Assembly (NCBI GenBank): GCA_945895375.1
Contig: CAMDEE010000005.1
Coordinates: 62,001-126,000, forward strand
Reading direction: 5' to 3'
Source: Auritidibacter sp. Marseille-P8566
GTDB taxonomy: Bacteria > Actinomycetota > Actinomycetes > Actinomycetales > Microbacteriaceae
DNA length: 64,000 bases
Part shown: positions 1-64,000 of the stretch, one piece after another
How the letters are laid out: each line of letters begins with the position of its first letter
Position numbering within the stretch: position 1 is the stretch's first letter
Position numbers and translations under genes: made by a program
Notes under the pieces: model-generated
The model's input: the letters and a program-made list of their open reading frames with translations, nothing else
What the model was told of the DNA's origin: nothing
Databases searched by the model: none

Positions 1-194
1 TCGTTGATTGCTTGAATCATTCCAGTTGGGAAGAACGGTGTTGTTTCAAAAACCCTCACAACAGAGAAATAAAGAGCAGCTATCGCAATAGCGAGAAGAA
101 AGATTCCGAGGACGACGTGGAACAGTTCTTCGACGCGTTCAACCCAGCGGCCGGGAATCAATACATTGTGTTTCGAATCTGTTTGTTTAGCCAT
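1..194 (-). CDS. PsiE-like membrane protein (partial, 3' end outside window)
   Basis: Reading leftward from an ATG at 194, the frame stays open to the window edge, giving 64 visible residues. They begin MAKQTDSKHNVLIPGRWVER, followed by EELFHVV and then a hydrophobic helix at about residues 28-47. The charged E-R-V-E-E-L-F-H stretch before the first helix resembles the phosphate-starvation-inducible PsiE family of small membrane proteins. That match is from memory of the family and the fragment is short. A -10-like TAGATT (206 to 201) ends six bases before the ATG, so the message may be leaderless. It is divergent from the cytochrome b5 protein gene. Confidence 0.6.
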   Translation of the reverse strand, partial: MAKQTDSKHNVLIPGRWVERVEELFHVVLGIFLLAIAIAALYFSVVRVFETTPFFPTGMIQAIN

Positions 195-431
195 GTTCGA
201 AATCTAGTCCAAATAGCCATTTTTGAACCCAATAATTAGCGTCGAATAATCACAGTCTTATTTCATTCTTAGACCGTGTTTTCGTGAAATAACTAGCTAA
301 TTCGATAGCCAGCGAGGCTAGCAGACCTAAAACTAAGACAGGAGATAGCGATCAACACCTTGCAGGGTCTTTCCATCAAACCAGCACAGGTTTGCCAGTT
401 AACCAAACTAAAGCAGGAGTATGTTTGAAGT

Positions 432-1799
432 ATGAACCTTTCAGCTTTCCAAACCTCCCTTTTTGACACCATAGGTGGACTTCCAGTGCACCCGCTAGCC
501 GTTCACGTGGCTGTGGTGTTTCTTCCGCTTTCAGCGCTAGCTCTAGGGATTCTAATCTTTGTTCCTAAGTGGAGAAAAGCATATTTGCCCCTAACTCTCA
601 TAGGTCTATCAATCGCAACAGTATTTACATTCATCGCTAAAGAGTCTGGTGCTGCTCTAGGAGATCGGGTTGGTGAACCGCAGACCCATGAAGATTTAGG
701 CGAGATCCTGTTCCCAGCATCTGTCGGCCTATTGGCTGTTGGAGTGGCGTTCTACTTTCTACAGAAGTCAGATCGTCCAAAGTGGATGATTCAAACAGCG
801 GCAGGAGTAGCGGTAGCGGCGATTGTTTCTGTGTCAGCACTGACCTACTTTGTTGGCCACACTGGAGCAGAAGCAACCTGGGCTAAACGAATTGGCCCAA
901 TAGATGCCAGCCCGACTCCAACACCTACTGATTCAGAGACTCCTGGAACAGGCCTAACCGCAGCCCAGGTTGCAAAACACAACAAAGCAGCAGACTGTTG
1001 GGTTACTATCGAGAGTTCGGTCTATGACCTAACCTCATACATTCAGCAGCACCCAGGAGGCTCAGGTGTTCTGACTAATCTTTGTGGCACAGATGCTACT
1101 TCGGCTTTCAAGTCTCAGCACGCAGCAGAGATGGCTCCAGCCAGCGCACTTGCTGCTCTGAAGATTGGAAAGATTGGTGCAGTTCCAACTACAACACCTA
1201 AGCCAACATCTAAACCAACCCTAACTACAACACCAAAACCTACTGCAGGTGGTTACACAAAAGCTGAGGTTGCTAAACACAGCACAGCATCGGACTGCTG
1301 GAGCATTGTGAACAAGAATGTTTACAACCTAACTACCTACGTTTCATCACATCCGGGTGGTTCAGCTGTTATCAAGGCAATCTGCGGCAAAGATGGAACA
1401 GCTGCCTTCAAAGGTCAACACTCAGGCCAATCAACCCCTATAAGTGTTCTTGCTGGTTTCAAGCTTGGAGCACTAGCGGCATCAACAGATCCTGATCCAG
1501 TTGCAAAGACATACACCTCTGCTCAGATTGCGACGCATAATTCAGGAGCAAGTTGTTGGGGGCTAGTAAACAAAAACGTCTATGACCTAACCAGTTATGT
1601 TGAATCACACCCAGGAGGGGTAGCAGCTATAACTGCTTTATGTGGGAAGGATGCAACAGCAGCATTCACTGGTCAGCACGGTGGTGAATCAAGCCCAACT
1701 AATGTTCTGGCTAGTTTCAAACTAGGAACTCTGAGTGGAACAAACACTTTGCAGCCAGCCTCAAGGGTTGACGAGGAAGAGGAAGAGGAAGAGGACTAA
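432..1799 (+). CDS. DUF2231 membrane protein fused to three tandem cytochrome b5-like domains
   Basis: A 455-residue protein. Residues about 15-155 hold a hydrophobic four-helix domain with an early HPLAVHV motif and a closing GHTGAEATW, as in DUF2231. A Thr/Pro linker follows. Then come three cytochrome b5-like repeats at about 175-250, 275-345 and 365-435. Each has HPGG (first haem ligand) and a Q-H near the end (second ligand), so three b-type haems are expected. Each repeat also has two cysteines (CW and CG), which could form a disulfide outside the membrane. Thr/Pro linkers separate the repeats and the C-terminus is almost pure glutamate. The protein is probably membrane-anchored with the haem domains outside, in electron transfer; the partner is unknown. 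A second ATG at 421 stops after four codons, so 432 is the chosen start. Confidence 0.85.
   Translation: MNLSAFQTSLFDTIGGLPVHPLAVHVAVVFLPLSALALGILIFVPKWRKAYLPLTLIGLSIATVFTFIAKESGAALGDRVGEPQTHEDLGEILFPASVGLLAVGVAFYFLQKSDRPKWMIQTAAGVAVAAIVSVSALTYFVGHTGAEATWAKRIGPIDASPTPTPTDSETPGTGLTAAQVAKHNKAADCWVTIESSVYDLTSYIQQHPGGSGVLTNLCGTDATSAFKSQHAAEMAPASALAALKIGKIGAVPTTTPKPTSKPTLTTTPKPTAGGYTKAEVAKHSTASDCWSIVNKNVYNLTTYVSSHPGGSAVIKAICGKDGTAAFKGQHSGQSTPISVLAGFKLGALAASTDPDPVAKTYTSAQIATHNSGASCWGLVNKNVYDLTSYVESHPGGVAAITALCGKDATAAFTGQHGGESSPTNVLASFKLGTLSGTNTLQPASRVDEEEEEEED
1773..1796 (+). repeat. GAGGAA hexanucleotide repeat encoding a poly-acidic tail
   Basis: Three GAGGAA units and a GAGGAC unit run in tandem just before the stop codon of the cytochrome b5 repeat protein. 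They encode a run of glutamates ending in aspartate. The repeat is prone to slippage, and changes in copy number would alter tail length without breaking the frame. Confidence 0.75.
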
Positions 1800-1802
1800 G
1801 TC

Positions 1803-2255
1803 CTACTTCACTTCTCGGCTATAGGTCACAAACTCAGATAGCTCAGCTATTCCTTCATATAGGGATCTAGCCAACTTATTGTCTTTGTGAGTTTCCCAGT
1901 AAATCTTCTCTGAACCTCTAGCCCTAGCTGGTTCATCTAATGCAAGGATTAGCGCTTTACCAATACCGTTGCCTCGATGTTCAGGATTTACGAAGAGATC
2001 CTCAAGATAAAGATGGGGGGATTTAGCCCAACTGGAATAAGTAAAGGAGTAGTGGGCTATGCCAACTACTTTCCCGTCCAATTCAGCAACTAGCCCGTAC
2101 ATACCAACATCTGAATCATTTAGTCTTTGCCAAGTCAGCTGGGTCTGCTCTTGAGATATCTCTGTCTTATAGAACTCGAGGTATCCAGCCCAAAGAATGA
2201 GCCATTCATCGGCATCCTTCAGTTCCACTGGTCTTATCGTTATTGGCATAGTCAA
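1803..2255 (-). CDS. GNAT family N-acetyltransferase
   Basis: A 150-residue, single-domain GNAT protein. The acetyl-CoA-binding motif A is visible as LFVNPEHRGNGIGKALI (R/Q-x-x-G-x-G/A type) near residue 90. It is preceded by the beta-4 strand VVGIAHYSF, and the terminal Y-x-x-x-G-I-A is typical of the fold. It should transfer an acetyl group from acetyl-CoA to an amine, but the substrate cannot be read from the sequence. It is convergent with the cytochrome b5 repeat gene, whose stop lies only 3 bases away. Confidence 0.85.
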   Translation of the reverse strand: MTMPITIRPVELKDADEWLILWAGYLEFYKTEISQEQTQLTWQRLNDSDVGMYGLVAELDGKVVGIAHYSFTYSSWAKSPHLYLEDLFVNPEHRGNGIGKALILALDEPARARGSEKIYWETHKDNKLARSLYEGIAELSEFVTYSREVK

Positions 2256-2388
2256 ATACTACGGAGAACCCAGGCAACCTCGCTATTGAGCCATAAGCCA
2301 ATTGCACAGCCCATCTTTCTAGCAGGTAACTCTTAGGTTTATGTGAGAGATTAGGGGTAGAAGCCTAGACACAGGGAGAACTAGTTAG

Positions 2389-3324
2389 ATGAGTAAAAAG
2401 CGTTGGATCTGGTTATCCGCCATAGCGTTGGTGCTAATTGTTGTGATTGGACTAGTAACCAATCGAGTTCTCACTAGAGAATCTAACTTTGAGACCTATG
2501 AGGTCACCCCAACATCTGTTGTGAAGACAGTGGCGGCTAATGGGCAGTTAGCAGAAACCCAGTTACTCGCCTACGGTCCAAGTGAACAACCTGTACAGCT
2601 AGCAGCTAATGGTTCAATATCAATCCCGGCTCAGTTTGGGGTAAGCCTTGAGATAAGCAGTATTGAAGTTTCAGTTGGAGACAAAGTCGCTGACGGTGAT
2701 CTCTTGTTTACCTATAGAAATCAGTTCGGTTTGAATACCAGAGTCACAGCCCAGTCTGCTGGAGTTGTTAGAACCGTTGACACAGCAGAAGGCCTTAGAA
2801 CATCGGGGCAAGTTGTTTCTATTGGCAGTAACAAGCCAATCGTTTCTGTCTTTGCTAGCGAATATGATGCTGATCTTTTGGATCTGAGCCAGAAGGCAAC
2901 TATTGAACTAGATGCCATCAATGCTGTCTTCGAAGGTGCTGTTATCTCTATCGGCCAGGTTGCTAACTCGGTTAGCGGTATCAAGCAGTATGAGGTTCTC
3001 GTTGAAGTCAAGAAGATTCCTGCTGGAGCAAGATTTGGCATGAGCGCAACTGCTGAGATTGAAGTAGAAAGAGCAGATGATGTTCTAGCTGTTCCAATGA
3101 GCGCTCTGATTGGTGAAGTACCAGAGGTTCAGATTCTGAGAAACGATTCAGGCGGAGTATCAGAAGTAGAAACAGTGAAAGTTGTCCTAGGAATCAAGGG
3201 AGATAGCTTGGTGGAGATTACCTCTGGTGTTGCTGCAGGTGATCTAGTTATCACTGGTATTGATGGAAAGATTCCTGCTGAGATTCAATTCGGTCCTCCA
3301 CGTGGAGCCGGAAATAATGGCTGA
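2389..3324 (+). CDS. Efflux transporter periplasmic-adaptor-like subunit (MacA/HlyD family)
   Basis: A 311-residue protein with one N-terminal membrane helix (residues 7-25). The rest is a beta-rich extracytoplasmic region with the lipoyl/barrel-sandwich halves of HlyD-type adaptors (SIEVSVGDKVADGDLLFTY ... AQSAGVVRTVD) and a beta-barrel part near the end. The long coiled-coil hairpin of Gram-negative MacA is missing, as expected in a cell without an outer membrane. It is the first gene of an operon, overlapping the ATPase gene by 8 bases. It probably forms an export complex with the next two products, for a peptide, antibiotic or lipid cargo. A GGGAG ribosome binding site precedes the ATG. 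Confidence 0.85.
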   Translation: MSKKRWIWLSAIALVLIVVIGLVTNRVLTRESNFETYEVTPTSVVKTVAANGQLAETQLLAYGPSEQPVQLAANGSISIPAQFGVSLEISSIEVSVGDKVADGDLLFTYRNQFGLNTRVTAQSAGVVRTVDTAEGLRTSGQVVSIGSNKPIVSVFASEYDADLLDLSQKATIELDAINAVFEGAVISIGQVANSVSGIKQYEVLVEVKKIPAGARFGMSATAEIEVERADDVLAVPMSALIGEVPEVQILRNDSGGVSEVETVKVVLGIKGDSLVEITSGVAAGDLVITGIDGKIPAEIQFGPPRGAGNNG

Positions 3325-4009
3325 TGAAGTTGTTCGCTTAGATAAGGTTCGAAGAGATTATCTTGTTGGTGATCAGGTAACCACAGCTCTTGATGGTGTT
3401 GACCTAGTTATTGAACGTGGTGAGTTCGTAGCTATCGTAGGTCCATCTGGAAGTGGTAAGTCAACCATGATGAACCTAATCGGTTGCCTAGATAGACCTA
3501 GCAAGGGCTCCGTACTGATTGCTGGTGATTCAACCAATGAACTGAACGATAACCAACTGACCAGTCTTAGATCCAAAGCAATTGGCTTTGTCTTCCAACA
3601 GTTCCAATTACTTCCTAACACCACAGCCATTGAGAATGTTATGGCTCCACTGTTGTATCAAGGTGTTAACCCTAAAGAAGCTAAGCGCAAAGCAGCAGCG
3701 ATGCTGACTCAGCTAGGTCTTGGCGACAGATTGAACTTTGATAGGAACCGTTTATCTGGTGGACAACAACAAAGAGTTGCTATCGCTAGAGCACTTGTGA
3801 CAAGTCCTGACATTGTCTTAGCTGATGAACCTACCGGTGCTCTTGATTCCAAAACAGGGGCTGCAGTTATTGAACTTCTAAAAGATCTGCATAAAGATGG
3901 TCGCACCATTGTCCTGATTACCCATGACTTAGATATTGCAGCCAGCGCTCCTAGAAGAGTTTTCCTTAGAGATGGTCAGATTGAACGAGATGAACGAGGT
4001 TCAAAATGA
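3317..4009 (+). CDS. ABC transporter ATP-binding protein (MacB/LolD type)
   Basis: A 230-residue nucleotide-binding subunit. Visible motifs are Walker A GPSGSGKST (about residues 42-50), the Q-loop VFQQFQLLPN, signature LSGGQQQRVAIARAL, Walker B IVLADEPTG and the switch histidine in VLITHD. The ATG at 3317 is preferred to an upstream in-frame ATG at 3260: it has a purine-rich GGAG stretch just upstream, overlaps the adaptor stop by 8 bases and gives the usual length. It powers the FtsX-type permease encoded next. Confidence 0.93.
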   Translation: MADEVVRLDKVRRDYLVGDQVTTALDGVDLVIERGEFVAIVGPSGSGKSTMMNLIGCLDRPSKGSVLIAGDSTNELNDNQLTSLRSKAIGFVFQQFQLLPNTTAIENVMAPLLYQGVNPKEAKRKAAAMLTQLGLGDRLNFDRNRLSGGQQQRVAIARALVTSPDIVLADEPTGALDSKTGAAVIELLKDLHKDGRTIVLITHDLDIAASAPRRVFLRDGQIERDERGSK

Positions 4010-5172
4010 GACTTCTAGGAACAGCAGCTCTTGCACTAAATAGAATCTGGGCTACCAAGATCAGATCCCTTCTCACAATGCTTGGTGTTGTTATCGGTGT
4101 TGCAGCCATTGTTGCTTTGACTTCAATCGTTGATGGGGCATCTCAAGGAATCAATAAGTCTTTGGCAACTCTCGGTACTAACCAACTAAACATCACAGCG
4201 TTAGCAGGTGACTCTCTAACTGAACAGGATGCTGAAGCCCTTGGTGCTCTAGAGAATGTGTCAGTGATGTTTGTTCAAGCTCAGAACCAGGGCACCATCG
4301 CAACAGTTGATAACCGAGTGAATGCTCGTCTAGTTGGAGTATCTGCCAAATACTTTGAAGCAGTTAAACCTGAGATTGCTCTTGGTTCATATCTATCTAG
4401 TAGTCCATTTGCAGCAACAGCTAAAGATGTTGTCTTTGGAGCAGATGCTGCTAACGACCTTGGTCTAACTAGTGACATGCTTGGTAAAACAGTGAAGCTC
4501 AATGGACAAGACTTCAGACTTGTCGGCGTGTTAGATGATCAGGCTGGCTTTGGAACTTCTGGAAGAGTTTATGTTCCGATCGATTCAGCTAGAAAGCTTT
4601 TCAGCCAGTATCCATACGTCTCAAGCATTGTTGTTCAAGCAAATACTCCTGAACAGGTAGACACTCTTCAATTACAGGCAGATGTTTTACTTAGAGAGAG
4701 ATATGGGCTCAGTGAGGACACAACTGCTCGTTACACAATCACCAACCAGGCATCTTTGATTGCAGCAGTTGGATCTATCACGGCAACACTTGGATTACTT
4801 CTTACTGGTATCGCAGCAATCAGTTTGATTGTTGGAGGTATTGGAATCATGAACATCATGTTGGTATCGGTTAGAGAGCGCACTAGAGAAATTGGTGTTA
4901 GAAGAGCCATCGGTGCGAAGCAGTCAAACATTCTTACTCAGTTCTTGATTGAAGCAATCGTGCTCTCTCTTGCTGGTGGAGTGGTGGGTCTAATCCTTGG
5001 AGAGATAGCAGCATTCTTCCTAGCCATTATTGGTGACTGGGTCTTCTCCATACGCTTAGACACCATAGGTCTAGCGTTAGGTTTCAGCTTGTTGGTTGGA
5101 GTTGTCTTTGGAGTATGGCCTGCAAGGCAGGCTGCGAAACTAGAACCTATTGATGCACTTAGGTTTGAATAA
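4006..5172 (+). CDS. ABC transporter permease, MacB/FtsX type
   Basis: A 388-residue protein with the MacB-family layout: one N-terminal helix (about 20-45), a large extracytoplasmic MacB_PCD domain (about 45-250) and three C-terminal helices forming the FtsX domain. The conserved coupling segment RERTREIGVRRAIGA lies after the second helix, and the end P-A-x-x-A-A-x-L-x-P-I-x-A-L-R is classic for the family. It starts by ATGA overlap with the ATPase stop, so the two are translationally coupled. These transporters act by mechanotransmission rather than classical channel transport. The substrate is not evident. Confidence 0.92.
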   Translation: MRLLGTAALALNRIWATKIRSLLTMLGVVIGVAAIVALTSIVDGASQGINKSLATLGTNQLNITALAGDSLTEQDAEALGALENVSVMFVQAQNQGTIATVDNRVNARLVGVSAKYFEAVKPEIALGSYLSSSPFAATAKDVVFGADAANDLGLTSDMLGKTVKLNGQDFRLVGVLDDQAGFGTSGRVYVPIDSARKLFSQYPYVSSIVVQANTPEQVDTLQLQADVLLRERYGLSEDTTARYTITNQASLIAAVGSITATLGLLLTGIAAISLIVGGIGIMNIMLVSVRERTREIGVRRAIGAKQSNILTQFLIEAIVLSLAGGVVGLILGEIAAFFLAIIGDWVFSIRLDTIGLALGFSLLVGVVFGVWPARQAAKLEPIDALRFE

Positions 5173-5185
5173 AACCTAGAGCATT

Positions 5186-6178
5186 TTATTCAGTAGCTGA
5201 AATAGATTTTGATTCTCTTCTAGCTAACCAAAGTAGATATAGCGCGATGGTGATTTCAAATACCAGTCCTGCAACTGGAACCATCCAGTGACCCATCATC
5301 ATGGCTGCATCGTGGGATAGGTGCTCTCTAGGCAAAAGATTCCAGAGAGCGTGGAAGCCCCATGCACCAACCCAGTAATACATCGAAACTCTGTATCCAA
5401 GTACACCTAGAGCAACCATCAAGCCAAATACCAGTAGTTCCAGCACTTCACCTGAGTGAGCGAAAGTCATGCCTGTCCAGATGGTAAAAAGCAACCAAAA
5501 GATCTTCTTGGCACTCATCGGTAGCCACAGTGTTGCAGCAATTAGCCCCAGAGCAACAGGAGCAGCAAACCAAATAGAGCTATCATCCATCGAGAACATA
5601 CCAACCACAGAAATCTCAACAACGATTACAACCAAAACTCCAACAGCTATAAGTGTTCGAGTAAGTCCGGTTGATAGGAAACGCTCTGGCTTGCTTGGGA
5701 CAACAACCGCATCCTTGAAGAAGCCTTTTCTGATTCTCCAGGCTAGATATATCGCCACCACTAAGTCATAAATCAAGCAAGCAAGCGGCAAGTCATGTTG
5801 GTGATCTGGAAGATCTCTAGGAATCAAATCCCATAACGGGTGAATAAACCAAATAGCCGCTAGGAACCAGGGAGACCAAAAGACACCCGCTATAGCGGCA
5901 AGCACGACTGCAAATAGCATGAAGTATTCAATGTCGGAGGTTCCTGAATAAACAGTAGATAACAGCCAAACAGTAACCGCTCCCCAAGACAGGAGCTGCG
6001 CTCTTGCAGGTAGCCAGGCTAGAAGAAGAACTAGGAGGATTCCGAAGGGAAGGGCTGCAATAAGCAAAATCTTCTGCTGAGTAGCAAAGCCGATTAGGTA
6101 ACTAAACCCTACTGTCACCAACCCTGCGTAAAGTGTCTGTAAAACTACGAATAGTTCTTTTTTGGATAGATTTGGCAA
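5186..6178 (-). CDS. Polytopic membrane protein with two homologous halves, function unknown
   Basis: A 330-residue protein made almost entirely of hydrophobic segments (about nine or ten helices). The two halves look like copies. HPLWDLIPRD, followed by a polar His/Asp turn and a helix ending YLAWRIRK, lies near residues 115-155. HALWNLLPRE, a His-rich turn and YLLWLARRE lie near 275-325. The His-x-L-W-(D/N)-L-(I/L)-P-R motif repeated in both halves may form a paired site. I do not recognise a characterised family. It is convergent with the MacB-like permease (13 bases apart) and divergent from the PGPGW protein. Confidence 0.7.
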   Translation of the reverse strand: MPNLSKKELFVVLQTLYAGLVTVGFSYLIGFATQQKILLIAALPFGILLVLLLAWLPARAQLLSWGAVTVWLLSTVYSGTSDIEYFMLFAVVLAAIAGVFWSPWFLAAIWFIHPLWDLIPRDLPDHQHDLPLACLIYDLVVAIYLAWRIRKGFFKDAVVVPSKPERFLSTGLTRTLIAVGVLVVIVVEISVVGMFSMDDSSIWFAAPVALGLIAATLWLPMSAKKIFWLLFTIWTGMTFAHSGEVLELLVFGLMVALGVLGYRVSMYYWVGAWGFHALWNLLPREHLSHDAAMMMGHWMVPVAGLVFEITIALYLLWLARRESKSISATE

Positions 6179-6309
6179 GGTTAGGTCTTTCTAATTCTTG
6201 GGTTCAGAATCAAGCCTATCAAACCTCGCAGGTCAGATAGGTCAGTAAAACTTTCAGCCACTTTGAACTTGATAGTACCATAATGGAAGCAACCGATAGG
6301 GGACGACTA

Positions 6310-6579
6310 ATGGAAAAGCTAAAGAAGATTCTAGATAAACTACCTCACCCAGTCAGATGGGCTGTGATCATGGTGGTTGGTTTTGTCTTACTGATCATAG
6401 GACTCATCATGATGATTACTCCAGGACCTGGTCTTCTATTCATCTTCTTCGGACTTTCAATTCTTGCCTTAGAGATCAAGTGGGCTCAAGAAGTAAATAA
6501 GCAAGGCATGCAGGGTCTTGAAAAGATTGTTGCCAAGCTAAAGACAATATTCAAAATTGGCAATAAGCCAAAGCAGTAA
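6310..6579 (+). CDS. PGPGW-type small transmembrane protein
   Basis: An 89-residue protein with two membrane helices flanking the conserved turn MITPGPGLLFIFFGL, as in the PGPGW/TIGR02611 family of actinobacterial membrane proteins of unknown function. The ATG at 6310 has a ribosome binding site (AGGGG, about eight bases upstream) and is preferred to the upstream in-frame ATG at 6283. It is followed nine bases later by the GyrI-like gene, so the two may be co-transcribed. Confidence 0.8.
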   Translation: MEKLKKILDKLPHPVRWAVIMVVGFVLLIIGLIMMITPGPGLLFIFFGLSILALEIKWAQEVNKQGMQGLEKIVAKLKTIFKIGNKPKQ

Positions 6580-6588
6580 GGAACCATC

Positions 6589-7068
6589 TTGCTTAGCGTC
6601 GAGTTATTTCCTAAAAGAACTTTGCTTGGTCTGAGTAAGCCGTTTATTTCTGCAACTCAACCAAACTCCAACGCCTCAGAAGTAATAGGCCCACTATGGT
6701 CAGAGATGTCCAAGCTTTTCTTTGGTATGAAGTTGGACCGAGACGCAAATCCTGTTGGTTTTGGTGCCATGTGGAATTCCGTTGAGGGTGAACCAGGTTC
6801 GATGATCTATTTCGCTGGCTATGAGATTTATGGGATTCCAGAGGACTTAGGCGGATTAGAAGTCCTGGCGCTTGAACCAACGAAGTATGCCTTCATTGAG
6901 CACAATGGCCCGATGTCAGAATTGCCAGGCAAGATCACCTCTTTCTATAAAGACCTTCTTCCTGCCAGCGGTATAGAAAGACTAGATGGCATTGATTTAG
7001 AGATTTATCACGAGAGTGAAAATCCAGAATTACCTCCTCGAGTCGTCATTGCCGCTCCAGTTCTCTAG
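6589..7068 (+). CDS. GyrI-like / AraC-type effector-binding domain protein
   Basis: A stand-alone effector-binding domain of 159 residues, starting at a TTG with AAGGA upstream. The fold markers are the motif GMKLDRDANPVGFGAMWNSV, the internal PGSMIYFAGYEI and the segment LEPTKYAFIEHNGPMSEL. These match the SOUL/GyrI-like domain found alone or attached to AraC regulators. Such proteins bind small hydrophobic ligands or gyrase. The ligand here is unknown. Confidence 0.75.
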   Translation: MLSVELFPKRTLLGLSKPFISATQPNSNASEVIGPLWSEMSKLFFGMKLDRDANPVGFGAMWNSVEGEPGSMIYFAGYEIYGIPEDLGGLEVLALEPTKYAFIEHNGPMSELPGKITSFYKDLLPASGIERLDGIDLEIYHESENPELPPRVVIAAPVL

Positions 7069-7116
7069 CATCCCAGTTGTTCTAATACCCTTGCGGCATC
7101 CAATACGCTGTTTTCT

Positions 7117-8319
7117 GTGAGTAATGGATCTGAGAGTCAGGCAAAGCTAGTAATAGCAGCACGAACCGGTAATCTCGTTACTTTTGCTACCAATGGCTTC
7201 CTATTCTCTTCATGGCTATCTAGACTTCCGGATGTAAAGCAAATGCTGGACATAGGCACAGGAACACTTAGTTTCCTTCTTTTAGCTTTGGCCTGTGGTT
7301 CTCTTGTTGGGCTTCCTATTGCCGGGAGAATCACTGACAAGATTGGTACCAAAAACACTGTTCGGTTAGGTGGCGCTGTTGGAATCTTTGGATTGTTAGT
7401 TACCTGTTTCTCAATCACCTTCAGTCAGAATCTAGTGATTCCAATTGCTGGACTTGCCCTCGTTGGTTTCGGAATAGGTGTTTGGGATGTTGCTCAAAAT
7501 CTTGAAGGCACAATCATCGAACGAAAGCTAGAACGAGCAATCATGCCTTGGTTCCATGCAGCCTTTAGTGGAGGAACAGTAATAGGTGCCCTTATTGGAT
7601 CGCAGGCAACAAGATTAGAAGTGCCTTTATCTATTCACATAACTGCGTCTGCGGCAATCACACTTCTATTCTTGCTCTGGGGAACAAGCAAGTTCATCGT
7701 GCTTGATGTTGTTCAACATCAAAATGAGTCTGGTGAGTCAATCAAACAGAAATCGGCTTGGACCGAACCTCGAACCTTACTTATCGGTGTGATGGTTTTG
7801 GCGGCTGCTTTCACTGAAGGATCTGCCAACGACTGGCTAGCTGTTGCATTTGTCGAAGGTCACCAAACAACAGCCACTGAAGGAGTTCTGGGTCTTTCAG
7901 CGTTCCTACTGTTTATGACTGCAGGTCGTATTTTGGGAAGTATGGCGCTGGATAAGTTTGGACGCGTATTAGTTCTTCGAGTGCTTTTCGGCGCAACCCT
8001 CATTGGTTGCTTGTTATTCGTATTTGGGGGACCGGTCGGAGCCTATTTCGGAGCAGCGCTCTGGGGGCTAGGCGCTAGCCTCGGTTTCCCAGTTGGAATG
8101 TCAGCAGCATCAGATGACCCAAAACGAGCAGCTGCTCGAATCAGCGTAGTTTCAACTATTGGTTACTGCGCCTTCCTAGCAGGCCCACCCGTGGTTGGTT
8201 TCCTAGGTGAAGCAGTTGGAATCCTGATGGCCATGCTGGCAGTTGGGGCAATGAGTGCCCTTGCTTTTGTGCTGGTGCCAGCGGCCCGAGAACAAAGGGA
8301 AGAACCTTCTAGCAATTAG
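7117..8319 (+). CDS. MFS transporter
   Basis: A 400-residue protein with about twelve membrane helices. The cytoplasmic loop between helices 2 and 3 carries the MFS signature GRITDKIGTKNTVRLGG, and the symmetric motif in the second half is GRILGSMALDKFGRVLVLR. The centre holds a short cytoplasmic loop. It resembles the group of MFS proteins that includes fucose and putative sugar or drug permeases, but the substrate cannot be assigned. It begins at GTG and ends 35 bases before the pntA start. Confidence 0.85.
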   Translation: MSNGSESQAKLVIAARTGNLVTFATNGFLFSSWLSRLPDVKQMLDIGTGTLSFLLLALACGSLVGLPIAGRITDKIGTKNTVRLGGAVGIFGLLVTCFSITFSQNLVIPIAGLALVGFGIGVWDVAQNLEGTIIERKLERAIMPWFHAAFSGGTVIGALIGSQATRLEVPLSIHITASAAITLLFLLWGTSKFIVLDVVQHQNESGESIKQKSAWTEPRTLLIGVMVLAAAFTEGSANDWLAVAFVEGHQTTATEGVLGLSAFLLFMTAGRILGSMALDKFGRVLVLRVLFGATLIGCLLFVFGGPVGAYFGAALWGLGASLGFPVGMSAASDDPKRAAARISVVSTIGYCAFLAGPPVVGFLGEAVGILMAMLAVGAMSALAFVLVPAAREQREEPSSN

Positions 8320-8354
8320 ACTTGGGGAGAAAGTTATCTTGCATAAGGAGCAAC

Positions 8355-9887
8355 GTGTCCCTAATTGGTGTTGTGGCTGAGCCACAGGCGGAATCTAGAG
8401 TAGCCGCCACCCCAGAAACTGTGAAAGTTATTAAATCCCTGGGCTTTGATGTTGTCGTTGAAGCAGGAGCTGGAGCTAAAGCATCCTTCCCTGACTCTGC
8501 TTACGAAGCAGCAGGAGCGAAGGTCGTTGACACCAAGGCTGCCTGGAATGCGGACATTGTTCTTAGAGTCAATGCTCCATCTGATGATGAGATCAAGCTG
8601 CTCAAAAAAGGTTCAGTCCTGGTGGGTGTCTTAAGCCCAGCACTAAAGCCTGAACTACTAACTGCTCTTGCAGCTCAAGGCGTTACGGCTTTGGCGATGG
8701 ATGCGGTTCCAAGAATTTCAAGAGCACAGTCAATGGACGTGCTTAGCTCTATGGCTAACATTGCAGGTTACCGAGCTGTTATTGAAGCTGCTCATGAGTT
8801 TGGTCGCTTCTTCACAGGTCAGGTAACCGCAGCTGGAAAAGTAGCACCAGCAAAAGTATTGGTAGCAGGAGCAGGTGTAGCTGGACTTGCTGCTATTGGA
8901 TCAGCATCTAGCCTCGGTGCAATTGTTAGAGCAACAGATCCAAGACCAGAAGTTGCTGACCAGGTTAAGTCAATCGGTGGAGAGTATCTAGCTGTTGAAG
9001 TCGAAGAGCAGATGCAATCAAGCGATGGCTATGCCAAAGAAACTAGCAAAGCATATGAGCAAAGAGCAGCAGAGCTTTACTCAGAGCAGGCAGCTGATGT
9101 TGACATTATTATTACTACCGCTTTGATTCCAGGGCGACCTGCACCACTTCTAATCACAGAAAAAGATGTTGCTCTAATGAAGCCAGGTAGCGTCATTGTT
9201 GATATGGCAGCTGCTCAGGGCGGTAACGTTGCAGGTTCTGTTGCTGGACAGAAGATTGTTACCAAGAATGGTGTCACCATCCTTGGTTACACAGATTTAC
9301 CTTCTCGACTTCCTGCCCAGTCATCTCAGCTTTATGGAACTAACCTAGTGAACCTGCTAAAGCTTCTAACTCCAGCTAAAGACGGTAACGCAGTTATTGA
9401 TTTTGATGATGTTGTTCAGAGATCAGTAACTGTTGTTAAATCTGGTGAGATTACGTGGCCACCGCCACCTGTTCAGGTATCAGCAGCTCCTGTTGCTAAA
9501 GCAGAAGAAGTTGTAATTCCTGAGAAGAAGAAAATGTCTTCAAGGGTTAGAGCTTCACTAATTGCAGTGGGGCTTGCTGTTTTGGTTGGGCTAGTTTCCC
9601 TAGCACCAGCACCACTACCTGAGCACTTCCTAGTGCTAATGCTCTCGGTAGTTATTGGTTTCTATGTAATCGGTAAGGTGCACCACGCACTACACACTCC
9701 TTTGATGAGCGTTACTAACGCCATCTCAGGAATCGTTGTAGTGGCTGCAATCTTGCAGATCACAGACGCTAGCGTTCTGATTCAAATACTTGCTGCAGTG
9801 GGTGTCTTACTTGCCAGCATTAACGTCTTTGGTGGCTTCGCGGTAACTTCTCGAATGCTCAAGATGTTCACTAGAGGAGACAAATAA
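8355..9887 (+). CDS. pntA: NAD(P) transhydrogenase subunit alpha
   Basis: A 510-residue subunit of the proton-translocating transhydrogenase, which moves hydride between NADH and NADP+ using the proton gradient. Residues 1-370 are the NAD(H)-binding dI domain (alanine-dehydrogenase-like; [22 protein letters not shown], with the catalytic-site segment around [11 protein letters not shown]). Residues about 400-510 hold four membrane helices. The length equals the E. coli alpha subunit, so the soluble and membrane parts are fused. GTG 8355 with AAGGAG just upstream is chosen over an in-frame ATG at 8322 that has no ribosome binding site. It overlaps pntB by one base (TAATG). Confidence 0.95.
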
Positions 9888-11284
9888 TGACTGTTCAAGC
9901 TATCGCTAACGCAGCCTATGTAGCAGCTGCACTTCTGTTCATCATGAGCCTTGCAGGCTTGAGTAAGCACGAGACCGGTAGGACTGGTATTCGTTACGGT
10001 GTGGCAGGTATGGCTATCGCTATGGCAGCAACCATCTGGCTAGCTTTCTCTGGAGAGTGGAGTGATTCATCTCTAATTGGATTAGGGCTTCTAATTGTTG
10101 CCCTGATTGTCGGTGGCGTCATTGGATTCTGGCGAGCAAGAGTTGTTGCAATGACCGGTATGCCAGAACTGATTGCTCTATTTCACAGCTTTGTAGGACT
10201 AACAGCAGTTCTGGTTGGTTGGAATGGAGCACTGCACGTAAAAGAGATGTCTGCTGCTCTTGCAGCTGTGCACAGCGCTGAAGTATTCATCGGTGTCTTC
10301 ATTGGCGCTATTACCTTCACAGGTTCCATAGTTGCTTACCTAAAGCTTTCAGCAAAGATGTCTTCAAAGCCATTGATCCTGCCTGGTAGAAACTACATCA
10401 ACCTAGCTGCTCTTGCTGGCTTTGTTGGTCTAACAGTTGCTTACGTTATTACTCCTGAGCTAGGTCTTTTGATTGCAGTAACAGTATTGGCTCTAGCTCT
10501 TGGATGGCACCTAGTTGCATCTATCGGTGGAGGAGACATGCCTGTGGTGGTCTCTATGCTAAACAGCTACTCAGGTTGGGCAGCTGCAGCAACAGGCTTC
10601 CTACTAAGTAACAACCTCTTGATTGTGACTGGAGCTCTAGTTGGGTCATCAGGTGCTTACCTTTCATACATCATGTGTAAGGCCATGAACCGAAGCTTCG
10701 TATCAGTTATCTTTGGTGGCTACGGAATTGAAGCAGCACCTCAGGGTGAAGAAGAAACAGGCGAGCACACCGAGACAGATGCAGCCTCTGTTGCTGAGCT
10801 ACTCAGCTCAGCCAAGACCGTTGTCATTACCCCAGGTTATGGAATGGCTGTAGCTCAAGCTCAGTACCCAGTTGCTGAACTAGCTAAGCGTCTTCGTGAA
10901 AAAGGTGTCGAAGTCCTATTCGGTATTCACCCCGTTGCAGGTCGACTGCCTGGACACATGAACGTTCTTCTTGCTGAAGCCAAGGTTCCTTACGACATCG
11001 TGCTTGAGATGGATGAGATTAACGATGATTTAGCTAAGACTCAGGTAGTCCTAGTTATCGGAGCTAACGACACAGTGAACCCAGCAGCAACTGAAAACCC
11101 ATCAAGTCCAATTGCTGGTATGCCAGTACTTAGAGTGTGGGAAGCAGAGAACGTAATCGTCTTCAAGAGATCTATGGCCTCAGGCTACGCAGGAGTTGCT
11201 AACCCACTGTTCTTCAAGCCAAATGCCAAGATGCTATTTGGTGATGCTAAGGAAAGAGTCAACGACATTCTGAAAGCACTTTAG
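9887..11284 (+). CDS. pntB: NAD(P) transhydrogenase subunit beta
   Basis: A 465-residue subunit: about nine membrane helices (dII, residues 1-260) and the NADP(H)-binding dIII domain at the C-terminus. Diagnostic dIII motifs are [13 protein letters not shown] (NADP-binding loop), [20 protein letters not shown] and [14 protein letters not shown], ending with [16 protein letters not shown]. It forms the proton channel with the alpha subunit and is translated directly after it. Its likely role is making NADPH for biosynthesis from the membrane potential. Confidence 0.96.
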
Positions 11285-11298
11285 AAAGCCTTTGCTTT

Positions 11299-11700
11299 CT
11301 AGTTTGTTGGGTGAAAAACGCCTACGCGCTTTCTTTTAGCTTCAGCGACCAAGCGTTGGTCAGTAGTCGCAATTGATCCATTGACTTTCATCGCTTGTAG
11401 GAGAACAACGGCGTCAGGCATCTTCAATGAAGTGCTAGCTCGAATAACCGCAAGCTTGCTCGAGTCATTGGCTTCTATTGAGGTAATTGACAAACCAAGC
11501 GAGGCTAGAGATTTAAGGAATTTGTCTAACTTGCCACTCCGCTCGGGATGAACCAAAACCTCAGCATGAGTCAGTGCGGTCATCTGCAAGTCAAAGCTTG
11601 CTGTGTCTCTGAACATTTCTATGGCCCACTCGTGGTGGGGATCTTTTGAAGATGTAAGCGCAATCAGAGCACTTGCATCCAGAACGACTACCTTGGCCAA
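11299..11700 (-). CDS. PIN-domain ribonuclease toxin (VapC-like)
   Basis: A protein of about 133 residues with the PIN fold. The acidic metal-binding residues are visible: Asp in VVLDASAL (residue 8), Glu in THAEVLV, Asp in KMPDAVVL and Asp in ATTDQRL. The chosen start is a TTG at 11700, which puts the first catalytic Asp at the usual distance from the N-terminus and overlaps the antitoxin stop by 13 bases. An in-frame ATG at 11736 would add an unlikely basic extension. It should cleave RNA when the antitoxin is lost. The pair is convergent with pntB. Confidence 0.87.
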   Translation of the reverse strand: MAKVVVLDASALIALTSSKDPHHEWAIEMFRDTASFDLQMTALTHAEVLVHPERSGKLDKFLKSLASLGLSITSIEANDSSKLAVIRASTSLKMPDAVVLLQAMKVNGSIATTDQRLVAEAKRKRVGVFHPTN

Positions 11701-11957
11701 TCTTCTGCCAACTCTTCTCTCCAGTTTGCAGGCCAAACTCCATCCATAGAGCCGGCTAGCTTCTCTATTGTTGCGAGTCTCTGTGCTGTGTCATTTTCAA
11801 GACCCTGTTCGACTGTCTGTATTCCAACTTCTAGAAGCTTTCGTAGCAATAGAGTGCGCTGCCCAGCAAGCTCAGGCCACATCTTGGCGGCCTGGCTAAT
11901 CGCTTGGCTTATTTGATCAGTCTCAGTAATCATGTGACGAGGTTTAGTAGTAGGCAT
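11688..11957 (-). CDS. Antitoxin of the PIN toxin (VapB-like)
   Basis: An 89-residue protein read from the ATG at 11957, inside a possible longer frame starting at 11993. Its helical sequence (QISQAISQAAKMWPELAGQR ... LLLRKLLEVGIQTVEQGL) and acidic, tryptophan-containing tail (NWREELAEDWPR) fit a ribbon-helix-helix or helical antitoxin whose C-terminus wraps the toxin. I do not recognise the exact subfamily. Gene order and overlap with the PIN toxin are typical. The longer frame is rejected because it would start inside the palindromic operator and promoter. Confidence 0.78.
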   Translation of the reverse strand: MPTTKPRHMITETDQISQAISQAAKMWPELAGQRTLLLRKLLEVGIQTVEQGLENDTAQRLATIEKLAGSMDGVWPANWREELAEDWPR

Positions 11958-11993
11958 GCAAATAGTGTAGCACTTTTTGCAAAAGTGCAACAC
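11958..11993 (-). promoter_or_regulatory. Toxin-antitoxin promoter overlapped by a 29-bp palindromic operator
   Basis: At 11965-11993 the arms GTGTaGCACTTTT and AAAAGTGCaACAC flank TGC, 13-bp arms with one mismatch; the inner 8 bp (GCACTTTT/AAAAGTGC, 11970-11988) are perfect. On the minus strand TTGCAC (11990-11985) and TACACT (11969-11964) lie within it as -35 and -10. Their spacing is a short 15 bases. The -10 ends six bases before the antitoxin ATG, so the message would be leaderless. This layout suits autorepression by the toxin-antitoxin complex. Confidence 0.75.
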
Positions 11994-12065
11994 TTTTCAC
12001 ACAGCAAAAACAATATCGAGACGCTGTTAGCGTTGGGCTTACACAAAAGAGCGAGAGGCTTCATC

Positions 12066-12452
12066 ATGGATTTCGGAACGGCTATAAAGAGTTTTTGGTC
12101 AAACTACACAAACTTCAAAGGTCGTGCTCGTAGGTCTGAGTACTGGTATGTTCAACTATTCCTAGTCATCACAAATCTGATAGCTGCTCCTGTTGATCTA
12201 GCTCTCATGAACTGGGACACTGATCGCTTTATCGCTAATGGCGGCGGAGGCATCATTGGATTGATCTGGATACTTGCAACCATAGTTCCAGCGATTGCTC
12301 TTTTGATTAGACGTCTTCATGACACCAACCGCAGTGGTTGGTGGGCCCTTATTGGATTGGTTCCTCTGATAGGTGCAGTTGTTTTGATTGTCTTCACAGT
12401 TGAGGATTCAGCTGATGGACAGAACATCTACGGATCATCTCCTAAAGAATAG
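12066..12452 (+). CDS. DUF805 family membrane protein
   Basis: A 128-residue protein with the DUF805 pattern: an N-terminal amphipathic stretch (AIKSFWSNYTNFKGRARRSEYW), then four membrane helices. The conserved loop IRRLHDTNRSGWWALIGLVP sits between the third and fourth. The ATG at 12066 gives the standard family N-terminus and has GAGAGG upstream; an in-frame ATG at 11904 would run through the toxin-antitoxin promoter. Function unknown. Confidence 0.88.
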   Translation: MDFGTAIKSFWSNYTNFKGRARRSEYWYVQLFLVITNLIAAPVDLALMNWDTDRFIANGGGGIIGLIWILATIVPAIALLIRRLHDTNRSGWWALIGLVPLIGAVVLIVFTVEDSADGQNIYGSSPKE

Positions 12453-12514
12453 ACAAGCTTCAGAACTTGTAGTTAGTAGGCTGAACCTGTTCGGGAAAAG
12501 ATAAGGGGTAAAAA

Positions 12515-12700
12515 ATGGGTTACTGGGAAAACGATAAAGAGCAAACATGGGGCGATGGCCCTGCCGACATCATGGGTGACGCGATAGATCAAATCATTGC
12601 CGAATTCACTGAAGACATGGGCAGAGCACCAACCAAAGCAGAACTAAGAGAAGGTCTTGAGTTCACCATTGCAGCCATGGATGAGCTGAAAGAGGAATAA
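12515..12700 (+). CDS. Small acidic protein of unknown function
   Basis: A 61-residue, strongly acidic protein (MGYWENDKEQTWGDGPADIM ... ELKEE). It is predicted to be helical from about residue 18 onward, with no membrane segment. AAGGGG lies upstream of the ATG and a strong terminator follows the stop, so this looks like a genuine one-gene transcript. No family is recognised. Confidence 0.72.
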   Translation: MGYWENDKEQTWGDGPADIMGDAIDQIIAEFTEDMGRAPTKAELREGLEFTIAAMDELKEE

Positions 12701-12720
12701 CTTCTCCTGCGACTTTTAGT

Positions 12721-12752
12721 GATAAAGCCCCAGATTTCTCTGGGGCTTTATC
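12721..12752. terminator. Bidirectional rho-independent terminator
   Basis: A perfect 14-bp stem, GATAAAGCCCCAGA pairing with TCTGGGGCTTTATC across a TTTC loop. It lies between two convergent genes, the small acidic protein (+) and the small multidrug-export-like protein (-). The A/T-rich outer stem gives U-rich ends in both directions. Confidence 0.92.
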
Positions 12753-12763
12753 TCTTCTGCGGA

Positions 12764-13222
12764 TTATGTTTCAAATACTGAAATTCCTAAAGCCACAACA
12801 ACCCACGCAATTGCAACAGCCCAAATCACCATGCCAATTGAAAGAACTATCGTTACCTTCAGTGGCTTCACCCCAGCCGCGACAGAAGCAGCGGCTCCAA
12901 ATGGAGTCCCAATAAGTATTGGGTCAAGAATGGCCATTAGGTATATACCGTACTTTTCAAATGCAGCTTGAGCTTTGGCAAACTTAGGGGACTCAGCTGG
13001 TTTTCCATTAGCTACTCTTCTTCGCACAATCCACTCTCGAATTGCACTTCCACCGTAAGCAAACACCGCAATAGAGATGATGTTTCCGGCGACTGCAAAC
13101 AACACGGTCAATACCGGATCTAAACCAAAGACGATTCCAGCAGGTACTACCCCGATGGCTTCAAACCATGGGATAGCCCCAGCAATGAATATTCCAAACA
13201 GGCCAAGATGTTCTAGATCCAT
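12764..13222 (-). CDS. Small multi-drug export family membrane protein
   Basis: A 152-residue protein with four or five membrane helices. The motifs GAIPWFEAIGVVPAGIVFGL at the N-terminus and ILDPILIGTPFGAAASVAAG in the second half match the Sm_multidrug_ex family. Transport activity in that family is poorly proven. It is the last gene of a three-gene leftward operon with an XRE regulator and a membrane protein (9-base gap). Confidence 0.75.
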   Translation of the reverse strand: MDLEHLGLFGIFIAGAIPWFEAIGVVPAGIVFGLDPVLTVLFAVAGNIISIAVFAYGGSAIREWIVRRRVANGKPAESPKFAKAQAAFEKYGIYLMAILDPILIGTPFGAAASVAAGVKPLKVTIVLSIGMVIWAVAIAWVVVALGISVFET

Positions 13223-13231
13223 GAGTGGCCC

Positions 13232-13777
13232 TTAGATATCTTTCTCGCGCCAGGCAATAAACATTGATGGTAGCGATGCGAAGAGGAACAAGGATGAGAT
13301 AACTATAAAACTCCCATCATTACCCTCAGACTCGAATAGTCGAAGATCTGGTCCAAAAAACATCAGCAAGAAGAGTCCCAGAATCAGGTAACCCATCCCC
13401 AAATATGCAAGTCTGTATGAAGAGTCTCGGATTTGAATCTGTCTCTCATCCAACAACTCGTTTGGAGCGTCAGCTATTCCTCTTACAGCAATACGAAGAA
13501 AAGAATAGGCACCAAGGGTAAGCATGATCGCCAAAATAGCTGCGACACTAAAAGTTATTATTTCTGTTGCGTCTGAAAGATTCAGAGCACTTTTCATAGA
13601 TGTGTAGTAGCTCCCTAAGGCAATCAATACAACACCCAGTAATTCAAGGACTACAAGAATTCGTCTGTTTCTCTGAAATCTAAGCCATTTGAATTTTGAG
13701 TTTTCATCAGTGAGTAGAGCTCTGGTTCCTTTTTCAGTCACGCCAAGGGACCAGTAGATTTTGTGTTTCTTAGACAT
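13232..13777 (-). CDS. Four-helix membrane protein paired with an XRE regulator
   Basis: A 181-residue protein. Its charged N-terminal segment is followed by paired helices at about 37-60 and 73-95, a loop with ELLDERQIQIRDSSYRLAY, and paired helices at about 125-145 and 155-175. The DERQ-x-x-I-x-x-x-S motif is shared by small membrane proteins often encoded beside XRE regulators. Its start overlaps the XRE stop by one base (TAATG), so the two are co-translated. The protein may be a target or partner of the regulator; function unknown. Confidence 0.72.
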   Translation of the reverse strand: MSKKHKIYWSLGVTEKGTRALLTDENSKFKWLRFQRNRRILVVLELLGVVLIALGSYYTSMKSALNLSDATEIITFSVAAILAIMLTLGAYSFLRIAVRGIADAPNELLDERQIQIRDSSYRLAYLGMGYLILGLFLLMFFGPDLRLFESEGNDGSFIVISSLFLFASLPSMFIAWREKDI

Positions 13778-14013
13778 TACTTCTTTCCTTTACTTGGGTC
13801 AGTTAGTGAGAACAAATCAGATACTGCTTCATTCAGCGCTTCTGATATTCGAAGGGCTAGCACTAGGGAAGGGCTGTATTCCCCACGCTCTAGATAGCCA
13901 ATGGTTTGGTAGTGCACTCCAACCAGATCAGCTAGCTCTTGCCGGCTCAACCCTTGGGCTGTGCGTACTTCCTCGATTTGATTGAATACAGGTACTTCTG
14001 CATTTCTACTCAT
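13777..14013 (-). CDS. XRE-family helix-turn-helix regulator
   Basis: A 78-residue protein that is essentially one HTH_3 domain: QIEEVRTAQGLSRQELADLV is the first part and GVHYQTIGYLERGEYSPSL the recognition helix and following turn. The start at ATG 14013 is favoured because a near-consensus promoter ends six bases before it; an in-frame ATG at 14040 would lie inside the promoter. It leads a three-gene operon and probably represses itself through the inverted repeat at its promoter. Confidence 0.85.
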   Translation of the reverse strand: MSRNAEVPVFNQIEEVRTAQGLSRQELADLVGVHYQTIGYLERGEYSPSLVLALRISEALNEAVSDLFSLTDPSKGKK

Positions 14014-14048
14014 GCATGTAGCATACATACTACATAGCATTAATGCAA
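14014..14048 (-). promoter_or_regulatory. Leaderless promoter and inverted-repeat operator of the XRE operon
   Basis: On the minus strand TTGCAT (14048-14043), a 17-base spacer and TATGCT (14025-14020) form a good promoter. The -10 ends six bases before the ATG, so transcription should begin at or next to the start codon. An inverted repeat ATGTAG-8-CTACAT (14016-14035) covers the -10 and is the likely binding site of the encoded regulator. Confidence 0.75.
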
Positions 14049-14104
14049 CATTTAACTCATAAGTTTGAGAATTACCAAAGCTACAGTTTTACGTTCATAT
14101 GGAC

Positions 14105-14177
14105 AAACTCCCTCAATCAGCCTCACTAAAGAGAGCTTGATCAAGGGAGTGTTTGGCGGAGAATGGGGGATTCGAAC
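14105..14177. repeat. Displaced tRNA-Ser 3' end and terminator (attachment-site copy)
   Basis: Positions 14154-14177 are identical over 24 bases to 16894-16917, the 3' end of tRNA-Ser (CCA, discriminator base, 3' acceptor strand and T-arm). The match continues leftward: 14141-14150 equals 16881-16890, and an ACTCCC/GGGAGT hairpin (14107-14112 with 14145-14150) mirrors the tRNA terminator. This is a tRNA 3' end without a tRNA, as left by site-specific integration at the 3' end of the gene. Confidence 0.87.
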
Positions 14178-14242
14178 TAACCGAATCCGGTTCCTGAATT
14201 GGACACTTCAGTTCTATAGTCTTATGTTGCAGAGGGAGGTTT

Positions 14243-15004
14243 TTGATGAAGATTGCTGTGGCCGGTGGGGCTGGACTAGTGGGCAAGTTCGCCGTCATGG
14301 CTGCCGAAAACCGAGGACACGAAGTTTTCTCGATTTCCCGAAGAAATGGAATTGATTTAATTTCTGGCGAGGGTTTGGTGGAGGCTCTGGGTGGCGTGGA
14401 TGTAGTCATCGATGCAACCAACAAAACTACGCTGAGTGCCAGAGCTGCTCGTAAATTCTTTTCAACTGTCACTGACAACCTCCTAAGCGCAGAGGTGCAG
14501 ACCGGGGTGAAACATCACGTGGCTTTATCGATCGTCGGCATAGATGAGATTGACGATGGCTACTACGCGGGGAAACTGGAACAAGAGCGAACCATCGAAA
14601 GAGGGACAGTCCCATACACCATTGCTAGGTCCTCCCAATTTCATGAGTTCGTGACCCAGCAACTGCAAAGTATGCCTGGACCGATTGCGCTTCTTCCAAA
14701 ATGCCTAATGAGACCAGTGGCTGCAAGGGAAGTGGGGCAACATCTAGTGGATATTGCAGAAGGAAGACCACTTGAGCGCGCAACGGATTTGGTTGGTCCA
14801 AGAAATGAAGTTTTAGCTGATCTGGCTCGAAGGCAGATCGCTTTCGACGGTTTGAAGAAATTGGTTCTCGAGTTTCCGCTTCCGGGGATTTTTGGAAGAG
14901 GAATGGCTTCAGGCGATTTGCGTGGCAAGGGCGAAACTCTAGTGGGAAAAATCACTTTTGATGATTGGCTAGAAAGTCATGACCATCAAAATCCCACACA
15001 ATAA
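14243..15004 (+). CDS. NAD(P)-binding Rossmann protein, NmrA/atypical SDR type
   Basis: A 253-residue protein starting MKIAVAGGAGLVGKFAV, a G-x-x-G-x-x-G dinucleotide-binding motif, and continuing as an atypical short-chain dehydrogenase (NmrA-like). VDVVIDATNKTT forms the fourth strand region and VALSIVGID the next. The Tyr-x-x-x-Lys pair is present as YYAGKLEQE, followed by YTIARSSQF. It may act as a redox sensor or an NAD(P)H-dependent reductase or epimerase. A strong AGGGAGG ribosome binding site precedes the ATG. It lies inside the tRNA-Ser island. Confidence 0.85.
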   Translation: MMKIAVAGGAGLVGKFAVMAAENRGHEVFSISRRNGIDLISGEGLVEALGGVDVVIDATNKTTLSARAARKFFSTVTDNLLSAEVQTGVKHHVALSIVGIDEIDDGYYAGKLEQERTIERGTVPYTIARSSQFHEFVTQQLQSMPGPIALLPKCLMRPVAAREVGQHLVDIAEGRPLERATDLVGPRNEVLADLARRQIAFDGLKKLVLEFPLPGIFGRGMASGDLRGKGETLVGKITFDDWLESHDHQNPTQ

Positions 15005-15106
15005 CTTCTTGCCCGCATAAATCCAGAGGTTTTGGTTTGAGAAATTGTTTTCTACGCCATTGGTAAGGCAATTGACGCCAATGAGTGTTTTGGCTAAGTT
15101 GTCAGT

Positions 15107-15967
15107 ATGAGTGCAATCGAAGTCATGGGTCTATCAAAGAGGTACAAAGACTTTCAGGCTGTCGACGACGTAAGTTTTAGTATCTCAAGGGGCGAGACCT
15201 TCGTTCTTCTCGGTCCAAACGGGGCTGGAAAGACAACAATCATAGAGATATTGGAGGGCTTTCGAACCAGAACATCTGGAGAAGTAAAAGTTCTCGGTCA
15301 GGATCCACAGAGCGCTAGCCGTGCGTTCCGGGCTCGAATTGGAATAGTTCAACAATCCGCTGGTGACCTTGGTCGGCTTTCTGTCCGAGACACAATCACA
15401 CATTTTGCCAGCCTTTACCCAAACCCCAGAAAAGTCGAAGAAGTTATCGAGGCAGTTGGGCTGCACGGTAAGGCTTCAGAGCCTGTAAAGAAGCTCTCTG
15501 GCGGTCAGCAGCACAGAGTAGATGTTGCGCTGGGCTTGATCGGAAATCCCGAGGTTTTGTTTTTAGACGAACCAACAACTGGTTTTGACCCAGAAGTTAG
15601 GCGAGCGTTTTGGGAGGTTATTCGTGGTCTGCAACAGGAGGGAATGACAATTATGCTGACCACTCATTACCTAGACGAAGCCGAGGAGCTTGGACACAGG
15701 GGCGGAGTTATTGTCGATGGAAGGCTTGTTGCCCTTGGGAAAATTTCCGAGATCGGTGGTCGGGATAGTCGCAAACCTGAGGTCTCTTGGGTGGAGGCTG
15801 GGGTGCAACGCATCGAGCGCACCGATTCCCCATCTTTGTTTATTGGCGAGCTCTCAAAAAGAATTGGAACAGAACCGGAGAATCTTCAGGTCAAGGTACC
15901 GAATCTCGAGCAGGTTTACCTTCAGCTTATTGCTGAACATCGAAAGGGAGTGAAGATTGAAGACTGA
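15107..15967 (+). CDS. ABC-2 type transporter ATP-binding protein
   Basis: A 286-residue nucleotide-binding subunit of the drug-exporter class. Walker A is GPNGAGKTT (about residue 37), the signature is LSGGQQHRVDVALGL, Walker B is VLFLDEPTTGFDPEVR and the switch is MLTTHYLDEAEELG. The C-terminal 70 residues follow the DrrA/CcmA pattern. The signature's QQHR in place of the common QQRR is a small deviation. It overlaps the permease gene by 11 bases. It probably exports a small hydrophobic compound or confers resistance. It is island cargo. Confidence 0.92.
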   Translation: MSAIEVMGLSKRYKDFQAVDDVSFSISRGETFVLLGPNGAGKTTIIEILEGFRTRTSGEVKVLGQDPQSASRAFRARIGIVQQSAGDLGRLSVRDTITHFASLYPNPRKVEEVIEAVGLHGKASEPVKKLSGGQQHRVDVALGLIGNPEVLFLDEPTTGFDPEVRRAFWEVIRGLQQEGMTIMLTTHYLDEAEELGHRGGVIVDGRLVALGKISEIGGRDSRKPEVSWVEAGVQRIERTDSPSLFIGELSKRIGTEPENLQVKVPNLEQVYLQLIAEHRKGVKIED

Positions 15968-16775
15968 GCTACCTTCCATTCTTGGCGTTGGAATAAAGAG
16001 GATTGGTTACGAGCTGAAGAGCTACATCAGAACACCTGACGCTGTCTTTTTCAATTTTTTCTTCCCTCTGATGATGCTGGTTATTTTCACTGCCGCATTT
16101 TCAAACCTTGAAATTGATGTACCCGGAGCCGGAAGAGTTCTAACTTCTGCAGATGTGTACCTGCCAGCAATGTTGGCTATGGGAGTTTTGGTTTCGGGAA
16201 CTCAGAGCTTGGGTATTGATATGGCTATTGAAAAGCACGACGGAACTTTGCGGAGACTTTCTGGCTCGCCAATATCCCCTGTTTCTTACTTCATCGGAAA
16301 ATTCGGTCAGGTTTTCGTCTCCGCAACCCTGCAGGCGGTAGCGATTGTGCTCACGGCACGCTTTGTTTTTGGAGCTTACCTTCCTGAGACTATGGAGCTT
16401 TGGCTCACCTTTGCCTGGGTGTTCTACTTGGGTCTCTTGGCATCGAGTATTTTGGGAATCGCAATTAGCGCCCTTCCAAGGAGTGCCAAGAGTGCCAATG
16501 CCGTGATATTGCCTCCAATTCTTATTCTTCAATTCATTTCAGGGATTTATCTGTCGTTTACAACTCTTCCTGAATGGCTACAAAACTTTGCGAGTGTGTT
16601 TCCCTTGAAATGGATTGGGCAGGGATTTAGAGCGGTGTTCTACCCCGACCAATTCAAGTCCGTTGAGCTTGGTGGTGGCTGGTTTCTGGATCAAGTAGCG
16701 ATTGCAATTGCTATCTGGGTTGCCCTTGGAGTCGTCTTCACCTTGCTCACGTTTAGATGGGTAAAAAAGTCCTAA
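15957..16775 (+). CDS. ABC-2 type transporter permease
   Basis: A 272-residue permease with six hydrophobic segments and the ABC-2 layout: first helix after SYIRTPDAVFFNFFFPLMML, an extracellular loop, four central helices and a last helix near the C-terminus. The conserved LRRLSGSPISPVSYF cytoplasmic motif is present, as is LPEWLQNFASVFPLKW before the last helix. It overlaps the ATPase gene by 11 bases (GTG or TTG-type start) and must function with it. It is the last gene before the island's tRNA end. Confidence 0.9.
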   Translation: MKTELPSILGVGIKRIGYELKSYIRTPDAVFFNFFFPLMMLVIFTAAFSNLEIDVPGAGRVLTSADVYLPAMLAMGVLVSGTQSLGIDMAIEKHDGTLRRLSGSPISPVSYFIGKFGQVFVSATLQAVAIVLTARFVFGAYLPETMELWLTFAWVFYLGLLASSILGIAISALPRSAKSANAVILPPILILQFISGIYLSFTTLPEWLQNFASVFPLKWIGQGFRAVFYPDQFKSVELGGGWFLDQVAIAIAIWVALGVVFTLLTFRWVKKS

Positions 16776-16840
16776 TTAGCTCGCAAGCGGAATACTCCGA
16801 ATACAATCGGGCGACATTGCACGTACAGCTACACAAGCAG

Positions 16841-16891
16841 CAAAAACTCCCCTGAGAAACGCCCCTACTAAGGCTCTAAATCAAGGGAGTT
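16841..16891 (-). terminator. Terminator of tRNA-Ser
   Basis: Reading leftward just after the tRNA 3' CCA, AACTCCC (16891-16885) pairs with GGGAGTT (16851-16845), followed by further Ts. The same outer stem is seen beside the displaced tRNA end at 14105-14150, with a different loop. Confidence 0.75.
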
Positions 16892-16893
16892 GC

Positions 16894-16981
16894 TGGCGGA
16901 GAATGGGGGATTCGAACCCCCGAGGGCTTGCACCCAACCAACTTTCCAAGCTGGCGCCATAGGCCACTAGGCGAATTCTCC
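16894..16981 (-). tRNA. tRNA-Ser (anticodon GGA)
   Basis: An 88-base gene including an encoded CCA. The acceptor stem GGAGAAT/ATTCTCC, discriminator G, long serine-type variable arm and T-loop GTTCGAATC are all visible. The anticodon loop TTGGAAA gives anticodon GGA (plus-strand 16945-16947), decoding UCC and UCU. Its 3' end serves as the attachment site of the adjoining island. This gene, its terminator and flanking spacer fill the gene-free stretch 16776-17107. Confidence 0.96.
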
Positions 16982-17107
16982 TGGGATGGATCTCGGTCTT
17001 GTCTAGTTTAGTTGCCTTAGGACACCCGAAACCAATTGGATCAAGCTCAGGCAGGAGCCCCGTGTCTGAAGCGGAGGGTAGGGTGATATCAAACTAGAGG
17101 AGTAAAC

Positions 17108-17896
17108 ATGTTGGGTTTATCTAAGAGGCAAACTAACTGGTTGTTGATTTTTGCTGCATTCTTTATCGGCTGTCTATGGACTTGGCTAGATAACAGGTCT
17201 AAGGGTGATAACTCCGGTTACATGCTGGTGGTGTTCAGCTTTGCCTTCCTTGTCTCCTTTTCAACTTATCTCTTTCTTAGATCTAGAGACAGGAAGCGTG
17301 AGGCTCTTGAATCGCTGGAGAAGCAGATGGCAATTCTTGATCGCATGTCTGAGGGAACCTTTGAAGAGGAAGACTACGTATTTGCCACACAAAAAGATGA
17401 AGTTGTTATAGCTCGAGTAAATCAAACCATGCTCAGAGAGTTTAGAAGTAATGGCTCTACTAGTTCAGGTGGTTTTGGAGGAGTGAGTTTTCCAGTCTTT
17501 GGCAGAGTCAGAGGTAATGTCGGAGGGTACTCGGGCAGGAGCAGAAGAAACCCAGAGGAATCCACCCCTATAGATGTTGGTACATCCACTTATACAAACC
17601 AAAGAATTGTCTTTGCTGGCGAGAACGTGGTGCGAGAGTTTGACTTAGACAAACTAGTAAATCTTGAAGCAGGGGATAACGGCATTACCTTGACCATTGC
17701 TGTATCTAATAGAGATAAAGCCTCTGTTCTAGCTTCAGTGAACTTTGATGATCTAACCCCTGGGATTGCAGCAAGTATCGCTATTGCTTATCAAGAAGGT
17801 GGACAGGCTGAAGCCCTCAAGAAGATTGCAGAAACTCGCACACAGATTGCTGATGCTATTGCTCTGCAAGAGGCAAAGGGCTCGAAGAGGCAATAG
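17108..17896 (+). CDS. Two-helix membrane protein with a possible PH-like cytoplasmic domain
   Basis: A 262-residue protein with two N-terminal membrane helices (about 12-27 and 38-58) and a charged, coiled-coil-prone segment (RDRKREALESLEKQMAILD). A Gly/Ser-rich linker follows. The C-terminal half contains TNQRIVFAGENVVREFDLDK, a pattern seen in bacterial PH-like or short membrane-associated domains. Function unknown. AGAGGAG lies just before the ATG. It stands alone between the tRNA and a glycosyltransferase gene. Confidence 0.65.
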   Translation: MLGLSKRQTNWLLIFAAFFIGCLWTWLDNRSKGDNSGYMLVVFSFAFLVSFSTYLFLRSRDRKREALESLEKQMAILDRMSEGTFEEEDYVFATQKDEVVIARVNQTMLREFRSNGSTSSGGFGGVSFPVFGRVRGNVGGYSGRSRRNPEESTPIDVGTSTYTNQRIVFAGENVVREFDLDKLVNLEAGDNGITLTIAVSNRDKASVLASVNFDDLTPGIAASIAIAYQEGGQAEALKKIAETRTQIADAIALQEAKGSKRQ

Positions 17897-18012
17897 GGTT
17901 AACCCTCTTCACCATGATTGGGTTTACTGTCTAATCAACTCTTTACCTGAGGTTTAGATGACATTTACTTTGCAAACACGGCTTGGTCAATCTGTTTTCA
18001 TAATATGCACTC

Positions 18013-19155
18013 GTGCGTGTTGCAATAGTTACCGAGAGTTTTCCACCGGTCTTTAACGGTGTGGCTAACTCTGTCGTCCGAGTTTTAGAAACTCTGAAGG
18101 CTGCAGGTCACGAGGCGATAGTTATCGCACCTACTACCACAGGCAAGTATTTCAACGGGTTTAGAACCTATAAGGTTCCTTCGGTGCCTCTCTTTCAATT
18201 TCAATTGGGTTTACCAAATCCTTTTGTGGCTAAAATTCTTGAAGATTTCAAACCAGATATTGTTCATGCTGCCTCTCCAGTCCTACTGGGAGGTCAAGCA
18301 GTTGCTTGGGCTCAACGCAACTATGTTCCTTCGGTTGCAATCTTTCAAACAGACATTGCTGCCTATGCAGAACGTTATGGCTTTAGGGCGCTTAGACCTT
18401 ACGTTGATCGAGCGATGGCTAACTTTCATTCTGGGGCAAGCATCAATCTAGCTCCAACAACTGAGGTAGCCGAATACCTTAGAAGAATCGGACTTAGCAA
18501 TGTATCGGTTTGGGGTAGAGGAGTAGATCTTGACCTTTATCACCCGAATCGTAAGACAACAGAAGAAGTTAGCATCCTTCATAAACAGGTAGCACCTAAT
18601 GGTGAAAGAGTTGTTGGCTTTGTTGGTCGACTAGCAGCTGAAAAACAAGTTGATAGATTCAGTGAACTCTTCTCGATTCCAAATACTTCGTTCGTAATTG
18701 TTGGGGATGGTCCTGAGCGCATGACTCTGGAGCAAAAGTTCCGAGGTGCTAAAGTTCACTTCATGGGCAAACAAAGTGGAGTTGAACTGGCCAACTGGTA
18801 TGCCGCTATGGATGCTTTTGTTCACTTCGGTACCGAAGAAACTTTTGGGCAGACTATTCAAGAAGCCCAGGCTGCTGGTGTTCCAGTGATTGCACCTAAC
18901 TCTGGTGGACCAAAGTTCTTGATCGAATCAGGCGTTTCAGGGTATTTAGTTGATGCACATATTCCTAATGGCTTTACTCCAGTACTAGAAGCACTGTTAG
19001 ATAATCCTGAACTTGCAGCTCGTATGGCTGAGGGCGGTAGACGTAAGGTGTTAGATAAGTCTTGGGTTGCTAACAACTCTAAGCTCTTGGAGTTCTATGC
19101 CTCAGCAATCCAAAGTTCAGTGCTGCTAGATCCTAGAAGGCTTCTAGTTGCTTGA
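18013..19155 (+). CDS. Glycosyltransferase family 4 (MgtA-like mannosyltransferase)
   Basis: A 380-residue GT-B glycosyltransferase. The N-terminal domain opens RVAIVTESFPPVFNGVANSV with the glycine-rich acceptor loop. The C-terminal donor domain has GFVGRLAAEKQVDRFSEL and EETFGQTIQEAQAAGVPVIA, the E-x7-E signature of the family. It most resembles GDP-mannose-dependent alpha-mannosyltransferases that build actinobacterial glycolipids; the exact donor is inferred. It starts at GTG 18013. A -10-like CATAAT (17999-18004) ends eight bases upstream and no ribosome binding site is seen, so it may be leaderless. Confidence 0.87.
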   Translation: MRVAIVTESFPPVFNGVANSVVRVLETLKAAGHEAIVIAPTTTGKYFNGFRTYKVPSVPLFQFQLGLPNPFVAKILEDFKPDIVHAASPVLLGGQAVAWAQRNYVPSVAIFQTDIAAYAERYGFRALRPYVDRAMANFHSGASINLAPTTEVAEYLRRIGLSNVSVWGRGVDLDLYHPNRKTTEEVSILHKQVAPNGERVVGFVGRLAAEKQVDRFSELFSIPNTSFVIVGDGPERMTLEQKFRGAKVHFMGKQSGVELANWYAAMDAFVHFGTEETFGQTIQEAQAAGVPVIAPNSGGPKFLIESGVSGYLVDAHIPNGFTPVLEALLDNPELAARMAEGGRRKVLDKSWVANNSKLLEFYASAIQSSVLLDPRRLLVA

Positions 19156-19783
19156 TCCACAGGCGCTAATCGAATCCTTTGGCACACTAGCTGTCCTGGG
19201 GTCTGCACTGATTCTGTTTATCGAAACAGCGACAATTTTAGGATCTTTCCTACCTGGTGACTCTCTCATCTTTATTCTTGGCATAACTCTCAGCACCACT
19301 TTGGACTTTCCGATTTGGCTTGCTGTTCCAATAATCATTGGTTCCGCTATTGCAGGAAGCCAGGTTGGTTATTGGACAGGCAAGAAACTTGGTCCTGCAG
19401 TATTGAAAAGACGTAAGAGAAACTTTCTGCTCAATGAAGAAAACATCGCTAAGTCACACGCAATAATCGATAAGTATGGTCCACGTGCGATTGTGCTAGC
19501 CAGATTCATTCCAGTGCTGAGAGCTCTAGTGCCATTGTTTGTAGGCGTAATGGGCATGGATAGTAAAAAGTATTTTAAATACAACGTCATAGGTGCTTTG
19601 CTTTGGGGTGGTGGACTACTAATTCTTGGTTGGGGTTTAGGGAACGTACCTGTAGTCAAGGAGCACGTTGAGCTTTGGATTATTGGTTTTGTTGTTCTAA
19701 GTTCACTACCGCTACCGTTTGAAATCGCTAGGGATTACCTAAAGCGAAAGAAAGCTAAGAAGCTTTTAGATAGTCAGAACTGA
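19148..19783 (+). CDS. DedA family membrane protein
   Basis: A 211-residue protein with the DedA/SNARE-associated motifs: FIETATILGSFLPGDSLIFI near the N-terminus, GSQVGYWTGKKLG, and the amphipathic re-entrant F-x-x-R-[FY]-x-P-x-x-R motif as ARFIPVLRALVPLFVG. It begins at TTG 19148 and overlaps the glycosyltransferase stop by 8 bases, so the two are co-translated. DedA proteins act in lipid carrier flipping and membrane homeostasis. Pairing with a glycosyltransferase fits a role in envelope assembly. Confidence 0.88.
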   Translation: MLDPQALIESFGTLAVLGSALILFIETATILGSFLPGDSLIFILGITLSTTLDFPIWLAVPIIIGSAIAGSQVGYWTGKKLGPAVLKRRKRNFLLNEENIAKSHAIIDKYGPRAIVLARFIPVLRALVPLFVGVMGMDSKKYFKYNVIGALLWGGGLLILGWGLGNVPVVKEHVELWIIGFVVLSSLPLPFEIARDYLKRKKAKKLLDSQN

Positions 19784-20600
19784 GTGAACCGGAGAATCCG
19801 CGGGCTAGTTCAAATTCGACAGCCATGCCATCAAATGGGGTAAGTTCCGGGAGTTTAGGCTCGAGTCCGTCTCCTGCAGTGACTCCTCGCAACCTTCTAA
19901 TGCCAAATGGAATTACGTGAACTACAATCCATTTCATGGTTCCGTAAAGTCCTCGCTTAGGCACCCAGATAGTGCCTTCATCTAGCTCACTAAGCCTGTA
20001 CTTTAGTCCCAACTGCTCAGCAGCCTTATTAGCCACAGTGATGTGCCCAGGTCCCGAGAAGTGCACCATGTCTTCCGCCCAGTATTTGATTTCGGCAAAG
20101 GACTCAATGCGGTGAATGTCATGAACTGGTACGTTCAATTCGTTTGCAACCCGTTCAATCATCTCAGTGATTGTTGCCGCCAGTCTCGATAAGCGCCTGA
20201 AGACCGCTAGGTGAATGGGATTTATAGTGTTAGAAACCATCACCTTGCAACCAGCGTCTAGAAGTTTTTGAATTCCTTCCCGAAACGTCTGCTCAAGTTC
20301 TGGCAGGTCTGCCGCTCGGCAAAAGAAATCATTCTGCCCTGCCATAACGGTCACAAGATCGGGCTTGAGCTCTAGAGCACGCTCTAATTGTCCGCCCATA
20401 ATTGCATTGATGTTAGCCCCACGAATTGCTAGGTTGGCGTATCTGAATTCAAGACCGTGGGATTTAGCCTCTTGAGCAAGTAGGGTTGCCAAGCGATCAG
20501 TCCAGCCTGAGTGAACGCGGCGTTCTAAGAAAGAGAAGTCGCCCAAGCCCTCAGAGAGTGAATCTCCGATTGCAACGTAGCTAGTAAATACTTGCCTCAC
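19755..20600 (-). CDS. SGNH/GDSL-type hydrolase
   Basis: A 281-residue protein with the SGNH blocks: the nucleophile in YVAIGDSLSEGLGDF, block II glycine in YANLAIRGANIN, block III AGQNDFF and the D-x-x-H block in DMVHFSGPGHITVANKAA. It lacks a clear signal peptide, so it is probably a cytoplasmic esterase or lipase-like enzyme. It overlaps the convergent DedA gene by 29 bases at the 3' ends. The substrate is unknown. Confidence 0.85.
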   Translation of the reverse strand: MRQVFTSYVAIGDSLSEGLGDFSFLERRVHSGWTDRLATLLAQEAKSHGLEFRYANLAIRGANINAIMGGQLERALELKPDLVTVMAGQNDFFCRAADLPELEQTFREGIQKLLDAGCKVMVSNTINPIHLAVFRRLSRLAATITEMIERVANELNVPVHDIHRIESFAEIKYWAEDMVHFSGPGHITVANKAAEQLGLKYRLSELDEGTIWVPKRGLYGTMKWIVVHVIPFGIRRLRGVTAGDGLEPKLPELTPFDGMAVEFELARGFSGSLSSDYLKAS

Positions 20601-20688
20601 AACTTCAATTTTTGTTTAGCGAGTTAAATTTAGGTTAAATCAGTCGGTTGTGTTGCTTACACGAAGGTTAAGTCCAAGTAGCCGTTAG

Positions 20689-21783
20689 CTATTTGCAGTT
20701 CTTAGTACTAGCAGCACCTTTGGTCACGGTCATGCAAAGGTTGCCTGTGACGCCCTTGTATTTACCAGTCAACTTGATCCCGTTTGTTATGGGCTTAGCC
20801 TTGATTTTTAGAGCTTTAGCAGCTGCAACTATATGGCTGCTAGATAGAGCCTTTTTTGACAACTTCGCCAAAGCCTTTGCCTTGGTCAAAATCTTATTCG
20901 CATTCGGCTTTTGAGATGCCTCAGCGCTTATCTGCTTGTCGAGAGTAATGAAATTAGCAGAGGACATAGTGGTCGTTGGGTCTGGTGCTGTCAAGACAAT
21001 AGTGTTGTCTATAGTTTGAGTAATTTTTATATCAACGACTATCGGCATACCAAAGAAGAGACCATTTTCGTTTAGCAAAATGTCTGTAAGCAAGCCATCA
21101 GAGTTAAATGTCTCAGTAGTCTCAACATCCACAGTCATTCCTGTTTTAGAGTCAGTCATCTTCATCTGGATTTTATAATCGGTTGAAGTTGGTATCTGCA
21201 CGTTTGGACTTGATGTAACTTCTCCGAAAGTAAATGTAGAGGTATCAAATTGCAACATTGATGAAGTCAAATCCGAACCGAAGTCACCGCTAAATAGGTA
21301 AGACGGATTGAGATTGCTCAAACTAGATTCTGGATCTGGTGCTTTATCTATCTTGACTGATTTGATGGCTGAATTTGGAAGACGTTTAGCCAAAATAGCG
21401 CTGCTGTTATTTGCGGCAAGCTCTGTGGCGGCCTCTTTTACCTGTAGATAGAATGAGCCATCAAAGTACGAAGCTGTGTCCGTTACACCGCCCATAGTTG
21501 AAGTACGCACCACAGCTGTTCGTGTTGCTTTTACATTTCCTGTAATAGCAGAAACCAGCCCGAACGATGAACTGGTAATTGTAAAGTCGAAGACCACACC
21601 GTTTGCGGCTGAAAGCTTTGCTGCGCTGGTTTCCGATGCGGCGAGTAAGTTTTTGTACCCTTGAGTCTCAATGTATTGGCTGTAGGTATAAGGCGTATCA
21701 GCTGCCTGAGCAGATGAAATCCCTGTTAGCGTCATGGCGAATGCTACGGATGAAAGTAGCAGTTTCTTAGAAGTTTTAGTCAT
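20689..21783 (-). CDS. Secreted protein of unknown function
   Basis: A 364-residue protein with a clean signal peptide (MTKTSKKLLLSSVAFAMTLT ... AQAADT; cleavage after the AQA). The mature part is Ser/Thr-rich and predicted to be mostly beta-stranded, reminiscent of LppX/LprG-like lipid-binding folds, but no family is recognised. The C-terminal 70 residues are basic (AKALAKLSKKAL ... KAAALKIKAK region) and contain two cysteines. GGGGGC lies before the ATG. It is one of four uncharacterised envelope proteins in this stretch. Confidence 0.62.
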   Translation of the reverse strand: MTKTSKKLLLSSVAFAMTLTGISSAQAADTPYTYSQYIETQGYKNLLAASETSAAKLSAANGVVFDFTITSSSFGLVSAITGNVKATRTAVVRTSTMGGVTDTASYFDGSFYLQVKEAATELAANNSSAILAKRLPNSAIKSVKIDKAPDPESSLSNLNPSYLFSGDFGSDLTSSMLQFDTSTFTFGEVTSSPNVQIPTSTDYKIQMKMTDSKTGMTVDVETTETFNSDGLLTDILLNENGLFFGMPIVVDIKITQTIDNTIVLTAPDPTTTMSSANFITLDKQISAEASQKPNANKILTKAKALAKLSKKALSSSHIVAAAKALKIKAKPITNGIKLTGKYKGVTGNLCMTVTKGAASTKNCK

Positions 21784-21912
21784 TTGATGCCCCCTGGGTT
21801 AGGAATGGGAAATTTCCCATACGACTACAACCTACTCCTTGAACTCCAAAGATTCAACAGAATCGGGTGTTTTCACCTAGTTTGAAATCCAGAGAGGTCC
21901 TGATTGCAGAGG

Positions 21913-22989
21913 CTAGTTGGTTGAAACAGCAGATAAGGTCGAGTAGAAGGTAGTCAAGAATTCAGTAAACGAGATTGACTGCGCTGGAATTACGACTTTC
22001 TCTGGTTGTGAGCCGATACTCTTGAAAGTTAGGTTTACCGTTTGGCCACTTTGTTTATCCATAATGTCTGCTGAAAGTTTTACGAATTTGTGATCGAAAG
22101 AGGTCGCGTACAGCTTGACTGTGGCTCCACTCTTTTCAATTCCTTCGTCGATAACGCTTTGAGATATCGAGTTGATTGTTTCATCTTCGAGAGCAAGTGT
22201 TGGTTGGCACTTTAATAGTTGCGCATAACCTTTAGAAGACTTAAAGGAACTGACAAAGCTTTTGAGTTTAGCGGCGTCAAGTGTAAGAGAAAATACACGG
22301 TTACCATCTTCTTGAGCAAGTTCTTTTTTAACCGTCACAAAGAAGTTGCCTCTCAAGTTACTTTGCAGGTCATCTGAAATTTGCTTGGTAGCTGACTCAT
22401 TTAGACAGGTACTGGCACTACCTAAATCCGCGCTCGCTGTTCCAAGATCATCTGCACTGACCTTGACCCAGGTGTCGGTTAGCAAGGTCGATAGGCTCTG
22501 AATGCTCTGGCTCGGGAGGAAACCGGTTTGCTCTAGTAAATTAGCCAATGTGCTGAAATTTGCAAGATTTAGGTAGAAGTCACCTTTATTGTCTGCAACC
22601 GCATTTAACGTCGCACCTACATCTTGTCCCGCTACATTTGCATTCACGTTTAGCTCAAGAGCTGTGCCCTTGTCTGAGGAATAGGTGGAAAGTTTGAATG
22701 TGCCATCTAGAGAAGGTGAAGAAAGGCTGGCATCAACTTCATAGCTTGGATTTTTTTCAGTAACCAAAGAGACAATTGCTTGCGCGATAACTACATCTGG
22801 TGATTGGTATACGGCGTAGGCAGAAACACCACCGGAGACTAGTAGAAAACCGGTAGCGCCAGCAACGATTAGCTTGGTGCGTTTAGGCGCACCCTTGAAT
22901 TTCTTGATTAGTGAGACTCGCTCAGCTTTAACTTCCGCTGGAAGTTCGTTTTCCCCAGCCAACTCTGTTGACTTGTCCTGTTCAGTCAT
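21913..22989 (-). CDS. Membrane-anchored extracytoplasmic protein of unknown function
   Basis: A 358-residue protein: an acidic then basic cytoplasmic N-terminus (about 37 residues), one membrane helix (IVAGATGFLLVSGGVSAYAV) and a large exported Ser/Thr-rich domain with two cysteines. The pattern of alternating strands with FKLSTYSSDKG and similar repeats suggests a beta-rich lipid- or surface-binding domain. No family is recognised. It has a GGGGG ribosome binding site. Composition and layout resemble the neighbouring secreted protein at 20689-21783, so the two may be distant paralogues. Confidence 0.6.
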   Translation of the reverse strand: MTEQDKSTELAGENELPAEVKAERVSLIKKFKGAPKRTKLIVAGATGFLLVSGGVSAYAVYQSPDVVIAQAIVSLVTEKNPSYEVDASLSSPSLDGTFKLSTYSSDKGTALELNVNANVAGQDVGATLNAVADNKGDFYLNLANFSTLANLLEQTGFLPSQSIQSLSTLLTDTWVKVSADDLGTASADLGSASTCLNESATKQISDDLQSNLRGNFFVTVKKELAQEDGNRVFSLTLDAAKLKSFVSSFKSSKGYAQLLKCQPTLALEDETINSISQSVIDEGIEKSGATVKLYATSFDHKFVKLSADIMDKQSGQTVNLTFKSIGSQPEKVVIPAQSISFTEFLTTFYSTLSAVSTN

Positions 22990-23091
22990 TTTCTACCCCC
23001 TTTTTTGATGTCCGTACGGAAACATTCTAGACCTTAGGGTCTGGAATGTCAATACAGATTTGCTCTAAAGTTCTGGCGGTAGAATTGGCTC

Positions 23092-23183
23092 GGACTCCCC
23101 GTGCGGCATTACCTCGGCTAACTCCCCCAGGATCGAAAGATAGCAAGGGTAACTGGGCTCTGATGGGTGTGCGGGGAGTCTTT
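23092..23183 (+). ncRNA. ffs: Signal recognition particle RNA (small, 4.5S type)
   Basis: The region folds as one long hairpin. The closing helix is GACTCCCC (23093-23100) with GGGGAGTC (23173-23180). At the tip lies the domain IV signature that binds Ffh: CAGG (23128-23131), a GAAA tetraloop (23135-23138) and AGCA (23142-23145). A -10-like TAGAAT (23080-23085) precedes it and Ts follow. With Ffh it delivers nascent membrane and secreted proteins to the translocon. Location near dnaX is common in actinobacteria. Ends are approximate. Confidence 0.87.
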
Positions 23184-23187
23184 ACTT

Positions 23188-23709
23188 TTAAGATAAAGCC
23201 TTCTTGTGGGAAGAAAACCTCAGCGCTAGATGCACAATTACAAGTGTGAGCATAAGGGTCGATTGGAAACTAATCCAGGCCATGGTGACTCCTGGATGAC
23301 GAATATCCAAGGGGTTGCCCATGTTCGTTGAGTTGATCATGAACGGAATTGGCGGAAGTAACCTAAAGACCACCGCTAACAGAGCCAGAAGGAAACTATA
23401 GAGACCTAATTTGCGAACCAAATCGGCTTTCTCAGGTAACCGCCAATTCTTCCAGGTCCAAATAGTGATCAAGATGGAAAAAATAAGAAGGGGAAGTTCT
23501 GGCCAAGCCGATCCGAACCAGATGCTGGGAAGCACAGCTAGCCCAGGAATTTGCAGAACTAAGAAATCGAAAATGTATATCTGTGGATGCTGCAAAACCC
23601 AGTTTGTAGTGTCAGCTTCCCAAGGGCGTAATTGAAGTAGCAATCCAATGCCTGTCACCAATACGTAGCTGGTTAGGTAGGACAGAAAGAATGTCTTGAA
23701 TCTTCGCAT
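23188..23709 (-). CDS. Multi-pass membrane protein of unknown function
   Basis: A 173-residue protein with about five hydrophobic segments, starting MRRFKTFFLSYLTSYVLVTG. The start at 23709 overlaps the stop of the upstream secreted-protein gene by one base (TGATG), so the two are translationally coupled; a longer frame from 23775 would lie inside that gene. No family is recognised. It ends five bases from the SRP RNA, which is transcribed towards it. Confidence 0.6.
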   Translation of the reverse strand: MRRFKTFFLSYLTSYVLVTGIGLLLQLRPWEADTTNWVLQHPQIYIFDFLVLQIPGLAVLPSIWFGSAWPELPLLIFSILITIWTWKNWRLPEKADLVRKLGLYSFLLALLAVVFRLLPPIPFMINSTNMGNPLDIRHPGVTMAWISFQSTLMLTLVIVHLALRFSSHKKALS

Positions 23710-24707
23710 CAAAAAGCAGACCTTTGACTTAAATTGTTCACGTCGCACAAGTTTCCAATTATCGGCGTGAAGCACTCAAAGACCTCAAACCCGCTTCTCA
23801 TAATCTGCCTCCAGGATGTATCAACGTTGTCTCGTGCATACACTTCATGAAATGGAACTGGTAAGTAATTACCAGTTAGTGTGTAAACCCCGTCCCTTCG
23901 AACGTAGAAGTGAAGATCAAAATTTATCCCATCCGCTCCGAAGCAAAAAGGGTTAGGTACATTTTGTTTGATACCAAAGCTGACATAGTCAGGCGAAAGC
24001 ACAGTAGTGTTTAGCTGCATACTCTCAGCGGAAGCTCTCTGGGATGTTTCCGGAATCACAAAAGGCGGCAACCCTAAGTAGACAGTAGTAAGCCCGACAG
24101 AAACTTCTTTGTTCACAGCCGGTTTTGCACCCCAAGTGATGACAGAGTCAAATCGAGTCTTATAAGAGTTAGAGTCTGCATTCCAGGATCTATTGTTGCC
24201 GTTGAAATAAGTGGCATTTGGAACATTTACGTAAAAACCGAAACATAACAGCTTAGCCTGAACGAAATCTCTACCTATAAAAGTCTGGTACCGAATGCGA
24301 GTTCGAGTCGCACTGGTAGATTGAGCGACCGCTGCATCCGCAAGGCCTAGATTTCTAACGGGAAATGTTCTGCTTGCGATGTGTCTCATTGGATCTGACT
24401 TATCCAGACTGCTAGCCGAATCACTTGATAATACGACTTCTACTTCTAGTTGTTGCTCCATGTCGTACTCGTATATCCCTTTTTGGTCGGGAGTAAGGGC
24501 GAGTCCGTCAATCAAGATTTTGTCAATTGCAAGAGGGTCCCTGTCATGAATCTCGAATGCAAGCATCGAATTAGTTTGAGTCAAGCTGAAAGTCGCTTGG
24601 TCAAGGGTGTAGGCACTTGTTGCTGTGCTGTTGGATGGTAAAGGTGCCGAAAGCTGTGAAATCAAAAGAGCAGCTACCGTTGCCAAACCAAAAGTGTGTA
24701 TTTTCAT
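23709..24707 (-). CDS. Secreted protein of unknown function
   Basis: A 332-residue protein with an N-terminal signal sequence (MKIHTFGLATVAALLISQLS, Ala/Ser-rich cleavage area). The mature part is soluble and predicted mainly beta. Six cysteines lie in its second half (LLCFGFY, NPFCFG, FECFTPIIGNLCD), suggesting disulfides. No family is recognised. GAGGGG precedes the ATG. It is coupled to the downstream membrane-protein gene and divergent from dnaX. Confidence 0.62.
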   Translation of the reverse strand: MKIHTFGLATVAALLISQLSAPLPSNSTATSAYTLDQATFSLTQTNSMLAFEIHDRDPLAIDKILIDGLALTPDQKGIYEYDMEQQLEVEVVLSSDSASSLDKSDPMRHIASRTFPVRNLGLADAAVAQSTSATRTRIRYQTFIGRDFVQAKLLCFGFYVNVPNATYFNGNNRSWNADSNSYKTRFDSVITWGAKPAVNKEVSVGLTTVYLGLPPFVIPETSQRASAESMQLNTTVLSPDYVSFGIKQNVPNPFCFGADGINFDLHFYVRRDGVYTLTGNYLPVPFHEVYARDNVDTSWRQIMRSGFEVFECFTPIIGNLCDVNNLSQRSAF

Positions 24708-24808
24708 CTAAATCCCCTCATGGTGACTGAATGCCCCCTGCATGACAACACATTAGCACCTATTTCAGCAAATAGAGCCAGAGGTCCGGTGGATGGGCTT
24801 TTTGGTCT

Positions 24809-24820
24809 TAAACTCTAAGA
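24809..24820 (+). promoter_or_regulatory. Putative leaderless -10 element of dnaX
   Basis: TAAACT (24809-24814) ends six bases before the GTG start of dnaX, and no ribosome binding site is visible. The same six-base gap is seen at several other starts in this window. I see no convincing -35 element. Confidence 0.5.
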
Positions 24821-26602
24821 GTGTCCACAGCCCTATATCGTCGCTATCGCCCTGAATCCTTTGCCGAGCTAATCGGTCAGTCTCAGGTGACCGTGCCGCT
24901 TATGGCTGCTCTCAAGAGCGACCGGGTGAACCATGCTTATTTGTTTAGTGGTCCTCGTGGTTGCGGTAAGACCACCTCTGCCAGAATCCTTGCTCGCTGT
25001 CTGAACTGTGCTGAAGGACCTACAGATACTCCTTGCGGCAAGTGTGCGTCTTGTATTGAGCTATCAAGAGATGGTTCAGGCTCTTTAGATGTAATTGAAA
25101 TTGATGCTGCTAGCCACAACAAAGTTGAAGATGCTAGAGAGCTTAGAGAACGTATTGCTTTTGCTCCATCGAGAGATAGATTCAAGATATTTATTCTTGA
25201 TGAGGCTCACATGGTTACTAAAGATGGCTTCAATGCTTTATTGAAAGTAGTTGAAGAACCACCTGCCCACGTGAAGTTCATCTTTGCCACCACTGAACCT
25301 GAAAAAGTTATTTCAACTATTCGTTCAAGAACTCACCACTACCCATTCCGTTTAGTTCCACCGGCTCAAATGATTGAGTACTTAGGCGAGATGATTACAG
25401 CCGAAAAGGCAACCGTTGATGAAGGTGTGCTAAGCCTGGTCGTTAGATCAGGTGGGGGATCTGTTCGTGACTCTTTATCTCTTCTAGATCAACTGCTAGC
25501 TGGTTCGGAAAAGAACCACGTTACTTATGAGCGTGCTGTTGGCCTTCTTGGATACACAGACTCAGCTCTACTAGATACCTTTATTGATGCTTTTGGTAAG
25601 GGTGATGCTGCTGAAGTATTTGCAAGCGTCGACCAGGTGATTCAGAGCGGTCAAGACCCATCACGATTTGTTGAAGACCTACTAGAGCGAATCAGAGATC
25701 TGATTGTTGTTGGCTCTACAGGAGATAAAGCTAAGACAGTGCTTAGAGACTTACCTCAAGACCAACTAGATCGCATGAGATTACAAGTTGAAAGATTTGG
25801 TAAAGCAGAGCTCACCTATGCGGCTGAAGTAATCGCTGAAGGTCTTACTCGCATGAATGGTGCTACCAGCCCTAAGTTGCAACTAGAGCTCATGGTTGCC
25901 AAGGTGTTGGTTCCAGCTCAAGACTCTAGTGAAACTGGTTCTCTTGCTCGCATTGATCGACTAGAGCGACGCATTGGTCTAGGCGGTAATGCTCCTGCTG
26001 CACCTGCTCCGGTAGCGGCTAAGCCAGTGTCAACACAGACTGCAGCTGTTGCCGCAGTTCCACCTGTTGTGATTCCTGCAGTTGCTCCAGTTACGAATCA
26101 AGTTCCAGTTGTCAGTGATGTTGTTGCGCCTGCGGTTACTTGGGAAATGATGAAGAGTTCTTGGGAAGAGATTAAGGTTGCTCTCTCCAATATTTCTCGT
26201 GCTGCTTGGCAGAACGTCTATGCTCAAACACCGGTTGCTTTTGATGGTCAGGTTCTAGATATCCTGTTTGCTAATGAACACGATAAAACTGTCTTCCGTG
26301 ATGGTGGCCAGAATAGCCCTAGCGAGCTGCTTCGTAAAGCAATCTTTGATGTCTTAGGTGTTCGAGTTCAATATCGTGCAGCTGTTTCAACTGCGGGTGA
26401 ACCAATTGTTCAGGTATCAACACCTAAAGCGGCTGCTCCAACTGAGCCAATTGCTAAGGTAGCTGAACCAGTTGCTGCTCCTGTTGATGACAAGAGTAAA
26501 GAAGTCAATGAAAACAGAAACAAGCTAATTGATGAAGATTCACTAGTTGGAGATTCTGTCCTTCGTAATATTTTGGGTGCTGAACCTATTGAAGGAAACT
26601 AA
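24821..26602 (+). CDS. dnaX: DNA polymerase III gamma/tau subunit
   Basis: A 593-residue clamp-loader ATPase. The N-terminus ALYRRYRPESFAELIGQ, Walker A GPRGCGKTT (residues 44-52), the four-cysteine zinc module (CLNC ... CGKCASC), Walker B IFILDEAHM and the sensor FATTEPEKV are all present. After residue 370 comes an Ala/Pro/Val-rich linker and a C-terminal tau-like part. It starts at GTG. It loads the sliding clamp and couples polymerase to helicase. recR follows after four bases, the standard arrangement. Confidence 0.96.
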   Translation: MSTALYRRYRPESFAELIGQSQVTVPLMAALKSDRVNHAYLFSGPRGCGKTTSARILARCLNCAEGPTDTPCGKCASCIELSRDGSGSLDVIEIDAASHNKVEDARELRERIAFAPSRDRFKIFILDEAHMVTKDGFNALLKVVEEPPAHVKFIFATTEPEKVISTIRSRTHHYPFRLVPPAQMIEYLGEMITAEKATVDEGVLSLVVRSGGGSVRDSLSLLDQLLAGSEKNHVTYERAVGLLGYTDSALLDTFIDAFGKGDAAEVFASVDQVIQSGQDPSRFVEDLLERIRDLIVVGSTGDKAKTVLRDLPQDQLDRMRLQVERFGKAELTYAAEVIAEGLTRMNGATSPKLQLELMVAKVLVPAQDSSETGSLARIDRLERRIGLGGNAPAAPAPVAAKPVSTQTAAVAAVPPVVIPAVAPVTNQVPVVSDVVAPAVTWEMMKSSWEEIKVALSNISRAAWQNVYAQTPVAFDGQVLDILFANEHDKTVFRDGGQNSPSELLRKAIFDVLGVRVQYRAAVSTAGEPIVQVSTPKAAAPTEPIAKVAEPVAAPVDDKSKEVNENRNKLIDEDSLVGDSVLRNILGAEPIEGN

Positions 26603-26606
26603 TTAG

Positions 26607-27203
26607 ATGTATGAAGGTGTCGTTCAAGATCTAATTGATGCTCTATCTCGATTGCCAGGTGTTGGCCCTAAGTCAGCTCAACGCATTGCCTTCTATTTGA
26701 TTCAGACTGATGATGACCAGGCTCAAGAGTTAGCCAAGATTCTTTTAGAGGCCAAAGAGCGAGTTCGTTTTTGTGCTACTTGTTTCAATGTTGCTGAGCA
26801 TGAGTATTGCAACATCTGTCGAGACCCTCGCAGAACTAAAGAGTCAATCTGTGTAGTTGAAGAATCTAAAGATGTTCAAGCAATTGAGAGAACTAGAGAG
26901 TTCCGTGGTTTCTACCATGTTCTAGGTGGAGCTATCAGCCCTATCGAAGGTATTGGTCCGGATAACCTACGTATTCGTGAACTGATGTCCAGGTTGAATG
27001 ACCCTGAAATCAAAGAAGTCATTATTGCTACCGATCCAAACCTTGAAGGTGAAGCTACCGCTACCTATCTCACTAGATTGCTAGTTCCTCTGGGTATTAC
27101 CGTTAGCCGCTTGGCTTCAGGCCTGCCAGTTGGCGGAGACCTTGAATATGCTGATGAAGTAACCCTTGGCAGAGCCTTTGAAGGTCGTCGAGTAGTCAGT
27201 TAG
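26607..27203 (+). CDS. recR: Recombination mediator RecR
   Basis: A 198-residue protein of standard length. The helix-hairpin-helix [19 protein letters not shown] is at the N-terminus. The four-cysteine zinc finger (CATCFN ... CNIC) follows, then the Toprim domain with [14 protein letters not shown] and [13 protein letters not shown], and the Walker-B-like C-terminal segment. It acts with RecO to load RecA on gapped DNA. It is co-transcribed with dnaX. Confidence 0.96.
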
Positions 27204-27210
27204 CAGTAGT

Positions 27211-27234
27211 TTTAGCCCCTATGGGTGGGCTAAA
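27211..27234 (+). terminator. Hairpin after recR (possible terminator)
   Basis: TTTAGCCC (27211-27218) pairs with GGGCTAAA (27227-27234) across an 8-base loop, just downstream of recR. The trailing T-run is weak (ACTTGTT), so this may attenuate rather than fully terminate transcription before lysC. Confidence 0.5.
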
Positions 27235-27287
27235 CTTGTTGAGTTCAGCGTTGAATTCCCCCCTCTTTCCTAATATGGAGATCCCAA

Positions 27288-28565
27288 TTGGCGCTAATTG
27301 TGCAAAAGTATGGCGGCTCGTCTGTAGGCGATGCTGCCAAGATCAAGCATGTCGCTGCCCGTATCATTGAAACCCAAAGAGCTGGCAACCAGGTCTGTGT
27401 GGTTGTTTCAGCCATGGGGGACACAACCGATGAACTTCTAGATTTAGCTAACCAAGTATCAGCTAACCCTGAGGGTAGAGAACTAGATATGCTCTTGACC
27501 TCTGGTGAGCGTATCTCCATGGCTTTGTTGTCTATGGCTATTAATGACCTAGGTGCTCCTTCACTTTCTTTCACAGGATCTCAAGCTGGAATCATCACTG
27601 ACGAGGTTCACGGTAATGCTCGTATTGCTGAGGTAACCCCTGACCGTGTTGCAGAAGCATTGACTGCAGGAAATATCGCAATTGTTGCTGGCTTCCAAGG
27701 TTTCAACAGAGACTCAAGAGACATCACTACCTTGGGTAGAGGTGGATCAGATACCACTGCCGTTGCACTAGCTGCTGCACTAAATGCTGATGTTTGTGAA
27801 ATCTATAGCGATGTTGATGGAATCTATACAGCAGACCCAAGAGTAATTTCGACAGCAAAGAAGCTAGATGTTATTGATATTGAATCAATGCTGGAGCTAG
27901 CAGCTGCTGGAGCAAAGATTCTGCACATCAGGGCAGTTGAGTTTGCTCGTAGACACAAGGTGGACCTTAGGGTTCGTTCAACTTTTAGCAATGATCCAGG
28001 TACCAAAGTTATCTCTAATGAAGATGGAGTAGAGCAAATGGAAGAGTCAATCGTTTCAGGTGTGGCTAGCGATAAGTCACAGGCGAAGATTACAGTCATC
28101 GGTATTCCAGACGTACCTGGTAAAGCAGCAGCTGTTTTCACAACCGTTGCTGAAGCAGGAGCAAACATCGACATGATTGTTCAGAACACTCCTACTGGTT
28201 CTGACGTTACTGACAGAGTTAGCGACATCAGCTTCACTCTTCCTAAGGGTGAACTAAAGAAGGTTCTTGATGCTCTTGCTCAGAACAAGAATGTCTTGGG
28301 ATATAGAGAACTTGAGAGCGATGAAGAGATTGGCAAGCTAAGCATCGTTGGTGCTGGTATGAGAACTCACTCAGGTGTTTCTGCCATCATGTTCAGAGCT
28401 TTGGCTGAAGCCTCGATCAACGTAGAAATGATCTCAACATCTGAGATTCGCATCTCAGTAATAACAAGTCTTGATCAAATCGATGATGCTGCTCGTGCAG
28501 TTCACAAGGCATTCGACCTAGATGGCGATAGCCCTGTAACTGTCTACGCTGGCACCGGAAGGTAA
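27288..28565 (+). CDS. lysC: Aspartate kinase
   Basis: A 425-residue aspartokinase that phosphorylates aspartate, the first step towards lysine, threonine, methionine and diaminopimelate. Kinase motifs are [11 protein letters not shown] (residues 4-14) and [20 protein letters not shown]. Two ACT regulatory domains follow (about 265-335 and 345-420). It starts at TTG 27288 with GGAG seven bases upstream. Feedback control by lysine and threonine is usual for this form. asd follows after four bases. Confidence 0.96.
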
Positions 28566-28569
28566 ATAC

Positions 28570-29631
28570 ATGTCTAAGCCAAATCTTGCTTTAGTTGGTG
28601 CAACCGGTGCTGTTGGCACCGTAATGATCGACATCATCAATAACCGTGAAAACATTTGGGGGGAGATTCGTCTAATTGCCTCAGCTCGTTCAGCGGGTAA
28701 GAAGATTACTGTTCATGGTGAAGAGCTAACTGTTGTTGCTCTAACCGAAGAAGCATTCGATGGCATTGACATTGCTATGTTCGACGTTCCTGATGAAGTA
28801 TCAGAAATTTGGGCTCCAATAGCAGCAGCACGTGGTGCTGTTGCAGTTGATAACTCGGGTGCATTCAGAATGGACCCTGAAGTTCCTCTAGTAGTTCCTG
28901 AAGTGAATCCTGAGCAAGCTAGAAACAGACCTAAGGGAATTATCTCTAACCCAAACTGCACCACGCTAACCATGATGGCAGCTCTTGGTGCTCTGCACAG
29001 AAACTGGACTCTTACCGAACTTGTTGTTTCAAGTTACCAGGCAGTATCAGGAGCAGGAACTGCAGGTATCGAAAGACTTAGAAGTGAGATCAGTGCTGTT
29101 GCTGGTAGTGACGCAGGTTTGGCTAGTGGTGATGTTGAAGCTCTACTAGGTTCACAAGGATTACAGGTAGCTGATTCACCATTCCCTGCCCCTGTTGTTC
29201 TAAACGTTGTTCCATTTGCTGGTTCTCTAAAGGCTGGGGGATACTCAAGCGAAGAGATGAAGGTTAGAGATGAGAGTCGCAAGATTCTAGGTATTCCAAC
29301 CTTGAAGGTAGCGGCTACCTGTGTTCGTGTTCCTGTTTTAGTTAGCCACTCACTTACAGTGCATGCAACCTTTGCTAATCCTCTAACCGTTGCTGACGTT
29401 CACAAGGCCCTAGAAGAAGAACCAACCATCAAGTTGGTTGATGATCCTGCTAACGGTCAATGGCCAACCCCGAGCATGGTTGCCGGTCAAGACCCTACCT
29501 ATGTCGGTCGAGTAAGACAGTCACTAGATTTCACTAACTCCATCGAAATGTTCGTTGTTGGTGACAACCTTCGTAAGGGTGCTGCTCTCAACACATACGA
29601 AATCGCAGAGCTGGTTGCTAGCGAATTCTAA
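28570..29631 (+). CDS. asd: Aspartate-semialdehyde dehydrogenase
   Basis: A 353-residue enzyme reducing aspartyl phosphate to the semialdehyde with NADPH. The nucleotide-binding start is [18 protein letters not shown]. The catalytic cysteine lies in [14 protein letters not shown]. The active-site region [16 protein letters not shown] and later RVPVLVSHS match the family. It is the second gene of the lysC-asd operon. Confidence 0.96.
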
Positions 29632-29653
29632 TTCGCTCGGCTAACCTGAATAC

Positions 29654-30178
29654 ATGCGCAAGTTCAGGGTTTTATTCATAGCAGCAGTTACTGCTTTGAC
29701 TTTGTCTGCATGTGCAACAACTCCTGAAGAACCTGAAACCCAAGTTCCTGATAAGCCTGCAGTTGAGGCTCCTATTGTGAACGCAGCTGATTACAGTGAC
29801 GGTTACGGTGGCTACATCTTCCGAGTTGGCGGTGGAACTGTCTGGTGCACAATCAGTGAATCACCAGGTTTTGTTCTTTGTGAACACCGAGATGTTGATG
29901 TGAACTATGAGATTCCAACAGCGCCTGCTTCTTGTGAAGGAGCGTGGGGATACCAAGCAAGGCTTTGGGCATTCAACCCATCAGAAGGACTAGTGTCTGA
30001 CTGGTACTGTTCCAGCGGTCTGTTCTCTGATCCAGAGGGAGCATATGATCTTCCTTCAGGCAGCAAGATAGTCGTTGGCAACATAAGTTGTTTCGCAGCA
30101 GAGACTGTTGCTAGATGTGATAACACTCAGGGGCAGTATCTAGCTCTTGGTGCTGAAGTATTTGGTTTCGGAAACTAA
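29654..30178 (+). CDS. Putative lipoprotein
   Basis: A 174-residue protein with a lipoprotein signal (VTALTLSACATT; lipobox L-S-A-C, residue 20 lipidated). An acidic Pro-rich linker leads into a globular domain with six further cysteines (WCTI, LCEH, SCEG, YCSS, SCFA, RCDN), suggesting three disulfides. Function unknown. A -10-like TAACCT ends six bases before the ATG and no ribosome binding site is seen. It overlaps the convergent phosphoesterase gene by four bases. Confidence 0.68.
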   Translation: MRKFRVLFIAAVTALTLSACATTPEEPETQVPDKPAVEAPIVNAADYSDGYGGYIFRVGGGTVWCTISESPGFVLCEHRDVDVNYEIPTAPASCEGAWGYQARLWAFNPSEGLVSDWYCSSGLFSDPEGAYDLPSGSKIVVGNISCFAAETVARCDNTQGQYLALGAEVFGFGN

Positions 30179-31068
30179 TCTTTAGCTTTTAGAGTTACAA
30201 CTCTTACTTCTGGGCGACAAGCTAAGCGCACCGGTGCATAAATCGAATGACCCAAACCAGCAGAAACATTTAGCCATAACCTCTTAGCCTTTAGGGGAAC
30301 CTGATGCAGTCCTCTTGCGTACTTAGTTGGCAAATCACAATTAGTAACAAGCGCTCTACCGATAAATGGCCAACATACTTGACCACCGTGAGTGTGTCCT
30401 GCGAAAACTACATCAGCTTCGCTTAGGTCTTCTAGCACTCTTAGGTATGGAGCATGAGTAACACCAATAAGTAAATCTGCTGCGTTTAGTTTGGCAAGGT
30501 CTGATTGAGCTTTAGTCGCATCATCTCTAAGCTCATGAGGATCATCTGTTCCAAAGAAGTTGATTTTCACACCATTCACAGTTGTTGAGTGAGCTGTGTT
30601 GTTTAGTTCTTTCCAACCAAAGGAACTAAAGCCAGCATTTAGTAATTCGGTATCCAGTTTTAAGTTTGCATCCTCTTCGCGGTGGCGCTCTGATGGACGA
30701 AGTAAATACTGAAAAGGATTACGTTTAGCTGGAGCATAAAGATCGTTAGATCCATTGACGAATACTCCTGGAATACCAGTCAAAGGATTGAGTGCCTCTA
30801 GAACTGGGTTGATGCCACTGGCGTGACCTAGGTTATCTCCTGTGTTGATGACTAAATCAGGGTTGACCTTAGTGTTTAGCTTGCTGATCCAGCGCTGCTT
30901 GTATCTCTGCCAAGGAGCCATGTGGATGTCGCTGATGTGTAGGACAACAATGTCAGGGCTACCAACAGGTAAAACCTTGAGCTCACTTCTCTTGATGGCA
31001 AACCAGTAGCGCTCAATGCAGGTGGCCCAAATTATTACAGCTAGTGCGGCTAAGCCTAAATAGAGCAT
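30175..31068 (-). CDS. Metallophosphoesterase (calcineurin-like)
   Basis: A 297-residue protein with an N-terminal hydrophobic helix (membrane anchor) and the metal-binding motifs of the calcineurin-like family: VVLHISDIHMAP, VINTGDNLGH, NGSNDLYAP (Asn-Asp in place of the usual Asn-His), a distal GVTHAP and FAGHTHGGQVC. It ends AGLGHSIYAPVRLACRPEV, as in the YkuE/YaeI-type enzymes. It lies seven bases downstream of the class A PBP gene in the same direction, a pairing seen widely in actinobacteria. Confidence 0.87.
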   Translation of the reverse strand: MLYLGLAALAVIIWATCIERYWFAIKRSELKVLPVGSPDIVVLHISDIHMAPWQRYKQRWISKLNTKVNPDLVINTGDNLGHASGINPVLEALNPLTGIPGVFVNGSNDLYAPAKRNPFQYLLRPSERHREEDANLKLDTELLNAGFSSFGWKELNNTAHSTTVNGVKINFFGTDDPHELRDDATKAQSDLAKLNAADLLIGVTHAPYLRVLEDLSEADVVFAGHTHGGQVCWPFIGRALVTNCDLPTKYARGLHQVPLKAKRLWLNVSAGLGHSIYAPVRLACRPEVRVVTLKAKD

Positions 31069-31075
31069 GAAGAAA

Positions 31076-33580
31076 CTAAGGGCCTTCGCTAATCAGCAGC
31101 AGAATTGCACTCGAAGAAGCAACCGACTTTCCAGCTGCAGGCATGGTGCCAACAACCTTGCCTGCCTCAATAGCTGGGTCCCTCACAAAGAACTGAGGCT
31201 GTGATGGCTGAGGAATGCTAACCGTTGGGAAGCCAGCTGAGTTCAGCGCTGCTGTTGCCTCAGCGGTAGTCATGCCTCGAACATCAGGAATCTTAGTCAG
31301 ACCACCTTTGGAGATATAAATCAAAATCATGGTTCCTCTAGGAACAGATGATCCAGCTTTAGGTTTTACATAAGCTACAGTTCCCACTGGCTTAGTGGAA
31401 CTAACTGCGTTGATCATAATCTTGGCGTTTAGATCTGCGGCAATAATGTTCTGGGCTGCAACATCAGGAACCTGTCCTGCCACTGATGGAATCTGCATAA
31501 AGGTTGCATCAATCATGTCCTGAGGTGGAGCATCAAACTTTTGACCAGGGTAGTTCTTGTTAGCTGTCTTCATGATGGTTCGCCAGATTTCGTGACGAAC
31601 AAGTCCACCTGCTTTGCCGTTCAAGGTAACTTTTCTAATTGATGTGTTACCTGATACGTTTCCAACCCAAACTGCAGTTCCAACTGTTGAAGAGAAACCG
31701 GTCATCCATGTGTGGACACCTGAGTCGGTAGTTCCTGTCTTACCTGCTAATGGAACACCATCACCGGTTGATGAAGCACCACCGGTACCACCATTCATAA
31801 CTGCCTGCATGGCCTTGGTCATACCAGCAGCTACTTCAGGAGTTACTGCTTGGCTACAAATAGATTTAGGAACTTGCAGTTCAGCCTGGGTCTCACGATC
31901 TACAACACGGTCAATAGCAATAGGTGAGCAGTAAACACCCTTGTTAGCAACTGCAGCAACAGCTGCAGCCATAGATAGTGGAGAAATCTCGTTGATACCA
32001 AGAATAGATGCTGGGTATGAAACTAGTTCGGTGCCATCTGCTCGCTTGATTCCAAATCGCAGGGCAGTATCCCTAATGTCACAGAGATCTAGCTCGTGAG
32101 CCATAGAGGCATAAGCGGTGTTTACAGACTTAGCTGTTGCTTGAAGAACGCTCATATCTTCTGGTGCTTCTGAGTCGTTACCAGGAGCCCAAGTTCCAAC
32201 AAGAGAGCCACAGCGTGAGCTGAACTCAGCTGCATTCCATTCCTTGACGCGGCCGTCAACGTGGTCATTGAGCTTCTTACCCTTACTCAACCATTCAGCC
32301 AGCGTGAAGATCTTGTATGTCGAACCGCTCTGGAAACCAGAGGATCCACCGTAGTTCTTGTCAGCTGAATAGTTCACTGAAGTGTGACCCTCAAGGCCTG
32401 AGTCTGTCTGGTCGAAGATTCTGTTCTGAGTTAGAGCAAGAATTCGTCCAGTTCCTGCTTGCACAGAGACGCTAGCTGCACCAACCTTGGAAGGATCTGT
32501 TGGTGGAACCCAGGTCTTAGTTGCTTTGTCTGCAACTTTCTGCAGTTTCAGATCGATGGTGGTATAGATATCCAAGCCACCTTTACGAAGAAGAATTTCA
32601 CGGTCTTCAGGGGTTGGGCCAAACTCCGGGCTGTTTCTAATGTTCCAAACCACATAGTCACAGAAGAAAGCTGTTCTCTGGTCATTTTCACATCCAACCG
32701 GAATCTTCTGAATGTTTAGTTCTATCGGAGTTGCTTTGTACGCATCAGCTTCAGACTGAGTGATGTCACCCTCATTAGCCATGTTCTGGATAACCATATT
32801 GCGTCGGGATAGAGCACGCTCTTTGTTCTCTTCAACATCTGGTCGGTATAGCTCAGCACCTTTGAGCATTGCTGTGAGCATGGCTGCCTGAGGAACATTC
32901 AGTTCCTTGGCTTTGATGCCGAAGTAATACTCTGAAGCTGCTTCAACACCGTTGATGTTGGTTCCAAAGAATGAAAGGTTTAGGTAACCAGCAAGAATGT
33001 CCTGCTTTGAATAACTCTGTTCCAGAGCAAGAGCTAGGCGAACTTCCTGGAACTTTCTCTGAAGGGCATATTGGCTACTGGTCTGCAAATCGATTGCTTC
33101 TTGATCACCACTTAGTACGGCTGCCTCAAGCAAGTTGTTCTTGACGAACTGCATCGTGATTGTGGAACCACCAGCTCTGGAAACACCAGCTACGTTATTG
33201 ACTACCGCTCTAGTGAAAGAAACCCAGTCAACACCAGCGTGGTCATAGAATCTAGGGTCTTCGGTGTCAATTGCGGCCTGGATCATGTTCGGGGAGATTT
33301 CTTCAAAATCTATGGAGATTCTGTTCTCGGCAAAGAAGCGGGCAACCTGCACTGGCTTGCCATCCTGCATCGCATAGATGTTGGAGGCATCGGCGGCGTT
33401 TACCGGCTTAATGAAATCTGGCAGGCTCTGGAAAATGGATACGGTAGCGCTCGCTCCAAGCCCACCCAGCCATACCAGTGGGAGCAATAAAGCCATGCTT
33501 AGAAGACCGGCTACCGTGCTAAGACCAAAAAGCCCCAGCCAACCTGCCTTTTTCTTATTTTTTGTACCCTTGTCAGCCAT
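31076..33580 (-). CDS. Class A penicillin-binding protein with PASTA domains
   Basis: An 834-residue bifunctional peptidoglycan synthase. There is one N-terminal membrane helix. The transglycosylase domain has DTEDPRFYDHAGVD and GGSTITMQFVKNNL. The transpeptidase domain has the S-T-Y-K active serine motif (GSTYKIF), SVN and KTGTTDSG. Two C-terminal PASTA modules follow (about 690-755 and 765-834). It polymerises and cross-links the wall; PASTA modules sense muropeptides or localise the protein. It matches the PonA-type enzymes next to metallophosphoesterase genes in actinobacteria. Confidence 0.94.
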   Translation of the reverse strand: MADKGTKNKKKAGWLGLFGLSTVAGLLSMALLLPLVWLGGLGASATVSIFQSLPDFIKPVNAADASNIYAMQDGKPVQVARFFAENRISIDFEEISPNMIQAAIDTEDPRFYDHAGVDWVSFTRAVVNNVAGVSRAGGSTITMQFVKNNLLEAAVLSGDQEAIDLQTSSQYALQRKFQEVRLALALEQSYSKQDILAGYLNLSFFGTNINGVEAASEYYFGIKAKELNVPQAAMLTAMLKGAELYRPDVEENKERALSRRNMVIQNMANEGDITQSEADAYKATPIELNIQKIPVGCENDQRTAFFCDYVVWNIRNSPEFGPTPEDREILLRKGGLDIYTTIDLKLQKVADKATKTWVPPTDPSKVGAASVSVQAGTGRILALTQNRIFDQTDSGLEGHTSVNYSADKNYGGSSGFQSGSTYKIFTLAEWLSKGKKLNDHVDGRVKEWNAAEFSSRCGSLVGTWAPGNDSEAPEDMSVLQATAKSVNTAYASMAHELDLCDIRDTALRFGIKRADGTELVSYPASILGINEISPLSMAAAVAAVANKGVYCSPIAIDRVVDRETQAELQVPKSICSQAVTPEVAAGMTKAMQAVMNGGTGGASSTGDGVPLAGKTGTTDSGVHTWMTGFSSTVGTAVWVGNVSGNTSIRKVTLNGKAGGLVRHEIWRTIMKTANKNYPGQKFDAPPQDMIDATFMQIPSVAGQVPDVAAQNIIAADLNAKIMINAVSSTKPVGTVAYVKPKAGSSVPRGTMILIYISKGGLTKIPDVRGMTTAEATAALNSAGFPTVSIPQPSQPQFFVRDPAIEAGKVVGTMPAAGKSVASSSAILLLISEGP

Positions 33581-33621
33581 AGACTCAAGGTTACCTTCTA
33601 TCTTTGAGAGGAACCATAAAT

Positions 33622-33774
33622 ATGGTCATCTGGGAATACACCGTAACCCCCCTTCCACCACACAATCCCAAGCAAATACTGGACCACTGGGGCGCTCAAG
33701 GTTGGGAACTCGTTCAGGTAGTTACCAGCCCCGAGGGCGGATTCGTGGCATACATGAAGAAAGCTAAGGCGTAA
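33622..33774 (+). CDS. DUF4177-like small protein
   Basis: A 50-residue protein from the ATG at 33622, preceded by GAGAGGAA. The sequence WEYTVTPLPPHN ... LDHWGAQGWELVQVV ... VAYMKK has the DUF4177 pattern, with the signature G-A-x-G-W-E-L-V. It ends two bases before the RidA gene, so the two form an operon. Function unknown. A DUF4177 gene next to the large class A PBP and a RidA gene is common in actinobacteria. Confidence 0.87.
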   Translation: MVIWEYTVTPLPPHNPKQILDHWGAQGWELVQVVTSPEGGFVAYMKKAKA

Positions 33775-33776
33775 AA

Positions 33777-34241
33777 ATGACTGGAAAGATCGAGGCGAGA
33801 CTAGTTGAACTAGGTTTTCCACTACCAGAGGTAGTCCCTCCTGTAGCCGCATATATCCCAGCTGTTGCAACAGGCAACTTGGTTATGACCGCAGGTCAGC
33901 TACCTATGGTCAATGGCAAGTTAGTTGAAACAGGGAAAGTGCCTTCTCAGGTTTCACCTGAGCGAGCAAAAGAACTAGCTCAGATATCTGCTCTGAATTG
34001 TTTGGCTGCTGTCAAGTATGCAATTGGTGATTTAGATCGAATCACAAGAATTGTCAAAGTCAATGGCTTTATTGCAAGCGACCCTGAGTTCACCGGTCAC
34101 CCTGCTGTCAACAATGGAGCTTCAGAGTTCTTAGGAGCAGTCTTTGGTGACATTGGTATTCACGCAAGATCAACTATTGGTGTTGCAGTGTTGCCTCTAG
34201 ATGCTCCTGTTGAAGTTGAACTGATTGTTGAGTTCAACTAG
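33777..34241 (+). CDS. RidA family protein
   Basis: A 154-residue protein of the RidA/YjgF/TdcF superfamily. The family core is visible as [20 protein letters not shown] and [20 protein letters not shown], with the conserved R-S-T (residues near 138) of the active cleft. Members hydrolyse reactive enamines and imines, though this subfamily (with a longer N-terminus) is less well characterised. It overlaps the convergent acs gene by four bases. Confidence 0.88.
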
Positions 34242-36145
34242 TCAGTAGCACCTTCATGCAGTTTGTCGTTTATGGCATTCATCACTGATGAATCAGCAAG
34301 TGTTGTGGTGTCACCAACTGGTCGACCTTCAGCAACATCTTTGAGAAGTCTTCGCATGATCTTGCCGGATCTCGTTTTAGGTAATTCTGAAACAACCATG
34401 ATCTGGCGAGGTCTTGCGATAGCTCCAATCTTTTCAGTGACCCAGTTTCCTAGAACCTTACCGATCTCTTCTTCATTAGGTGCATCACCTAACTCATCTT
34501 GACGAAGAATCACAAATGCAACGACAGCCTGTTCAGTGATTTCATCCTTAGCTCCAACAACTGCAGCTTCAGCTACCCAGTGGTGTTCCACTAGAGCAGA
34601 TTCAATCTCAGCAGTTGAAAGCCTGTGACCTGAAACCTTGATGACATCGTCGATTCGACCCAGTAACCAGATGTCACCGTCTTCATCAAAGCGAGCACCG
34701 TCACCTGCAAAGTATTTGCCAGGGAATTTGGACCAGTAGGTTTCAACGTATCGCTCTGGGTCACCCCAGATGCCTCGGAGCATGCTAGGCCAAGGCTCAT
34801 CGATAGTTAGGTAGCCAGCTTCGCTGCCGTCGTGGGTGCTCTTCACTGGAACCCCGTTCTCATCGACAATGCCAACAGTGATGCCAGGCAGTGGTCTTTG
34901 CGCAGAACCTGACTTGGTCTTGAAGGCGTGAGGGATAGGGGAGATCATGATGGAACCGGTTTCTGTTTGCCACCAGGTATCGACAATTTCACACTTAGAT
35001 CCACCAACGACATCGTGGTACCAGTGCCAAGCCTCAGGGTTGATTGGTTCACCAACCGAGCCAAGAATACGTAGTGAAGTTAGGTCATGACCATCAACTA
35101 CTGATCGACCAATCTTCATGAAGGTTCTAATTGCAGTCGGTGCTGTGTAGAAAATACTCACTTTGTACTTGGCAATGATTTCCCACCAGCGTTCAAAGTT
35201 AGGTGAGTCAGGAGTTCCTTCATAGATAACCTGGGTAGCGCCATTAGCCAAAGACCCATAGACCACATAACTGTGGCCGGTAATCCAACCAACGTCAGCG
35301 GTGCACCAGTAAATATCTTTTTCGCTGTTGAGTTCAAAGACAACTCGATGAGAATAAGAAGCACCAGTTAGATAACCACCGGTGGTGTGGAGAATACCTT
35401 TTGGCTTTCCAGTTGTTCCTGAAGTGTAAAGAATAAAAAGAGGATGCTCTGCATCAAAACCAACAGCAACATGATCTGTTGCTGCTTTGCCTAAAGCATC
35501 CTGCCACCAAACATCTTTATCAGACATTATGACTTCTGATTTAGTTCTTTCAACAACTAGGACATGTTCAATAGAAGGACAGCTGTTGTTCTCTAGTGCT
35601 TGATCAACTGCTTCCTTGAGAGGGTGTGCTTTGCCTTTGCGGAATCCACCGTCAGCTGTAATAACCAGTTTCGCTTGAGCATCATTGATTCTGCTTCTCA
35701 GCGACTCAGCGCTGAAGCCACCAAACACAACGCTATGCACTGCTCCAATACGAGCAATGGCCAACATGGAAATAACTGCCTCTGGAATCATCGGCATGTA
35801 TAGGGCTACTCGATCACCTTCTGACACACCTAAATCCAGCAGGGCATTAGCGGCTTTCTTAGTCTCCGCTAGCAATTGGCTGTATGTGTAGGTTTTTGTA
35901 TCACCTGGTTCACCTTCAAAGAAGATGGCAATCCTGCCACCTCTGCCCTCCAGGACATGCCTATCTAGGCAGTTGTAACTGGCATTGATTTGACCATCCT
36001 CGAACCATTTGGCGAATGGGGGATTGGTCCAGTCAAGTGTTTTGGTGAAGGGCTTGTGCCAGTGCAGGTGGCGGGATTGCTCAGCCCAGAAGGCTAATCT
36101 GTCTTCGCTCTGAACCCTAAAACTGGCCCTGAAGTCATCACCCAT
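34238..36145 (-). CDS. acs: Acetyl-CoA synthetase
   Basis: A 635-residue AMP-forming enzyme that converts acetate, ATP and CoA to acetyl-CoA. Adenylation motifs are [26 protein letters not shown] and [15 protein letters not shown]. The conserved lysine regulated by acetylation lies in [13 protein letters not shown]. The length is a little under the typical 650. It is divergent from the 6C RNA and Tad genes. Confidence 0.95.
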
Positions 36146-36239
36146 AGGGCGATTGTATAACCAGGGCTAGCGCTGGGGCAGGCCCGAAGGTAAAACGTTA
36201 CCTGCGCTGATAAGTCCCTGACCGAAAGCAAGATTTGTA

Positions 36240-36269
36240 TTGCAAAGCAAGAAAACTTCTTGTTATGCT
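36240..36269 (+). promoter_or_regulatory. Promoter of the 6C RNA
   Basis: TTGCAA (36240-36245), an 18-base spacer and TATGCT (36264-36269). Transcription should start about 36276, the first base of the 5' hairpin. The remainder of the gene-free stretch 36146-36463 holds one further small hairpin (AGGTAA/TTACCT near 36189-36204) and the spacer before the Tad genes. Confidence 0.65.
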
Positions 36270-36275
36270 ATTTCA

Positions 36276-36363
36276 GTCAGCTTCGGCTGACCTGCGATAC
36301 ATCGATTCCCCCAATCATGTATCGCCGGCCCCGGTCACTCCCCCCAGAGACCGGGGCCCCTTA
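36276..36363 (+). ncRNA. 6C RNA (actinobacterial small RNA)
   Basis: Three consecutive hairpins. First, GTCAGC-TTCG-GCTGAC (36276-36291). Second, GCGATACAT plus GATT pairing with AATC plus ATGTATCGC (36294-36325), with a loop of five Cs (36308-36312). Third, GGCCCCGGTC with GACCGGGGCC (36327-36358), with a loop of six Cs (36340-36345), then CCTTAATTT. Two hairpins with C-run loops define the 6C RNA class of actinobacteria. In Mycobacterium the 6C RNA also lies by the Tad gene cluster. It probably regulates mRNAs through its C-rich loops. The third hairpin doubles as terminator. Confidence 0.88.
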
Positions 36364-36463
36364 ATTTAACTGAGCACTTATTCACACTCCCTCCCCATCG
36401 TTTTTATCCCCAAAACAACAGAAGGCGAGACAGGAAGGTGCTGCCTAGTTTCATGATTAGGCA

Positions 36464-37360
36464 ATGTCCGAAATCAATCTCTTGCAAAGCTTCCTAGGCG
36501 ATCATCGTGTGACCGATGTTCTGCTTGATGGAAGCGTTTCCGCATTCACTGAAAGAGAAGGAACATTAGAGAAAGTCGCCAACCCTTTTTCAAGCGAAGA
36601 AGAAGTCACATCATGGACTAAGCAATTGTTCAGGGCAAATGGTTCAAGGCTAGACATTGCCAAACCGATTTCAGAAATAACCCTTGATTCGGAATTCGGA
36701 TTACTTCGCATTCATGCTGTTTTGCAGGGCGAGTGTTCAAAGAGAACTCAGGTTTCGATTAGAAGACACAAAACCGCGTCACTAACACTTCAAGATCTAG
36801 TGCAATCCTCTTCAATAACTAAAGAGCAGCGAGATCTACTTATTGAAATCATCAAAGGAAAAGAGAACTTTGTAATCATCGGCGGCACAGGTTCGGGAAA
36901 AACAACATTACTCAAAGCCATGCTCAATGAAGTTATTCAAGAGCGCGTGATAACTATCGAAGATGCCCCAGAGCTAAACCTCTCAGGTAACGCTGTTTCG
37001 CTCACAACCAGGTTGGCTAATCACGAAGGCGCTGGCGAGATATCTATTTCGCAGTTACTGCGAGAAGCCTTACGCATGAGACCAGATCGACTGGTGATAG
37101 GGGAGGCAAGGGGAGAAGAACTGCTAGTGCTTCTTCAGGCCATGAACACAGGTCACAGCGGAGCGGGCTTCACTCTGCACGCTAACTCGGTTACCGACGC
37201 ACTTCCACGAATGCTAGCCATTCTGGCCGGAGTCGGAGTCAATCCTGAACTAGGCAGGTTGCTAGTTTCAAGCTCTGTCACTTGGGTTATCGAAGTAAAG
37301 CGAATGGGCTCTAACCGTGCCTTTACTGCAATCCAGCGATTGGCGGTTGGCTATGTCTGA
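36464..37360 (+). CDS. Tad/Flp pilus assembly ATPase TadA
   Basis: A 298-residue secretion ATPase of the CpaF/TadA type. Walker A is GGTGSGKTTLL (residues about 144-154), the Asp box RPDRLVIGEARGEE and the His box TGHSGAGFTLHANS follow. The N-terminal domain is short: full-length TadA is about 400 residues, so the usual N-terminal extension is lost. It powers assembly of Flp-type pili or a related secretion apparatus. It overlaps the next gene by eight bases. Confidence 0.9.
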   Translation: MSEINLLQSFLGDHRVTDVLLDGSVSAFTEREGTLEKVANPFSSEEEVTSWTKQLFRANGSRLDIAKPISEITLDSEFGLLRIHAVLQGECSKRTQVSIRRHKTASLTLQDLVQSSSITKEQRDLLIEIIKGKENFVIIGGTGSGKTTLLKAMLNEVIQERVITIEDAPELNLSGNAVSLTTRLANHEGAGEISISQLLREALRMRPDRLVIGEARGEELLVLLQAMNTGHSGAGFTLHANSVTDALPRMLAILAGVGVNPELGRLLVSSSVTWVIEVKRMGSNRAFTAIQRLAVGYV

Positions 37361-38141
37361 AGTTATTACCCTCACTAAATTTGCAGGTCTACTCAAATCT
37401 GGTGTGAGTTTGGAGCAGTCTCTGGAACGAGTAGGGACAGGTGAAGACCATTCAAAGGGCATACAATATCTGCTTTCTGTCGCTGAAGACTCGGGCTCCT
37501 CGATGGTTTCTGAGATTGAGTTTGTTGCTGATGTTCTAGCGTCTAGGGACCGGGCTCTACAGAAGATTGAAATTGCTCATGCCAGCCCTAAGTCAACAGC
37601 ACGGTTGATGTTGTGGCTGCCGATTATCACTTTGGCTATGGCCCAACTATTGGGTTGGGGAGTCCTTCATACCTTGCTTGAGAAACCAATTGTTCTCGTG
37701 AGCCTAGGTCTTGGCATTGCGCTATTGCTTATAGCCAAACTAGTCACTTCTCGATTACTAAAGAAAGCAAAACCAGAACAGAGCTACGAGGGATTTTATC
37801 TCTTGGGTGTGGCGATGGCATTCTCTGCAGGTGCCAATTTGGTGAGAGCACAGGGTAGAGCAATTAAAAGCTATCGACAGGTTTTTACTAACGAACCTCC
37901 GGCCAGTGAGCTCTCTGCGATGGCTGAGATAACTGAACTCGTTGAACACTCTGGAGCAAGAGCAGTTGAGCTGCTTCGCAAGCAAGCTCAGAAAATGCAA
38001 GAGGAAGTTTTGTTTGCGGCTGAAATGAAGATTGAAAAACTCGGCATCAAACTCATGCTTCCCTTGGGGCTCGGGGTATTACCCGCCTTTGTCTTTTTAG
38101 CGATTGTTCCGCTAATGGTTACCACGCTGGGAGCACAATGA
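37353..38141 (+). CDS. Tad secretion F-domain membrane protein (TadB/TadC-like, short)
   Basis: A 262-residue protein. The ATG at 37353 overlaps the TadA stop; a longer frame from 37317 lies inside tadA. It has helices near residues 85-105, 110-130, and a final one near 240-260, plus a T2SF-like helical segment (FYLLGVAMAFSAGANLVRAQ). This is the platform protein for the ATPase. Most actinobacterial loci carry two such genes (tadB and tadC); only one is present here. It is linked to the next gene by ATGA overlap at 38138. Confidence 0.75.
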   Translation: MSEVITLTKFAGLLKSGVSLEQSLERVGTGEDHSKGIQYLLSVAEDSGSSMVSEIEFVADVLASRDRALQKIEIAHASPKSTARLMLWLPIITLAMAQLLGWGVLHTLLEKPIVLVSLGLGIALLLIAKLVTSRLLKKAKPEQSYEGFYLLGVAMAFSAGANLVRAQGRAIKSYRQVFTNEPPASELSAMAEITELVEHSGARAVELLRKQAQKMQEEVLFAAEMKIEKLGIKLMLPLGLGVLPAFVFLAIVPLMVTTLGAQ

Positions 38142-38671
38142 AGGAGAAAGCAAATGATGAAACAAATCTGGTTAGACGAGCGAGGTGCCAGCACGGCAGA
38201 GTACGCGATTATCACTTTGGCAGCTGTCGGCTTTGCAGGCCTGTTGCTGGCAATTCTGCGAAGTCCAGAGGTAAGGCAAATGCTCATGGATCTAATCAAG
38301 TCAGCCCTCACCGTCAACGGCACTGGCTAGATCAACGAGGGTCGGTTACTGCAGAGTTCGCCATCATCCTGCCAGGAGTGCTACTAATTCTGTTTCTTGC
38401 CCTGTCAGTCCAAAGCCTGCAAACTAGTCGGATGGCTCTTGTTGAGCTAGCAGCCGAAGGTTCAAGAGCTCTGGCTCGGGGAGAGTCCAAAGCTCTTGTG
38501 ACAGAGCTCATCAGTCAGTCTGGTTTGGGGTCGGCTGCTTCTTTTGAAGTCCTGTATCAAGACCTGTCGGTATGCGTTGAGGTGCTCCAAACTCATCAAA
38601 TTAGGGCTTTGGGAGGGCTATTCCCAATTGAGTTGAAGGAAGTTCAGTGCTCTAGAAAGGGGGGCCTATGA
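38138..38671 (+). CDS. TadE-like pseudopilin (start unresolved)
   Basis: The TadE-like part begins near residue 65 of this frame, with DQRGSVTAEFAIILPGVLLI: a prepilin-type cleavage region and membrane helix. It continues through about 100 residues with two cysteines (VCVEV, VQCSR). The first 60 residues overlap the DUF4244 gene in another frame and look noncoding. Yet no ATG, GTG or TTG lies between 38138 and the TadE domain. The coordinates given use the only canonical start. The true start is likely near 38310-38330, perhaps using a non-standard codon or a frameshift. Confidence 0.7.
   Translation: MKEKANDETNLVRRARCQHGRVRDYHFGSCRLCRPVAGNSAKSRGKANAHGSNQVSPHRQRHWLDQRGSVTAEFAIILPGVLLILFLALSVQSLQTSRMALVELAAEGSRALARGESKALVTELISQSGLGSAASFEVLYQDLSVCVEVLQTHQIRALGGLFPIELKEVQCSRKGGL
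38154..38330 (+). CDS. DUF4244 pilin-like protein
   Basis: A 58-residue protein. GGAG (38143-38146) stands seven bases before an ATG at 38154. The N-terminus is DERGASTAEYAIITLAAVGF: the Gly-Ala-Ser-Thr-Ala-Glu-Tyr motif with the glutamate five residues after the cleavage-site region, followed by a membrane helix. This is the class of small Flp/DUF4244 proteins encoded between TadC and TadE in actinobacteria, probably the structural subunit. It overlaps almost entirely with the upstream part of the next open frame. Confidence 0.85.
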   Translation: MMKQIWLDERGASTAEYAIITLAAVGFAGLLLAILRSPEVRQMLMDLIKSALTVNGTG

Positions 38672-39003
38672 GGGTTTCAGGCGATTCTGGTTCAGGGTCA
38701 ATTCTGGGTTTAGGGATCATTTTGATGGTCTTGGGAATAATGACCGTTTCTTTAGGATTTACATCTCAGAGCCTCGTGATTGCTAGGCTCCAGGCCCAAA
38801 CAGACAATGCAGCGATAGCCGCTTTGGACGTTTTGAGGGGAATATCGGTAGGTTATCCCTGTGAAACGGCTGAGCAGATTGTGCAAGGATTTGGGGCGAG
38901 CCTTGAACAATGCCATAAAGTCAATTTAGACCTCTATATAAGTGTGCGTTCGGAAGTTTTAGGTATAGTTCATAGAGTTCATGCTCGGGCCACACCGAGC
39001 TAA
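38668..39003 (+). CDS. TadE/TadG-like protein (Rv3654c type)
   Basis: A 111-residue protein starting MRVSGDSGSGSILGLGIILM, a short N-terminus, one helix and QAQTDNAAIAALDVLRG, as in TadG-like proteins. It contains two cysteines. It starts by ATGA overlap with the previous stop and ends the six-gene Tad operon. The small size and order TadE-then-this-protein match the end of the mycobacterial Tad cluster. Confidence 0.82.
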   Translation: MRVSGDSGSGSILGLGIILMVLGIMTVSLGFTSQSLVIARLQAQTDNAAIAALDVLRGISVGYPCETAEQIVQGFGASLEQCHKVNLDLYISVRSEVLGIVHRVHARATPS

Positions 39004-39024
39004 GCAGTAACAGGTAGGAGAATC

Positions 39025-41727
39025 GTGGGTTCAGGCTCAAAGTTAGTCATCGTAGAGTCACCGGCAAAGGCTAAGACCATTGCCAAGTACCTAGGTGATG
39101 AGTTTCGCGTACTGGCATCAGTTGGGCACATTCGCGACCTGATCGACCTCAAGGACCTGCCACCTGAACTCAAGAAGAAGAGCACAATCGGTAAGTTCTC
39201 TATCGACGTTGAAGACGACTTCAAGCCTTACTATGCAATTTCTCCTGGTAAGAACAAGACCGTAACCGAGCTCAAAGCAGCCCTAAAAGATGCTGATGAA
39301 CTGTACCTTGCTACGGATGAGGACCGCGAGGGTGAGGCTATTGCCTGGCACCTGCTAGATGTACTAAAGCCAAAGGTTCCTGTTCACCGCATGGTTTTCC
39401 ACGAAATCACCAAAGAGGCGATTCAGGCTGCTGTTCAAAACACCAGAGCCATTGACGATGATCTAGTCGAGGCTCAGGAAACCCGTCGTGTAGTAGACCG
39501 TCTTTACGGTTATGAAATCTCTCCAGTGCTATGGCGCAAGGTTATGCGAGGCCTAAGTGCTGGTCGTGTTCAGTCACCTGCTGTTCGTCTAGTTGTTGAG
39601 CGTGAACGTGAGCGCATGGCTTTCGTCTCTGGTGCATACTTCGACATCAAAGCTTTATTCGACACTGAGAAATCAGGCGAGCCAACTTTTGAATCCAAGC
39701 TTCACACTTACAACGGGCAGAGAATTGCTACCGGTGACTCTTTCAACGACAAGGGTGAACTAGTTGCCAAGGTGCTACTTCTTGATGAAGAAAAAGCCAC
39801 AGCCCTTGCTGAAGCCATAAAGGCACCAAACGTTCCTGTAGAAGTTATCTCAGTGGAAGCAAAGCCTTCAACAAGAAGACCTGCTGCACCTTTCACAACT
39901 TCAACTCTTCAGCAGGAAGCTTCACGAAAGCTAAGACTTTCAGCTAAGCAAACTATGGATGTTGCTCAGTCTCTTTACCAAGAGGGTTACATCACATACA
40001 TGAGAACTGACTCACCAACACTTTCTTCTCAGGCAATCACAGCAGCAAGATCTCAGGCCAAGGAAATGTTTGGCGAAGACTTTGTTGCAAGCGCTCCTCG
40101 TATCTACCAGGGCAAGAACAAGAATGCTCAGGAAGCCCACGAGGCTATTCGTCCAGCTGGTGAAGTGTTTAGGAAGCCAAGTGAAGTTGCAGGCGAACTA
40201 TCTGGTAGAGCATTTGATCTTTATGACTTGATTTGGAAGAGAACCATTGCAAGTCAAATGCAAGATGCCAAGGTGTCAACCACCACAGCAAAGATCGCAA
40301 TCTTCCCATTGGCTAATGGTGACCGTGCAGAATTTACTGCCAGCGGAACTGTTGTTACATTTAGAGGCTTCATGGCAGCTTATGAAGAAAGCCAAGATGA
40401 AAGCCGTAACGAAGACGAAACTACTGAGAAGGAAAGCAAGCTTCCTAATCTAGAGGTAGGGCAGAAGCTCAAGGTTCTAGAGGTAAACGCTAAGAACCAC
40501 CAGACTTCACCACCACCTAGGTACACCGAAGCTAGCCTTGTGAAGGCCTTGGAAGAAGAGGGCATCGGCCGACCTTCAACCTATGCAGCCATCATCAGCA
40601 ACATCCTGAACAAGGGATATGTCGTCAAGCGTGGCCAAGCTCTGGTTCCTGAGTGGATTGCCTTTACTGTTATTCGCTTCCTTGAGCAGAATGTTTCACG
40701 TCTAGTTGACTACGCATTCACCGCTCGCATGGAAGAAGATTTAGATGAAATTGCTAACGGCACAATCGATAGAAGTGTTTGGCTAAAGCAGTTCTACTTC
40801 GGAGCGGGAGATAACCCAGGTCTTCACAGTGTTGTTGAAAATATCGGGGACATCGATCCAAAGGCGCTGAACTCACTTGACCTAGGCGATGGCATCATTC
40901 TTCGTACCGGTAAGTTCGGTCCTTACATGGAAATCTATATCGAACCTAATGCTGAAGGTGCTGATGAGAATGGTCGCCGCATAATCAACATTCCTGAAGG
41001 GCTTGCTCCAGATGAGCTAACTCTTGCTAAAGCACATGAGCTGATTGAAGCGCCTATCCTGGAGGACAGAATTCTTGGAGTCGACCCAGAATCAGGTCAC
41101 AACATTCTGTTCAAGGATGGCCGCTACGGACCATACGTTTTGATTGATGACCCAGATGCTGAAAAGCCAAGGACTGCGTCACTATTCAAGACCATGTCTG
41201 CGGATTCAATGGATCTCGAAACCGCACTGAGGCTATTGTCTATGCCCCGAGTCATTGGACAAGATCCTGAAACAGGAATCGACATTACTGCTCAAAATGG
41301 TAAGTTCGGCCCATACATGCTCAAGGGTAAAGAATCTAGAAGCCTGCAAGCTGAAGACCAGATCTTCGATCTTGATTTAGCAGGAGCGCTAGAAATATTT
41401 GCTCAGCCTAAGTACGGTGGCCGAAGAACTGCTGCAACTCCGCTGAAGGAATTTGGTGAAGACCCAGCAGCAAAGACCAACGTTGTTGCCAAGTCAGGTC
41501 AGTTTGGCCTGTATGTTACTGATGGAGTGTTGAACGCAACGGTTCCAAAGGATGAGCCTCTTGATGAACTAACCCCAGAGCGGGCATTTGAACTTCTTGC
41601 CATCAGGAGAGAGAAGCTAGGCCTAGAGCCTGGTGTTGCTGCCCCTAAGATTTCTAAGTCTGGACGTAAGGGCGTTGCCCCGGCTAGAACCGTCAAAAAA
41701 GGTGGCACCAGAAAGAAAGCTGGCTAA
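39025..41727 (+). CDS. topA: DNA topoisomerase I
   Basis: A 900-residue type IA topoisomerase that relaxes negative supercoils. The Toprim domain has KLVIVESPAKAKTIAKYLG and LATDEDREGEAIAWHL. The active-site tyrosine is in YITYMRTDSPTLSSQA. The C-terminus carries repeated actinobacterial topoisomerase modules (each around G-K/R-F/Y-G-P-Y), with no zinc fingers, and a basic tail. It starts at GTG with AGGAG upstream. tmk follows with one base overlap. Confidence 0.97.
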   Translation: MGSGSKLVIVESPAKAKTIAKYLGDEFRVLASVGHIRDLIDLKDLPPELKKKSTIGKFSIDVEDDFKPYYAISPGKNKTVTELKAALKDADELYLATDEDREGEAIAWHLLDVLKPKVPVHRMVFHEITKEAIQAAVQNTRAIDDDLVEAQETRRVVDRLYGYEISPVLWRKVMRGLSAGRVQSPAVRLVVERERERMAFVSGAYFDIKALFDTEKSGEPTFESKLHTYNGQRIATGDSFNDKGELVAKVLLLDEEKATALAEAIKAPNVPVEVISVEAKPSTRRPAAPFTTSTLQQEASRKLRLSAKQTMDVAQSLYQEGYITYMRTDSPTLSSQAITAARSQAKEMFGEDFVASAPRIYQGKNKNAQEAHEAIRPAGEVFRKPSEVAGELSGRAFDLYDLIWKRTIASQMQDAKVSTTTAKIAIFPLANGDRAEFTASGTVVTFRGFMAAYEESQDESRNEDETTEKESKLPNLEVGQKLKVLEVNAKNHQTSPPPRYTEASLVKALEEEGIGRPSTYAAIISNILNKGYVVKRGQALVPEWIAFTVIRFLEQNVSRLVDYAFTARMEEDLDEIANGTIDRSVWLKQFYFGAGDNPGLHSVVENIGDIDPKALNSLDLGDGIILRTGKFGPYMEIYIEPNAEGADENGRRIINIPEGLAPDELTLAKAHELIEAPILEDRILGVDPESGHNILFKDGRYGPYVLIDDPDAEKPRTASLFKTMSADSMDLETALRLLSMPRVIGQDPETGIDITAQNGKFGPYMLKGKESRSLQAEDQIFDLDLAGALEIFAQPKYGGRRTAATPLKEFGEDPAAKTNVVAKSGQFGLYVTDGVLNATVPKDEPLDELTPERAFELLAIRREKLGLEPGVAAPKISKSGRKGVAPARTVKKGGTRKKAG

Positions 41728-42347
41728 TGTCAGGTCTCTTTATTTCCTTTGAAGGTATTGATGGTGTTGGTAAGTCAACCCAGGCAGACCTTCTTGAGCT
41801 TTGGCTAACTGAGCAGAACAAAGATGTCGTTAGAACCCTAGAACCAGGGGGAACCGATGTCGGTGTTGAGATTAGAAAGATCCTTCTTCATCACAAGGGT
41901 GATCTAGCTCCTCGAGCAGAAGCAGCATTGTTCGCGGCCGATAGAGCCCATCACGTTGCGAGCAAGATTCGCCCGGCACTGAGTGAAGGAAAGATTGTAA
42001 TCACTGATAGGTACTTTGATTCTTCTGTTGCTTACCAAGGTGCAGGTAGAGATCTTTCCCGAACCGAGGTTAGAGATTTGTCTTTGTGGGCAGTTGGTGG
42101 ATTACTTCCCGATCTAACAGTTTTGCTTGACCTTCCAGCTGATCAGGCAAGAGCAAGAAGAAACACTTCAGGGACAGAACCAGATCGCCTTGAAAAGGAA
42201 AAGACCGAGTTCTTTGAAACAGTCAGATCTGCATATCTTGATTTGGCGAAAGCAGAACCAGAACGTTTTCTGGTTGTCGATGCATCAGTAACAGTTGAAG
42301 AGATGCAAGAGCTTATTCGCAAACGAGTCGCTGGACTTATCGAATAG
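41727..42347 (+). CDS. tmk: Thymidylate kinase
   Basis: A 206-residue kinase converting dTMP to dTDP. The P-loop is FEGIDGVGKSTQADLLE and the DR(Y/H) motif is VITDRYFDSSVAYQGAGR. The lid segment and length are standard. It overlaps topA by one base and holB starts right after its stop, so topA-tmk-holB form one operon. Confidence 0.96.
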   Translation: MSGLFISFEGIDGVGKSTQADLLELWLTEQNKDVVRTLEPGGTDVGVEIRKILLHHKGDLAPRAEAALFAADRAHHVASKIRPALSEGKIVITDRYFDSSVAYQGAGRDLSRTEVRDLSLWAVGGLLPDLTVLLDLPADQARARRNTSGTEPDRLEKEKTEFFETVRSAYLDLAKAEPERFLVVDASVTVEEMQELIRKRVAGLIE

Positions 42348-43502
42348 ATGCTTACCCCACCAAAAGTTTTTAGAGACGTAGTCTCTCAACCTGAAGCGGT
42401 TGGTCAACTTTTGAGTGCCGTTAGGCAGGGTAAAGATGTTCACCACGCGTGGTTATTCACTGGACCACCAGGATCTGGAAGATCTCAACTAGCTTTGGCT
42501 TTTGCTGCCGCATTACTGTGTGCCGAGGGTGGTTGTGGAAATTGTAATTCTTGTCAGATGATTCAGTCCAAGAATCATCCCGATGTTCAGGTGCTAAACA
42601 CTCAGCGTGTTCTTATCAGCATCGATGAAGTCACTGCTTTCATTGAGAAATCAATACAGATGCCTGCTATTGGCAAATACCGCGTGATGGTCATTGAAGA
42701 TGCAGACAGAATGTCAGAGCGAACCAGCAACCTATTGCTCAAATCCTTAGAAGAGCCACCAAAGGGAACTATCTGGATGATTTGTGCTCCAAGTGAGGCG
42801 GATCTTCTGCCAACCATTAGATCTCGAGTTCGTCGCGTTCAGCTCAAGGTTCCAACTGTTGAAGCAGTGGCTCAACTACTGGTTGAGAAGTATGGAATTG
42901 GGTTTGACCTAGCCCAGCAGAGTGCAGCTCAAGCACAATCTCACGTAGGTATGGCAAGAAGACTTGCTAGTAACGCAGGAGCGAGAGAGAGAAGATCCCA
43001 GGCTCTAAGAGCAGTTCTTTCAATCACCGATATTCCTTCGGCTTTGTATGTGTCTGACGACTTGATAAAGCTTGCCGCAAGTGATGGTGCTCAACTAACT
43101 GCAGAGATAGATGAAGTAGAGAGAAAAGAGCTCTTTCTTTCAATGGGGGTATCTGAGGAAAGTAAGCTCAACCCAAGTTCAAGAGCTCAACTTAGAAGAC
43201 TTGAAGAAGCTCAGAAGAGAAGAGCAACTAGGTCTAAGCGTGATGGCCTAGACAGAATCCTTATCGACCTGATGGGCCTCTATAGAGATGTTCTAAGCAT
43301 CCAGCTAGGCACAGGCGAGCCGCTTATCAACGTTGATCTTGTTCAAGAAATTACAAAGTTAGCCAACGAGAGCACTCAGTCTCAGTCAATTCATAACATT
43401 GAAGAAATTGAGAAGGTCCGTAAGAGGTTAGAGCGCAACGTAAACGATTCTTACCTTTTTGATTCTCTAGCAGTTTCGTTTAGAAGAAAGGCTTCAAAAT
43501 GA
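42348..43502 (+). CDS. holB: DNA polymerase III delta-prime subunit
   Basis: A 384-residue clamp-loader subunit. The Walker A motif is degenerate, GPPGSGRSQ with arginine in place of lysine, as is usual for delta-prime subunits that do not hydrolyse ATP. The four-cysteine zinc module is CAEGGCGNCNSCQM. IEDADRMSERTSNLLLKSLE and PSEADLLPTIRSRVRRV are classic. It forms the clamp loader with DnaX. It overlaps the next gene by four bases. Confidence 0.93.
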   Translation: MLTPPKVFRDVVSQPEAVGQLLSAVRQGKDVHHAWLFTGPPGSGRSQLALAFAAALLCAEGGCGNCNSCQMIQSKNHPDVQVLNTQRVLISIDEVTAFIEKSIQMPAIGKYRVMVIEDADRMSERTSNLLLKSLEEPPKGTIWMICAPSEADLLPTIRSRVRRVQLKVPTVEAVAQLLVEKYGIGFDLAQQSAAQAQSHVGMARRLASNAGARERRSQALRAVLSITDIPSALYVSDDLIKLAASDGAQLTAEIDEVERKELFLSMGVSEESKLNPSSRAQLRRLEEAQKRRATRSKRDGLDRILIDLMGLYRDVLSIQLGTGEPLINVDLVQEITKLANESTQSQSIHNIEEIEKVRKRLERNVNDSYLFDSLAVSFRRKASK

Positions 43503-45070
43503 GCCGTTTGAACACCACTGTACTTACACTCAGCCTGGTTGCTGGTGTGGTTGCAGCCACAGCCATTGTTTTTCCTTCAGTGTTTGATGGCGGTGATTCG
43601 GGCCCAACTAAACCTGACGTGAGTTCCACTCCAGCAAATCTAGAAGAGTTCTATTCTCAGAAACCTGTCTGGAATGACTGTGAAGGCAGTAACGCAGACG
43701 CCAGATGTGGATTTATTCAGGTTCCTTTGAACTGGAGCAAACCAGAGCAGGGAAGTATCGACATTGCTGTTGCAATCAATCCAGCAGCTGATCCAGAAAA
43801 CTCCCCTTACCTTCTAATGAACCCTGGGGGACCAGGTTCTAGCGGTAGGCAGTGGGTCACAGAGTATCTAGAGTCTTTGGGTACCGAGTTACTTAGATCT
43901 GAATACAACATAGTTGGCTTTGACCCGAGAGGTGTTGGCAAGAGCACAGCCATCAAATGTTCTGATGATAAAGGCTTATACAAGTTTTACTACGAGCAGT
44001 CTCCTTTCGAGTACGGCAGTGCTAAAGATCTTGAATACTCCAAACAATCAATCGCTTATTTTGGTGCAGCATGTTTGGAGAACACCGGAGATCTATTAGG
44101 ACACGTAGATACTTCGTCTGCAGCTAAAGACATGGACATCATTAGAGCAGTTCTAGGTAGCGACAAACTCAACTACTTAGGTTTCTCCTATGGAACCCTT
44201 CTGGGGACTACCTATGCAACTTACTTCCCTGAGAACGTTGGCAGATTTGTGTTGGATGGGGTGGTTGATCCAACTTCAACGTCTTCGGAAGACTCCTTGA
44301 ACCAGCTAATTGGTTTTGAGTCAGCAATGCGTTCATACCTAAAAGACTGCATCGACAATTCTTCTAACTGCCCATTCGATGGTCTAACAGTTGATCAAGC
44401 TATGGACAAGGTCGGTAGAGACTTTTTGGCAGTTCTTGAAAAAGGCCCGGTTGCCACCTCTGAAAGAAACCGAGAACTATCTCTGAATTCAGGTTTCACT
44501 GGAATGATTGCAGCACTTTACTCTGAGAGTTCATGGCAGTATCTGACCCAAGCCTTTAACGAGTTCTTTGACAAGAGCGACCGTGATGGAAGAGTGTTCC
44601 TTGTTCTTGCTGATTCATACTTCAACTACGACAGTGGTTCAGGAACGTTTGCTTCTAACGCTAATGAAGCGTTCAAGGCAATCTCATGTATTGATGGACG
44701 TGAATCAGATGACCCGGAGTCAATGAAGGCTCAGAACGAACTTGTGCAAAAGACAAGCAAGGTCTTTGGCAAATACTGGCAGTATGGCGGTCTTGCTTGT
44801 AACAAGTGGCCATTCGATGTGAAGAAGGGCCCAAGCGATTATTCAGCTAAGGGTGCTCCAACCATGCTAGTAATTGGAACAACCAATGATCCTGCTACTC
44901 CTTACTCACAGGCGAAGAAGCTATCTAATGAGGTTTTGGAGAAGGGCTACCTTCTGACTTACGATGGAGAAGGACACACTGCTTATGGTTCTACCAATAG
45001 TTGTGTTGATTCAACAGTCGATGATTTCCTAATCACTGGCAAGTTACCTAAAACAGAAAAGACCTGCTAG
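43499..45070 (+). CDS. Alpha/beta hydrolase, TAP-like peptidase (exported)
   Basis: A 523-residue protein with an N-terminal helix (VLTLSLVAGVVAATAIVF) and an extracytoplasmic alpha/beta hydrolase. Oxyanion segment NPGGPGSSGRQW, nucleophile elbow LGFSYGTLLG, catalytic Asp in TTNDPATPY and His in EGHTAYG are visible. It matches the actinobacterial SlpD/TAP tripeptidyl-type family with a TAP-like C-terminal domain. It probably removes short peptides from substrates outside the cell. It is coupled to holB by ATGA. Confidence 0.9.
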   Translation: MSRLNTTVLTLSLVAGVVAATAIVFPSVFDGGDSGPTKPDVSSTPANLEEFYSQKPVWNDCEGSNADARCGFIQVPLNWSKPEQGSIDIAVAINPAADPENSPYLLMNPGGPGSSGRQWVTEYLESLGTELLRSEYNIVGFDPRGVGKSTAIKCSDDKGLYKFYYEQSPFEYGSAKDLEYSKQSIAYFGAACLENTGDLLGHVDTSSAAKDMDIIRAVLGSDKLNYLGFSYGTLLGTTYATYFPENVGRFVLDGVVDPTSTSSEDSLNQLIGFESAMRSYLKDCIDNSSNCPFDGLTVDQAMDKVGRDFLAVLEKGPVATSERNRELSLNSGFTGMIAALYSESSWQYLTQAFNEFFDKSDRDGRVFLVLADSYFNYDSGSGTFASNANEAFKAISCIDGRESDDPESMKAQNELVQKTSKVFGKYWQYGGLACNKWPFDVKKGPSDYSAKGAPTMLVIGTTNDPATPYSQAKKLSNEVLEKGYLLTYDGEGHTAYGSTNSCVDSTVDDFLITGKLPKTEKTC

Positions 45071-45075
45071 GCCTA

Positions 45076-45987
45076 ATGCCAAACAATAGATTTCAAGAAG
45101 CATATTCCAAAAGATTCCGAGCTCTTCTCTCAAACGAACCGACAGGCACACCGCCTTGGCTTGATGTGATTGCCAAAGGTGAAACAGGCGGCTTGTTTCT
45201 TCCAACCGATGGCCCTTGGGTCGTGCATAGAGATTTTGGAACTCTAGTTGGTGGAATTAGAGCTCTACTTCTTCAAGCACTTCACCCAGGCACATTAGCT
45301 GGTGTTGCTCAGCACTCTAGGTATGAGCAGGATGCATTAGGTAGATTAGCTGGCACTATTCGTTGGCTCACTGTTACTACCTTTGGTTCTCACGAAGCCG
45401 TTGCAGGAGAAGCAAGTCGAGTCAATCGCCTGCATGATCGAGTCAAGGGTGAGTACACCAAGACTTCGGGAGAGACTCTTTCCTACAAAGCTAAAGACAC
45501 AGATCTCTTGCTTTGGGTGCACGTTGCCTTCACTGATTCATTTCTAACCTGTCACCTTGACTACGCGTGGCGTCAGATTCCAGGTGGAGCAGATGGCTAC
45601 GTTGACCAGTGGGCTAAATCAGTTGAACCTCTTGGGCTATCTCGAGTCCCACACTCAAGAGCAGAGCTCGACCAAGAAATCAGAGGCTTTTATGATCGCA
45701 ATGAACTTCGAGTTGATGAAACAACTCAGAAGGTCATCAAGTTCATTAGAAAGCCAGGCTTACCGCTTCTAGTTAGACCAATTTACAAACTGCTCTTTGC
45801 AGCGGCAGTAGTTTCTCTTCGCCCAGAGCACAGAAAGATGCTTGGACTTAGAACCCTGCCGAAGTGGCTAGTTGTCCCTGTAACCAGATTTACTCTACGA
45901 ACTTTACAGATTTTGATTGGCCCTGATTCCCCTATTGAAGACGGGGCACTTGCTAGATTGCGTCGATTAGGCATTATTTCTCAATAA
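45076..45987 (+). CDS. Oxygenase MpaB family protein (DUF2236)
   Basis: A 303-residue member of the DUF2236 family, related to latex-clearing protein and MpaB oxygenases. The family core RALLLQALHPGTLAGVAQHS, RLAGTIRWLTVTTFGS and HVAFTDSFLTCHLDY carries the histidines that bind haem b in the characterised members. The role here is unknown; it may oxidise a lipid or terpenoid. It begins five bases after the TAP-like gene stop, and a terminator hairpin follows it. Confidence 0.87.
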   Translation: MPNNRFQEAYSKRFRALLSNEPTGTPPWLDVIAKGETGGLFLPTDGPWVVHRDFGTLVGGIRALLLQALHPGTLAGVAQHSRYEQDALGRLAGTIRWLTVTTFGSHEAVAGEASRVNRLHDRVKGEYTKTSGETLSYKAKDTDLLLWVHVAFTDSFLTCHLDYAWRQIPGGADGYVDQWAKSVEPLGLSRVPHSRAELDQEIRGFYDRNELRVDETTQKVIKFIRKPGLPLLVRPIYKLLFAAAVVSLRPEHRKMLGLRTLPKWLVVPVTRFTLRTLQILIGPDSPIEDGALARLRRLGIISQ

Positions 45988-46021
45988 ATCCGGCCTCTAT
46001 TCCCACCAAAGTTATCGAGAT

Positions 46022-46043
46022 TAGTCCCCCAAAGTGGGGACTA
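46022..46043 (+). terminator. Terminator-like hairpin after the MpaB-family gene
   Basis: TAGTCCCC (46022-46029) pairs with GGGGACTA (46036-46043), loop CAAAGT, followed by TGTCTTT. A -10-like TATAGT (46088-46093) for the next gene lies downstream. Confidence 0.65.
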
Positions 46044-46109
46044 TGTCTTTCGCAAATACAGTGAAATTCTTTTGGAAGAATCATTCTTATAGTCCAGTAA
46101 GGGGAAGAC

Positions 46110-47255
46110 ATGAGCACAGATTTCCAAGACCAACCTGTGATTGCAACGAAACCAAGGGCAAGCACAAAGACGATCGTTGCCCGAGTGATTGGCTTTACCT
46201 GCTTGAGCACACTGCTGATTCCTATTGGGCTCTTTCTCCTAATAGTGGGCTACAACAACAATCTAAATAGCCAAATGAACCCAACTCCAGCCCCATCTGT
46301 GCAGGAATTGAGTCCTAAAGCTACAGAATATCTAGCTCAGGTCACTGACAATATGGCTTTGTTGCCGAGTTTTAACGAACCCATGTCTGCGGTCTTCAAT
46401 CGTGGCTTACCATGCCTAGAAGGATGGGAATCTCCAGATGTTTGTTTACTTTCGACAAGCGACAAATTCCCAGTAGAGCAGCACGCACAAATCTGTAGTG
46501 AAGTAATAGCTTTTGCTAAACAACTTGGTGGAACTGAGGATTCAGTGCCAGGCGAGACTCAGATGCAAAAACTTTCTGACAATTCACAAGCTCGTTGTGA
46601 AGCCGTGATGAATTCATATCCAAGAAGTGTTGGCTGGGGTTGGTTCTCACCCGCTTACTTCATCCAGGGTGAGGCATCTAACGGAGCGCCATTTGCTATT
46701 CAGTTGAGCGCAACCCAATTATCACCAGTAAATTACTCAGAAGCTTTACCTGAGATGAACAAAGACACTAGAAAGCTCGCTAAAGAGAACTACGAATACA
46801 GCATCGTGACCTCTACAAACTATGACACCCCTGATCCTATTGATTCGATTCCAGACTATTCAGATAGCAAAGTTCAGTTAGCGGCAATGCTAGACACCAT
46901 TGCGTACTACAGACGTTCTAATCAAGAACTACCTGTATTCAACGCAGACTTTGCTAGAAACATGATTATCGAATACAAATCAAAATTCAGATTCGATGGA
47001 CAAGTGGAAGCCTTTGAAGACTCAAAAGGTGAGGTTCACTGGGTTTACTTCAATGACCCAGGCAAGCTAGAAGTTTGTGTTTCAGTGGGACGCAGCATTT
47101 CTGAGTTCTCAGTTGTGGCTGAAGACTCTTTGTCTGGAATGCTTGAATCTGGTCTGCCAGGTGGAGGTGTTGAGTTGATGGGCGTAGGCAAGGAAATCAA
47201 ATCCTTCACTGAAAAGCACGTCTTCGGAGACTACAAAAAAGGAAGCTGTAAGTAA
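46110..47255 (+). CDS. Membrane-anchored protein of unknown function
   Basis: A 381-residue protein: a cytoplasmic N-terminus of about 22 residues, one membrane helix (ARVIGFTCLSTLLIPIGLFL) and a large exported domain with six or more cysteines (PCLEGW, VCLLS, QICSEV, ARCEAV, EVCVSV, GSCK). No family is recognised. AAGGGGAAG precedes the ATG. It lies between the MpaB-family gene and the end of the catabolic operon, and no link to either is evident. Confidence 0.6.
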   Translation: MSTDFQDQPVIATKPRASTKTIVARVIGFTCLSTLLIPIGLFLLIVGYNNNLNSQMNPTPAPSVQELSPKATEYLAQVTDNMALLPSFNEPMSAVFNRGLPCLEGWESPDVCLLSTSDKFPVEQHAQICSEVIAFAKQLGGTEDSVPGETQMQKLSDNSQARCEAVMNSYPRSVGWGWFSPAYFIQGEASNGAPFAIQLSATQLSPVNYSEALPEMNKDTRKLAKENYEYSIVTSTNYDTPDPIDSIPDYSDSKVQLAAMLDTIAYYRRSNQELPVFNADFARNMIIEYKSKFRFDGQVEAFEDSKGEVHWVYFNDPGKLEVCVSVGRSISEFSVVAEDSLSGMLESGLPGGGVELMGVGKEIKSFTEKHVFGDYKKGSCK

Positions 47256-47262
47256 GGGAAGG

Positions 47263-47511
47263 CTAGTTACCCGTTGATTGAGCAAGAATCAGCTTTGCTC
47301 GATGCAGTCTTGTTACTAGTTCTGCCTGTCTGATACCAAGGTCTTGAGAGACATCGCTCATGGTTCTTTTCTCAATGAGCAAACCGTGAGCCACATGCTT
47401 CAAAGCTTCAGGTAGGGCACTTACTGCAGCCTCTAGTTCTTTAGGGGATAGGTGGCTAAGGTCTGGTTCATTCTCTTCAAAGGTGACATCTAGATCGAAT
47501 TCGTTTGACAT
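47263..47511 (-). CDS. Small HTH protein resembling sigma-70 region 4
   Basis: An 82-residue acidic protein whose C-terminal half (EALKHVAHGLLIEKRTMSDV, SQDLGIRQAELVTRLHRAK) resembles the helix-turn-helix of sigma-70 region 4 or a LuxR-type domain. It lacks sigma region 2. It is the last gene of the leftward catabolic operon, nine bases after the ferredoxin-reductase gene, so it may regulate the cluster or be a small accessory protein. The fold is inferred from pattern only. Confidence 0.68.
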   Translation of the reverse strand: MSNEFDLDVTFEENEPDLSHLSPKELEAAVSALPEALKHVAHGLLIEKRTMSDVSQDLGIRQAELVTRLHRAKLILAQSTGN

Positions 47512-47520
47512 GGTTTTCTC

Positions 47521-48720
47521 CTATATGAACTTAGCTCGGTAACTTTGCACAACACTTCTCATTCCAATTCCACAAACCCCAACCAACTGCTCGCCTCTGT
47601 GATATTCAAATACACATTCACCAGAAACATCGCCAGCTACCAAGGTGACTTTATCCGCTAATGACAACGAACCAAAAGCCAGTAGGTGAATGTCGTACTG
47701 ATCACTCCAGAACGATGGGACTGGCTTGAACTGGTCTTGGACTAATGATTCAAACTTCTCATCCTGGTTTAGTTGAGCAGCTATCACAGCAGCTGCTCGT
47801 TTAGCAGTTTCAGTTGGGATGTTCCAGTGTTCAACTCTTCTTGGAACATCATCAAAGATAGGGTTGGTAAATCTGGCAACATCGCCGATTGCATAGACGT
47901 TAGGAGCAACGTTGCCTGATGTGCTGATAGCTCTCATAGCGCTATCAACCAAGACCCCATCGGTTAGATCGATGTTGGTGCTTTCCAGCCACTCAGTATT
48001 TGAATGAGAGCCAATTGCTTCAATCAAAACATCGCACTTTATGGCGCTGCCGTCATCAATTTGAACTTCACTGATTTTTGTCTCTCCAGAAACGCCTGTC
48101 ACCGAACGGTTTAGAAGAAAGCGAACACCTTCTGCTTCATGCCTTAGCTGCATTTGCCTGGCTAATTCAGTTCCTAGGGGTCTAAGCATTGGGTGTGCTG
48201 AGTTATGAACCACGGTCACATCGCAACCCAACTTGGCTGCTGTTGCTGCTACCTCACAGCCAATGAAGCCTCCACCAACAATCACAACATCAGCACCAGG
48301 TGTTAGTTCTGCTCTTAGGTTGATGGCATCATCCAAGGTTCTTAGGGCATGCCTACCGGCTAGATCACCGTTAGCAAGGTTTAGTCTTTTTGGTCTTAGT
48401 CCAGTTGCAATCACTAGGGCAGAGTATGGATGCACCATACCTGAACTGTCTGCAACAGTGTTGTGTTCTTGATCGACTGAAACTGCTCTAGTTCCTAAGA
48501 CCCAGTTCACATCAGCTGTTGCTGCTCTTTCCTCAAAAGCAACCGCTTCGTGAGTAACTTCGTTGGCTAGAACTTCTTTAGATAGGGGAGGTCTGTTGTA
48601 TGGCTTGTGAGCTTCCTCACCAATAACGGTGATAGCTCCAAGGTAACCAAATCGTCGTAGTGATTCAGCTGTGCGCAATCCACCCATGGACGCACCAACT
48701 ATTACTACGGGATGGTTCAT
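47521..48720 (-). CDS. FAD-dependent ferredoxin reductase
   Basis: A 399-residue reductase of the rhodocoxin/putidaredoxin-reductase type. The FAD motif is VIVGASMGGLRTAESLRRFG (residues 6-25) and the NAD(P) motif is VVIVGGGFIGCEVAATAAKL (about 145-165). VYAIGDVARF completes the FAD site and a C-terminal dimerisation domain follows. It passes electrons from NAD(P)H to the ferredoxin encoded just upstream, and on to an oxygenase, most likely the P450 at 53598-54845. Confidence 0.92.
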   Translation of the reverse strand: MNHPVVIVGASMGGLRTAESLRRFGYLGAITVIGEEAHKPYNRPPLSKEVLANEVTHEAVAFEERAATADVNWVLGTRAVSVDQEHNTVADSSGMVHPYSALVIATGLRPKRLNLANGDLAGRHALRTLDDAINLRAELTPGADVVIVGGGFIGCEVAATAAKLGCDVTVVHNSAHPMLRPLGTELARQMQLRHEAEGVRFLLNRSVTGVSGETKISEVQIDDGSAIKCDVLIEAIGSHSNTEWLESTNIDLTDGVLVDSAMRAISTSGNVAPNVYAIGDVARFTNPIFDDVPRRVEHWNIPTETAKRAAAVIAAQLNQDEKFESLVQDQFKPVPSFWSDQYDIHLLAFGSLSLADKVTLVAGDVSGECVFEYHRGEQLVGVCGIGMRSVVQSYRAKFI

Positions 48721-48723
48721 GTT

Positions 48724-48915
48724 CTATTCGACGATACGGATTGCTTGCATTGGGCAGACATCAATAGCTGCCTCAATGTTTGCTCGCTCTGAATCATCAG
48801 CCTCTGCTGTGTATTCGAGCTTGTCATCTGAGTTCAAACGAAAGATGTCTGGTGCTTCAAAAACACACTGTCCGTAGTGCTGGCACTTAGTCATATCAAC
48901 TTCGACTTTAATCAT
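48724..48915 (-). CDS. 3Fe-4S-type ferredoxin
   Basis: A 63-residue ferredoxin. Three cluster cysteines are visible: C11, C17 and C54 (followed by P). The middle position, normally a fourth cysteine, is Y14, so a 3Fe-4S cluster is expected. Such ferredoxins are the usual redox partners of actinobacterial P450s. The gene is three bases from the reductase gene. Confidence 0.93.
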   Translation of the reverse strand: MIKVEVDMTKCQHYGQCVFEAPDIFRLNSDDKLEYTAEADDSERANIEAAIDVCPMQAIRIVE

Positions 48916-48918
48916 TTG

Positions 48919-49797
48919 CTATTCCTTCTCTACAACTGTTGACGGGTAAAGATCTTTAGATGGAGTTCTGATTCCTCTAAACTCCCAGTCGCCACCAAGG
49001 GCTGTTGAAACTACCTCTTCTGAAGAAGTTGGTTGAGCACCAACATCGGTACGAATACCGGTTGGGCCTTCAACGATGTGGTTGGTAAGTTTTCCAAGTC
49101 CTTCAACTTCAACCTCAACAACATCGCCTGGTTCAACAGGTCTGGAGTTAGCTGGAGTTCCAGAGAACAGCATATCGCCTGGTACCAATGTGATTGTTCT
49201 TGCGATATCTGCAACTAGGTAGTGCATATCCCATTCCATGTTGTCGGTGTTATCTTCTTGCTTCACAACTCCATTGACATAGGTTCTGATGAACTTATTT
49301 CTAAAGTCCCAGTCAGTAACCAAACCAGGACCTACTGGAGCTAGAGTGTCTGAACCTTTGACTCGAAGCATTGAGCCAGCATCAGTATCTCTGAAGTCAT
49401 GAAGACCAAAGTCATTACCGATGGTGTATCCAGCGATGTATTCGCCTGCTTCTTCAGGAGAGATGTTTCGACAGGTCTTACCAATAACAATTACAATCTC
49501 ACCCTCATAGTTCAACCACTTCAAACCAGCAGGTCTAACTACAGCACCGTTGTGTGAGTTTAGAGCGGTGATTGGCTTGTGGAAGTAAGTAGGAGCTGGT
49601 GGCAACTTGGTCATGAACTCTTGAGTTCTAGAGTCGTAGTTCAAGTGCACAGCGATGATCTTGGTTGGTTCAACAGGAGGTAAGTGAATAGCATCCTTGA
49701 TAGCAACAACACGGCCATCACCTGCAACTAGATTCTCACCGTTGCGCTCGACTAGAGTCGGGTATCCCTCAATCAGGATTCTTCTAAATTCAGTCAC
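48919..49797 (-). CDS. Fumarylacetoacetate hydrolase family protein (HpaG/HpcE-like)
   Basis: A 292-residue enzyme of the FAH superfamily. Metal-binding and active-site motifs are YEGEIVIVIGK and GYTIGNDFGLHDFRD; LFSGTPANSRPVEPGDVVEVE is the C-terminal signature. Relatives include HpaG decarboxylase/isomerase and 2-hydroxyhepta-2,4-diene-dioate isomerase, acting on ring-cleavage products, which suits the context. The start is GTG 49797, overlapping the dioxygenase stop by eight bases. A longer frame (from 49887) reads through that gene. Confidence 0.87.
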   Translation of the reverse strand: MTEFRRILIEGYPTLVERNGENLVAGDGRVVAIKDAIHLPPVEPTKIIAVHLNYDSRTQEFMTKLPPAPTYFHKPITALNSHNGAVVRPAGLKWLNYEGEIVIVIGKTCRNISPEEAGEYIAGYTIGNDFGLHDFRDTDAGSMLRVKGSDTLAPVGPGLVTDWDFRNKFIRTYVNGVVKQEDNTDNMEWDMHYLVADIARTITLVPGDMLFSGTPANSRPVEPGDVVEVEVEGLGKLTNHIVEGPTGIRTDVGAQPTSSEEVVSTALGGDWEFRGIRTPSKDLYPSTVVEKE

Positions 49798-50701
49798 GAG
49801 AAAGTACCAAGTCCTTAGCCTTAGGGAAGCCACCTTCTGGGCGAGGGAAGTAAACGTGAACTTGACCGGTTCCGATTGAGTTCTCATACTCTGAATACAA
49901 AACGCCCTTAGCGGTGTTTAGTTCTTCGCCGGTAGCACCAGCCATGGCTAGCCAGTGGTAGAAGTTAGCTTCAGGCTTTACCTTTGAGAACTCAGGCATT
50001 GTTTCTAGAATCTTGCCGTGCTCGCCATTCTTCATCCATTCAAGTCTTTCGTAATCCATCTCACGAGCAAGATCTGAGTAGATGTGCTTCGGATCTGATG
50101 CCTCATGCTTACGAAGATCACGGAGCTTATAGAAAGTGTGTGAAAGAGCACCAGAGGCAAGTAGTAATACTTTTCTATCACTATCTCTAATTGCTTCGCC
50201 AAGAGCACGGCCTGCTCTTAGGAAATCTTCGTGAGTTCCTGTCTGGCAAACAGACATTGAAATCCACTTCTTGTCATCTAGGCCTCTACCTAGGTAGTGC
50301 CAAAGGTTTACTGTTGCGTAGAAGATAGGCAGGTGTGGATCTGCAATAGGTGTTACCCAAGTACCGTTCTTCTCTGCATAGTTCGCTACTGAGTTAGCAA
50401 GCTCAGGATCACCCTTCATTGCATAAGGAATCTGAGACATGCCTCTAGGTAGTTCTTCAGAAGTAAACAGACCTGATCGCTCTGCTGCTGAGGTAATAAC
50501 AAATTCAACGGTTGTTGCCCAGTGGCTGTCTAGAACGACTACTGTGTCATAGTCCAGAGTCTCAAAAACATCTTTACGAAGTTTCTTTAGTCCTGGAACT
50601 AGAGAAAGCTCTTTACCCTCATTGAGGTCGTATCGAACTGCCTCAGGCAACATGATTGTTGGTACGTGAGCTAAGAGTGCTGCTCCTACTACTTCTCCCA
50701 T
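49790..50701 (-). CDS. Extradiol ring-cleavage dioxygenase, class III (HpaD-like)
   Basis: A 303-residue member of the LigB superfamily, similar to 3,4-dihydroxyphenylacetate 2,3-dioxygenase. Iron-ligand and active-site segments are LLAHVPTIML, VVLDSHWATTVEFV, and LLASGALSHTFYKLRDL; the end GTGQVHVYFPRPEG matches HpaD. It should open a catechol ring next to the hydroxyls using Fe(II) and O2. The natural catechol here is unknown. The gene is in the middle of the six-gene operon. Confidence 0.88.
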   Translation of the reverse strand: MGEVVGAALLAHVPTIMLPEAVRYDLNEGKELSLVPGLKKLRKDVFETLDYDTVVVLDSHWATTVEFVITSAAERSGLFTSEELPRGMSQIPYAMKGDPELANSVANYAEKNGTWVTPIADPHLPIFYATVNLWHYLGRGLDDKKWISMSVCQTGTHEDFLRAGRALGEAIRDSDRKVLLLASGALSHTFYKLRDLRKHEASDPKHIYSDLAREMDYERLEWMKNGEHGKILETMPEFSKVKPEANFYHWLAMAGATGEELNTAKGVLYSEYENSIGTGQVHVYFPRPEGGFPKAKDLVLSRD

Positions 50702-50704
50702 GAT

Positions 50705-52168
50705 CTATTCCTTCCATCCATTAGGTGATACCACTGTGTTCTTTATATCTGCATAGAAATCAAATGACCAGTTACCGCCCTCACGGCCAATACCTGACTT
50801 CTTAGATCCCCCGAAAGGCGCTCTCAGGTCTCTAACAAAGAAGCAGTTGACCCAGATAGTTCCAGCCACAAGTTCTTTAGCAACCCGGTCTGCTCTTGCT
50901 CTATTACCTGAAACAAGGATTGCGGCAAGACCGAACTCTGTGCCATTAGCCATAGCAATAGCCCCCTCGTCAGTCTTGAAGGTCTGCATGCATAGAACTG
51001 GACCAAATACCTCAGAGGTAACAATCTCTGATTTAGGGTCCGGGTTCATAACCAGGGTAGGTCTAAAGTAAAGCCCACCTAGGTCGCTGTTGGGTTCGCC
51101 ACCCATAACGATGTTGGCACCAGTCTCTTTAGCTCTGTCAACAAAGCCCTTTACTCTTTCGAAGTGAACCTGATGAATCTGAGGACCAATCTGAGTTGCT
51201 TCATCTCTTGGGTCACCCTGAATAATCTGTGAAGCCTTTTCTTTGAACTTCAAAGCAAACTCTTCAGCGATGTTCTCGTGAACAAGGATTCTTGTTCCAG
51301 ATAAACAGACCTGACCAGCATTGTCATACTGCTCTACTGCAAGTTCTACTGCTAAATCAACATTTGCATCTTCTAGAACAACACAAGGAGACTTACCACC
51401 TAGCTCAAGGCTTACTGGAGTTAGGTTATCTGCAGCTGCTCTAGCAATAACCTTTGCTGTTGGCACAGAACCAGTAAATGAAATACGTGAGATACCAGGG
51501 TGAGCAACCAGTGCTGCTCCTGCTTCTTTGCCAAAGCCTTGAACAACATTGAAGACTCCATCAGGTATTCCAGCTTTCTTTGTTAGATCAGCAAAGAATG
51601 ATGCACTCAATGGAGTCCACTCAGCAGGCTTGAGGATTACTGTGTCACCAGAAGCTAAAGCAGGACCTATCTTCCAGGTAGCAAGCATTAGTGGAGCATT
51701 CCAAGGAGTAATTAGAGCAGCAACACCTGATGGATCCCAAGAGATCTTGTTTGTGTGTCCTCTAGTTTCAAAGTCTGGGTGATGCAAATCATTGATTGCC
51801 CATTCAGCAAAGAATCTAATGTTCATTGCAACTCTTGGCATAACTCCACGTCTGTGTGATCTCAATAGAGATCCGTTATCCATGGTTTCTAGTTGGGCAA
51901 GAGTTTCAATGTTCTCTTCAACTAGAGAGGCAAGTCTCAAAAGAATCTCACCACGACCTTTAGGTCCAAGAGCTGCCCAAGCAGGGAATGCTTTTCTAGC
52001 TGCTTCAACAGCCATATCAACCTCAAGGGATGTTCCTCTAGAGATCTCACCTAGGAATGATCCATCAACAGGGGAGGTGTTAGTAAAGGTCTCAGCTGAG
52101 GCGACTCTTTGCCCACCAATGTAATGACGGGTATCTATCTTGGTTCCAACAACTTCTATGGTGTTCAA
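50705..52168 (-). CDS. Aldehyde dehydrogenase (HpaE/PuuC-like)
   Basis: A 487-residue NAD(P)-dependent aldehyde dehydrogenase. The proton-transfer glutamate is E255 (LELGGKSP) and the catalytic cysteine is C288 (NAGQVCLSGTR); the substrate-pocket NAPLML region is present. In ring-cleavage operons such enzymes oxidise 2-hydroxymuconic-semialdehyde products. It might alternatively act on gamma-glutamyl-aminoaldehydes, as PuuC does. It starts at TTG 52168 and leads the operon; three bases separate it from the dioxygenase gene. Confidence 0.88.
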   Translation of the reverse strand: MNTIEVVGTKIDTRHYIGGQRVASAETFTNTSPVDGSFLGEISRGTSLEVDMAVEAARKAFPAWAALGPKGRGEILLRLASLVEENIETLAQLETMDNGSLLRSHRRGVMPRVAMNIRFFAEWAINDLHHPDFETRGHTNKISWDPSGVAALITPWNAPLMLATWKIGPALASGDTVILKPAEWTPLSASFFADLTKKAGIPDGVFNVVQGFGKEAGAALVAHPGISRISFTGSVPTAKVIARAAADNLTPVSLELGGKSPCVVLEDANVDLAVELAVEQYDNAGQVCLSGTRILVHENIAEEFALKFKEKASQIIQGDPRDEATQIGPQIHQVHFERVKGFVDRAKETGANIVMGGEPNSDLGGLYFRPTLVMNPDPKSEIVTSEVFGPVLCMQTFKTDEGAIAMANGTEFGLAAILVSGNRARADRVAKELVAGTIWVNCFFVRDLRAPFGGSKKSGIGREGGNWSFDFYADIKNTVVSPNGWKE

Positions 52169-52207
52169 GCCTCTTGTCCTTACCTTTAGCCCTATTCATT
52201 AGGATAC

Positions 52208-52269
52208 TAACGATTAAGATTAGGGCATACTTAAGGGGTATAAACCCTATGTTTCATAACGATTCGTAT
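52208..52269. promoter_or_regulatory. Divergent control region of the ring-cleavage operon and PuuD-like gene
   Basis: TAACGATTAA (52208-52217), ATTAGGGCATA (52219-52229) and TAACGATTCG (52257-52266) lie between the two divergent genes. ATTAGGGCATA recurs at 53502-53512 between marR and the P450 gene; GATTCGTAT (52261-52269) recurs at 53570-53578; TAACGATTAA recurs at 57864-57873. These shared words suggest common regulation. The responsible protein is not known. Confidence 0.5.
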
Positions 52270-52282
52270 AAGGAGCAGGTCC

Positions 52283-52972
52283 ATGGCTAGACGTCCCAGG
52301 ATTGCGATAGTCGGTAGGTTCACCGAGCAGGCAACTGCCATTAGAAGCCTTGGTGTTGTCTCCTCAAGAAGACTCTTGGAATCAGTATGGGCAGCTGGGG
52401 GAGAACCAGTAACGTTCCTGCCAGTTGAGAACCCTAACTGGGCGGAAAGACTTGTTGGCATCGATGGAGTTCTAATCCCAGGTGGTGGAGATGTGAACCC
52501 TAAGTGGTACGGCGAAGAGCCAAACACAGAAGAGCTCTATGGCGTTGATGATCTGCAAGATGAGAATGACTTCTCAATCGCCAAGCATGCCTTTGATAAT
52601 GCACTACCTGTCCTAGCCATTTGCCGAGGCTTCCAGTTAGTAAACGTTTTGAAGGGTGGAAGCCTTGTTCAAGACATGGATCAACATCACCGAAACCATA
52701 TGCACACCATCACCATTGACAAAGATGCTGAAGGACTGGGACTGTCAAAGCCAGTATTAGAAAGCTCATGCTTCCACCACCAAGCCATCAAAGAACTAGG
52801 TAGTGGTTTAGAAGTTCTAGCCAGAGCAGAAGAAGGGCATGTCGAAGCCTTCAAGATTGAAGCTAAAGCCTGGTCTTACGGAGTGCAATGGCATCCAGAG
52901 GATAACTACAAAGAAAACCCTCAGCAGTTGGAACTGTTTACAAAGTTTGTTTCAGTAGCGGCTAAGAATTAG
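52283..52972 (+). CDS. Gamma-glutamyl-amide hydrolase, PuuD-like class I amidotransferase
   Basis: A 229-residue peptidase C26-type protein. The catalytic triad is visible: C114 in LAICRGFQLVN and H204 with E206 in VQWHPEDN; the GGGDVNPKWYGEEP loop is typical. PuuD removes glutamate from gamma-glutamyl-GABA; the same chemistry on a different gamma-glutamyl amine is likely here. It is divergent from the ring-cleavage operon and overlaps the convergent marR gene by 11 bases. A strong AAGGAG precedes the ATG. Confidence 0.88.
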   Translation: MARRPRIAIVGRFTEQATAIRSLGVVSSRRLLESVWAAGGEPVTFLPVENPNWAERLVGIDGVLIPGGGDVNPKWYGEEPNTEELYGVDDLQDENDFSIAKHAFDNALPVLAICRGFQLVNVLKGGSLVQDMDQHHRNHMHTITIDKDAEGLGLSKPVLESSCFHHQAIKELGSGLEVLARAEEGHVEAFKIEAKAWSYGVQWHPEDNYKENPQQLELFTKFVSVAAKN

Positions 52973-53462
52973 TTTCAGCAAACTTAGTTATTGCTCTTAG
53001 CTGATCGGCTAGTTGACCTTGCTTTGATTGGGCAACTACGTTCGCTACTGCTGTTTCTTGTTTGTTGAAAGCAGGGAATAGGGTGTCCATTAGTTTTCTA
53101 CCCTTGGTAGTCAATTGAACGATTACTAATCTGCCGTCATCTTTGCTTTTGGTTCTTGTGATTAGAGAGCGCTTCTCAAGGGTTGAAAGAACACCTGTAA
53201 GGGTGGCTTTAGAAAAGCCTCCTTCTTCTGCAATCTGTCTAGTCTCAATAGGTTCCCAGATCCAGGTAACCCAAAGAACAACAAAGGCTGTCCAAGATAG
53301 GTCTTGCTTGGCAAGAACTGTTCTTTCTAGGTGGTTTCTAACTGAGTTGGCTGCTCTAAAGAGGTTTGAGGTTACGGCCATGGCTTCGAAGTTGATGTTC
53401 TTGTGAACAAGCTTCTGATTGACCTGACGCTCTGTTTCGGCAAGGGTGTGTGGTCCAGCCAT
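52962..53462 (-). CDS. MarR family transcriptional regulator
   Basis: A 166-residue winged-helix protein of the MarR type. The recognition region is AEEGGFSKATLTGVLSTLEK and the wing is SKDDGRLVIVQLTTKGR. AGGAGGT is a perfect ribosome binding site. MarR proteins commonly control aromatic catabolism (HpaR is a known example). The divergent position beside the P450 gene, and the shared 11-bp word in its promoter and that of the ring-cleavage operon, suggest it as regulator of the cluster. Confidence 0.9.
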   Translation of the reverse strand: MAGPHTLAETERQVNQKLVHKNINFEAMAVTSNLFRAANSVRNHLERTVLAKQDLSWTAFVVLWVTWIWEPIETRQIAEEGGFSKATLTGVLSTLEKRSLITRTKSKDDGRLVIVQLTTKGRKLMDTLFPAFNKQETAVANVVAQSKQGQLADQLRAITKFAETNS

Positions 53463-53501
53463 TGCTACCTCCTAAGAATGTGCTTCTATTCTCCTCTAAT
53501 C

Positions 53502-53567
53502 ATTAGGGCATAAATAACTTTTTAGGCACAAAGGCGTTTCTTACTTGTTTGGGTGTGTAATCTAAAA
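53502..53567. promoter_or_regulatory. Divergent marR-P450 control region
   Basis: ATTAGGGCATA (53502-53512) is identical to the word at 52219-52229 and adjoins CTAAT in the palindrome CTAATCATTAG (53496-53506). On the plus strand the -10-like TGTAAT (53556-53561) ends six bases before an ATG at 53568. A -35 box is not obvious, which would fit a regulated promoter. Confidence 0.5.
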
Positions 53568-53597
53568 ATGATTCGTATCCAAACAATCGGAGTGACC

Positions 53598-54845
53598 ATG
53601 ACACAGTTGTCAGAGCTAACCCTTGCAGACCTAGACCTATTCGATGGCGGTGCTCCATGGCACGTCTTCGACAAGCTACGTGCTGAAGCCCCTATTCACT
53701 GGGATGCTGAGGAGAAGCCAAACAGCGGTTTCTGGTCTGTTACTCGATACCAGGACATTGTTAAGGTTCTTCGTGACCCAGACACTTTCACTTCAACCCA
53801 CTTCACCAACTTAGAAGAAGTTGATGCTGAGCAGGAAGAGGCTAGAAGATCTCTTCTTGAAACAGATGGTGCTCGACACCGTGCTCTTAGAAGATTGCTT
53901 CAAGGTGAGTTCACTCCTCAGGCTGTCTCAGGTTATGAGACATTCCTAAGAGGACTTACTGCGACTACTTTGGACAATGCTTTCGCTAAAGGCAGCTTTG
54001 ACTTCGTTGATGAAGTTGCTGCTGATTTCCCTATTCGTGTTCTAGCTCGAATGCTAGATGTTCCAGATCATGACACTGACAAGTTGATTGAGTGGGGTAA
54101 CCGCATGATTGGTAACACCGACCCTGAGCATGCAGATATCTTGCTAGAAGATCCTGAGAGCGAAAAGTATCGTCTGGTTCCATTCAGATCTCCAGCAGCT
54201 CTTGAAGTATTTGAGTATGGGCAGAACCTTGCTAATCAGCGCAGAGGTAAAGATGGTAAAGACTTGGTCTCAACTTTGATAAACCAGGTGCCATCTGATG
54301 GCATTCCTTTGTCAGAGCGAGACTTCAACACTTACTTCCTGCTTCTAGTTGTTGCTGGTAACGAGACCACTCGTCACACCATCTCGCACACCATGAACTA
54401 CCTAATTGAGAACCCAGAGCAGATGGCAATGCTGCAGGAAGATCCTTCACTTATCCCTTGGGCAGTTGAAGAGTTCATTAGATTAGCCTCTCCGGTTTAT
54501 CACTTCAGAAGAACTGCAACTAAGGATGTTGAGTTCCAAGGAACTCTAATCAAGAAGGGGCAGAAGGTTGTTCCTTGGTTCGCTTCAGGCAACAGAGACT
54601 CTGCTGTGTTCAATGACCCATACAAGATGGATGTGACGAGAAACCCTAACGAGCACATGGCCTTTGGTCGAGGCGGACCTCACATGTGTCTAGGTAACTC
54701 ACTAGCTCGACTAGAGGTTCGCATCATGTTTGAAGATCTTCTCTCACGTGTTGACAAGGTTGAGCGATTAGGGGAAATAGATCACCTACGTTCAAACTTC
54801 GTGAACGGAATAAAGAGATTCCCTGTGAAGGTAACCCTTAGATAA
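53598..54845 (+). CDS. Cytochrome P450
   Basis: A 415-residue bacterial P450. The I-helix oxygen-activation motif is AGNETTRHT (residues 253-261) and the haem-binding loop is FGRGGPHMCLGN with C364 as ligand. The K-helix E-x-x-R is EEFIRLASPV. The AGNETT and Phe-Gly-x-Gly-Gly-Pro-His motifs resemble the CYP124/125/142 group rather than the CYP151 amine oxidases, but family assignment needs alignment. Electrons should come from the ferredoxin and reductase of the leftward operon. The ATG at 53598 has GGAG five bases upstream; ATG 53568 is a leaderless alternative. It overlaps the GATase gene by eight bases at the 3' end. Confidence 0.93.
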   Translation: MTQLSELTLADLDLFDGGAPWHVFDKLRAEAPIHWDAEEKPNSGFWSVTRYQDIVKVLRDPDTFTSTHFTNLEEVDAEQEEARRSLLETDGARHRALRRLLQGEFTPQAVSGYETFLRGLTATTLDNAFAKGSFDFVDEVAADFPIRVLARMLDVPDHDTDKLIEWGNRMIGNTDPEHADILLEDPESEKYRLVPFRSPAALEVFEYGQNLANQRRGKDGKDLVSTLINQVPSDGIPLSERDFNTYFLLLVVAGNETTRHTISHTMNYLIENPEQMAMLQEDPSLIPWAVEEFIRLASPVYHFRRTATKDVEFQGTLIKKGQKVVPWFASGNRDSAVFNDPYKMDVTRNPNEHMAFGRGGPHMCLGNSLARLEVRIMFEDLLSRVDKVERLGEIDHLRSNFVNGIKRFPVKVTLR

Positions 54846-55545
54846 GTTTCGCTATATCTTTCAGATAAGCGTCAACTAGAGCAAAGGTTCTTTGCTTTGA
54901 TACTTCATCTTCGGCTATGGTCTGATCCATCATGATTTGAGCATCTTGCCCATCTTCGCCAACGCTTCGTAGACCTCCCCAGTCAAGCCAGCCTTTGAGT
55001 ACTGCCGCGTTTAGTTCAGGGTGAAATTGAACTGCTAAAGATCTGTCATAGATGAATGCTTGGGAAGCAATAGGGTTTCTAGCAATCTCAACTGCACCTG
55101 GTGGGACTACCCAGCGGTCATAATGGAATTGGAACCAAGGGCCGTTACTAACTAAGTCTTTTCGATCTGACCAGATGTTGGTCCAACCAATTTCACCCTT
55201 AGGGCCAGGAGCCACTGAACCACCTAGTGCTCTAGCCATTAGCTGGCCACCAAAGCAGATTCCAAGAACAGGCTTGTGTGCGGCCATGGCATTTCTTACC
55301 CAGTCAAGTTCTGGTTGTAACCAGTTACCAATGCAGGCATCGTCCCAAGCACCCCATGGAGCACCTAGTGGAACAAGCAGGTCATAGTCATTGAAGTCTG
55401 GGAATTCAAAAGCAACATTAGGGGTTTCAAATGAAGCTTCAGGCACTACAAGAACCTCAGTCATCTCAAAGCCATGGCGGGCTAGGGCTTCGCCCACCCA
55501 TCCGGTTGGGCTCACATGGTCATGTTGAATAAATAGCGCTTTCAT
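54838..55545 (-). CDS. Type 1 glutamine amidotransferase (GMP-synthase-like)
   Basis: A 235-residue free-standing class I amidotransferase. The nucleophile is C97 in VLGICFGGQLMARALGG, and the His-Glu pair is H175 and E177 in AVQFHPELN. Proteins of this type sit beside glutamine-synthetase-like ligases, such as TdnT/AtdA2 in aniline clusters, where they hydrolyse gamma-glutamyl amides. It is divergent from the ligase gene at 55650 and is the second gamma-glutamyl hydrolase candidate in the cluster. Confidence 0.87.
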   Translation of the reverse strand: MKALFIQHDHVSPTGWVGEALARHGFEMTEVLVVPEASFETPNVAFEFPDFNDYDLLVPLGAPWGAWDDACIGNWLQPELDWVRNAMAAHKPVLGICFGGQLMARALGGSVAPGPKGEIGWTNIWSDRKDLVSNGPWFQFHYDRWVVPPGAVEIARNPIASQAFIYDRSLAVQFHPELNAAVLKGWLDWGGLRSVGEDGQDAQIMMDQTIAEDEVSKQRTFALVDAYLKDIAKLI

Positions 55546-55610
55546 AATTCCTTCATAACTTTTCGGTTTCCACGGCTATTTCTAACGCTACTAGGAAGTA
55601 GCATTCAAAT

Positions 55611-55630
55611 ATCGTTTGAACCCGAATGAA
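55611..55630. promoter_or_regulatory. 20-bp operator-like element before the glutamine-synthetase-like gene
   Basis: The element matches 57943-57962 before the permease at 15 of 20 positions (TCGTTT, ACCCGAA and GA are common). It lies 20 bases before the ATG and overlaps an inverted repeat TTCAAA-TATCG-TTTGAA (55604-55620). A regulator binding site is inferred. Confidence 0.6.
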
Positions 55631-55649
55631 ATGTAACAAAGGAGTTGCA

Positions 55650-56999
55650 ATGAGCACCAACCTCACAGCCCTAAGAGAGAAGCTTCAAGAACAGGGCATT
55701 GATGTCCTAAGGATTCTGTATTCAGACGTTCTTGGAATTACAAGATCTAAGGACTTGCTAGTTAGCCAACTAGAGAAAGCTGCTGGTCATGGACCTGCTT
55801 TCTGCCAAGGTGTTTGGGTTACCAACACTCAAGGTGGAGTGTTGGATGCAGAAGGAATCGCAGGAGATGGTCTTCAAGACCTCGTTACACAGTTGGACCC
55901 TGACACCATTCACGCAATGCCATGGGAACCGGGTGTAGCTTATGCAATTGGTGATGCTCTCAACCCAGACATGTCTCCTAACCTTTTCTCTCCTAGAACA
56001 GTTCTTAGGAAAGTTATTGCCGAGTATGAGAAGTTAGGCCTAGTTCCAGTAGTTGGCCCTGAGCTTGAGTTTTATATTGCAGACCGAGTCGAAGGCGGCG
56101 GGTTCAAGAGATCACTAGAGAGAACTGGTCGTGTTTACACAACTGGTGCATTAGTTGATCCAAACGGAACTTTCTTACATTTGATTCGCATGCTTGATCA
56201 ACTAAACATTGGAGTATTCGCAGGTAACCACGAATTCTCACCTGGCCAATATGAAATCAACCTATGGCATTCAGAAGCTATGGACGCTGCTGATAGAACA
56301 TTCCTATTCAAAACTTCTATCAAAGACATTGTTCACCGTGAAGGTCAGCATGCAACATTTGTTGGTAAGCCTTGGAGCGATGAGGGAGGTTCTGGTTTCC
56401 ACCTACACTTCTCAGTTACCGATAAGAACGGCAAGAACCTGATGCATGAGGGAACCGAGCTTAGCGAAGTTGCTAAGCAGATGATCGCAGGTCTCTGTGA
56501 GAACGCTCATGCTCTAACAGCTTTCACTAACCCAACAGTCAATGCGTTCAAGAGATTGGGCCCTGACACCCTTGCCCCTTACAGAGCTAACTGGGGATAC
56601 GACAACAGAAGCACCATGGTTCGCATTCCACCAGAGCGTGGTTCAGGAACTCGTCTAGAGGTTCGTGTTGGTGATGGTGCTGCTAACCCGTATTTGGTTA
56701 TCGCCGGTATCTTGGCTGCTGCTCTTGATGGCATTGTTAGAAAGCTTGATGTTCCAGATGCTGCTGAAGGTATGGCTTATGACAATGAAGCTGCTCCAGT
56801 ACTACCTGCAACATTCACTGAAGCGCTAGATGCACTTGAGGCTAACGAGCGTATGCGTGAGCACATGTCAACAGGTCTTATTGGAATCTTCTTAGTTATG
56901 AAGCGCGATGAGATCGAAAGATATGAAGCGGCCGTTCCAGACCCATCAACTAGAGATGTAACCGACTGGGAGATTCAGGAATATCTAGAGGATTACTAA
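55650..56999 (+). CDS. Glutamine-synthetase-like gamma-glutamyl-amine ligase
   Basis: A 449-residue member of the glutamine synthetase superfamily. The N-terminal beta-grasp region has VLRILYSDVLGITRSKDL. The catalytic domain has GPELEFYIADR, NHEFSPGQYEINL, GSGFHLHFSV and NPTVNAFKRLGPDTLAPYRA. Features such as length and gene context favour the PuuA/GlnT/TdnQ-type ligases over housekeeping GlnA. It should join the gamma-carboxyl of glutamate to an amine using ATP. ATG 55650 has GGAG five bases upstream. It is convergent with the ADC-like gene. Confidence 0.88.
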   Translation: MSTNLTALREKLQEQGIDVLRILYSDVLGITRSKDLLVSQLEKAAGHGPAFCQGVWVTNTQGGVLDAEGIAGDGLQDLVTQLDPDTIHAMPWEPGVAYAIGDALNPDMSPNLFSPRTVLRKVIAEYEKLGLVPVVGPELEFYIADRVEGGGFKRSLERTGRVYTTGALVDPNGTFLHLIRMLDQLNIGVFAGNHEFSPGQYEINLWHSEAMDAADRTFLFKTSIKDIVHREGQHATFVGKPWSDEGGSGFHLHFSVTDKNGKNLMHEGTELSEVAKQMIAGLCENAHALTAFTNPTVNAFKRLGPDTLAPYRANWGYDNRSTMVRIPPERGSGTRLEVRVGDGAANPYLVIAGILAAALDGIVRKLDVPDAAEGMAYDNEAAPVLPATFTEALDALEANERMREHMSTGLIGIFLVMKRDEIERYEAAVPDPSTRDVTDWEIQEYLEDY

Positions 57000-57808
57000 A
57001 TCGAAGGATTTGAGTTATCTGCAAGCAGTGTTCCACCGTTGAAGGTAACTCCAACTTCGCGGTAGTAACCACCGAGTATTTCCTTCACAGGAAGTATTGA
57101 AGCTAGTTCATCCCACTGAGAATCTGAAAGTGTAAGTTCAGCATCTCCTACCCAAGGTGTCCCTAGATCTGCATCAACTCCACCCATGGTGATTAGTTGA
57201 TCCATTGAGTTACCTAGACCTGGAGTAATTGATGGCATCCATCTTGAGTGAATCATCGGGTGACCGTTAACAAAACCATTTGAGTCAGCAGGCTTGCTTA
57301 GAGTCACAACTGCGGAAGCAAGTCTGTGATCGTAGGCAGCAAGTGAGGCCCCAAGCTTTGCTCCTGCTTCAAGTCTTGGAGTTGCTTTACCGTGGTTGAA
57401 GATTCTTGTTACTGCAACATTGCCAAGCTTCTTTGGATAACCCTGGAACCAGCCACGAGCAATAGCGAAGTCTTTGGTAACCCAGATGGCTACACAACGT
57501 GAGTAATTCTTACCGTAGTACTTGCATCTCACAACAACGAATGCTTCTAGGTATTGTGAGCGAACTGGATCAAGTAGTTCTTCTCCACCAGTTGAACAGG
57601 ACTGCCAGTCAGCCCAGATAAGAGCAACCGCACCTGGGTGCTCATCAGCTAGTTCTAGCTCTGGCGGCAAGATTGCCCTGACATTGGCTTCGTCGGTTAG
57701 ATACTCAACAGTTAGTAGAGTCCCTGAGTAAAACCAAGGCATGTTAGGAATGATTGCTGATTTGCCAGTAGGGGTCTTTGGGGCCATAAATCCGTGTAAT
57801 TCGCTCAT
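56996..57808 (-). CDS. Acetoacetate-decarboxylase-like protein
   Basis: A 270-residue protein of the acetoacetate decarboxylase superfamily. The Schiff-base lysine region reads ARGWFQGYPKKLG, with the paired lysines of the family. The usual Gly-Arg-Glu before it is Ala-Arg-Gly here, so the reaction may not be acetoacetate decarboxylation; some relatives act as aldolase-dehydratases. ATG 57808 has AGGAAG upstream. In this cluster it may handle a ketoacid from ring cleavage. It overlaps the ligase gene by four bases. Confidence 0.8.
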   Translation of the reverse strand: MSELHGFMAPKTPTGKSAIIPNMPWFYSGTLLTVEYLTDEANVRAILPPELELADEHPGAVALIWADWQSCSTGGEELLDPVRSQYLEAFVVVRCKYYGKNYSRCVAIWVTKDFAIARGWFQGYPKKLGNVAVTRIFNHGKATPRLEAGAKLGASLAAYDHRLASAVVTLSKPADSNGFVNGHPMIHSRWMPSITPGLGNSMDQLITMGGVDADLGTPWVGDAELTLSDSQWDELASILPVKEILGGYYREVGVTFNGGTLLADNSNPSI

Positions 57809-57827
57809 GCTTCCTAGATTACCTAAC

Positions 57828-57843
57828 CATTCGTGTCCGAATG
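57828..57843. promoter_or_regulatory. Palindrome upstream of the ADC-like gene
   Basis: CATTCG-TGTC-CGAATG is a perfect 6-bp inverted repeat 20 bases before the ADC-like start. The half-site sequence CGAATG is also found in the operator-like element before the ligase gene. Confidence 0.45.
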
Positions 57844-57942
57844 ACTCTTTATAACGGAACAGATAACGATTAAACAACCATCAGGTAACGGAATACAGAA
57901 AATGCCTCTTTAAGGCCCATAGTTGCACCAAAGTATTAGCAG

Positions 57943-57962
57943 GTCGTTTATACCCGAACGAC
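57943..57962. promoter_or_regulatory. 20-bp palindromic operator-like element before the permease gene
   Basis: GTCGTT-8-AACGAC is a perfect inverted repeat 28 bases before the permease ATG. Its sequence is closely matched at 55611-55630 upstream of the ligase gene. The shared element links import with gamma-glutamylation under one regulator. Confidence 0.65.
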
Positions 57963-57989
57963 TTTTGTCGACTCGATGAGGAGCAGTAA

Positions 57990-59471
57990 ATGTCAATGGA
58001 AACAAAAGATAATTCCCTTCGGAAAAACCGACTGGGTGTCTTAGGTATCGTATTTTTTGTGGTGGCAGCATCCGCCCCACTAGTTGGTATGACTGGCGCT
58101 GTGCCAGTAGCAATTCTTGCCGGTAACGGAGCAGCTGCTCCTGGCGCATATTTACTTGTTGGTTTAGTTCTTATCTTGTTCAGCGTTGGTTTCACAGCCA
58201 TGTCAAGCAAGGTAACTAACGCAGGTGCTTTCTTTGCATACGTAGGTAGAGGTCTCGGTAGAAATGCTGGAACCGGATCTGCGTTTGTTTCGATTGTTGC
58301 TTACGTAACTATCCAGCTAGCAATCTACGGATTCTTTGGTGGCATCATGGCTGGCCAAGGAGCTGCACTACTAGGCATTGATTTGCCTTGGTTTGTTTGG
58401 GCAGCTATTGCTTGGGTGCTAGTAACAGCACTTTCTCTTCTGAGCATTGATGTTGGTGCAAAGGTTCTAGGAACTCTAATGGTTCTAGAAGTTCTTTCAC
58501 TACTTATTGCAGGTATTGCAATTCTTATCAACAACGCAGGCTCAATGAACTTCGTTGCTTCATTCTCTCCAGAGAACATTTTCGCTGGTGGCTTTGTTGG
58601 TGGTGCTGGTATCGCTCTTGCGTTTGCTCTTGCATCATTCATTGGTTTTGAGGCAACAGCTATTTATGGTGAAGAGTCAATCGATCCAAAGAGAACTGTT
58701 CCTAGAGCCACATACTGGGCTGTTGGTCTAATCACCACTGTTTTCGCAATCGTTTCATTCGCAATGGTGACCGGTCTTGGTTCAGCAACTGTTGTCGACC
58801 GAGTTGCAGAGATCTCTGAAGGTGGAGCAAACCCAGCTGCGGTTCTGTTCTTCCTAGTAAATGAGAACGTTGGCCCATGGCTAGTAACAATCATGGAGTG
58901 GCTAGTTGTTTCTTCATTGTTTGCAGGTCTACTTGCATTCCAGAACGCTAACGCTCGTTACGTCTTTGCTCTAGGTCGCGCAGGTGTATTGCCTGCATCT
59001 CTAGGAAAGACAAATGCATCAGGTGCTCCTATCGGTGGTGTGATCGTAACTTCAGTTCTTGCTGCAGTTGTTATCCTGCTGTTCGTGATTCAGGGACTAG
59101 ATCCAATCCTGAACCTGTTCTTCTGGATGAGCGCTATTACAGCAATTGCAATCATGGTCGTTGAGATCTTGGTTAGCATCGCAGTAATTCGTTACTTCAT
59201 GCAGAACCCAGGCACTCACATCTTCAAGGCAGTTATCGCTCCAGCTCTTTCAGCTCTACTACTAAGCGTTGGTCTATACCTATTGATGTCACGCTTCAAC
59301 CTGCTATCAGGTCTAGCGCCATCACCTGAAGAGTCAGGCAATGCATGGTCATTGACTACCCTTGGTTGGACCCTTGTCTTACTACCATTTGCAGCTCTCG
59401 TTGTTGGTTTCATCTGGGGACTAATCAACAAGAAAGAAAACGCAAAGATGAGTGCAGACATTCTGTCCTAA
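57990..59471 (+). CDS. APC family amine/amino acid permease
   Basis: A 493-residue protein with twelve predicted membrane helices. The APC signature is at the start (LGVLGIVFFVVAASAPLVG) and ASFIGFEATAIYGEES lies in helix 6. This group includes PuuP-like and other amine importers. It is divergent from the ADC-like gene, shares an operator-like element with the ligase and is closed by a strong terminator. It probably brings in the amine that the ligase modifies. GAGGAG lies before the ATG. Confidence 0.9.
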   Translation: MSMETKDNSLRKNRLGVLGIVFFVVAASAPLVGMTGAVPVAILAGNGAAAPGAYLLVGLVLILFSVGFTAMSSKVTNAGAFFAYVGRGLGRNAGTGSAFVSIVAYVTIQLAIYGFFGGIMAGQGAALLGIDLPWFVWAAIAWVLVTALSLLSIDVGAKVLGTLMVLEVLSLLIAGIAILINNAGSMNFVASFSPENIFAGGFVGGAGIALAFALASFIGFEATAIYGEESIDPKRTVPRATYWAVGLITTVFAIVSFAMVTGLGSATVVDRVAEISEGGANPAAVLFFLVNENVGPWLVTIMEWLVVSSLFAGLLAFQNANARYVFALGRAGVLPASLGKTNASGAPIGGVIVTSVLAAVVILLFVIQGLDPILNLFFWMSAITAIAIMVVEILVSIAVIRYFMQNPGTHIFKAVIAPALSALLLSVGLYLLMSRFNLLSGLAPSPEESGNAWSLTTLGWTLVLLPFAALVVGFIWGLINKKENAKMSADILS

Positions 59472-59485
59472 TCAGTAACTCCTCA

Positions 59486-59520
59486 CACAAGGGCTCAGAC
59501 TTTTTGTCTGGGCCCTTGTG
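59486..59520 (+). terminator. Rho-independent terminator after the permease gene
   Basis: A 15-bp stem (59486-59500 with 59506-59520; one G-T pair, otherwise perfect) with a TTTTT loop, followed by CTATTTGGTT. It separates the catabolic cluster from aspA. Confidence 0.87.
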
Positions 59521-59563
59521 CTATTTGGTTAGGAAACTAATGATTTAATGGCAGACTTAAGCC

Positions 59564-60964
59564 ATGTCAGCAATGAGGCTAGAACATGACCTGCTCGGTG
59601 ATTACGAGGTACCTGCAAGCGCGTATTGGGGGGTGCACACAGCCAGAGCGGCGGAGAACTTCCCGATTTCAGGAGTTCCTATTGGCCATTACAGATCTCT
59701 CATCAGAGCGTTAGCTTTAGTAAAAGAGTCCTGTGCCAAAGCCAACTTAGAAGTTGGCGAATTAGATGAAAAAGTAGCCAGCGCGATAATCGCTGCATGC
59801 CATGAGGTTGAAGCTGGCAAGTTTGATAAAGAATTCATCGTTGATGCAATCCAGGGTGGTGCTGGTACTAGCACCAACATGAATGCTAACGAGGTCATCG
59901 CTAACCGTGCACTAGAACTAGCTGGCTTTGAAAAAGGTGACTACGACAAGATTCATCCTTTGAATGATGTGAACATGTCACAGTCAACGAATGATGTTTA
60001 TCCAACTGCTCTAAAAGTTGCTCTGATTCTTGAAATCAGAGAACTAATCAAGGCTCTGGAATATCTACGTTCTAAATACACAGACAAAGCAATTGAGTTC
60101 AAAGACCTAATCAAGATGGGACGCACGCAGTTACAAGATGCAGTTCCTATGACCCTGGGCCAAGAGTTTTCAACCTTTGCAAGGATGACTCAAGAAGATG
60201 AACAGCGTCTACTGGAACTCATTCCTCACCTAAGTGAAATCAACCTTGGTGGAACTGCTATTGGAACAGGCCTTAACGCCCCTAAGGGATATGCAGAAGC
60301 TGCTTGTAAGCATCTAAGTGAATTAGCCGGTTGGCAGTTCGTTGTTGCTGAAGACATGGTTGAAGCAACTCAAGACGTTGGTGTATTCGTTCTAGTGTCC
60401 GGTGTTCTAAAAAGAGTTGCAGTGAAACTATCAAAGACTGCTAATGATTTACGTTTACTATCATCGGGACCTAGAGCTGGTTTTGGTGAAATCAATCTGC
60501 CTGCTCGTCAGGCAGGATCATCAATTATGCCGGGTAAGGTCAACCCAGTTATTCCTGAGGTTGTCAACCAGATTGCCTTCACAGTTATTGGTAATGACAT
60601 GACAGTGACCATGGCTTGTGAGGGTGGGCAATTGCAGCTCAATGCATTTGAACCAATCATTACTAGAGCACTAATGATGAGCATCATTTATCTTCGTCAA
60701 GGTTGTTACACACTTGCTGATAGATGCGTTGATGGCATAACTGCTAATGCTGATCGCATGAGACACGACGTTGAAAGATCAATTGGAACGGTAACTGCTC
60801 TTTCACCGATGCTTGGCTATGAGAATGCAACACTCGTTGCTCAAACTGCTTTAGCTGAGAATTCAACCGTCAAAGAAGTTGTCTTGAGACTAGGTCTTAT
60901 GACTGAAACTGAGTTCAATGAGATTCTTGGTGATGTTGACAAGCTGGTAAGGCCAAACGGCTAA
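59564..60964 (+). CDS. aspA: Aspartate ammonia-lyase
   Basis: A 466-residue enzyme of the fumarase/aspartase superfamily. The signature is GSSIMPGKVNPVIPEVVNQ, the serine loop region that closes over the substrate. The substrate-binding stretches GAGTSTNMNANEVIANRA and NDVNMSQSTNDVYPT match aspartase. It converts aspartate to fumarate and ammonia. It follows the permease terminator, so it is a separate transcript. ATG 59573 is an alternative start. Confidence 0.92.
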   Translation: MSAMRLEHDLLGDYEVPASAYWGVHTARAAENFPISGVPIGHYRSLIRALALVKESCAKANLEVGELDEKVASAIIAACHEVEAGKFDKEFIVDAIQGGAGTSTNMNANEVIANRALELAGFEKGDYDKIHPLNDVNMSQSTNDVYPTALKVALILEIRELIKALEYLRSKYTDKAIEFKDLIKMGRTQLQDAVPMTLGQEFSTFARMTQEDEQRLLELIPHLSEINLGGTAIGTGLNAPKGYAEAACKHLSELAGWQFVVAEDMVEATQDVGVFVLVSGVLKRVAVKLSKTANDLRLLSSGPRAGFGEINLPARQAGSSIMPGKVNPVIPEVVNQIAFTVIGNDMTVTMACEGGQLQLNAFEPIITRALMMSIIYLRQGCYTLADRCVDGITANADRMRHDVERSIGTVTALSPMLGYENATLVAQTALAENSTVKEVVLRLGLMTETEFNEILGDVDKLVRPNG

Positions 60965-60965
60965 T

Positions 60966-61544
60966 TTACTTCTTAGGCTTGCGTCTAACAACCAGGTAAG
61001 CCCCAAGAACACCACCGGCAACAATAAATGCTCCGCCCCAGATAAGTCCCTGAACAAATCCAACGGCAGGGTCAGACTTCTTTGATAGCGGTTCTTGGCT
61101 TTCAAGGGTTAGTTGAACGCCATTGTCGTCAAAGCACTGGTTGCCAACTTGCTCACTCACGTATCCAGAGTTGTTCTCAACAGTGATCAGATAATCTCCA
61201 TCAGCGATGTGACCGTCAGAAGAAGCGCTTCTCCAAAGGATCTTGTATGTGCCAGGCTCGTTGATGCTGACTGTGGTGTACATAGTCTTGCCCTCAATAC
61301 GTGTACAAGCAGCACCAAGCTGCTCACCCTCTGAGTTGGCAATAGCTATTAGGTTGCCTTTACCAAACTCAGTTGGAATAGGCTCTGCATCAAAATCTAG
61401 GCGAATATCAAAGGTTCCAGCCTCAACAATTGAGTCAGCACTTGGGCTCTCACCCATGAGCTCATTGTGAGCCTGAGCAGGGGAACTAACTAGAAAAATG
61501 GGGGAAAGGGCTAAAAGAAGGGCTGAAACTGTTAACTTGCGCAT
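60966..61544 (-). CDS. CopC-domain copper-resistance-like protein
   Basis: A 192-residue exported protein: signal peptide ending AQAHNELMGE (the mature N-terminal His is the usual copper ligand), a CopC beta-barrel domain (about 26-125) with WRSASSDGHIADGDY, a linker and a C-terminal membrane helix with basic tail. Actinobacterial CopC proteins bind copper(II) outside the membrane. One cysteine pair (C84 region, C138) may form a disulfide. It is convergent with aspA. Confidence 0.87.
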   Translation of the reverse strand: MRKLTVSALLLALSPIFLVSSPAQAHNELMGESPSADSIVEAGTFDIRLDFDAEPIPTEFGKGNLIAIANSEGEQLGAACTRIEGKTMYTTVSINEPGTYKILWRSASSDGHIADGDYLITVENNSGYVSEQVGNQCFDDNGVQLTLESQEPLSKKSDPAVGFVQGLIWGGAFIVAGGVLGAYLVVRRKPKK

Positions 61545-61608
61545 GAACCTATTCTACAAGTGGCGAAAAGGTCTAAAATTGAGGGGAATAGAGCCGTTCG
61601 GAGCGTAA

Positions 61609-62997
61609 ATGCCATCACCAAAATCACCACTGAACTACCTGAGGCAAATAGCCATCGGGTCAGCCACGGGCTTACTCCTATTAGTTGTAATCATCGGTGG
61701 CTTCACACTGGCTGCTCCGAGTAACAGCGAACCAACCGCTACTCCTACCAGCACACCAACAGACACTCCAACTGTTACACCTAATCCAGATGGTAGAGAT
61801 TGTTCAGTAGCGGAATTAGCAGTAGATGAGCGTTTGGTTGGATTGCATGCTCAGGTCATCAACCCTGCAACGAATGAAGTTCTTTTCGATGTTCAAGGTG
61901 ACGTCCCTGCTCAAACTGCTTCAGTTATGAAACTCCTAACTGCAACTGCTGCACTTCAGGTTCTAGGACCTAACTACAGAGTTCAAACTAAGGTTTATGC
62001 AGATCTTGATAACCCTGGTCACATTGTGATTGTTGGAGCAGGCGACCCAACTCTTTCAAGAACTAGAGCCGGTGTTCAATCTGTATATAGAGATGCACCA
62101 AAGCTAAGTGATCTTGCAGTGCAGATTAATGCGTGGGCTAAAGGCACAAGCATTACAAACATCACTTTGGACAGCACACACTTTGCTCCAGAAGGTTGGG
62201 ACCCAGGTAACCCTGAAACTGAGAGAACCATCGGGTATCAGTCATTAGTAACCGCTCTTCAAGTTGATGGCGACAGAGCAAACCCAACCGCACTAACTTC
62301 TCCTAGAAGCACCGACCCGGTGAATGCTGTTGGTGTTGCGCTAAAGAAAGCAATCGGCCCTCTAGCTTCTTCAGCTACTTTGACTAAAGCACAGGCAGGT
62401 ACGAATCTTCTGGAAATTGCGTCTGTTCGATCACAGCCAATTAGCAAATGGATTGAGCACATGCTCAAGGTTAGCGATAACACCGAATCTGAATTCTTGG
62501 CTCGTTTGGTTTCGAAGCAGCTTGGATACGACGGCTCAAGAGATTCACTAGACATCGCTTTGAAAGCAGCTCTTACCAGAGCGGGACTTTCAACACTCGA
62601 CCTAGTGCTTCTTGATGGCTCTGGCTCTAACGAGGATAACCGTGTTCCAGCTACCTTCATCAACGCTCTTCTAAAGAAGGTCTTGAACGAAGATGGTGAT
62701 TTGGGAGTAATCAGAAGAGCTCTTCCGATAGCAGCTGAAACAGGTTCACTTGCCAGCAGATTCAAAGGCGACAACCTAGATGCTGCAGGAAAGATTTTTG
62801 CTAAGACTGGTTGGACCAAGAACGAATACTCTCTTGCAGGAATAATCAAGGCAAAAGATGGCACAGACCTGGTCTTCAGCATTGCTGCGATTGGTGAAGT
62901 TAACGCAACTGCCAAAGAAGCAATCGATAACCTAGCCACAGGTATTTATAGATGTGGCAATAAGCTCTCAGCCGAAACAACCCCTAAATCCCCCTAA
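61609..62997 (+). CDS. dacB: D-alanyl-D-alanine carboxypeptidase/endopeptidase (PBP4 type)
   Basis: A 462-residue peptidase of family S13. It has an N-terminal helix and Thr/Pro linker (residues 10-60). The active serine is S105 with K108 (TASVMKLL), SDN is in VSDNTESEF and KTG in FAKTGWTKNEY. It trims peptide cross-links in the cell wall. In Actinobacteria such a gene often lies near tilS and hpt, which are not visible here. GGAG stands before the ATG. Confidence 0.9.
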   Translation: MPSPKSPLNYLRQIAIGSATGLLLLVVIIGGFTLAAPSNSEPTATPTSTPTDTPTVTPNPDGRDCSVAELAVDERLVGLHAQVINPATNEVLFDVQGDVPAQTASVMKLLTATAALQVLGPNYRVQTKVYADLDNPGHIVIVGAGDPTLSRTRAGVQSVYRDAPKLSDLAVQINAWAKGTSITNITLDSTHFAPEGWDPGNPETERTIGYQSLVTALQVDGDRANPTALTSPRSTDPVNAVGVALKKAIGPLASSATLTKAQAGTNLLEIASVRSQPISKWIEHMLKVSDNTESEFLARLVSKQLGYDGSRDSLDIALKAALTRAGLSTLDLVLLDGSGSNEDNRVPATFINALLKKVLNEDGDLGVIRRALPIAAETGSLASRFKGDNLDAAGKIFAKTGWTKNEYSLAGIIKAKDGTDLVFSIAAIGEVNATAKEAIDNLATGIYRCGNKLSAETTPKSP

Positions 62998-63011
62998 AGA
63001 AGAAGGTAGCA

Positions 63012-64000
63012 ATGTCGCTCACCGAGAGTGAACTATTAGCCAAAGTTCCAACCAAGTTGTATATCGCAGGTCAATGGGTCGATGGCCACGGAGCTAAGCA
63101 GATTGATGTTGAAGATCCTTCAACAGGTAAGACACTTGCCACTATTTCTAACGCAACCGAAGTTGATGCGCTAGCAGCACTTACCGCAGCCTCTAATGTT
63201 CAAGAGGCATGGGCTAAGACTCCTCCTCGTGAGCGTGCTGAAATCCTTAGAAGAACTTTCGAACTCGTCAAAGCTAGAAGCGAAGAGTTCGCGATGCTAA
63301 TCAGTCTTGAGATGGGTAAGCCACTTGCTGAAGCTAGGGGAGAGGTTACCTACGGTAATGAGTTCTTACGCTGGTTCTCTGAAGAAGCGGTTCGTATCTC
63401 AGGTCGTTATGGTTCCTCTCCTGAAGGAACAGGAAGAATGCTGGTGACTCAAAGACCAGTTGGTCCTGCATTTGCAATTACTCCTTGGAACTTCCCATTG
63501 GCTATGGCTACCAGAAAGATTGGACCTGCCATTGCTGCTGGTTGCACCATGGTTGTTAAGCCCGCTGAACTAACTCCACTAACAACATTGCTTCTAACCA
63601 AGACTTTGGAAGAGGCGGGACTTCCTGCAGGTGTTGTGAACATTATTACAACCAGCACTTCTGCTGCCACAAGTGCTCCGATTATTGCTGACCCTAGGCT
63701 TCGTAAGATCACCTTTACAGGTTCAACATCAGTTGGTGTTCGACTGCTTGAGCAGTCAGCCAAGCAGGTTCTCAGAACTTCTATGGAACTAGGCGGCAAT
63801 GCTCCATTCCTAGTATTCGAAGATGCAGATATCGATGCAGCTGTTGAAGGTGCGATGCTCGCCAAGCTTCGTAACATCGGTCAGGCCTGTACCGCTGCGA
63901 ACAGATTCATTGTTCACGAATCTCTAGCCGATGAGTTTGCTAACAAGATGGCAGCCAAGATGGAGGCAATGCCGCTAGGTCGTGGAGTTGAACCAGAGAC
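63012..64000 (+). CDS. gabD: Succinate-semialdehyde dehydrogenase-like (partial, runs off the window)
   Basis: The first 329 residues of an aldehyde dehydrogenase of the GabD type. The N-terminus LYIAGQWVDGHGAKQIDVED, the NAD-site ITPWNFPLAMATRKIGPA, the general base E259 in SMELGGNAPF and the catalytic C293 in IGQACTAANRF match succinate-semialdehyde dehydrogenases. These oxidise succinate semialdehyde to succinate, the last step of GABA breakdown. The gene begins 14 bases after dacB. Its link with the gamma-glutamyl cluster is plausible but not shown. Confidence 0.87.
   Translation, partial: MSLTESELLAKVPTKLYIAGQWVDGHGAKQIDVEDPSTGKTLATISNATEVDALAALTAASNVQEAWAKTPPRERAEILRRTFELVKARSEEFAMLISLEMGKPLAEARGEVTYGNEFLRWFSEEAVRISGRYGSSPEGTGRMLVTQRPVGPAFAITPWNFPLAMATRKIGPAIAAGCTMVVKPAELTPLTTLLLTKTLEEAGLPAGVVNIITTSTSAATSAPIIADPRLRKITFTGSTSVGVRLLEQSAKQVLRTSMELGGNAPFLVFEDADIDAAVEGAMLAKLRNIGQACTAANRFIVHESLADEFANKMAAKMEAMPLGRGVEPE

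Follow-up and report, generated by a model that had tools for sequence, protein, structure and literature searches.

Which compound is degraded by a gene cluster that joins a glutamine synthetase (GS)-like ligase and a cytochrome P450 to an extradiol ring-cleavage operon, and what does the acetoacetate decarboxylase-like (ADC-like) enzyme encoded beside them contribute? A preliminary description of the window (the whole 64-kb stretch of DNA analyzed here) left these two points open. Decarboxylase genes and PuuC-like or aminobutyraldehyde dehydrogenase genes near the cluster in relatives, together with the density of a palindrome in its promoters, narrowed the function, and we infer, for the substrate as for all chemical steps, a catabolic pathway whose substrate is probably a phenolic arylethylamine formed by decarboxylation, with tyramine as the most likely candidate.

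Organization of the gene cluster

The family profile scan within the window covered 20 ORFs. The six-gene operon described before, from the aldehyde dehydrogenase (ALDH) gene to the gene of a small HTH protein, and the genes around it are present as intact ORFs in the arrangement that had been reported, and the profiles bore out the family calls, with the ferredoxin judged from its sequence alone. The best family matches, HpaE, HpaD_Fe (TIGR02298) and gamma-Glu-GABA hydrolase, refine the earlier names and all lie below the curated cut-offs, so the cluster proteins are homologs and not equivalogs.

The operon runs on the minus strand and starts with the HpaE-like semialdehyde dehydrogenase (ALDH, 50705..52168; TIGR02299, 514.5 bits, cut-off 638.35). 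It is followed by an HpaD-like LigB protein, a class III extradiol dioxygenase (49790..50701; PF02900; TIGR02298, 134.8 bits, cut-off 315.95) with gamma-glutamyl-dopamine as proposed substrate, and by an HpaG-C-like FAH-fold enzyme, a putative isomerase/decarboxylase (48919..49797; TIGR02303, 199.8 bits, cut-off 276.4; PRK12764, 216.6 bits in the family scan, likewise below the curated cut-off), whose metal-site residues E, E and D are kept in 69 of 69 aligned sequences. The FAH ORF is listed from 49887, with a GTG at 49797 as the likelier start. Next come a 63-aa ferredoxin (48724..48915) with C-x5-C...CP spacing, which we take to be of the 3Fe-4S type, an FAD/NAD ferredoxin reductase (47521..48720; PF07992, PF14759) proposed as redox partner of the P450, and, as the last gene, an 82-aa sigma region 4-like HTH protein (47263..47511) that reached 26.8 bits against the sigma-factor region 4 profile (cut-off 204) in the family profile scan.

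Two class I GATases flank the regulator and the P450. The PuuD-like one (52283..52972, plus strand; PF07722; NF008471, 73.5 bits, cut-off 266), with its catalytic Cys, His and Glu kept in all 44 aligned sequences, is the proposed gamma-glutamyl hydrolase, and GAT2 (54838..55545, minus strand; NF005458, 110 bits, cut-off 250) is a possible alternative. Between them lie a MarR regulator nearest to HpaR (52962..53462, minus strand; TIGR02337, 59.4 bits, cut-off 121.2) and the P450 (53598..54845, plus strand; PF00067), the proposed ring hydroxylase of a glutamylated phenolic amine, whose heme Cys is kept in 58 of 58 aligned sequences; its ORF is listed from 53553, and the likely ATG is at 53598. 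The GS-like protein (55650..56999, plus strand, likely ATG at 55650; PF00120, 306.7 bits), our candidate gamma-glutamyl-amine ligase, scores below cut-off against the type III glutamate-ammonia ligase (TIGR03105, 265.7 bits), GlnA (264.2 bits) and gamma-glutamylputrescine synthetase (NF045547, 252.3 bits, cut-off 650). Among 17 inspected positions, which we take to be catalytic residues, 12 are invariant in all 64 aligned sequences, and in this the ligase agrees with the glutamyl organic amide synthetases (GoaS), which are GS-family proteins with conserved catalytic residues. The MppR-like ADC-like protein (56996..57808, minus strand, 57808 being the likely start; PF06314, 193.6 bits; TIGR04460, 174.6 bits, cut-off 380) is a proposed pyruvate-forming hydratase-aldolase, and an APC-family permease (57990..59471, plus strand; PF13520) would import the amine or an amino acid. 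An ALDH nearest to succinate-semialdehyde dehydrogenase (63012..64000, plus strand, running past the window end; scored as L132:8513-9982, TIGR01780, 550.2 bits, cut-off 646.35) may provide a downstream step.

The palindrome CATTCGTGTCCGAATG (57828..57843) lies in the ADC/APC region and, with 12 of 12 positions, ranks first among the matches of the 64-kb window. Candidate operators were located in the divergent GAT2/GS (55613..55628, 11/12) and MarR/P450 (53570..53585, 10/12) regions, and a weak candidate in the divergent ALDH/PuuD-like region (52197..52212, 9/12). The density of the palindrome is 1.73 per kb in the divergent promoters of the cluster versus 0.038 elsewhere, an approximately 46-fold difference that is partly in-sample. 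The MarR protein may act as the repressor of the four divergent promoters.

The gene set recurs in distant bacteria

The preliminary description had suggested a search for the same gene set in other genomes. We collected 80 homologous loci; in 59 of them, P450 and GS-like ligase genes both fall inside the fetched stretch. ALDH and FAH genes are present in all 59, MarR in 58 and the ADC-like gene in 57, which shows that the clustering is not due to chance; the other genes occur in 21-47 loci, among them the APC permease and the ferredoxin (45 each), the reductase (44) and the small HTH gene (21), and GAT2 or a PuuD-like gene was found in 56. The set recurs with reshuffled order in Microbacteriaceae, Nocardioides, Streptomycetaceae (Wenjunlia, Streptomyces), Acidimicrobiaceae and Alphaproteobacteria, and the ligase, P450, ADC-like, dioxygenase, ALDH and FAH genes are linked across these taxa instead of occurring solely in unlinked loci, the pattern named beforehand as speaking against a joint system. 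In a sample of 396 genomes of the phylum, 36 encode the dioxygenase of this set, the window's own genome counted.

Several loci deviate from this pattern. In an Acidobacteria MAG, the 10 kb that carry the set include no P450, a gamma-glutamyl hydrolase was not found nearby in three of the 59 loci (L062, L085, L086) and on a Novosphingobium plasmid, the ADC-like gene is absent at the expected place in L052, and among 20 deeper loci the ADC-like and the FAH gene were each found in 11. The genes form one conserved, apparently co-regulated cluster. The initial reading, a single amine-to-catechol system made up of glutamylation, P450 chain and extradiol cleavage, gains support from the linkage kept in distant bacteria and from the palindrome common to the promoters.

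A proposed role of the ADC-like enzyme in the ring-cleavage branch

Every dioxygenase of the family that was compared has an acidic residue 31 (99 of 99, including four repeats, and 20 of 20 deeper ones), whereas this column is Arg in nine of nine annotated HpaDs that were fetched, and the Arg is missing from the cluster's dioxygenase. A Sphingobium homolog beside annotated HpaH- and HpaI-like genes has Asp in column 31, so the acidic residue is not specific to this gene set.

The claim that HpaF, HpaH and HpaI are not recognizable here was borne out genome-wide: the three profiles, which all exceeded their cut-offs on a positive-control Pseudomonas plasmid carrying annotated hpa genes, gave no match above cut-off in nine genomes (0/9 each). 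The HpaF step thus has no enzyme assigned to it in these genomes, and in the window's own genome none of the three profiles, HpaI included, had any match at all. One weaker HpaI match was seen in a genome lacking the dioxygenase (G092). The PKK lysine motif of the ADC-like protein is present in 43 of 43 aligned sequences, and its Lys, presumably the Schiff-base lysine, aligns with the Lys of four solved sequences, MppR and three others. The protein carries both features looked for in aldolases of the ADC-like superfamily, PF06314 and the lysine. In Saccharolobus grown on phenol, two ADC-like genes were induced 77- and 82-fold and proposed as aldolases, according to an excerpt of PMC7820114. 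The ADC-like gene, which 57 of the 59 loci carry, most plausibly provides one step of the ring-cleavage branch.

Neighboring genes point to an arylethylamine

Some relatives encode PLP-dependent amino-acid decarboxylases, of three sequence types (26-36% identical to each other), inside the cluster or next to it: in 17 of the 80 loci, in one of four plasmid loci and in nine of the 20 deeper loci, two of these nine being merely 32-35% identical. No decarboxylase was present in the fetched stretch of the other 63 loci, many stretches being short, and in the window's own genome decarboxylases are located on other contigs. In nine of 17 genomes, a decarboxylase gene and the dioxygenase gene are at most 15 kb apart, versus 0.52 genomes expected under random placement, a comparison among related genomes. 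The PDB neighbors of the decarboxylases include DOPA, tryptophan, glutamate, diaminobutyrate and cysteine sulfinate decarboxylases, a mixture that does not settle their amino acid.

A PuuC-like ALDH adjoins the PuuD-like gene in Wenjunlia, on two Streptomyces plasmids and in Embleya (547-568 bits, PuuC as best family, cut-off 850). In Microbacteriaceae, five distinct loci (L073 and L135 represent one genome) have such an ALDH next to the APC gene. Full-length neighbors in relatives score 514-568 bits against PuuC (NF007352), their best family, and stay below its cut-off of 850. An aminobutyraldehyde dehydrogenase above cut-off adjoins the HTH gene in L056, with homologs in the corresponding position in L044 and L051. 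The window contains no PuuC-like dehydrogenase, and no second ALDH was seen in the fetched stretch of 72 of the 80 loci, many of them short. Dehydrogenases of the PuuC-like and aminobutyraldehyde kinds would be expected for the C4 amino-aldehyde arising from a C2 side chain, and their presence, like that of the decarboxylases, in part of the relatives points to an arylethylamine substrate. GABA transaminase and aminobutyraldehyde dehydrogenase are both encoded above cut-off in the window's own genome; occurring in nine of nine and 19 of 19 sampled genomes, respectively, including two genomes of the same genus without the dioxygenase, their presence is not diagnostic.

Proposed pathway and alternatives

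The APC permease would bring in the amine, or an amino acid then decarboxylated by the PLP enzyme, and the ligase would form gamma-glutamyl-tyramine, which P450, ferredoxin and reductase would hydroxylate on the ring to the catechol gamma-glutamyl-dopamine. With the tag still on, the HpaD-like enzyme would open the ring at a position adjacent to the side chain, the HpaE-like ALDH oxidize the new aldehyde, and the FAH enzyme decarboxylate and isomerize the product. Doing the work of HpaH and HpaI, the ADC-like enzyme would hydrate the 2-oxo-enoate and cleave it in a retro-aldol reaction to pyruvate and gamma-glutamyl-4-aminobutanal, which a PuuC-like or aminobutyraldehyde dehydrogenase would convert to gamma-glutamyl-GABA; the PuuD-like hydrolase (or GAT2) would then free GABA and return glutamate. 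The tag may keep the free amine from cyclizing onto the ring-fission carbonyls. We tentatively suggest that the amine may well stay gamma-glutamylated from ring hydroxylation through cleavage, oxidation, decarboxylation and the aldol step, joining the putrescine route at gamma-glutamyl-aminobutyraldehyde, with the ADC-fold hydratase-aldolase replacing HpaH and HpaI. To our knowledge, this glutamate-tagged breakdown route is new and previously undescribed.

Dioxygenase, semialdehyde dehydrogenase, FAH and MarR proteins, the first three encoded adjacently, are homologous to those of homoprotocatechuate meta-cleavage (Hpa/Hpc; HpaD, HpaE, HpaG, HpaF, HpaH, HpaI, HpaR). The cluster differs in its scores below the curated cut-offs, in the lack of HpaF, HpaH and HpaI matches above cut-off, in the presence of the ADC-like enzyme, in the acidic residue at the conserved Arg and in the coupled ligase and P450. 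It is unlikely, though worth weighing, that the tag is removed after hydroxylation and the free catecholamine is oxidized to homoprotocatechuate or cleaved untagged, so that the ring branch would follow the usual Hpa course and the ADC-like enzyme would stand in for HpaH and HpaI. Dioxygenase and ALDH being nearest to Hpa families, the good FAH score against HpaG-C and a MarR nearest to HpaR agree with this; the scores of all these proteins below the Hpa cut-offs, an acidic residue where annotated HpaDs have Arg, the lack of an amine oxidase family among the window's 20 scanned ORFs and the PuuC-like and PuuD-like genes adjoining the cluster in some relatives speak against it.

The Puu pathway of gamma-glutamylated putrescine (PuuA-PuuD), already named in the preliminary description, remains an apt comparison, with a GS-like ligase, a PuuD-like hydrolase and, in some relatives, a PuuC-like dehydrogenase in common and gamma-glutamyl-aminobutyraldehyde as proposed common intermediate. 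In the cluster, however, ligase and hydrolase score below the Puu cut-offs, and a ring-cleavage aldolase, rather than PuuB acting on a diamine, would supply the aldehyde; no PuuB-type oxidase is among the window's 20 scanned ORFs.

Another catechol-yielding amine (a methoxylated or N-methylated phenethylamine, dopamine or 4-hydroxybenzylamine), with the P450 as demethylase or N-dealkylase, is quite unlikely. The P450 might accept substrates of other classes, and its nearest solved chains are named CYP125, CYP124, CYP268 and similar, but the three kinds of decarboxylases near the cluster in relatives favor an amine made by decarboxylation, and the PuuC/aminobutyraldehyde dehydrogenases suit a C2 side chain more than C1.

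The aniline and morpholine systems, also named earlier as relatives, seem less apt than Hpa plus Puu, as no Rieske family is among the 20 scanned ORFs and the ring-cleavage genes belong to the core. In the aniline and 1-naphthylamine pathways (TdnQ/T, AtdA1/A2, NpaA1/A2), glutamylation precedes ring oxygenation as proposed here, but the oxygenase is a Rieske dioxygenase instead of a P450. One P450 oxygenation does not suffice to turn an anilide into a catechol, and this, the missing Rieske family and the decarboxylase and PuuC-like neighbors, which would be left unexplained, make it very unlikely that the cluster is an aniline- or aminophenol-type ring-amine pathway of the Tdn/Atd/Npa kind, with the P450 replacing the Rieske oxygenase and the PuuD-like protein or GAT2 as the GAT holding the anilide level low. 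Pairs of GS-like and GAT-like proteins are part of that system, and its oxygenase yields an untagged diol (excerpt of PMC11335346), whereas the tag is proposed to stay on in the cluster. Morpholine and piperidine clusters, with P450s of the CYP151 kind (MorA, PipA), resemble it in gene content, combining P450, ferredoxin, reductase and GS-like genes, but mention of a ring-cleavage module is absent from the excerpt of PMC9477822. That two unrelated functions adjoin, one a P450-ligase set for alkylamines or N-heterocycles comparable to that for morpholine and the other a ring-cleavage operon, is highly improbable, as the linkage survives different gene orders and distant taxa and the palindrome is shared, even if P450, ferredoxin reductase and GS genes also adjoin around PipA-like P450s (same excerpt).

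MppR, other ADC-like aldolases and Saccharolobus Sso1221/Sso1222 of the phenol pathway share family and lysine with the cluster's ADC-like enzyme, and an aldolase role in meta-cleavage was already proposed for the latter two (excerpt of PMC7820114); the enzyme of the cluster differs in its predicted substrate, an amide-bearing C7 chain.

Implications

The glutamate-tagged route offers a reading for a recurrent neighborhood whose dioxygenase is annotated, for instance, as 3,4-dihydroxyphenylacetate 2,3-dioxygenase or catechol 1,2-dioxygenase. If true, it would give MppR-like ADC-fold enzymes a physiological role in ring-cleavage pathways and broaden the protective use of glutamylation from alkylamines to an entire ring-cleavage sequence, and small-genome, probably freshwater actinobacteria would obtain carbon and nitrogen from biogenic phenolic amines in this way.

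Genomic organization and linkage of the gene set

All genes listed in the preliminary description were located at 47.2-59.5 kb of the window, in a host genome of 1.43 Mb (99.8% complete), where they are organized as one minus-strand operon and four divergently transcribed gene pairs: ALDH (HpaE-like dehydrogenase)/PuuD-like (class I glutamine amidotransferase), MarR/P450, GAT2 (second class I glutamine amidotransferase)/GS-like (proposed gamma-glutamyl-amine ligase) and ADC-like (acetoacetate decarboxylase-like)/APC (permease). The likely gene starts, judged from ribosome-binding sites and lengths in relatives, fall slightly inside the mechanically called ORFs: GTG 49797 for the FAH gene (HpaG-C-like fold) and ATG 53598, ATG 55650 and ATG 57808 for the P450, GS-like and ADC-like genes, respectively. 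The closest named loci belong to Rhodoluna sp. and Micrococcales MAGs, with 94-98% identity in the HpaD-like dioxygenase. The last gene of the operon (47263-47511) encodes an 82-aa protein resembling sigma-factor region 4, and short proteins similar to this HTH protein adjoin APC in Microcella-type loci, e.g., L028, L042 and L043.

The preliminary description had treated these genes as one system, and a search of other genomes for the same set found it again, reordered, in distant hosts. A scan of GTDB species genomes, with the dioxygenase as query, confirmed 90 relatives; the best 80, all distinct in DNA, were kept (L-numbers). P450 and the GS-like gene both lay within the fetched stretch in 59 of the 80 loci; the remaining 21 stretches span 3.4 to 15.5 kb. 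These 59 loci also carried ALDH (59), FAH (59), MarR (58), ADC-like (57), GAT2 (47), APC (45), ferredoxin (45), reductase (44), PuuD-like (33) and HTH (21) genes, with PuuD-like or GAT2 present in 56. The ADC-like gene was missing from L053, whose stretch stops inside GS, and was not found in L052 although that stretch runs 3.6 kb past GS. A reordered set occurs in Nocardioides (L083), Wenjunlia (L084), Rhodospirillaceae and Dongia (L085, L086) and Acidimicrobiaceae-type MAGs of varying titles (L089, L091-L095, L097); plasmids of Streptomyces canus, Embleya and Novosphingobium carry the set as well, and P450 is absent from the set of an Acidobacteria MAG (L088) and from the S. lunaelactis stretch. 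Because many of the 59 loci are kin, the reshuffled order in distant hosts is the stronger point; from linkage and reordering together, the cluster is one system.

The dioxygenase was carried by 17 of 150 sampled genomes of the family and by 36 of 396 of the phylum, the window's own genome included in both counts. Twenty deeper loci, picked from the 36 phylum carriers so as to include the most divergent, showed a looser set (ALDH 17, P450 15, GS 14, ADC 11, FAH 11), partly through stretch ends and partly through absent genes, above all in members of 43-48% identity (L161-L163).

Several neighbouring genes recur. Genes for a TAP-like alpha/beta hydrolase and an MPAB/Lcp-domain protein adjoin the cluster at 43499-45987 and are found again downstream of it in L020, L022, L046, L061, L064 and L065, while an aspartate ammonia-lyase-like gene adjoining APC (59564-60964) is kept there in L020, L061, L064 and L065. 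A survey of 2168 neighbouring ORFs for families present in at least five loci revealed an ORF resembling carbon-nitrogen hydrolases, possibly an amidase judging by this resemblance, in 11 loci (L029, L068-L072, L075-L078, L096) at a median of 3.7 kb from the dioxygenase start; the other recurrent ORFs, among those listed, were in most cases lineage-specific, lying at the operon's far side. Glycine cleavage GcvP genes follow the Acidimicrobiaceae-type clusters L089 and L092.

Conserved residues and a shared promoter palindrome

Partial sequences, low-identity matches and sequences with stops were excluded from the residue alignments. The catalytic residues inspected were kept throughout: PKK of the ADC-like enzyme (43/43 aligned), the triads of PuuD-like (44/44) and GAT2 (49/49), the P450 cysteine (58/58), the FAH metal site (69/69) and the ALDH cysteine and glutamate (78/78); 12 of the 17 GS-like positions inspected were invariant in 64/64.

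Comparison of the MarR/P450 and ALDH upstream regions revealed a CATTCGNNNNCGAATG-like palindrome, scored at 12 positions. Over 75 loci, not counting the five closest to the window, 54 sites of at least 11/12 fell in 31 kb of divergent cluster promoters vs 43 in 1146 kb elsewhere (1.73 vs 0.038 per kb), an enrichment that is partly in-sample, as the consensus derives from the relatives' own promoters, and that counts related, non-independent loci. By region, such sites numbered 17 (MarR>ALDH), 14 (P450/MarR), 14 (PuuD/ALDH), 8 (APC/ADC) and 1 (GS/GAT2); support for the GS promoter is poor in relatives. The two best sites in the 64 kb lie at 57828 (ADC/APC, 12/12) and 55613 (GAT2/GS, 11/12), followed by 53570 (MarR/P450, 10/12, a score matched by at least 11 other window sites) and 52197 (ALDH/PuuD, only 9/12). 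Two sites of at least 11/12 is about the shuffled mean (2.2); the window evidence therefore lies in both falling in divergent promoters of the cluster, not in their number. From this shared palindrome, the cluster looks co-regulated. An 11-mer common to two intergenic regions, ATTAGGGCATA, had two exact window matches; 17 of 100 shuffles gave at least two (up to one mismatch), and it was dropped as a regulatory motif in favour of the palindrome.

The ring-cleavage module differs from the Hpa pathway

The dioxygenase scored 134.8 bits with the HpaD model (cut-off 315.95), and its closest solved chain is 3,4-dihydroxyphenylacetate 2,3-dioxygenase 8iq8 (82.7 bits). His60, His188 and Glu244 are invariant and His12 is present in 98/99 aligned sequences (one gap). 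Column 31 holds an acidic residue (Glu or Asp) in 99/99 (four being repeats) and in 20/20 deeper members vs Arg in all nine annotated HpaDs fetched, eight of which have other hpa genes adjoining. Such an Arg would suit a carboxylate side chain; its contact with the substrate is a guess. A Sphingobium homologue of 37% identity (L125) also has Asp at this column, with HpaH- and HpaI-like genes annotated alongside, so an acidic column 31 alone does not prove the proposed substrate; this homologue perhaps acts on another side chain. It lies on the TomTYG64 plasmid (3567-12410) as an intermediate HpaD homologue, with dehydrogenases annotated as well. An annotated hpa locus on a Phaeobacter porticola plasmid (L122, 1-8846) contains a PLP decarboxylase and a succinate-semialdehyde dehydrogenase and is perhaps an amino-acid-fed hpa route. 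A single-sequence structure prediction of the dioxygenase (mean pLDDT 31.3) was set aside.

In nine genomes, the HpaF and HpaH profiles had no match and the HpaI profile nothing over its cut-off, while all three found genes of a Pseudomonas plasmid serving as positive control. A C-C cleaving step is needed nonetheless. The ADC-like protein can be aligned, around a common lysine, with MppR and three further ADC-like sequences of solved structure; 4zbo and 6eej correspond to Sbi00515 and 5upb to Swit_4259. Two ADC-like genes of Saccharolobus are reported to be 77- and 82-fold induced on phenol and were proposed, on their MppR resemblance, to catalyse the aldolase step in catechol meta-cleavage (PMC7820114). 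This role has a precedent in print, and its use on a glutamylated chain is newly proposed here.

Accessory dehydrogenases and decarboxylases

A second ALDH, with PuuC as best family, adjoins the PuuD-like gene in S. canus (568 bits), S. lunaelactis (554), Embleya (551) and Wenjunlia (547). Another position is next to APC, in L041 (partial), L073 (L135 is from this genome too), L133, L134 and L136, of which all except L134 were within the profile scan; in the sampled genome G059, this ALDH is found close to the end of its contig, the APC region being outside the fetched stretch. The count leaves out the second ALDHs of L029 (ambiguous) and L062 (a methylmalonate-semialdehyde dehydrogenase). An aminobutyraldehyde dehydrogenase follows HTH in L044, L051 and L056, exceeding the curated cut-off in L056 (626.9 vs 615). 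An SSADH-like ALDH begins at 63012 in the window, and the window's own genome has an aminobutyraldehyde dehydrogenase and a GABA transaminase on another contig; both families occur in all genomes sampled and were dropped as pathway markers. Two genomes carry, within a few kb of the cluster, a distinct Puu-like set of GS-like, PuuD-like and second ALDH genes (L137, 2630-6061; L138, 14558-17989); at E 1e-90, no NCBIfam model matched the GS-like gene of L137.

In 17 of the 80 loci, the cluster contains or adjoins a gene for a group II PLP decarboxylase. Type 2 is directly 3′ of P450 in 12 (Salinibacterium, Frigoribacterium, Rhodoglobus, Lacisediminihabitans, PHSC20C1), and in five (L051, L056, L062, L063, L081) type 1 immediately follows the gene for the reductase, the HTH protein or the aminobutyraldehyde dehydrogenase. 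Type 1 was also within the stretch of 9 of the 20 deeper loci, two of these only 32-35% identical, and type 3 follows FAH in S. lunaelactis. In the comparison, where the L105 and L112 ORFs were in the wrong frame and without match, the three types shared 26-36% identity, so the linkage seems, from this divergence, to have arisen more than once. A PF00282 gene lay within 15 kb of the dioxygenase in 9 of 17 carrier genomes vs 0.52 expected at random, an expectation that ignores contig breaks and kinship.

Proposed substrate and novelty of the pathway

In Hpa chemistry, a catechol with side chain CH2-R is converted to pyruvate and OHC-CH2-CH2-R, the latter being succinate semialdehyde when R = COOH. 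In glutamylated dopamine, R = CH2-NH-(gamma-glutamyl), and the product would be gamma-glutamyl-4-aminobutanal, the Puu intermediate; this fits the additional genes observed, which are those for its dehydrogenase (PuuC) and hydrolase (PuuD). Were tyramine the amine, one oxygenation would suffice, in line with the single P450. The route would require no amine oxidase. The tag would also keep the amine from cyclising onto the ring-fission carbonyls; protection from cyclisation is the usual reason given for glutamylation in Puu. With moderate confidence, we regard a glutamylated arylethylamine as the substrate.

None of the cluster's tested proteins reaches the curated cut-off of Hpa or Puu equivalogs, and the families themselves are known. 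In the 1-naphthylamine pathway (PMC11335346), glutamylation precedes ring oxidation by a Rieske oxygenase, which yields 1,2-dihydroxynaphthalene, so the tag is lost at this step, whereas it is proposed to persist in the present cluster. The route was not found among the listed matches (titles and abstract openings) in the open-access PMC literature on tyramine, dopamine or glutamylation, most subscription literature lying outside this collection. The cluster is probably a new pathway built from known families.
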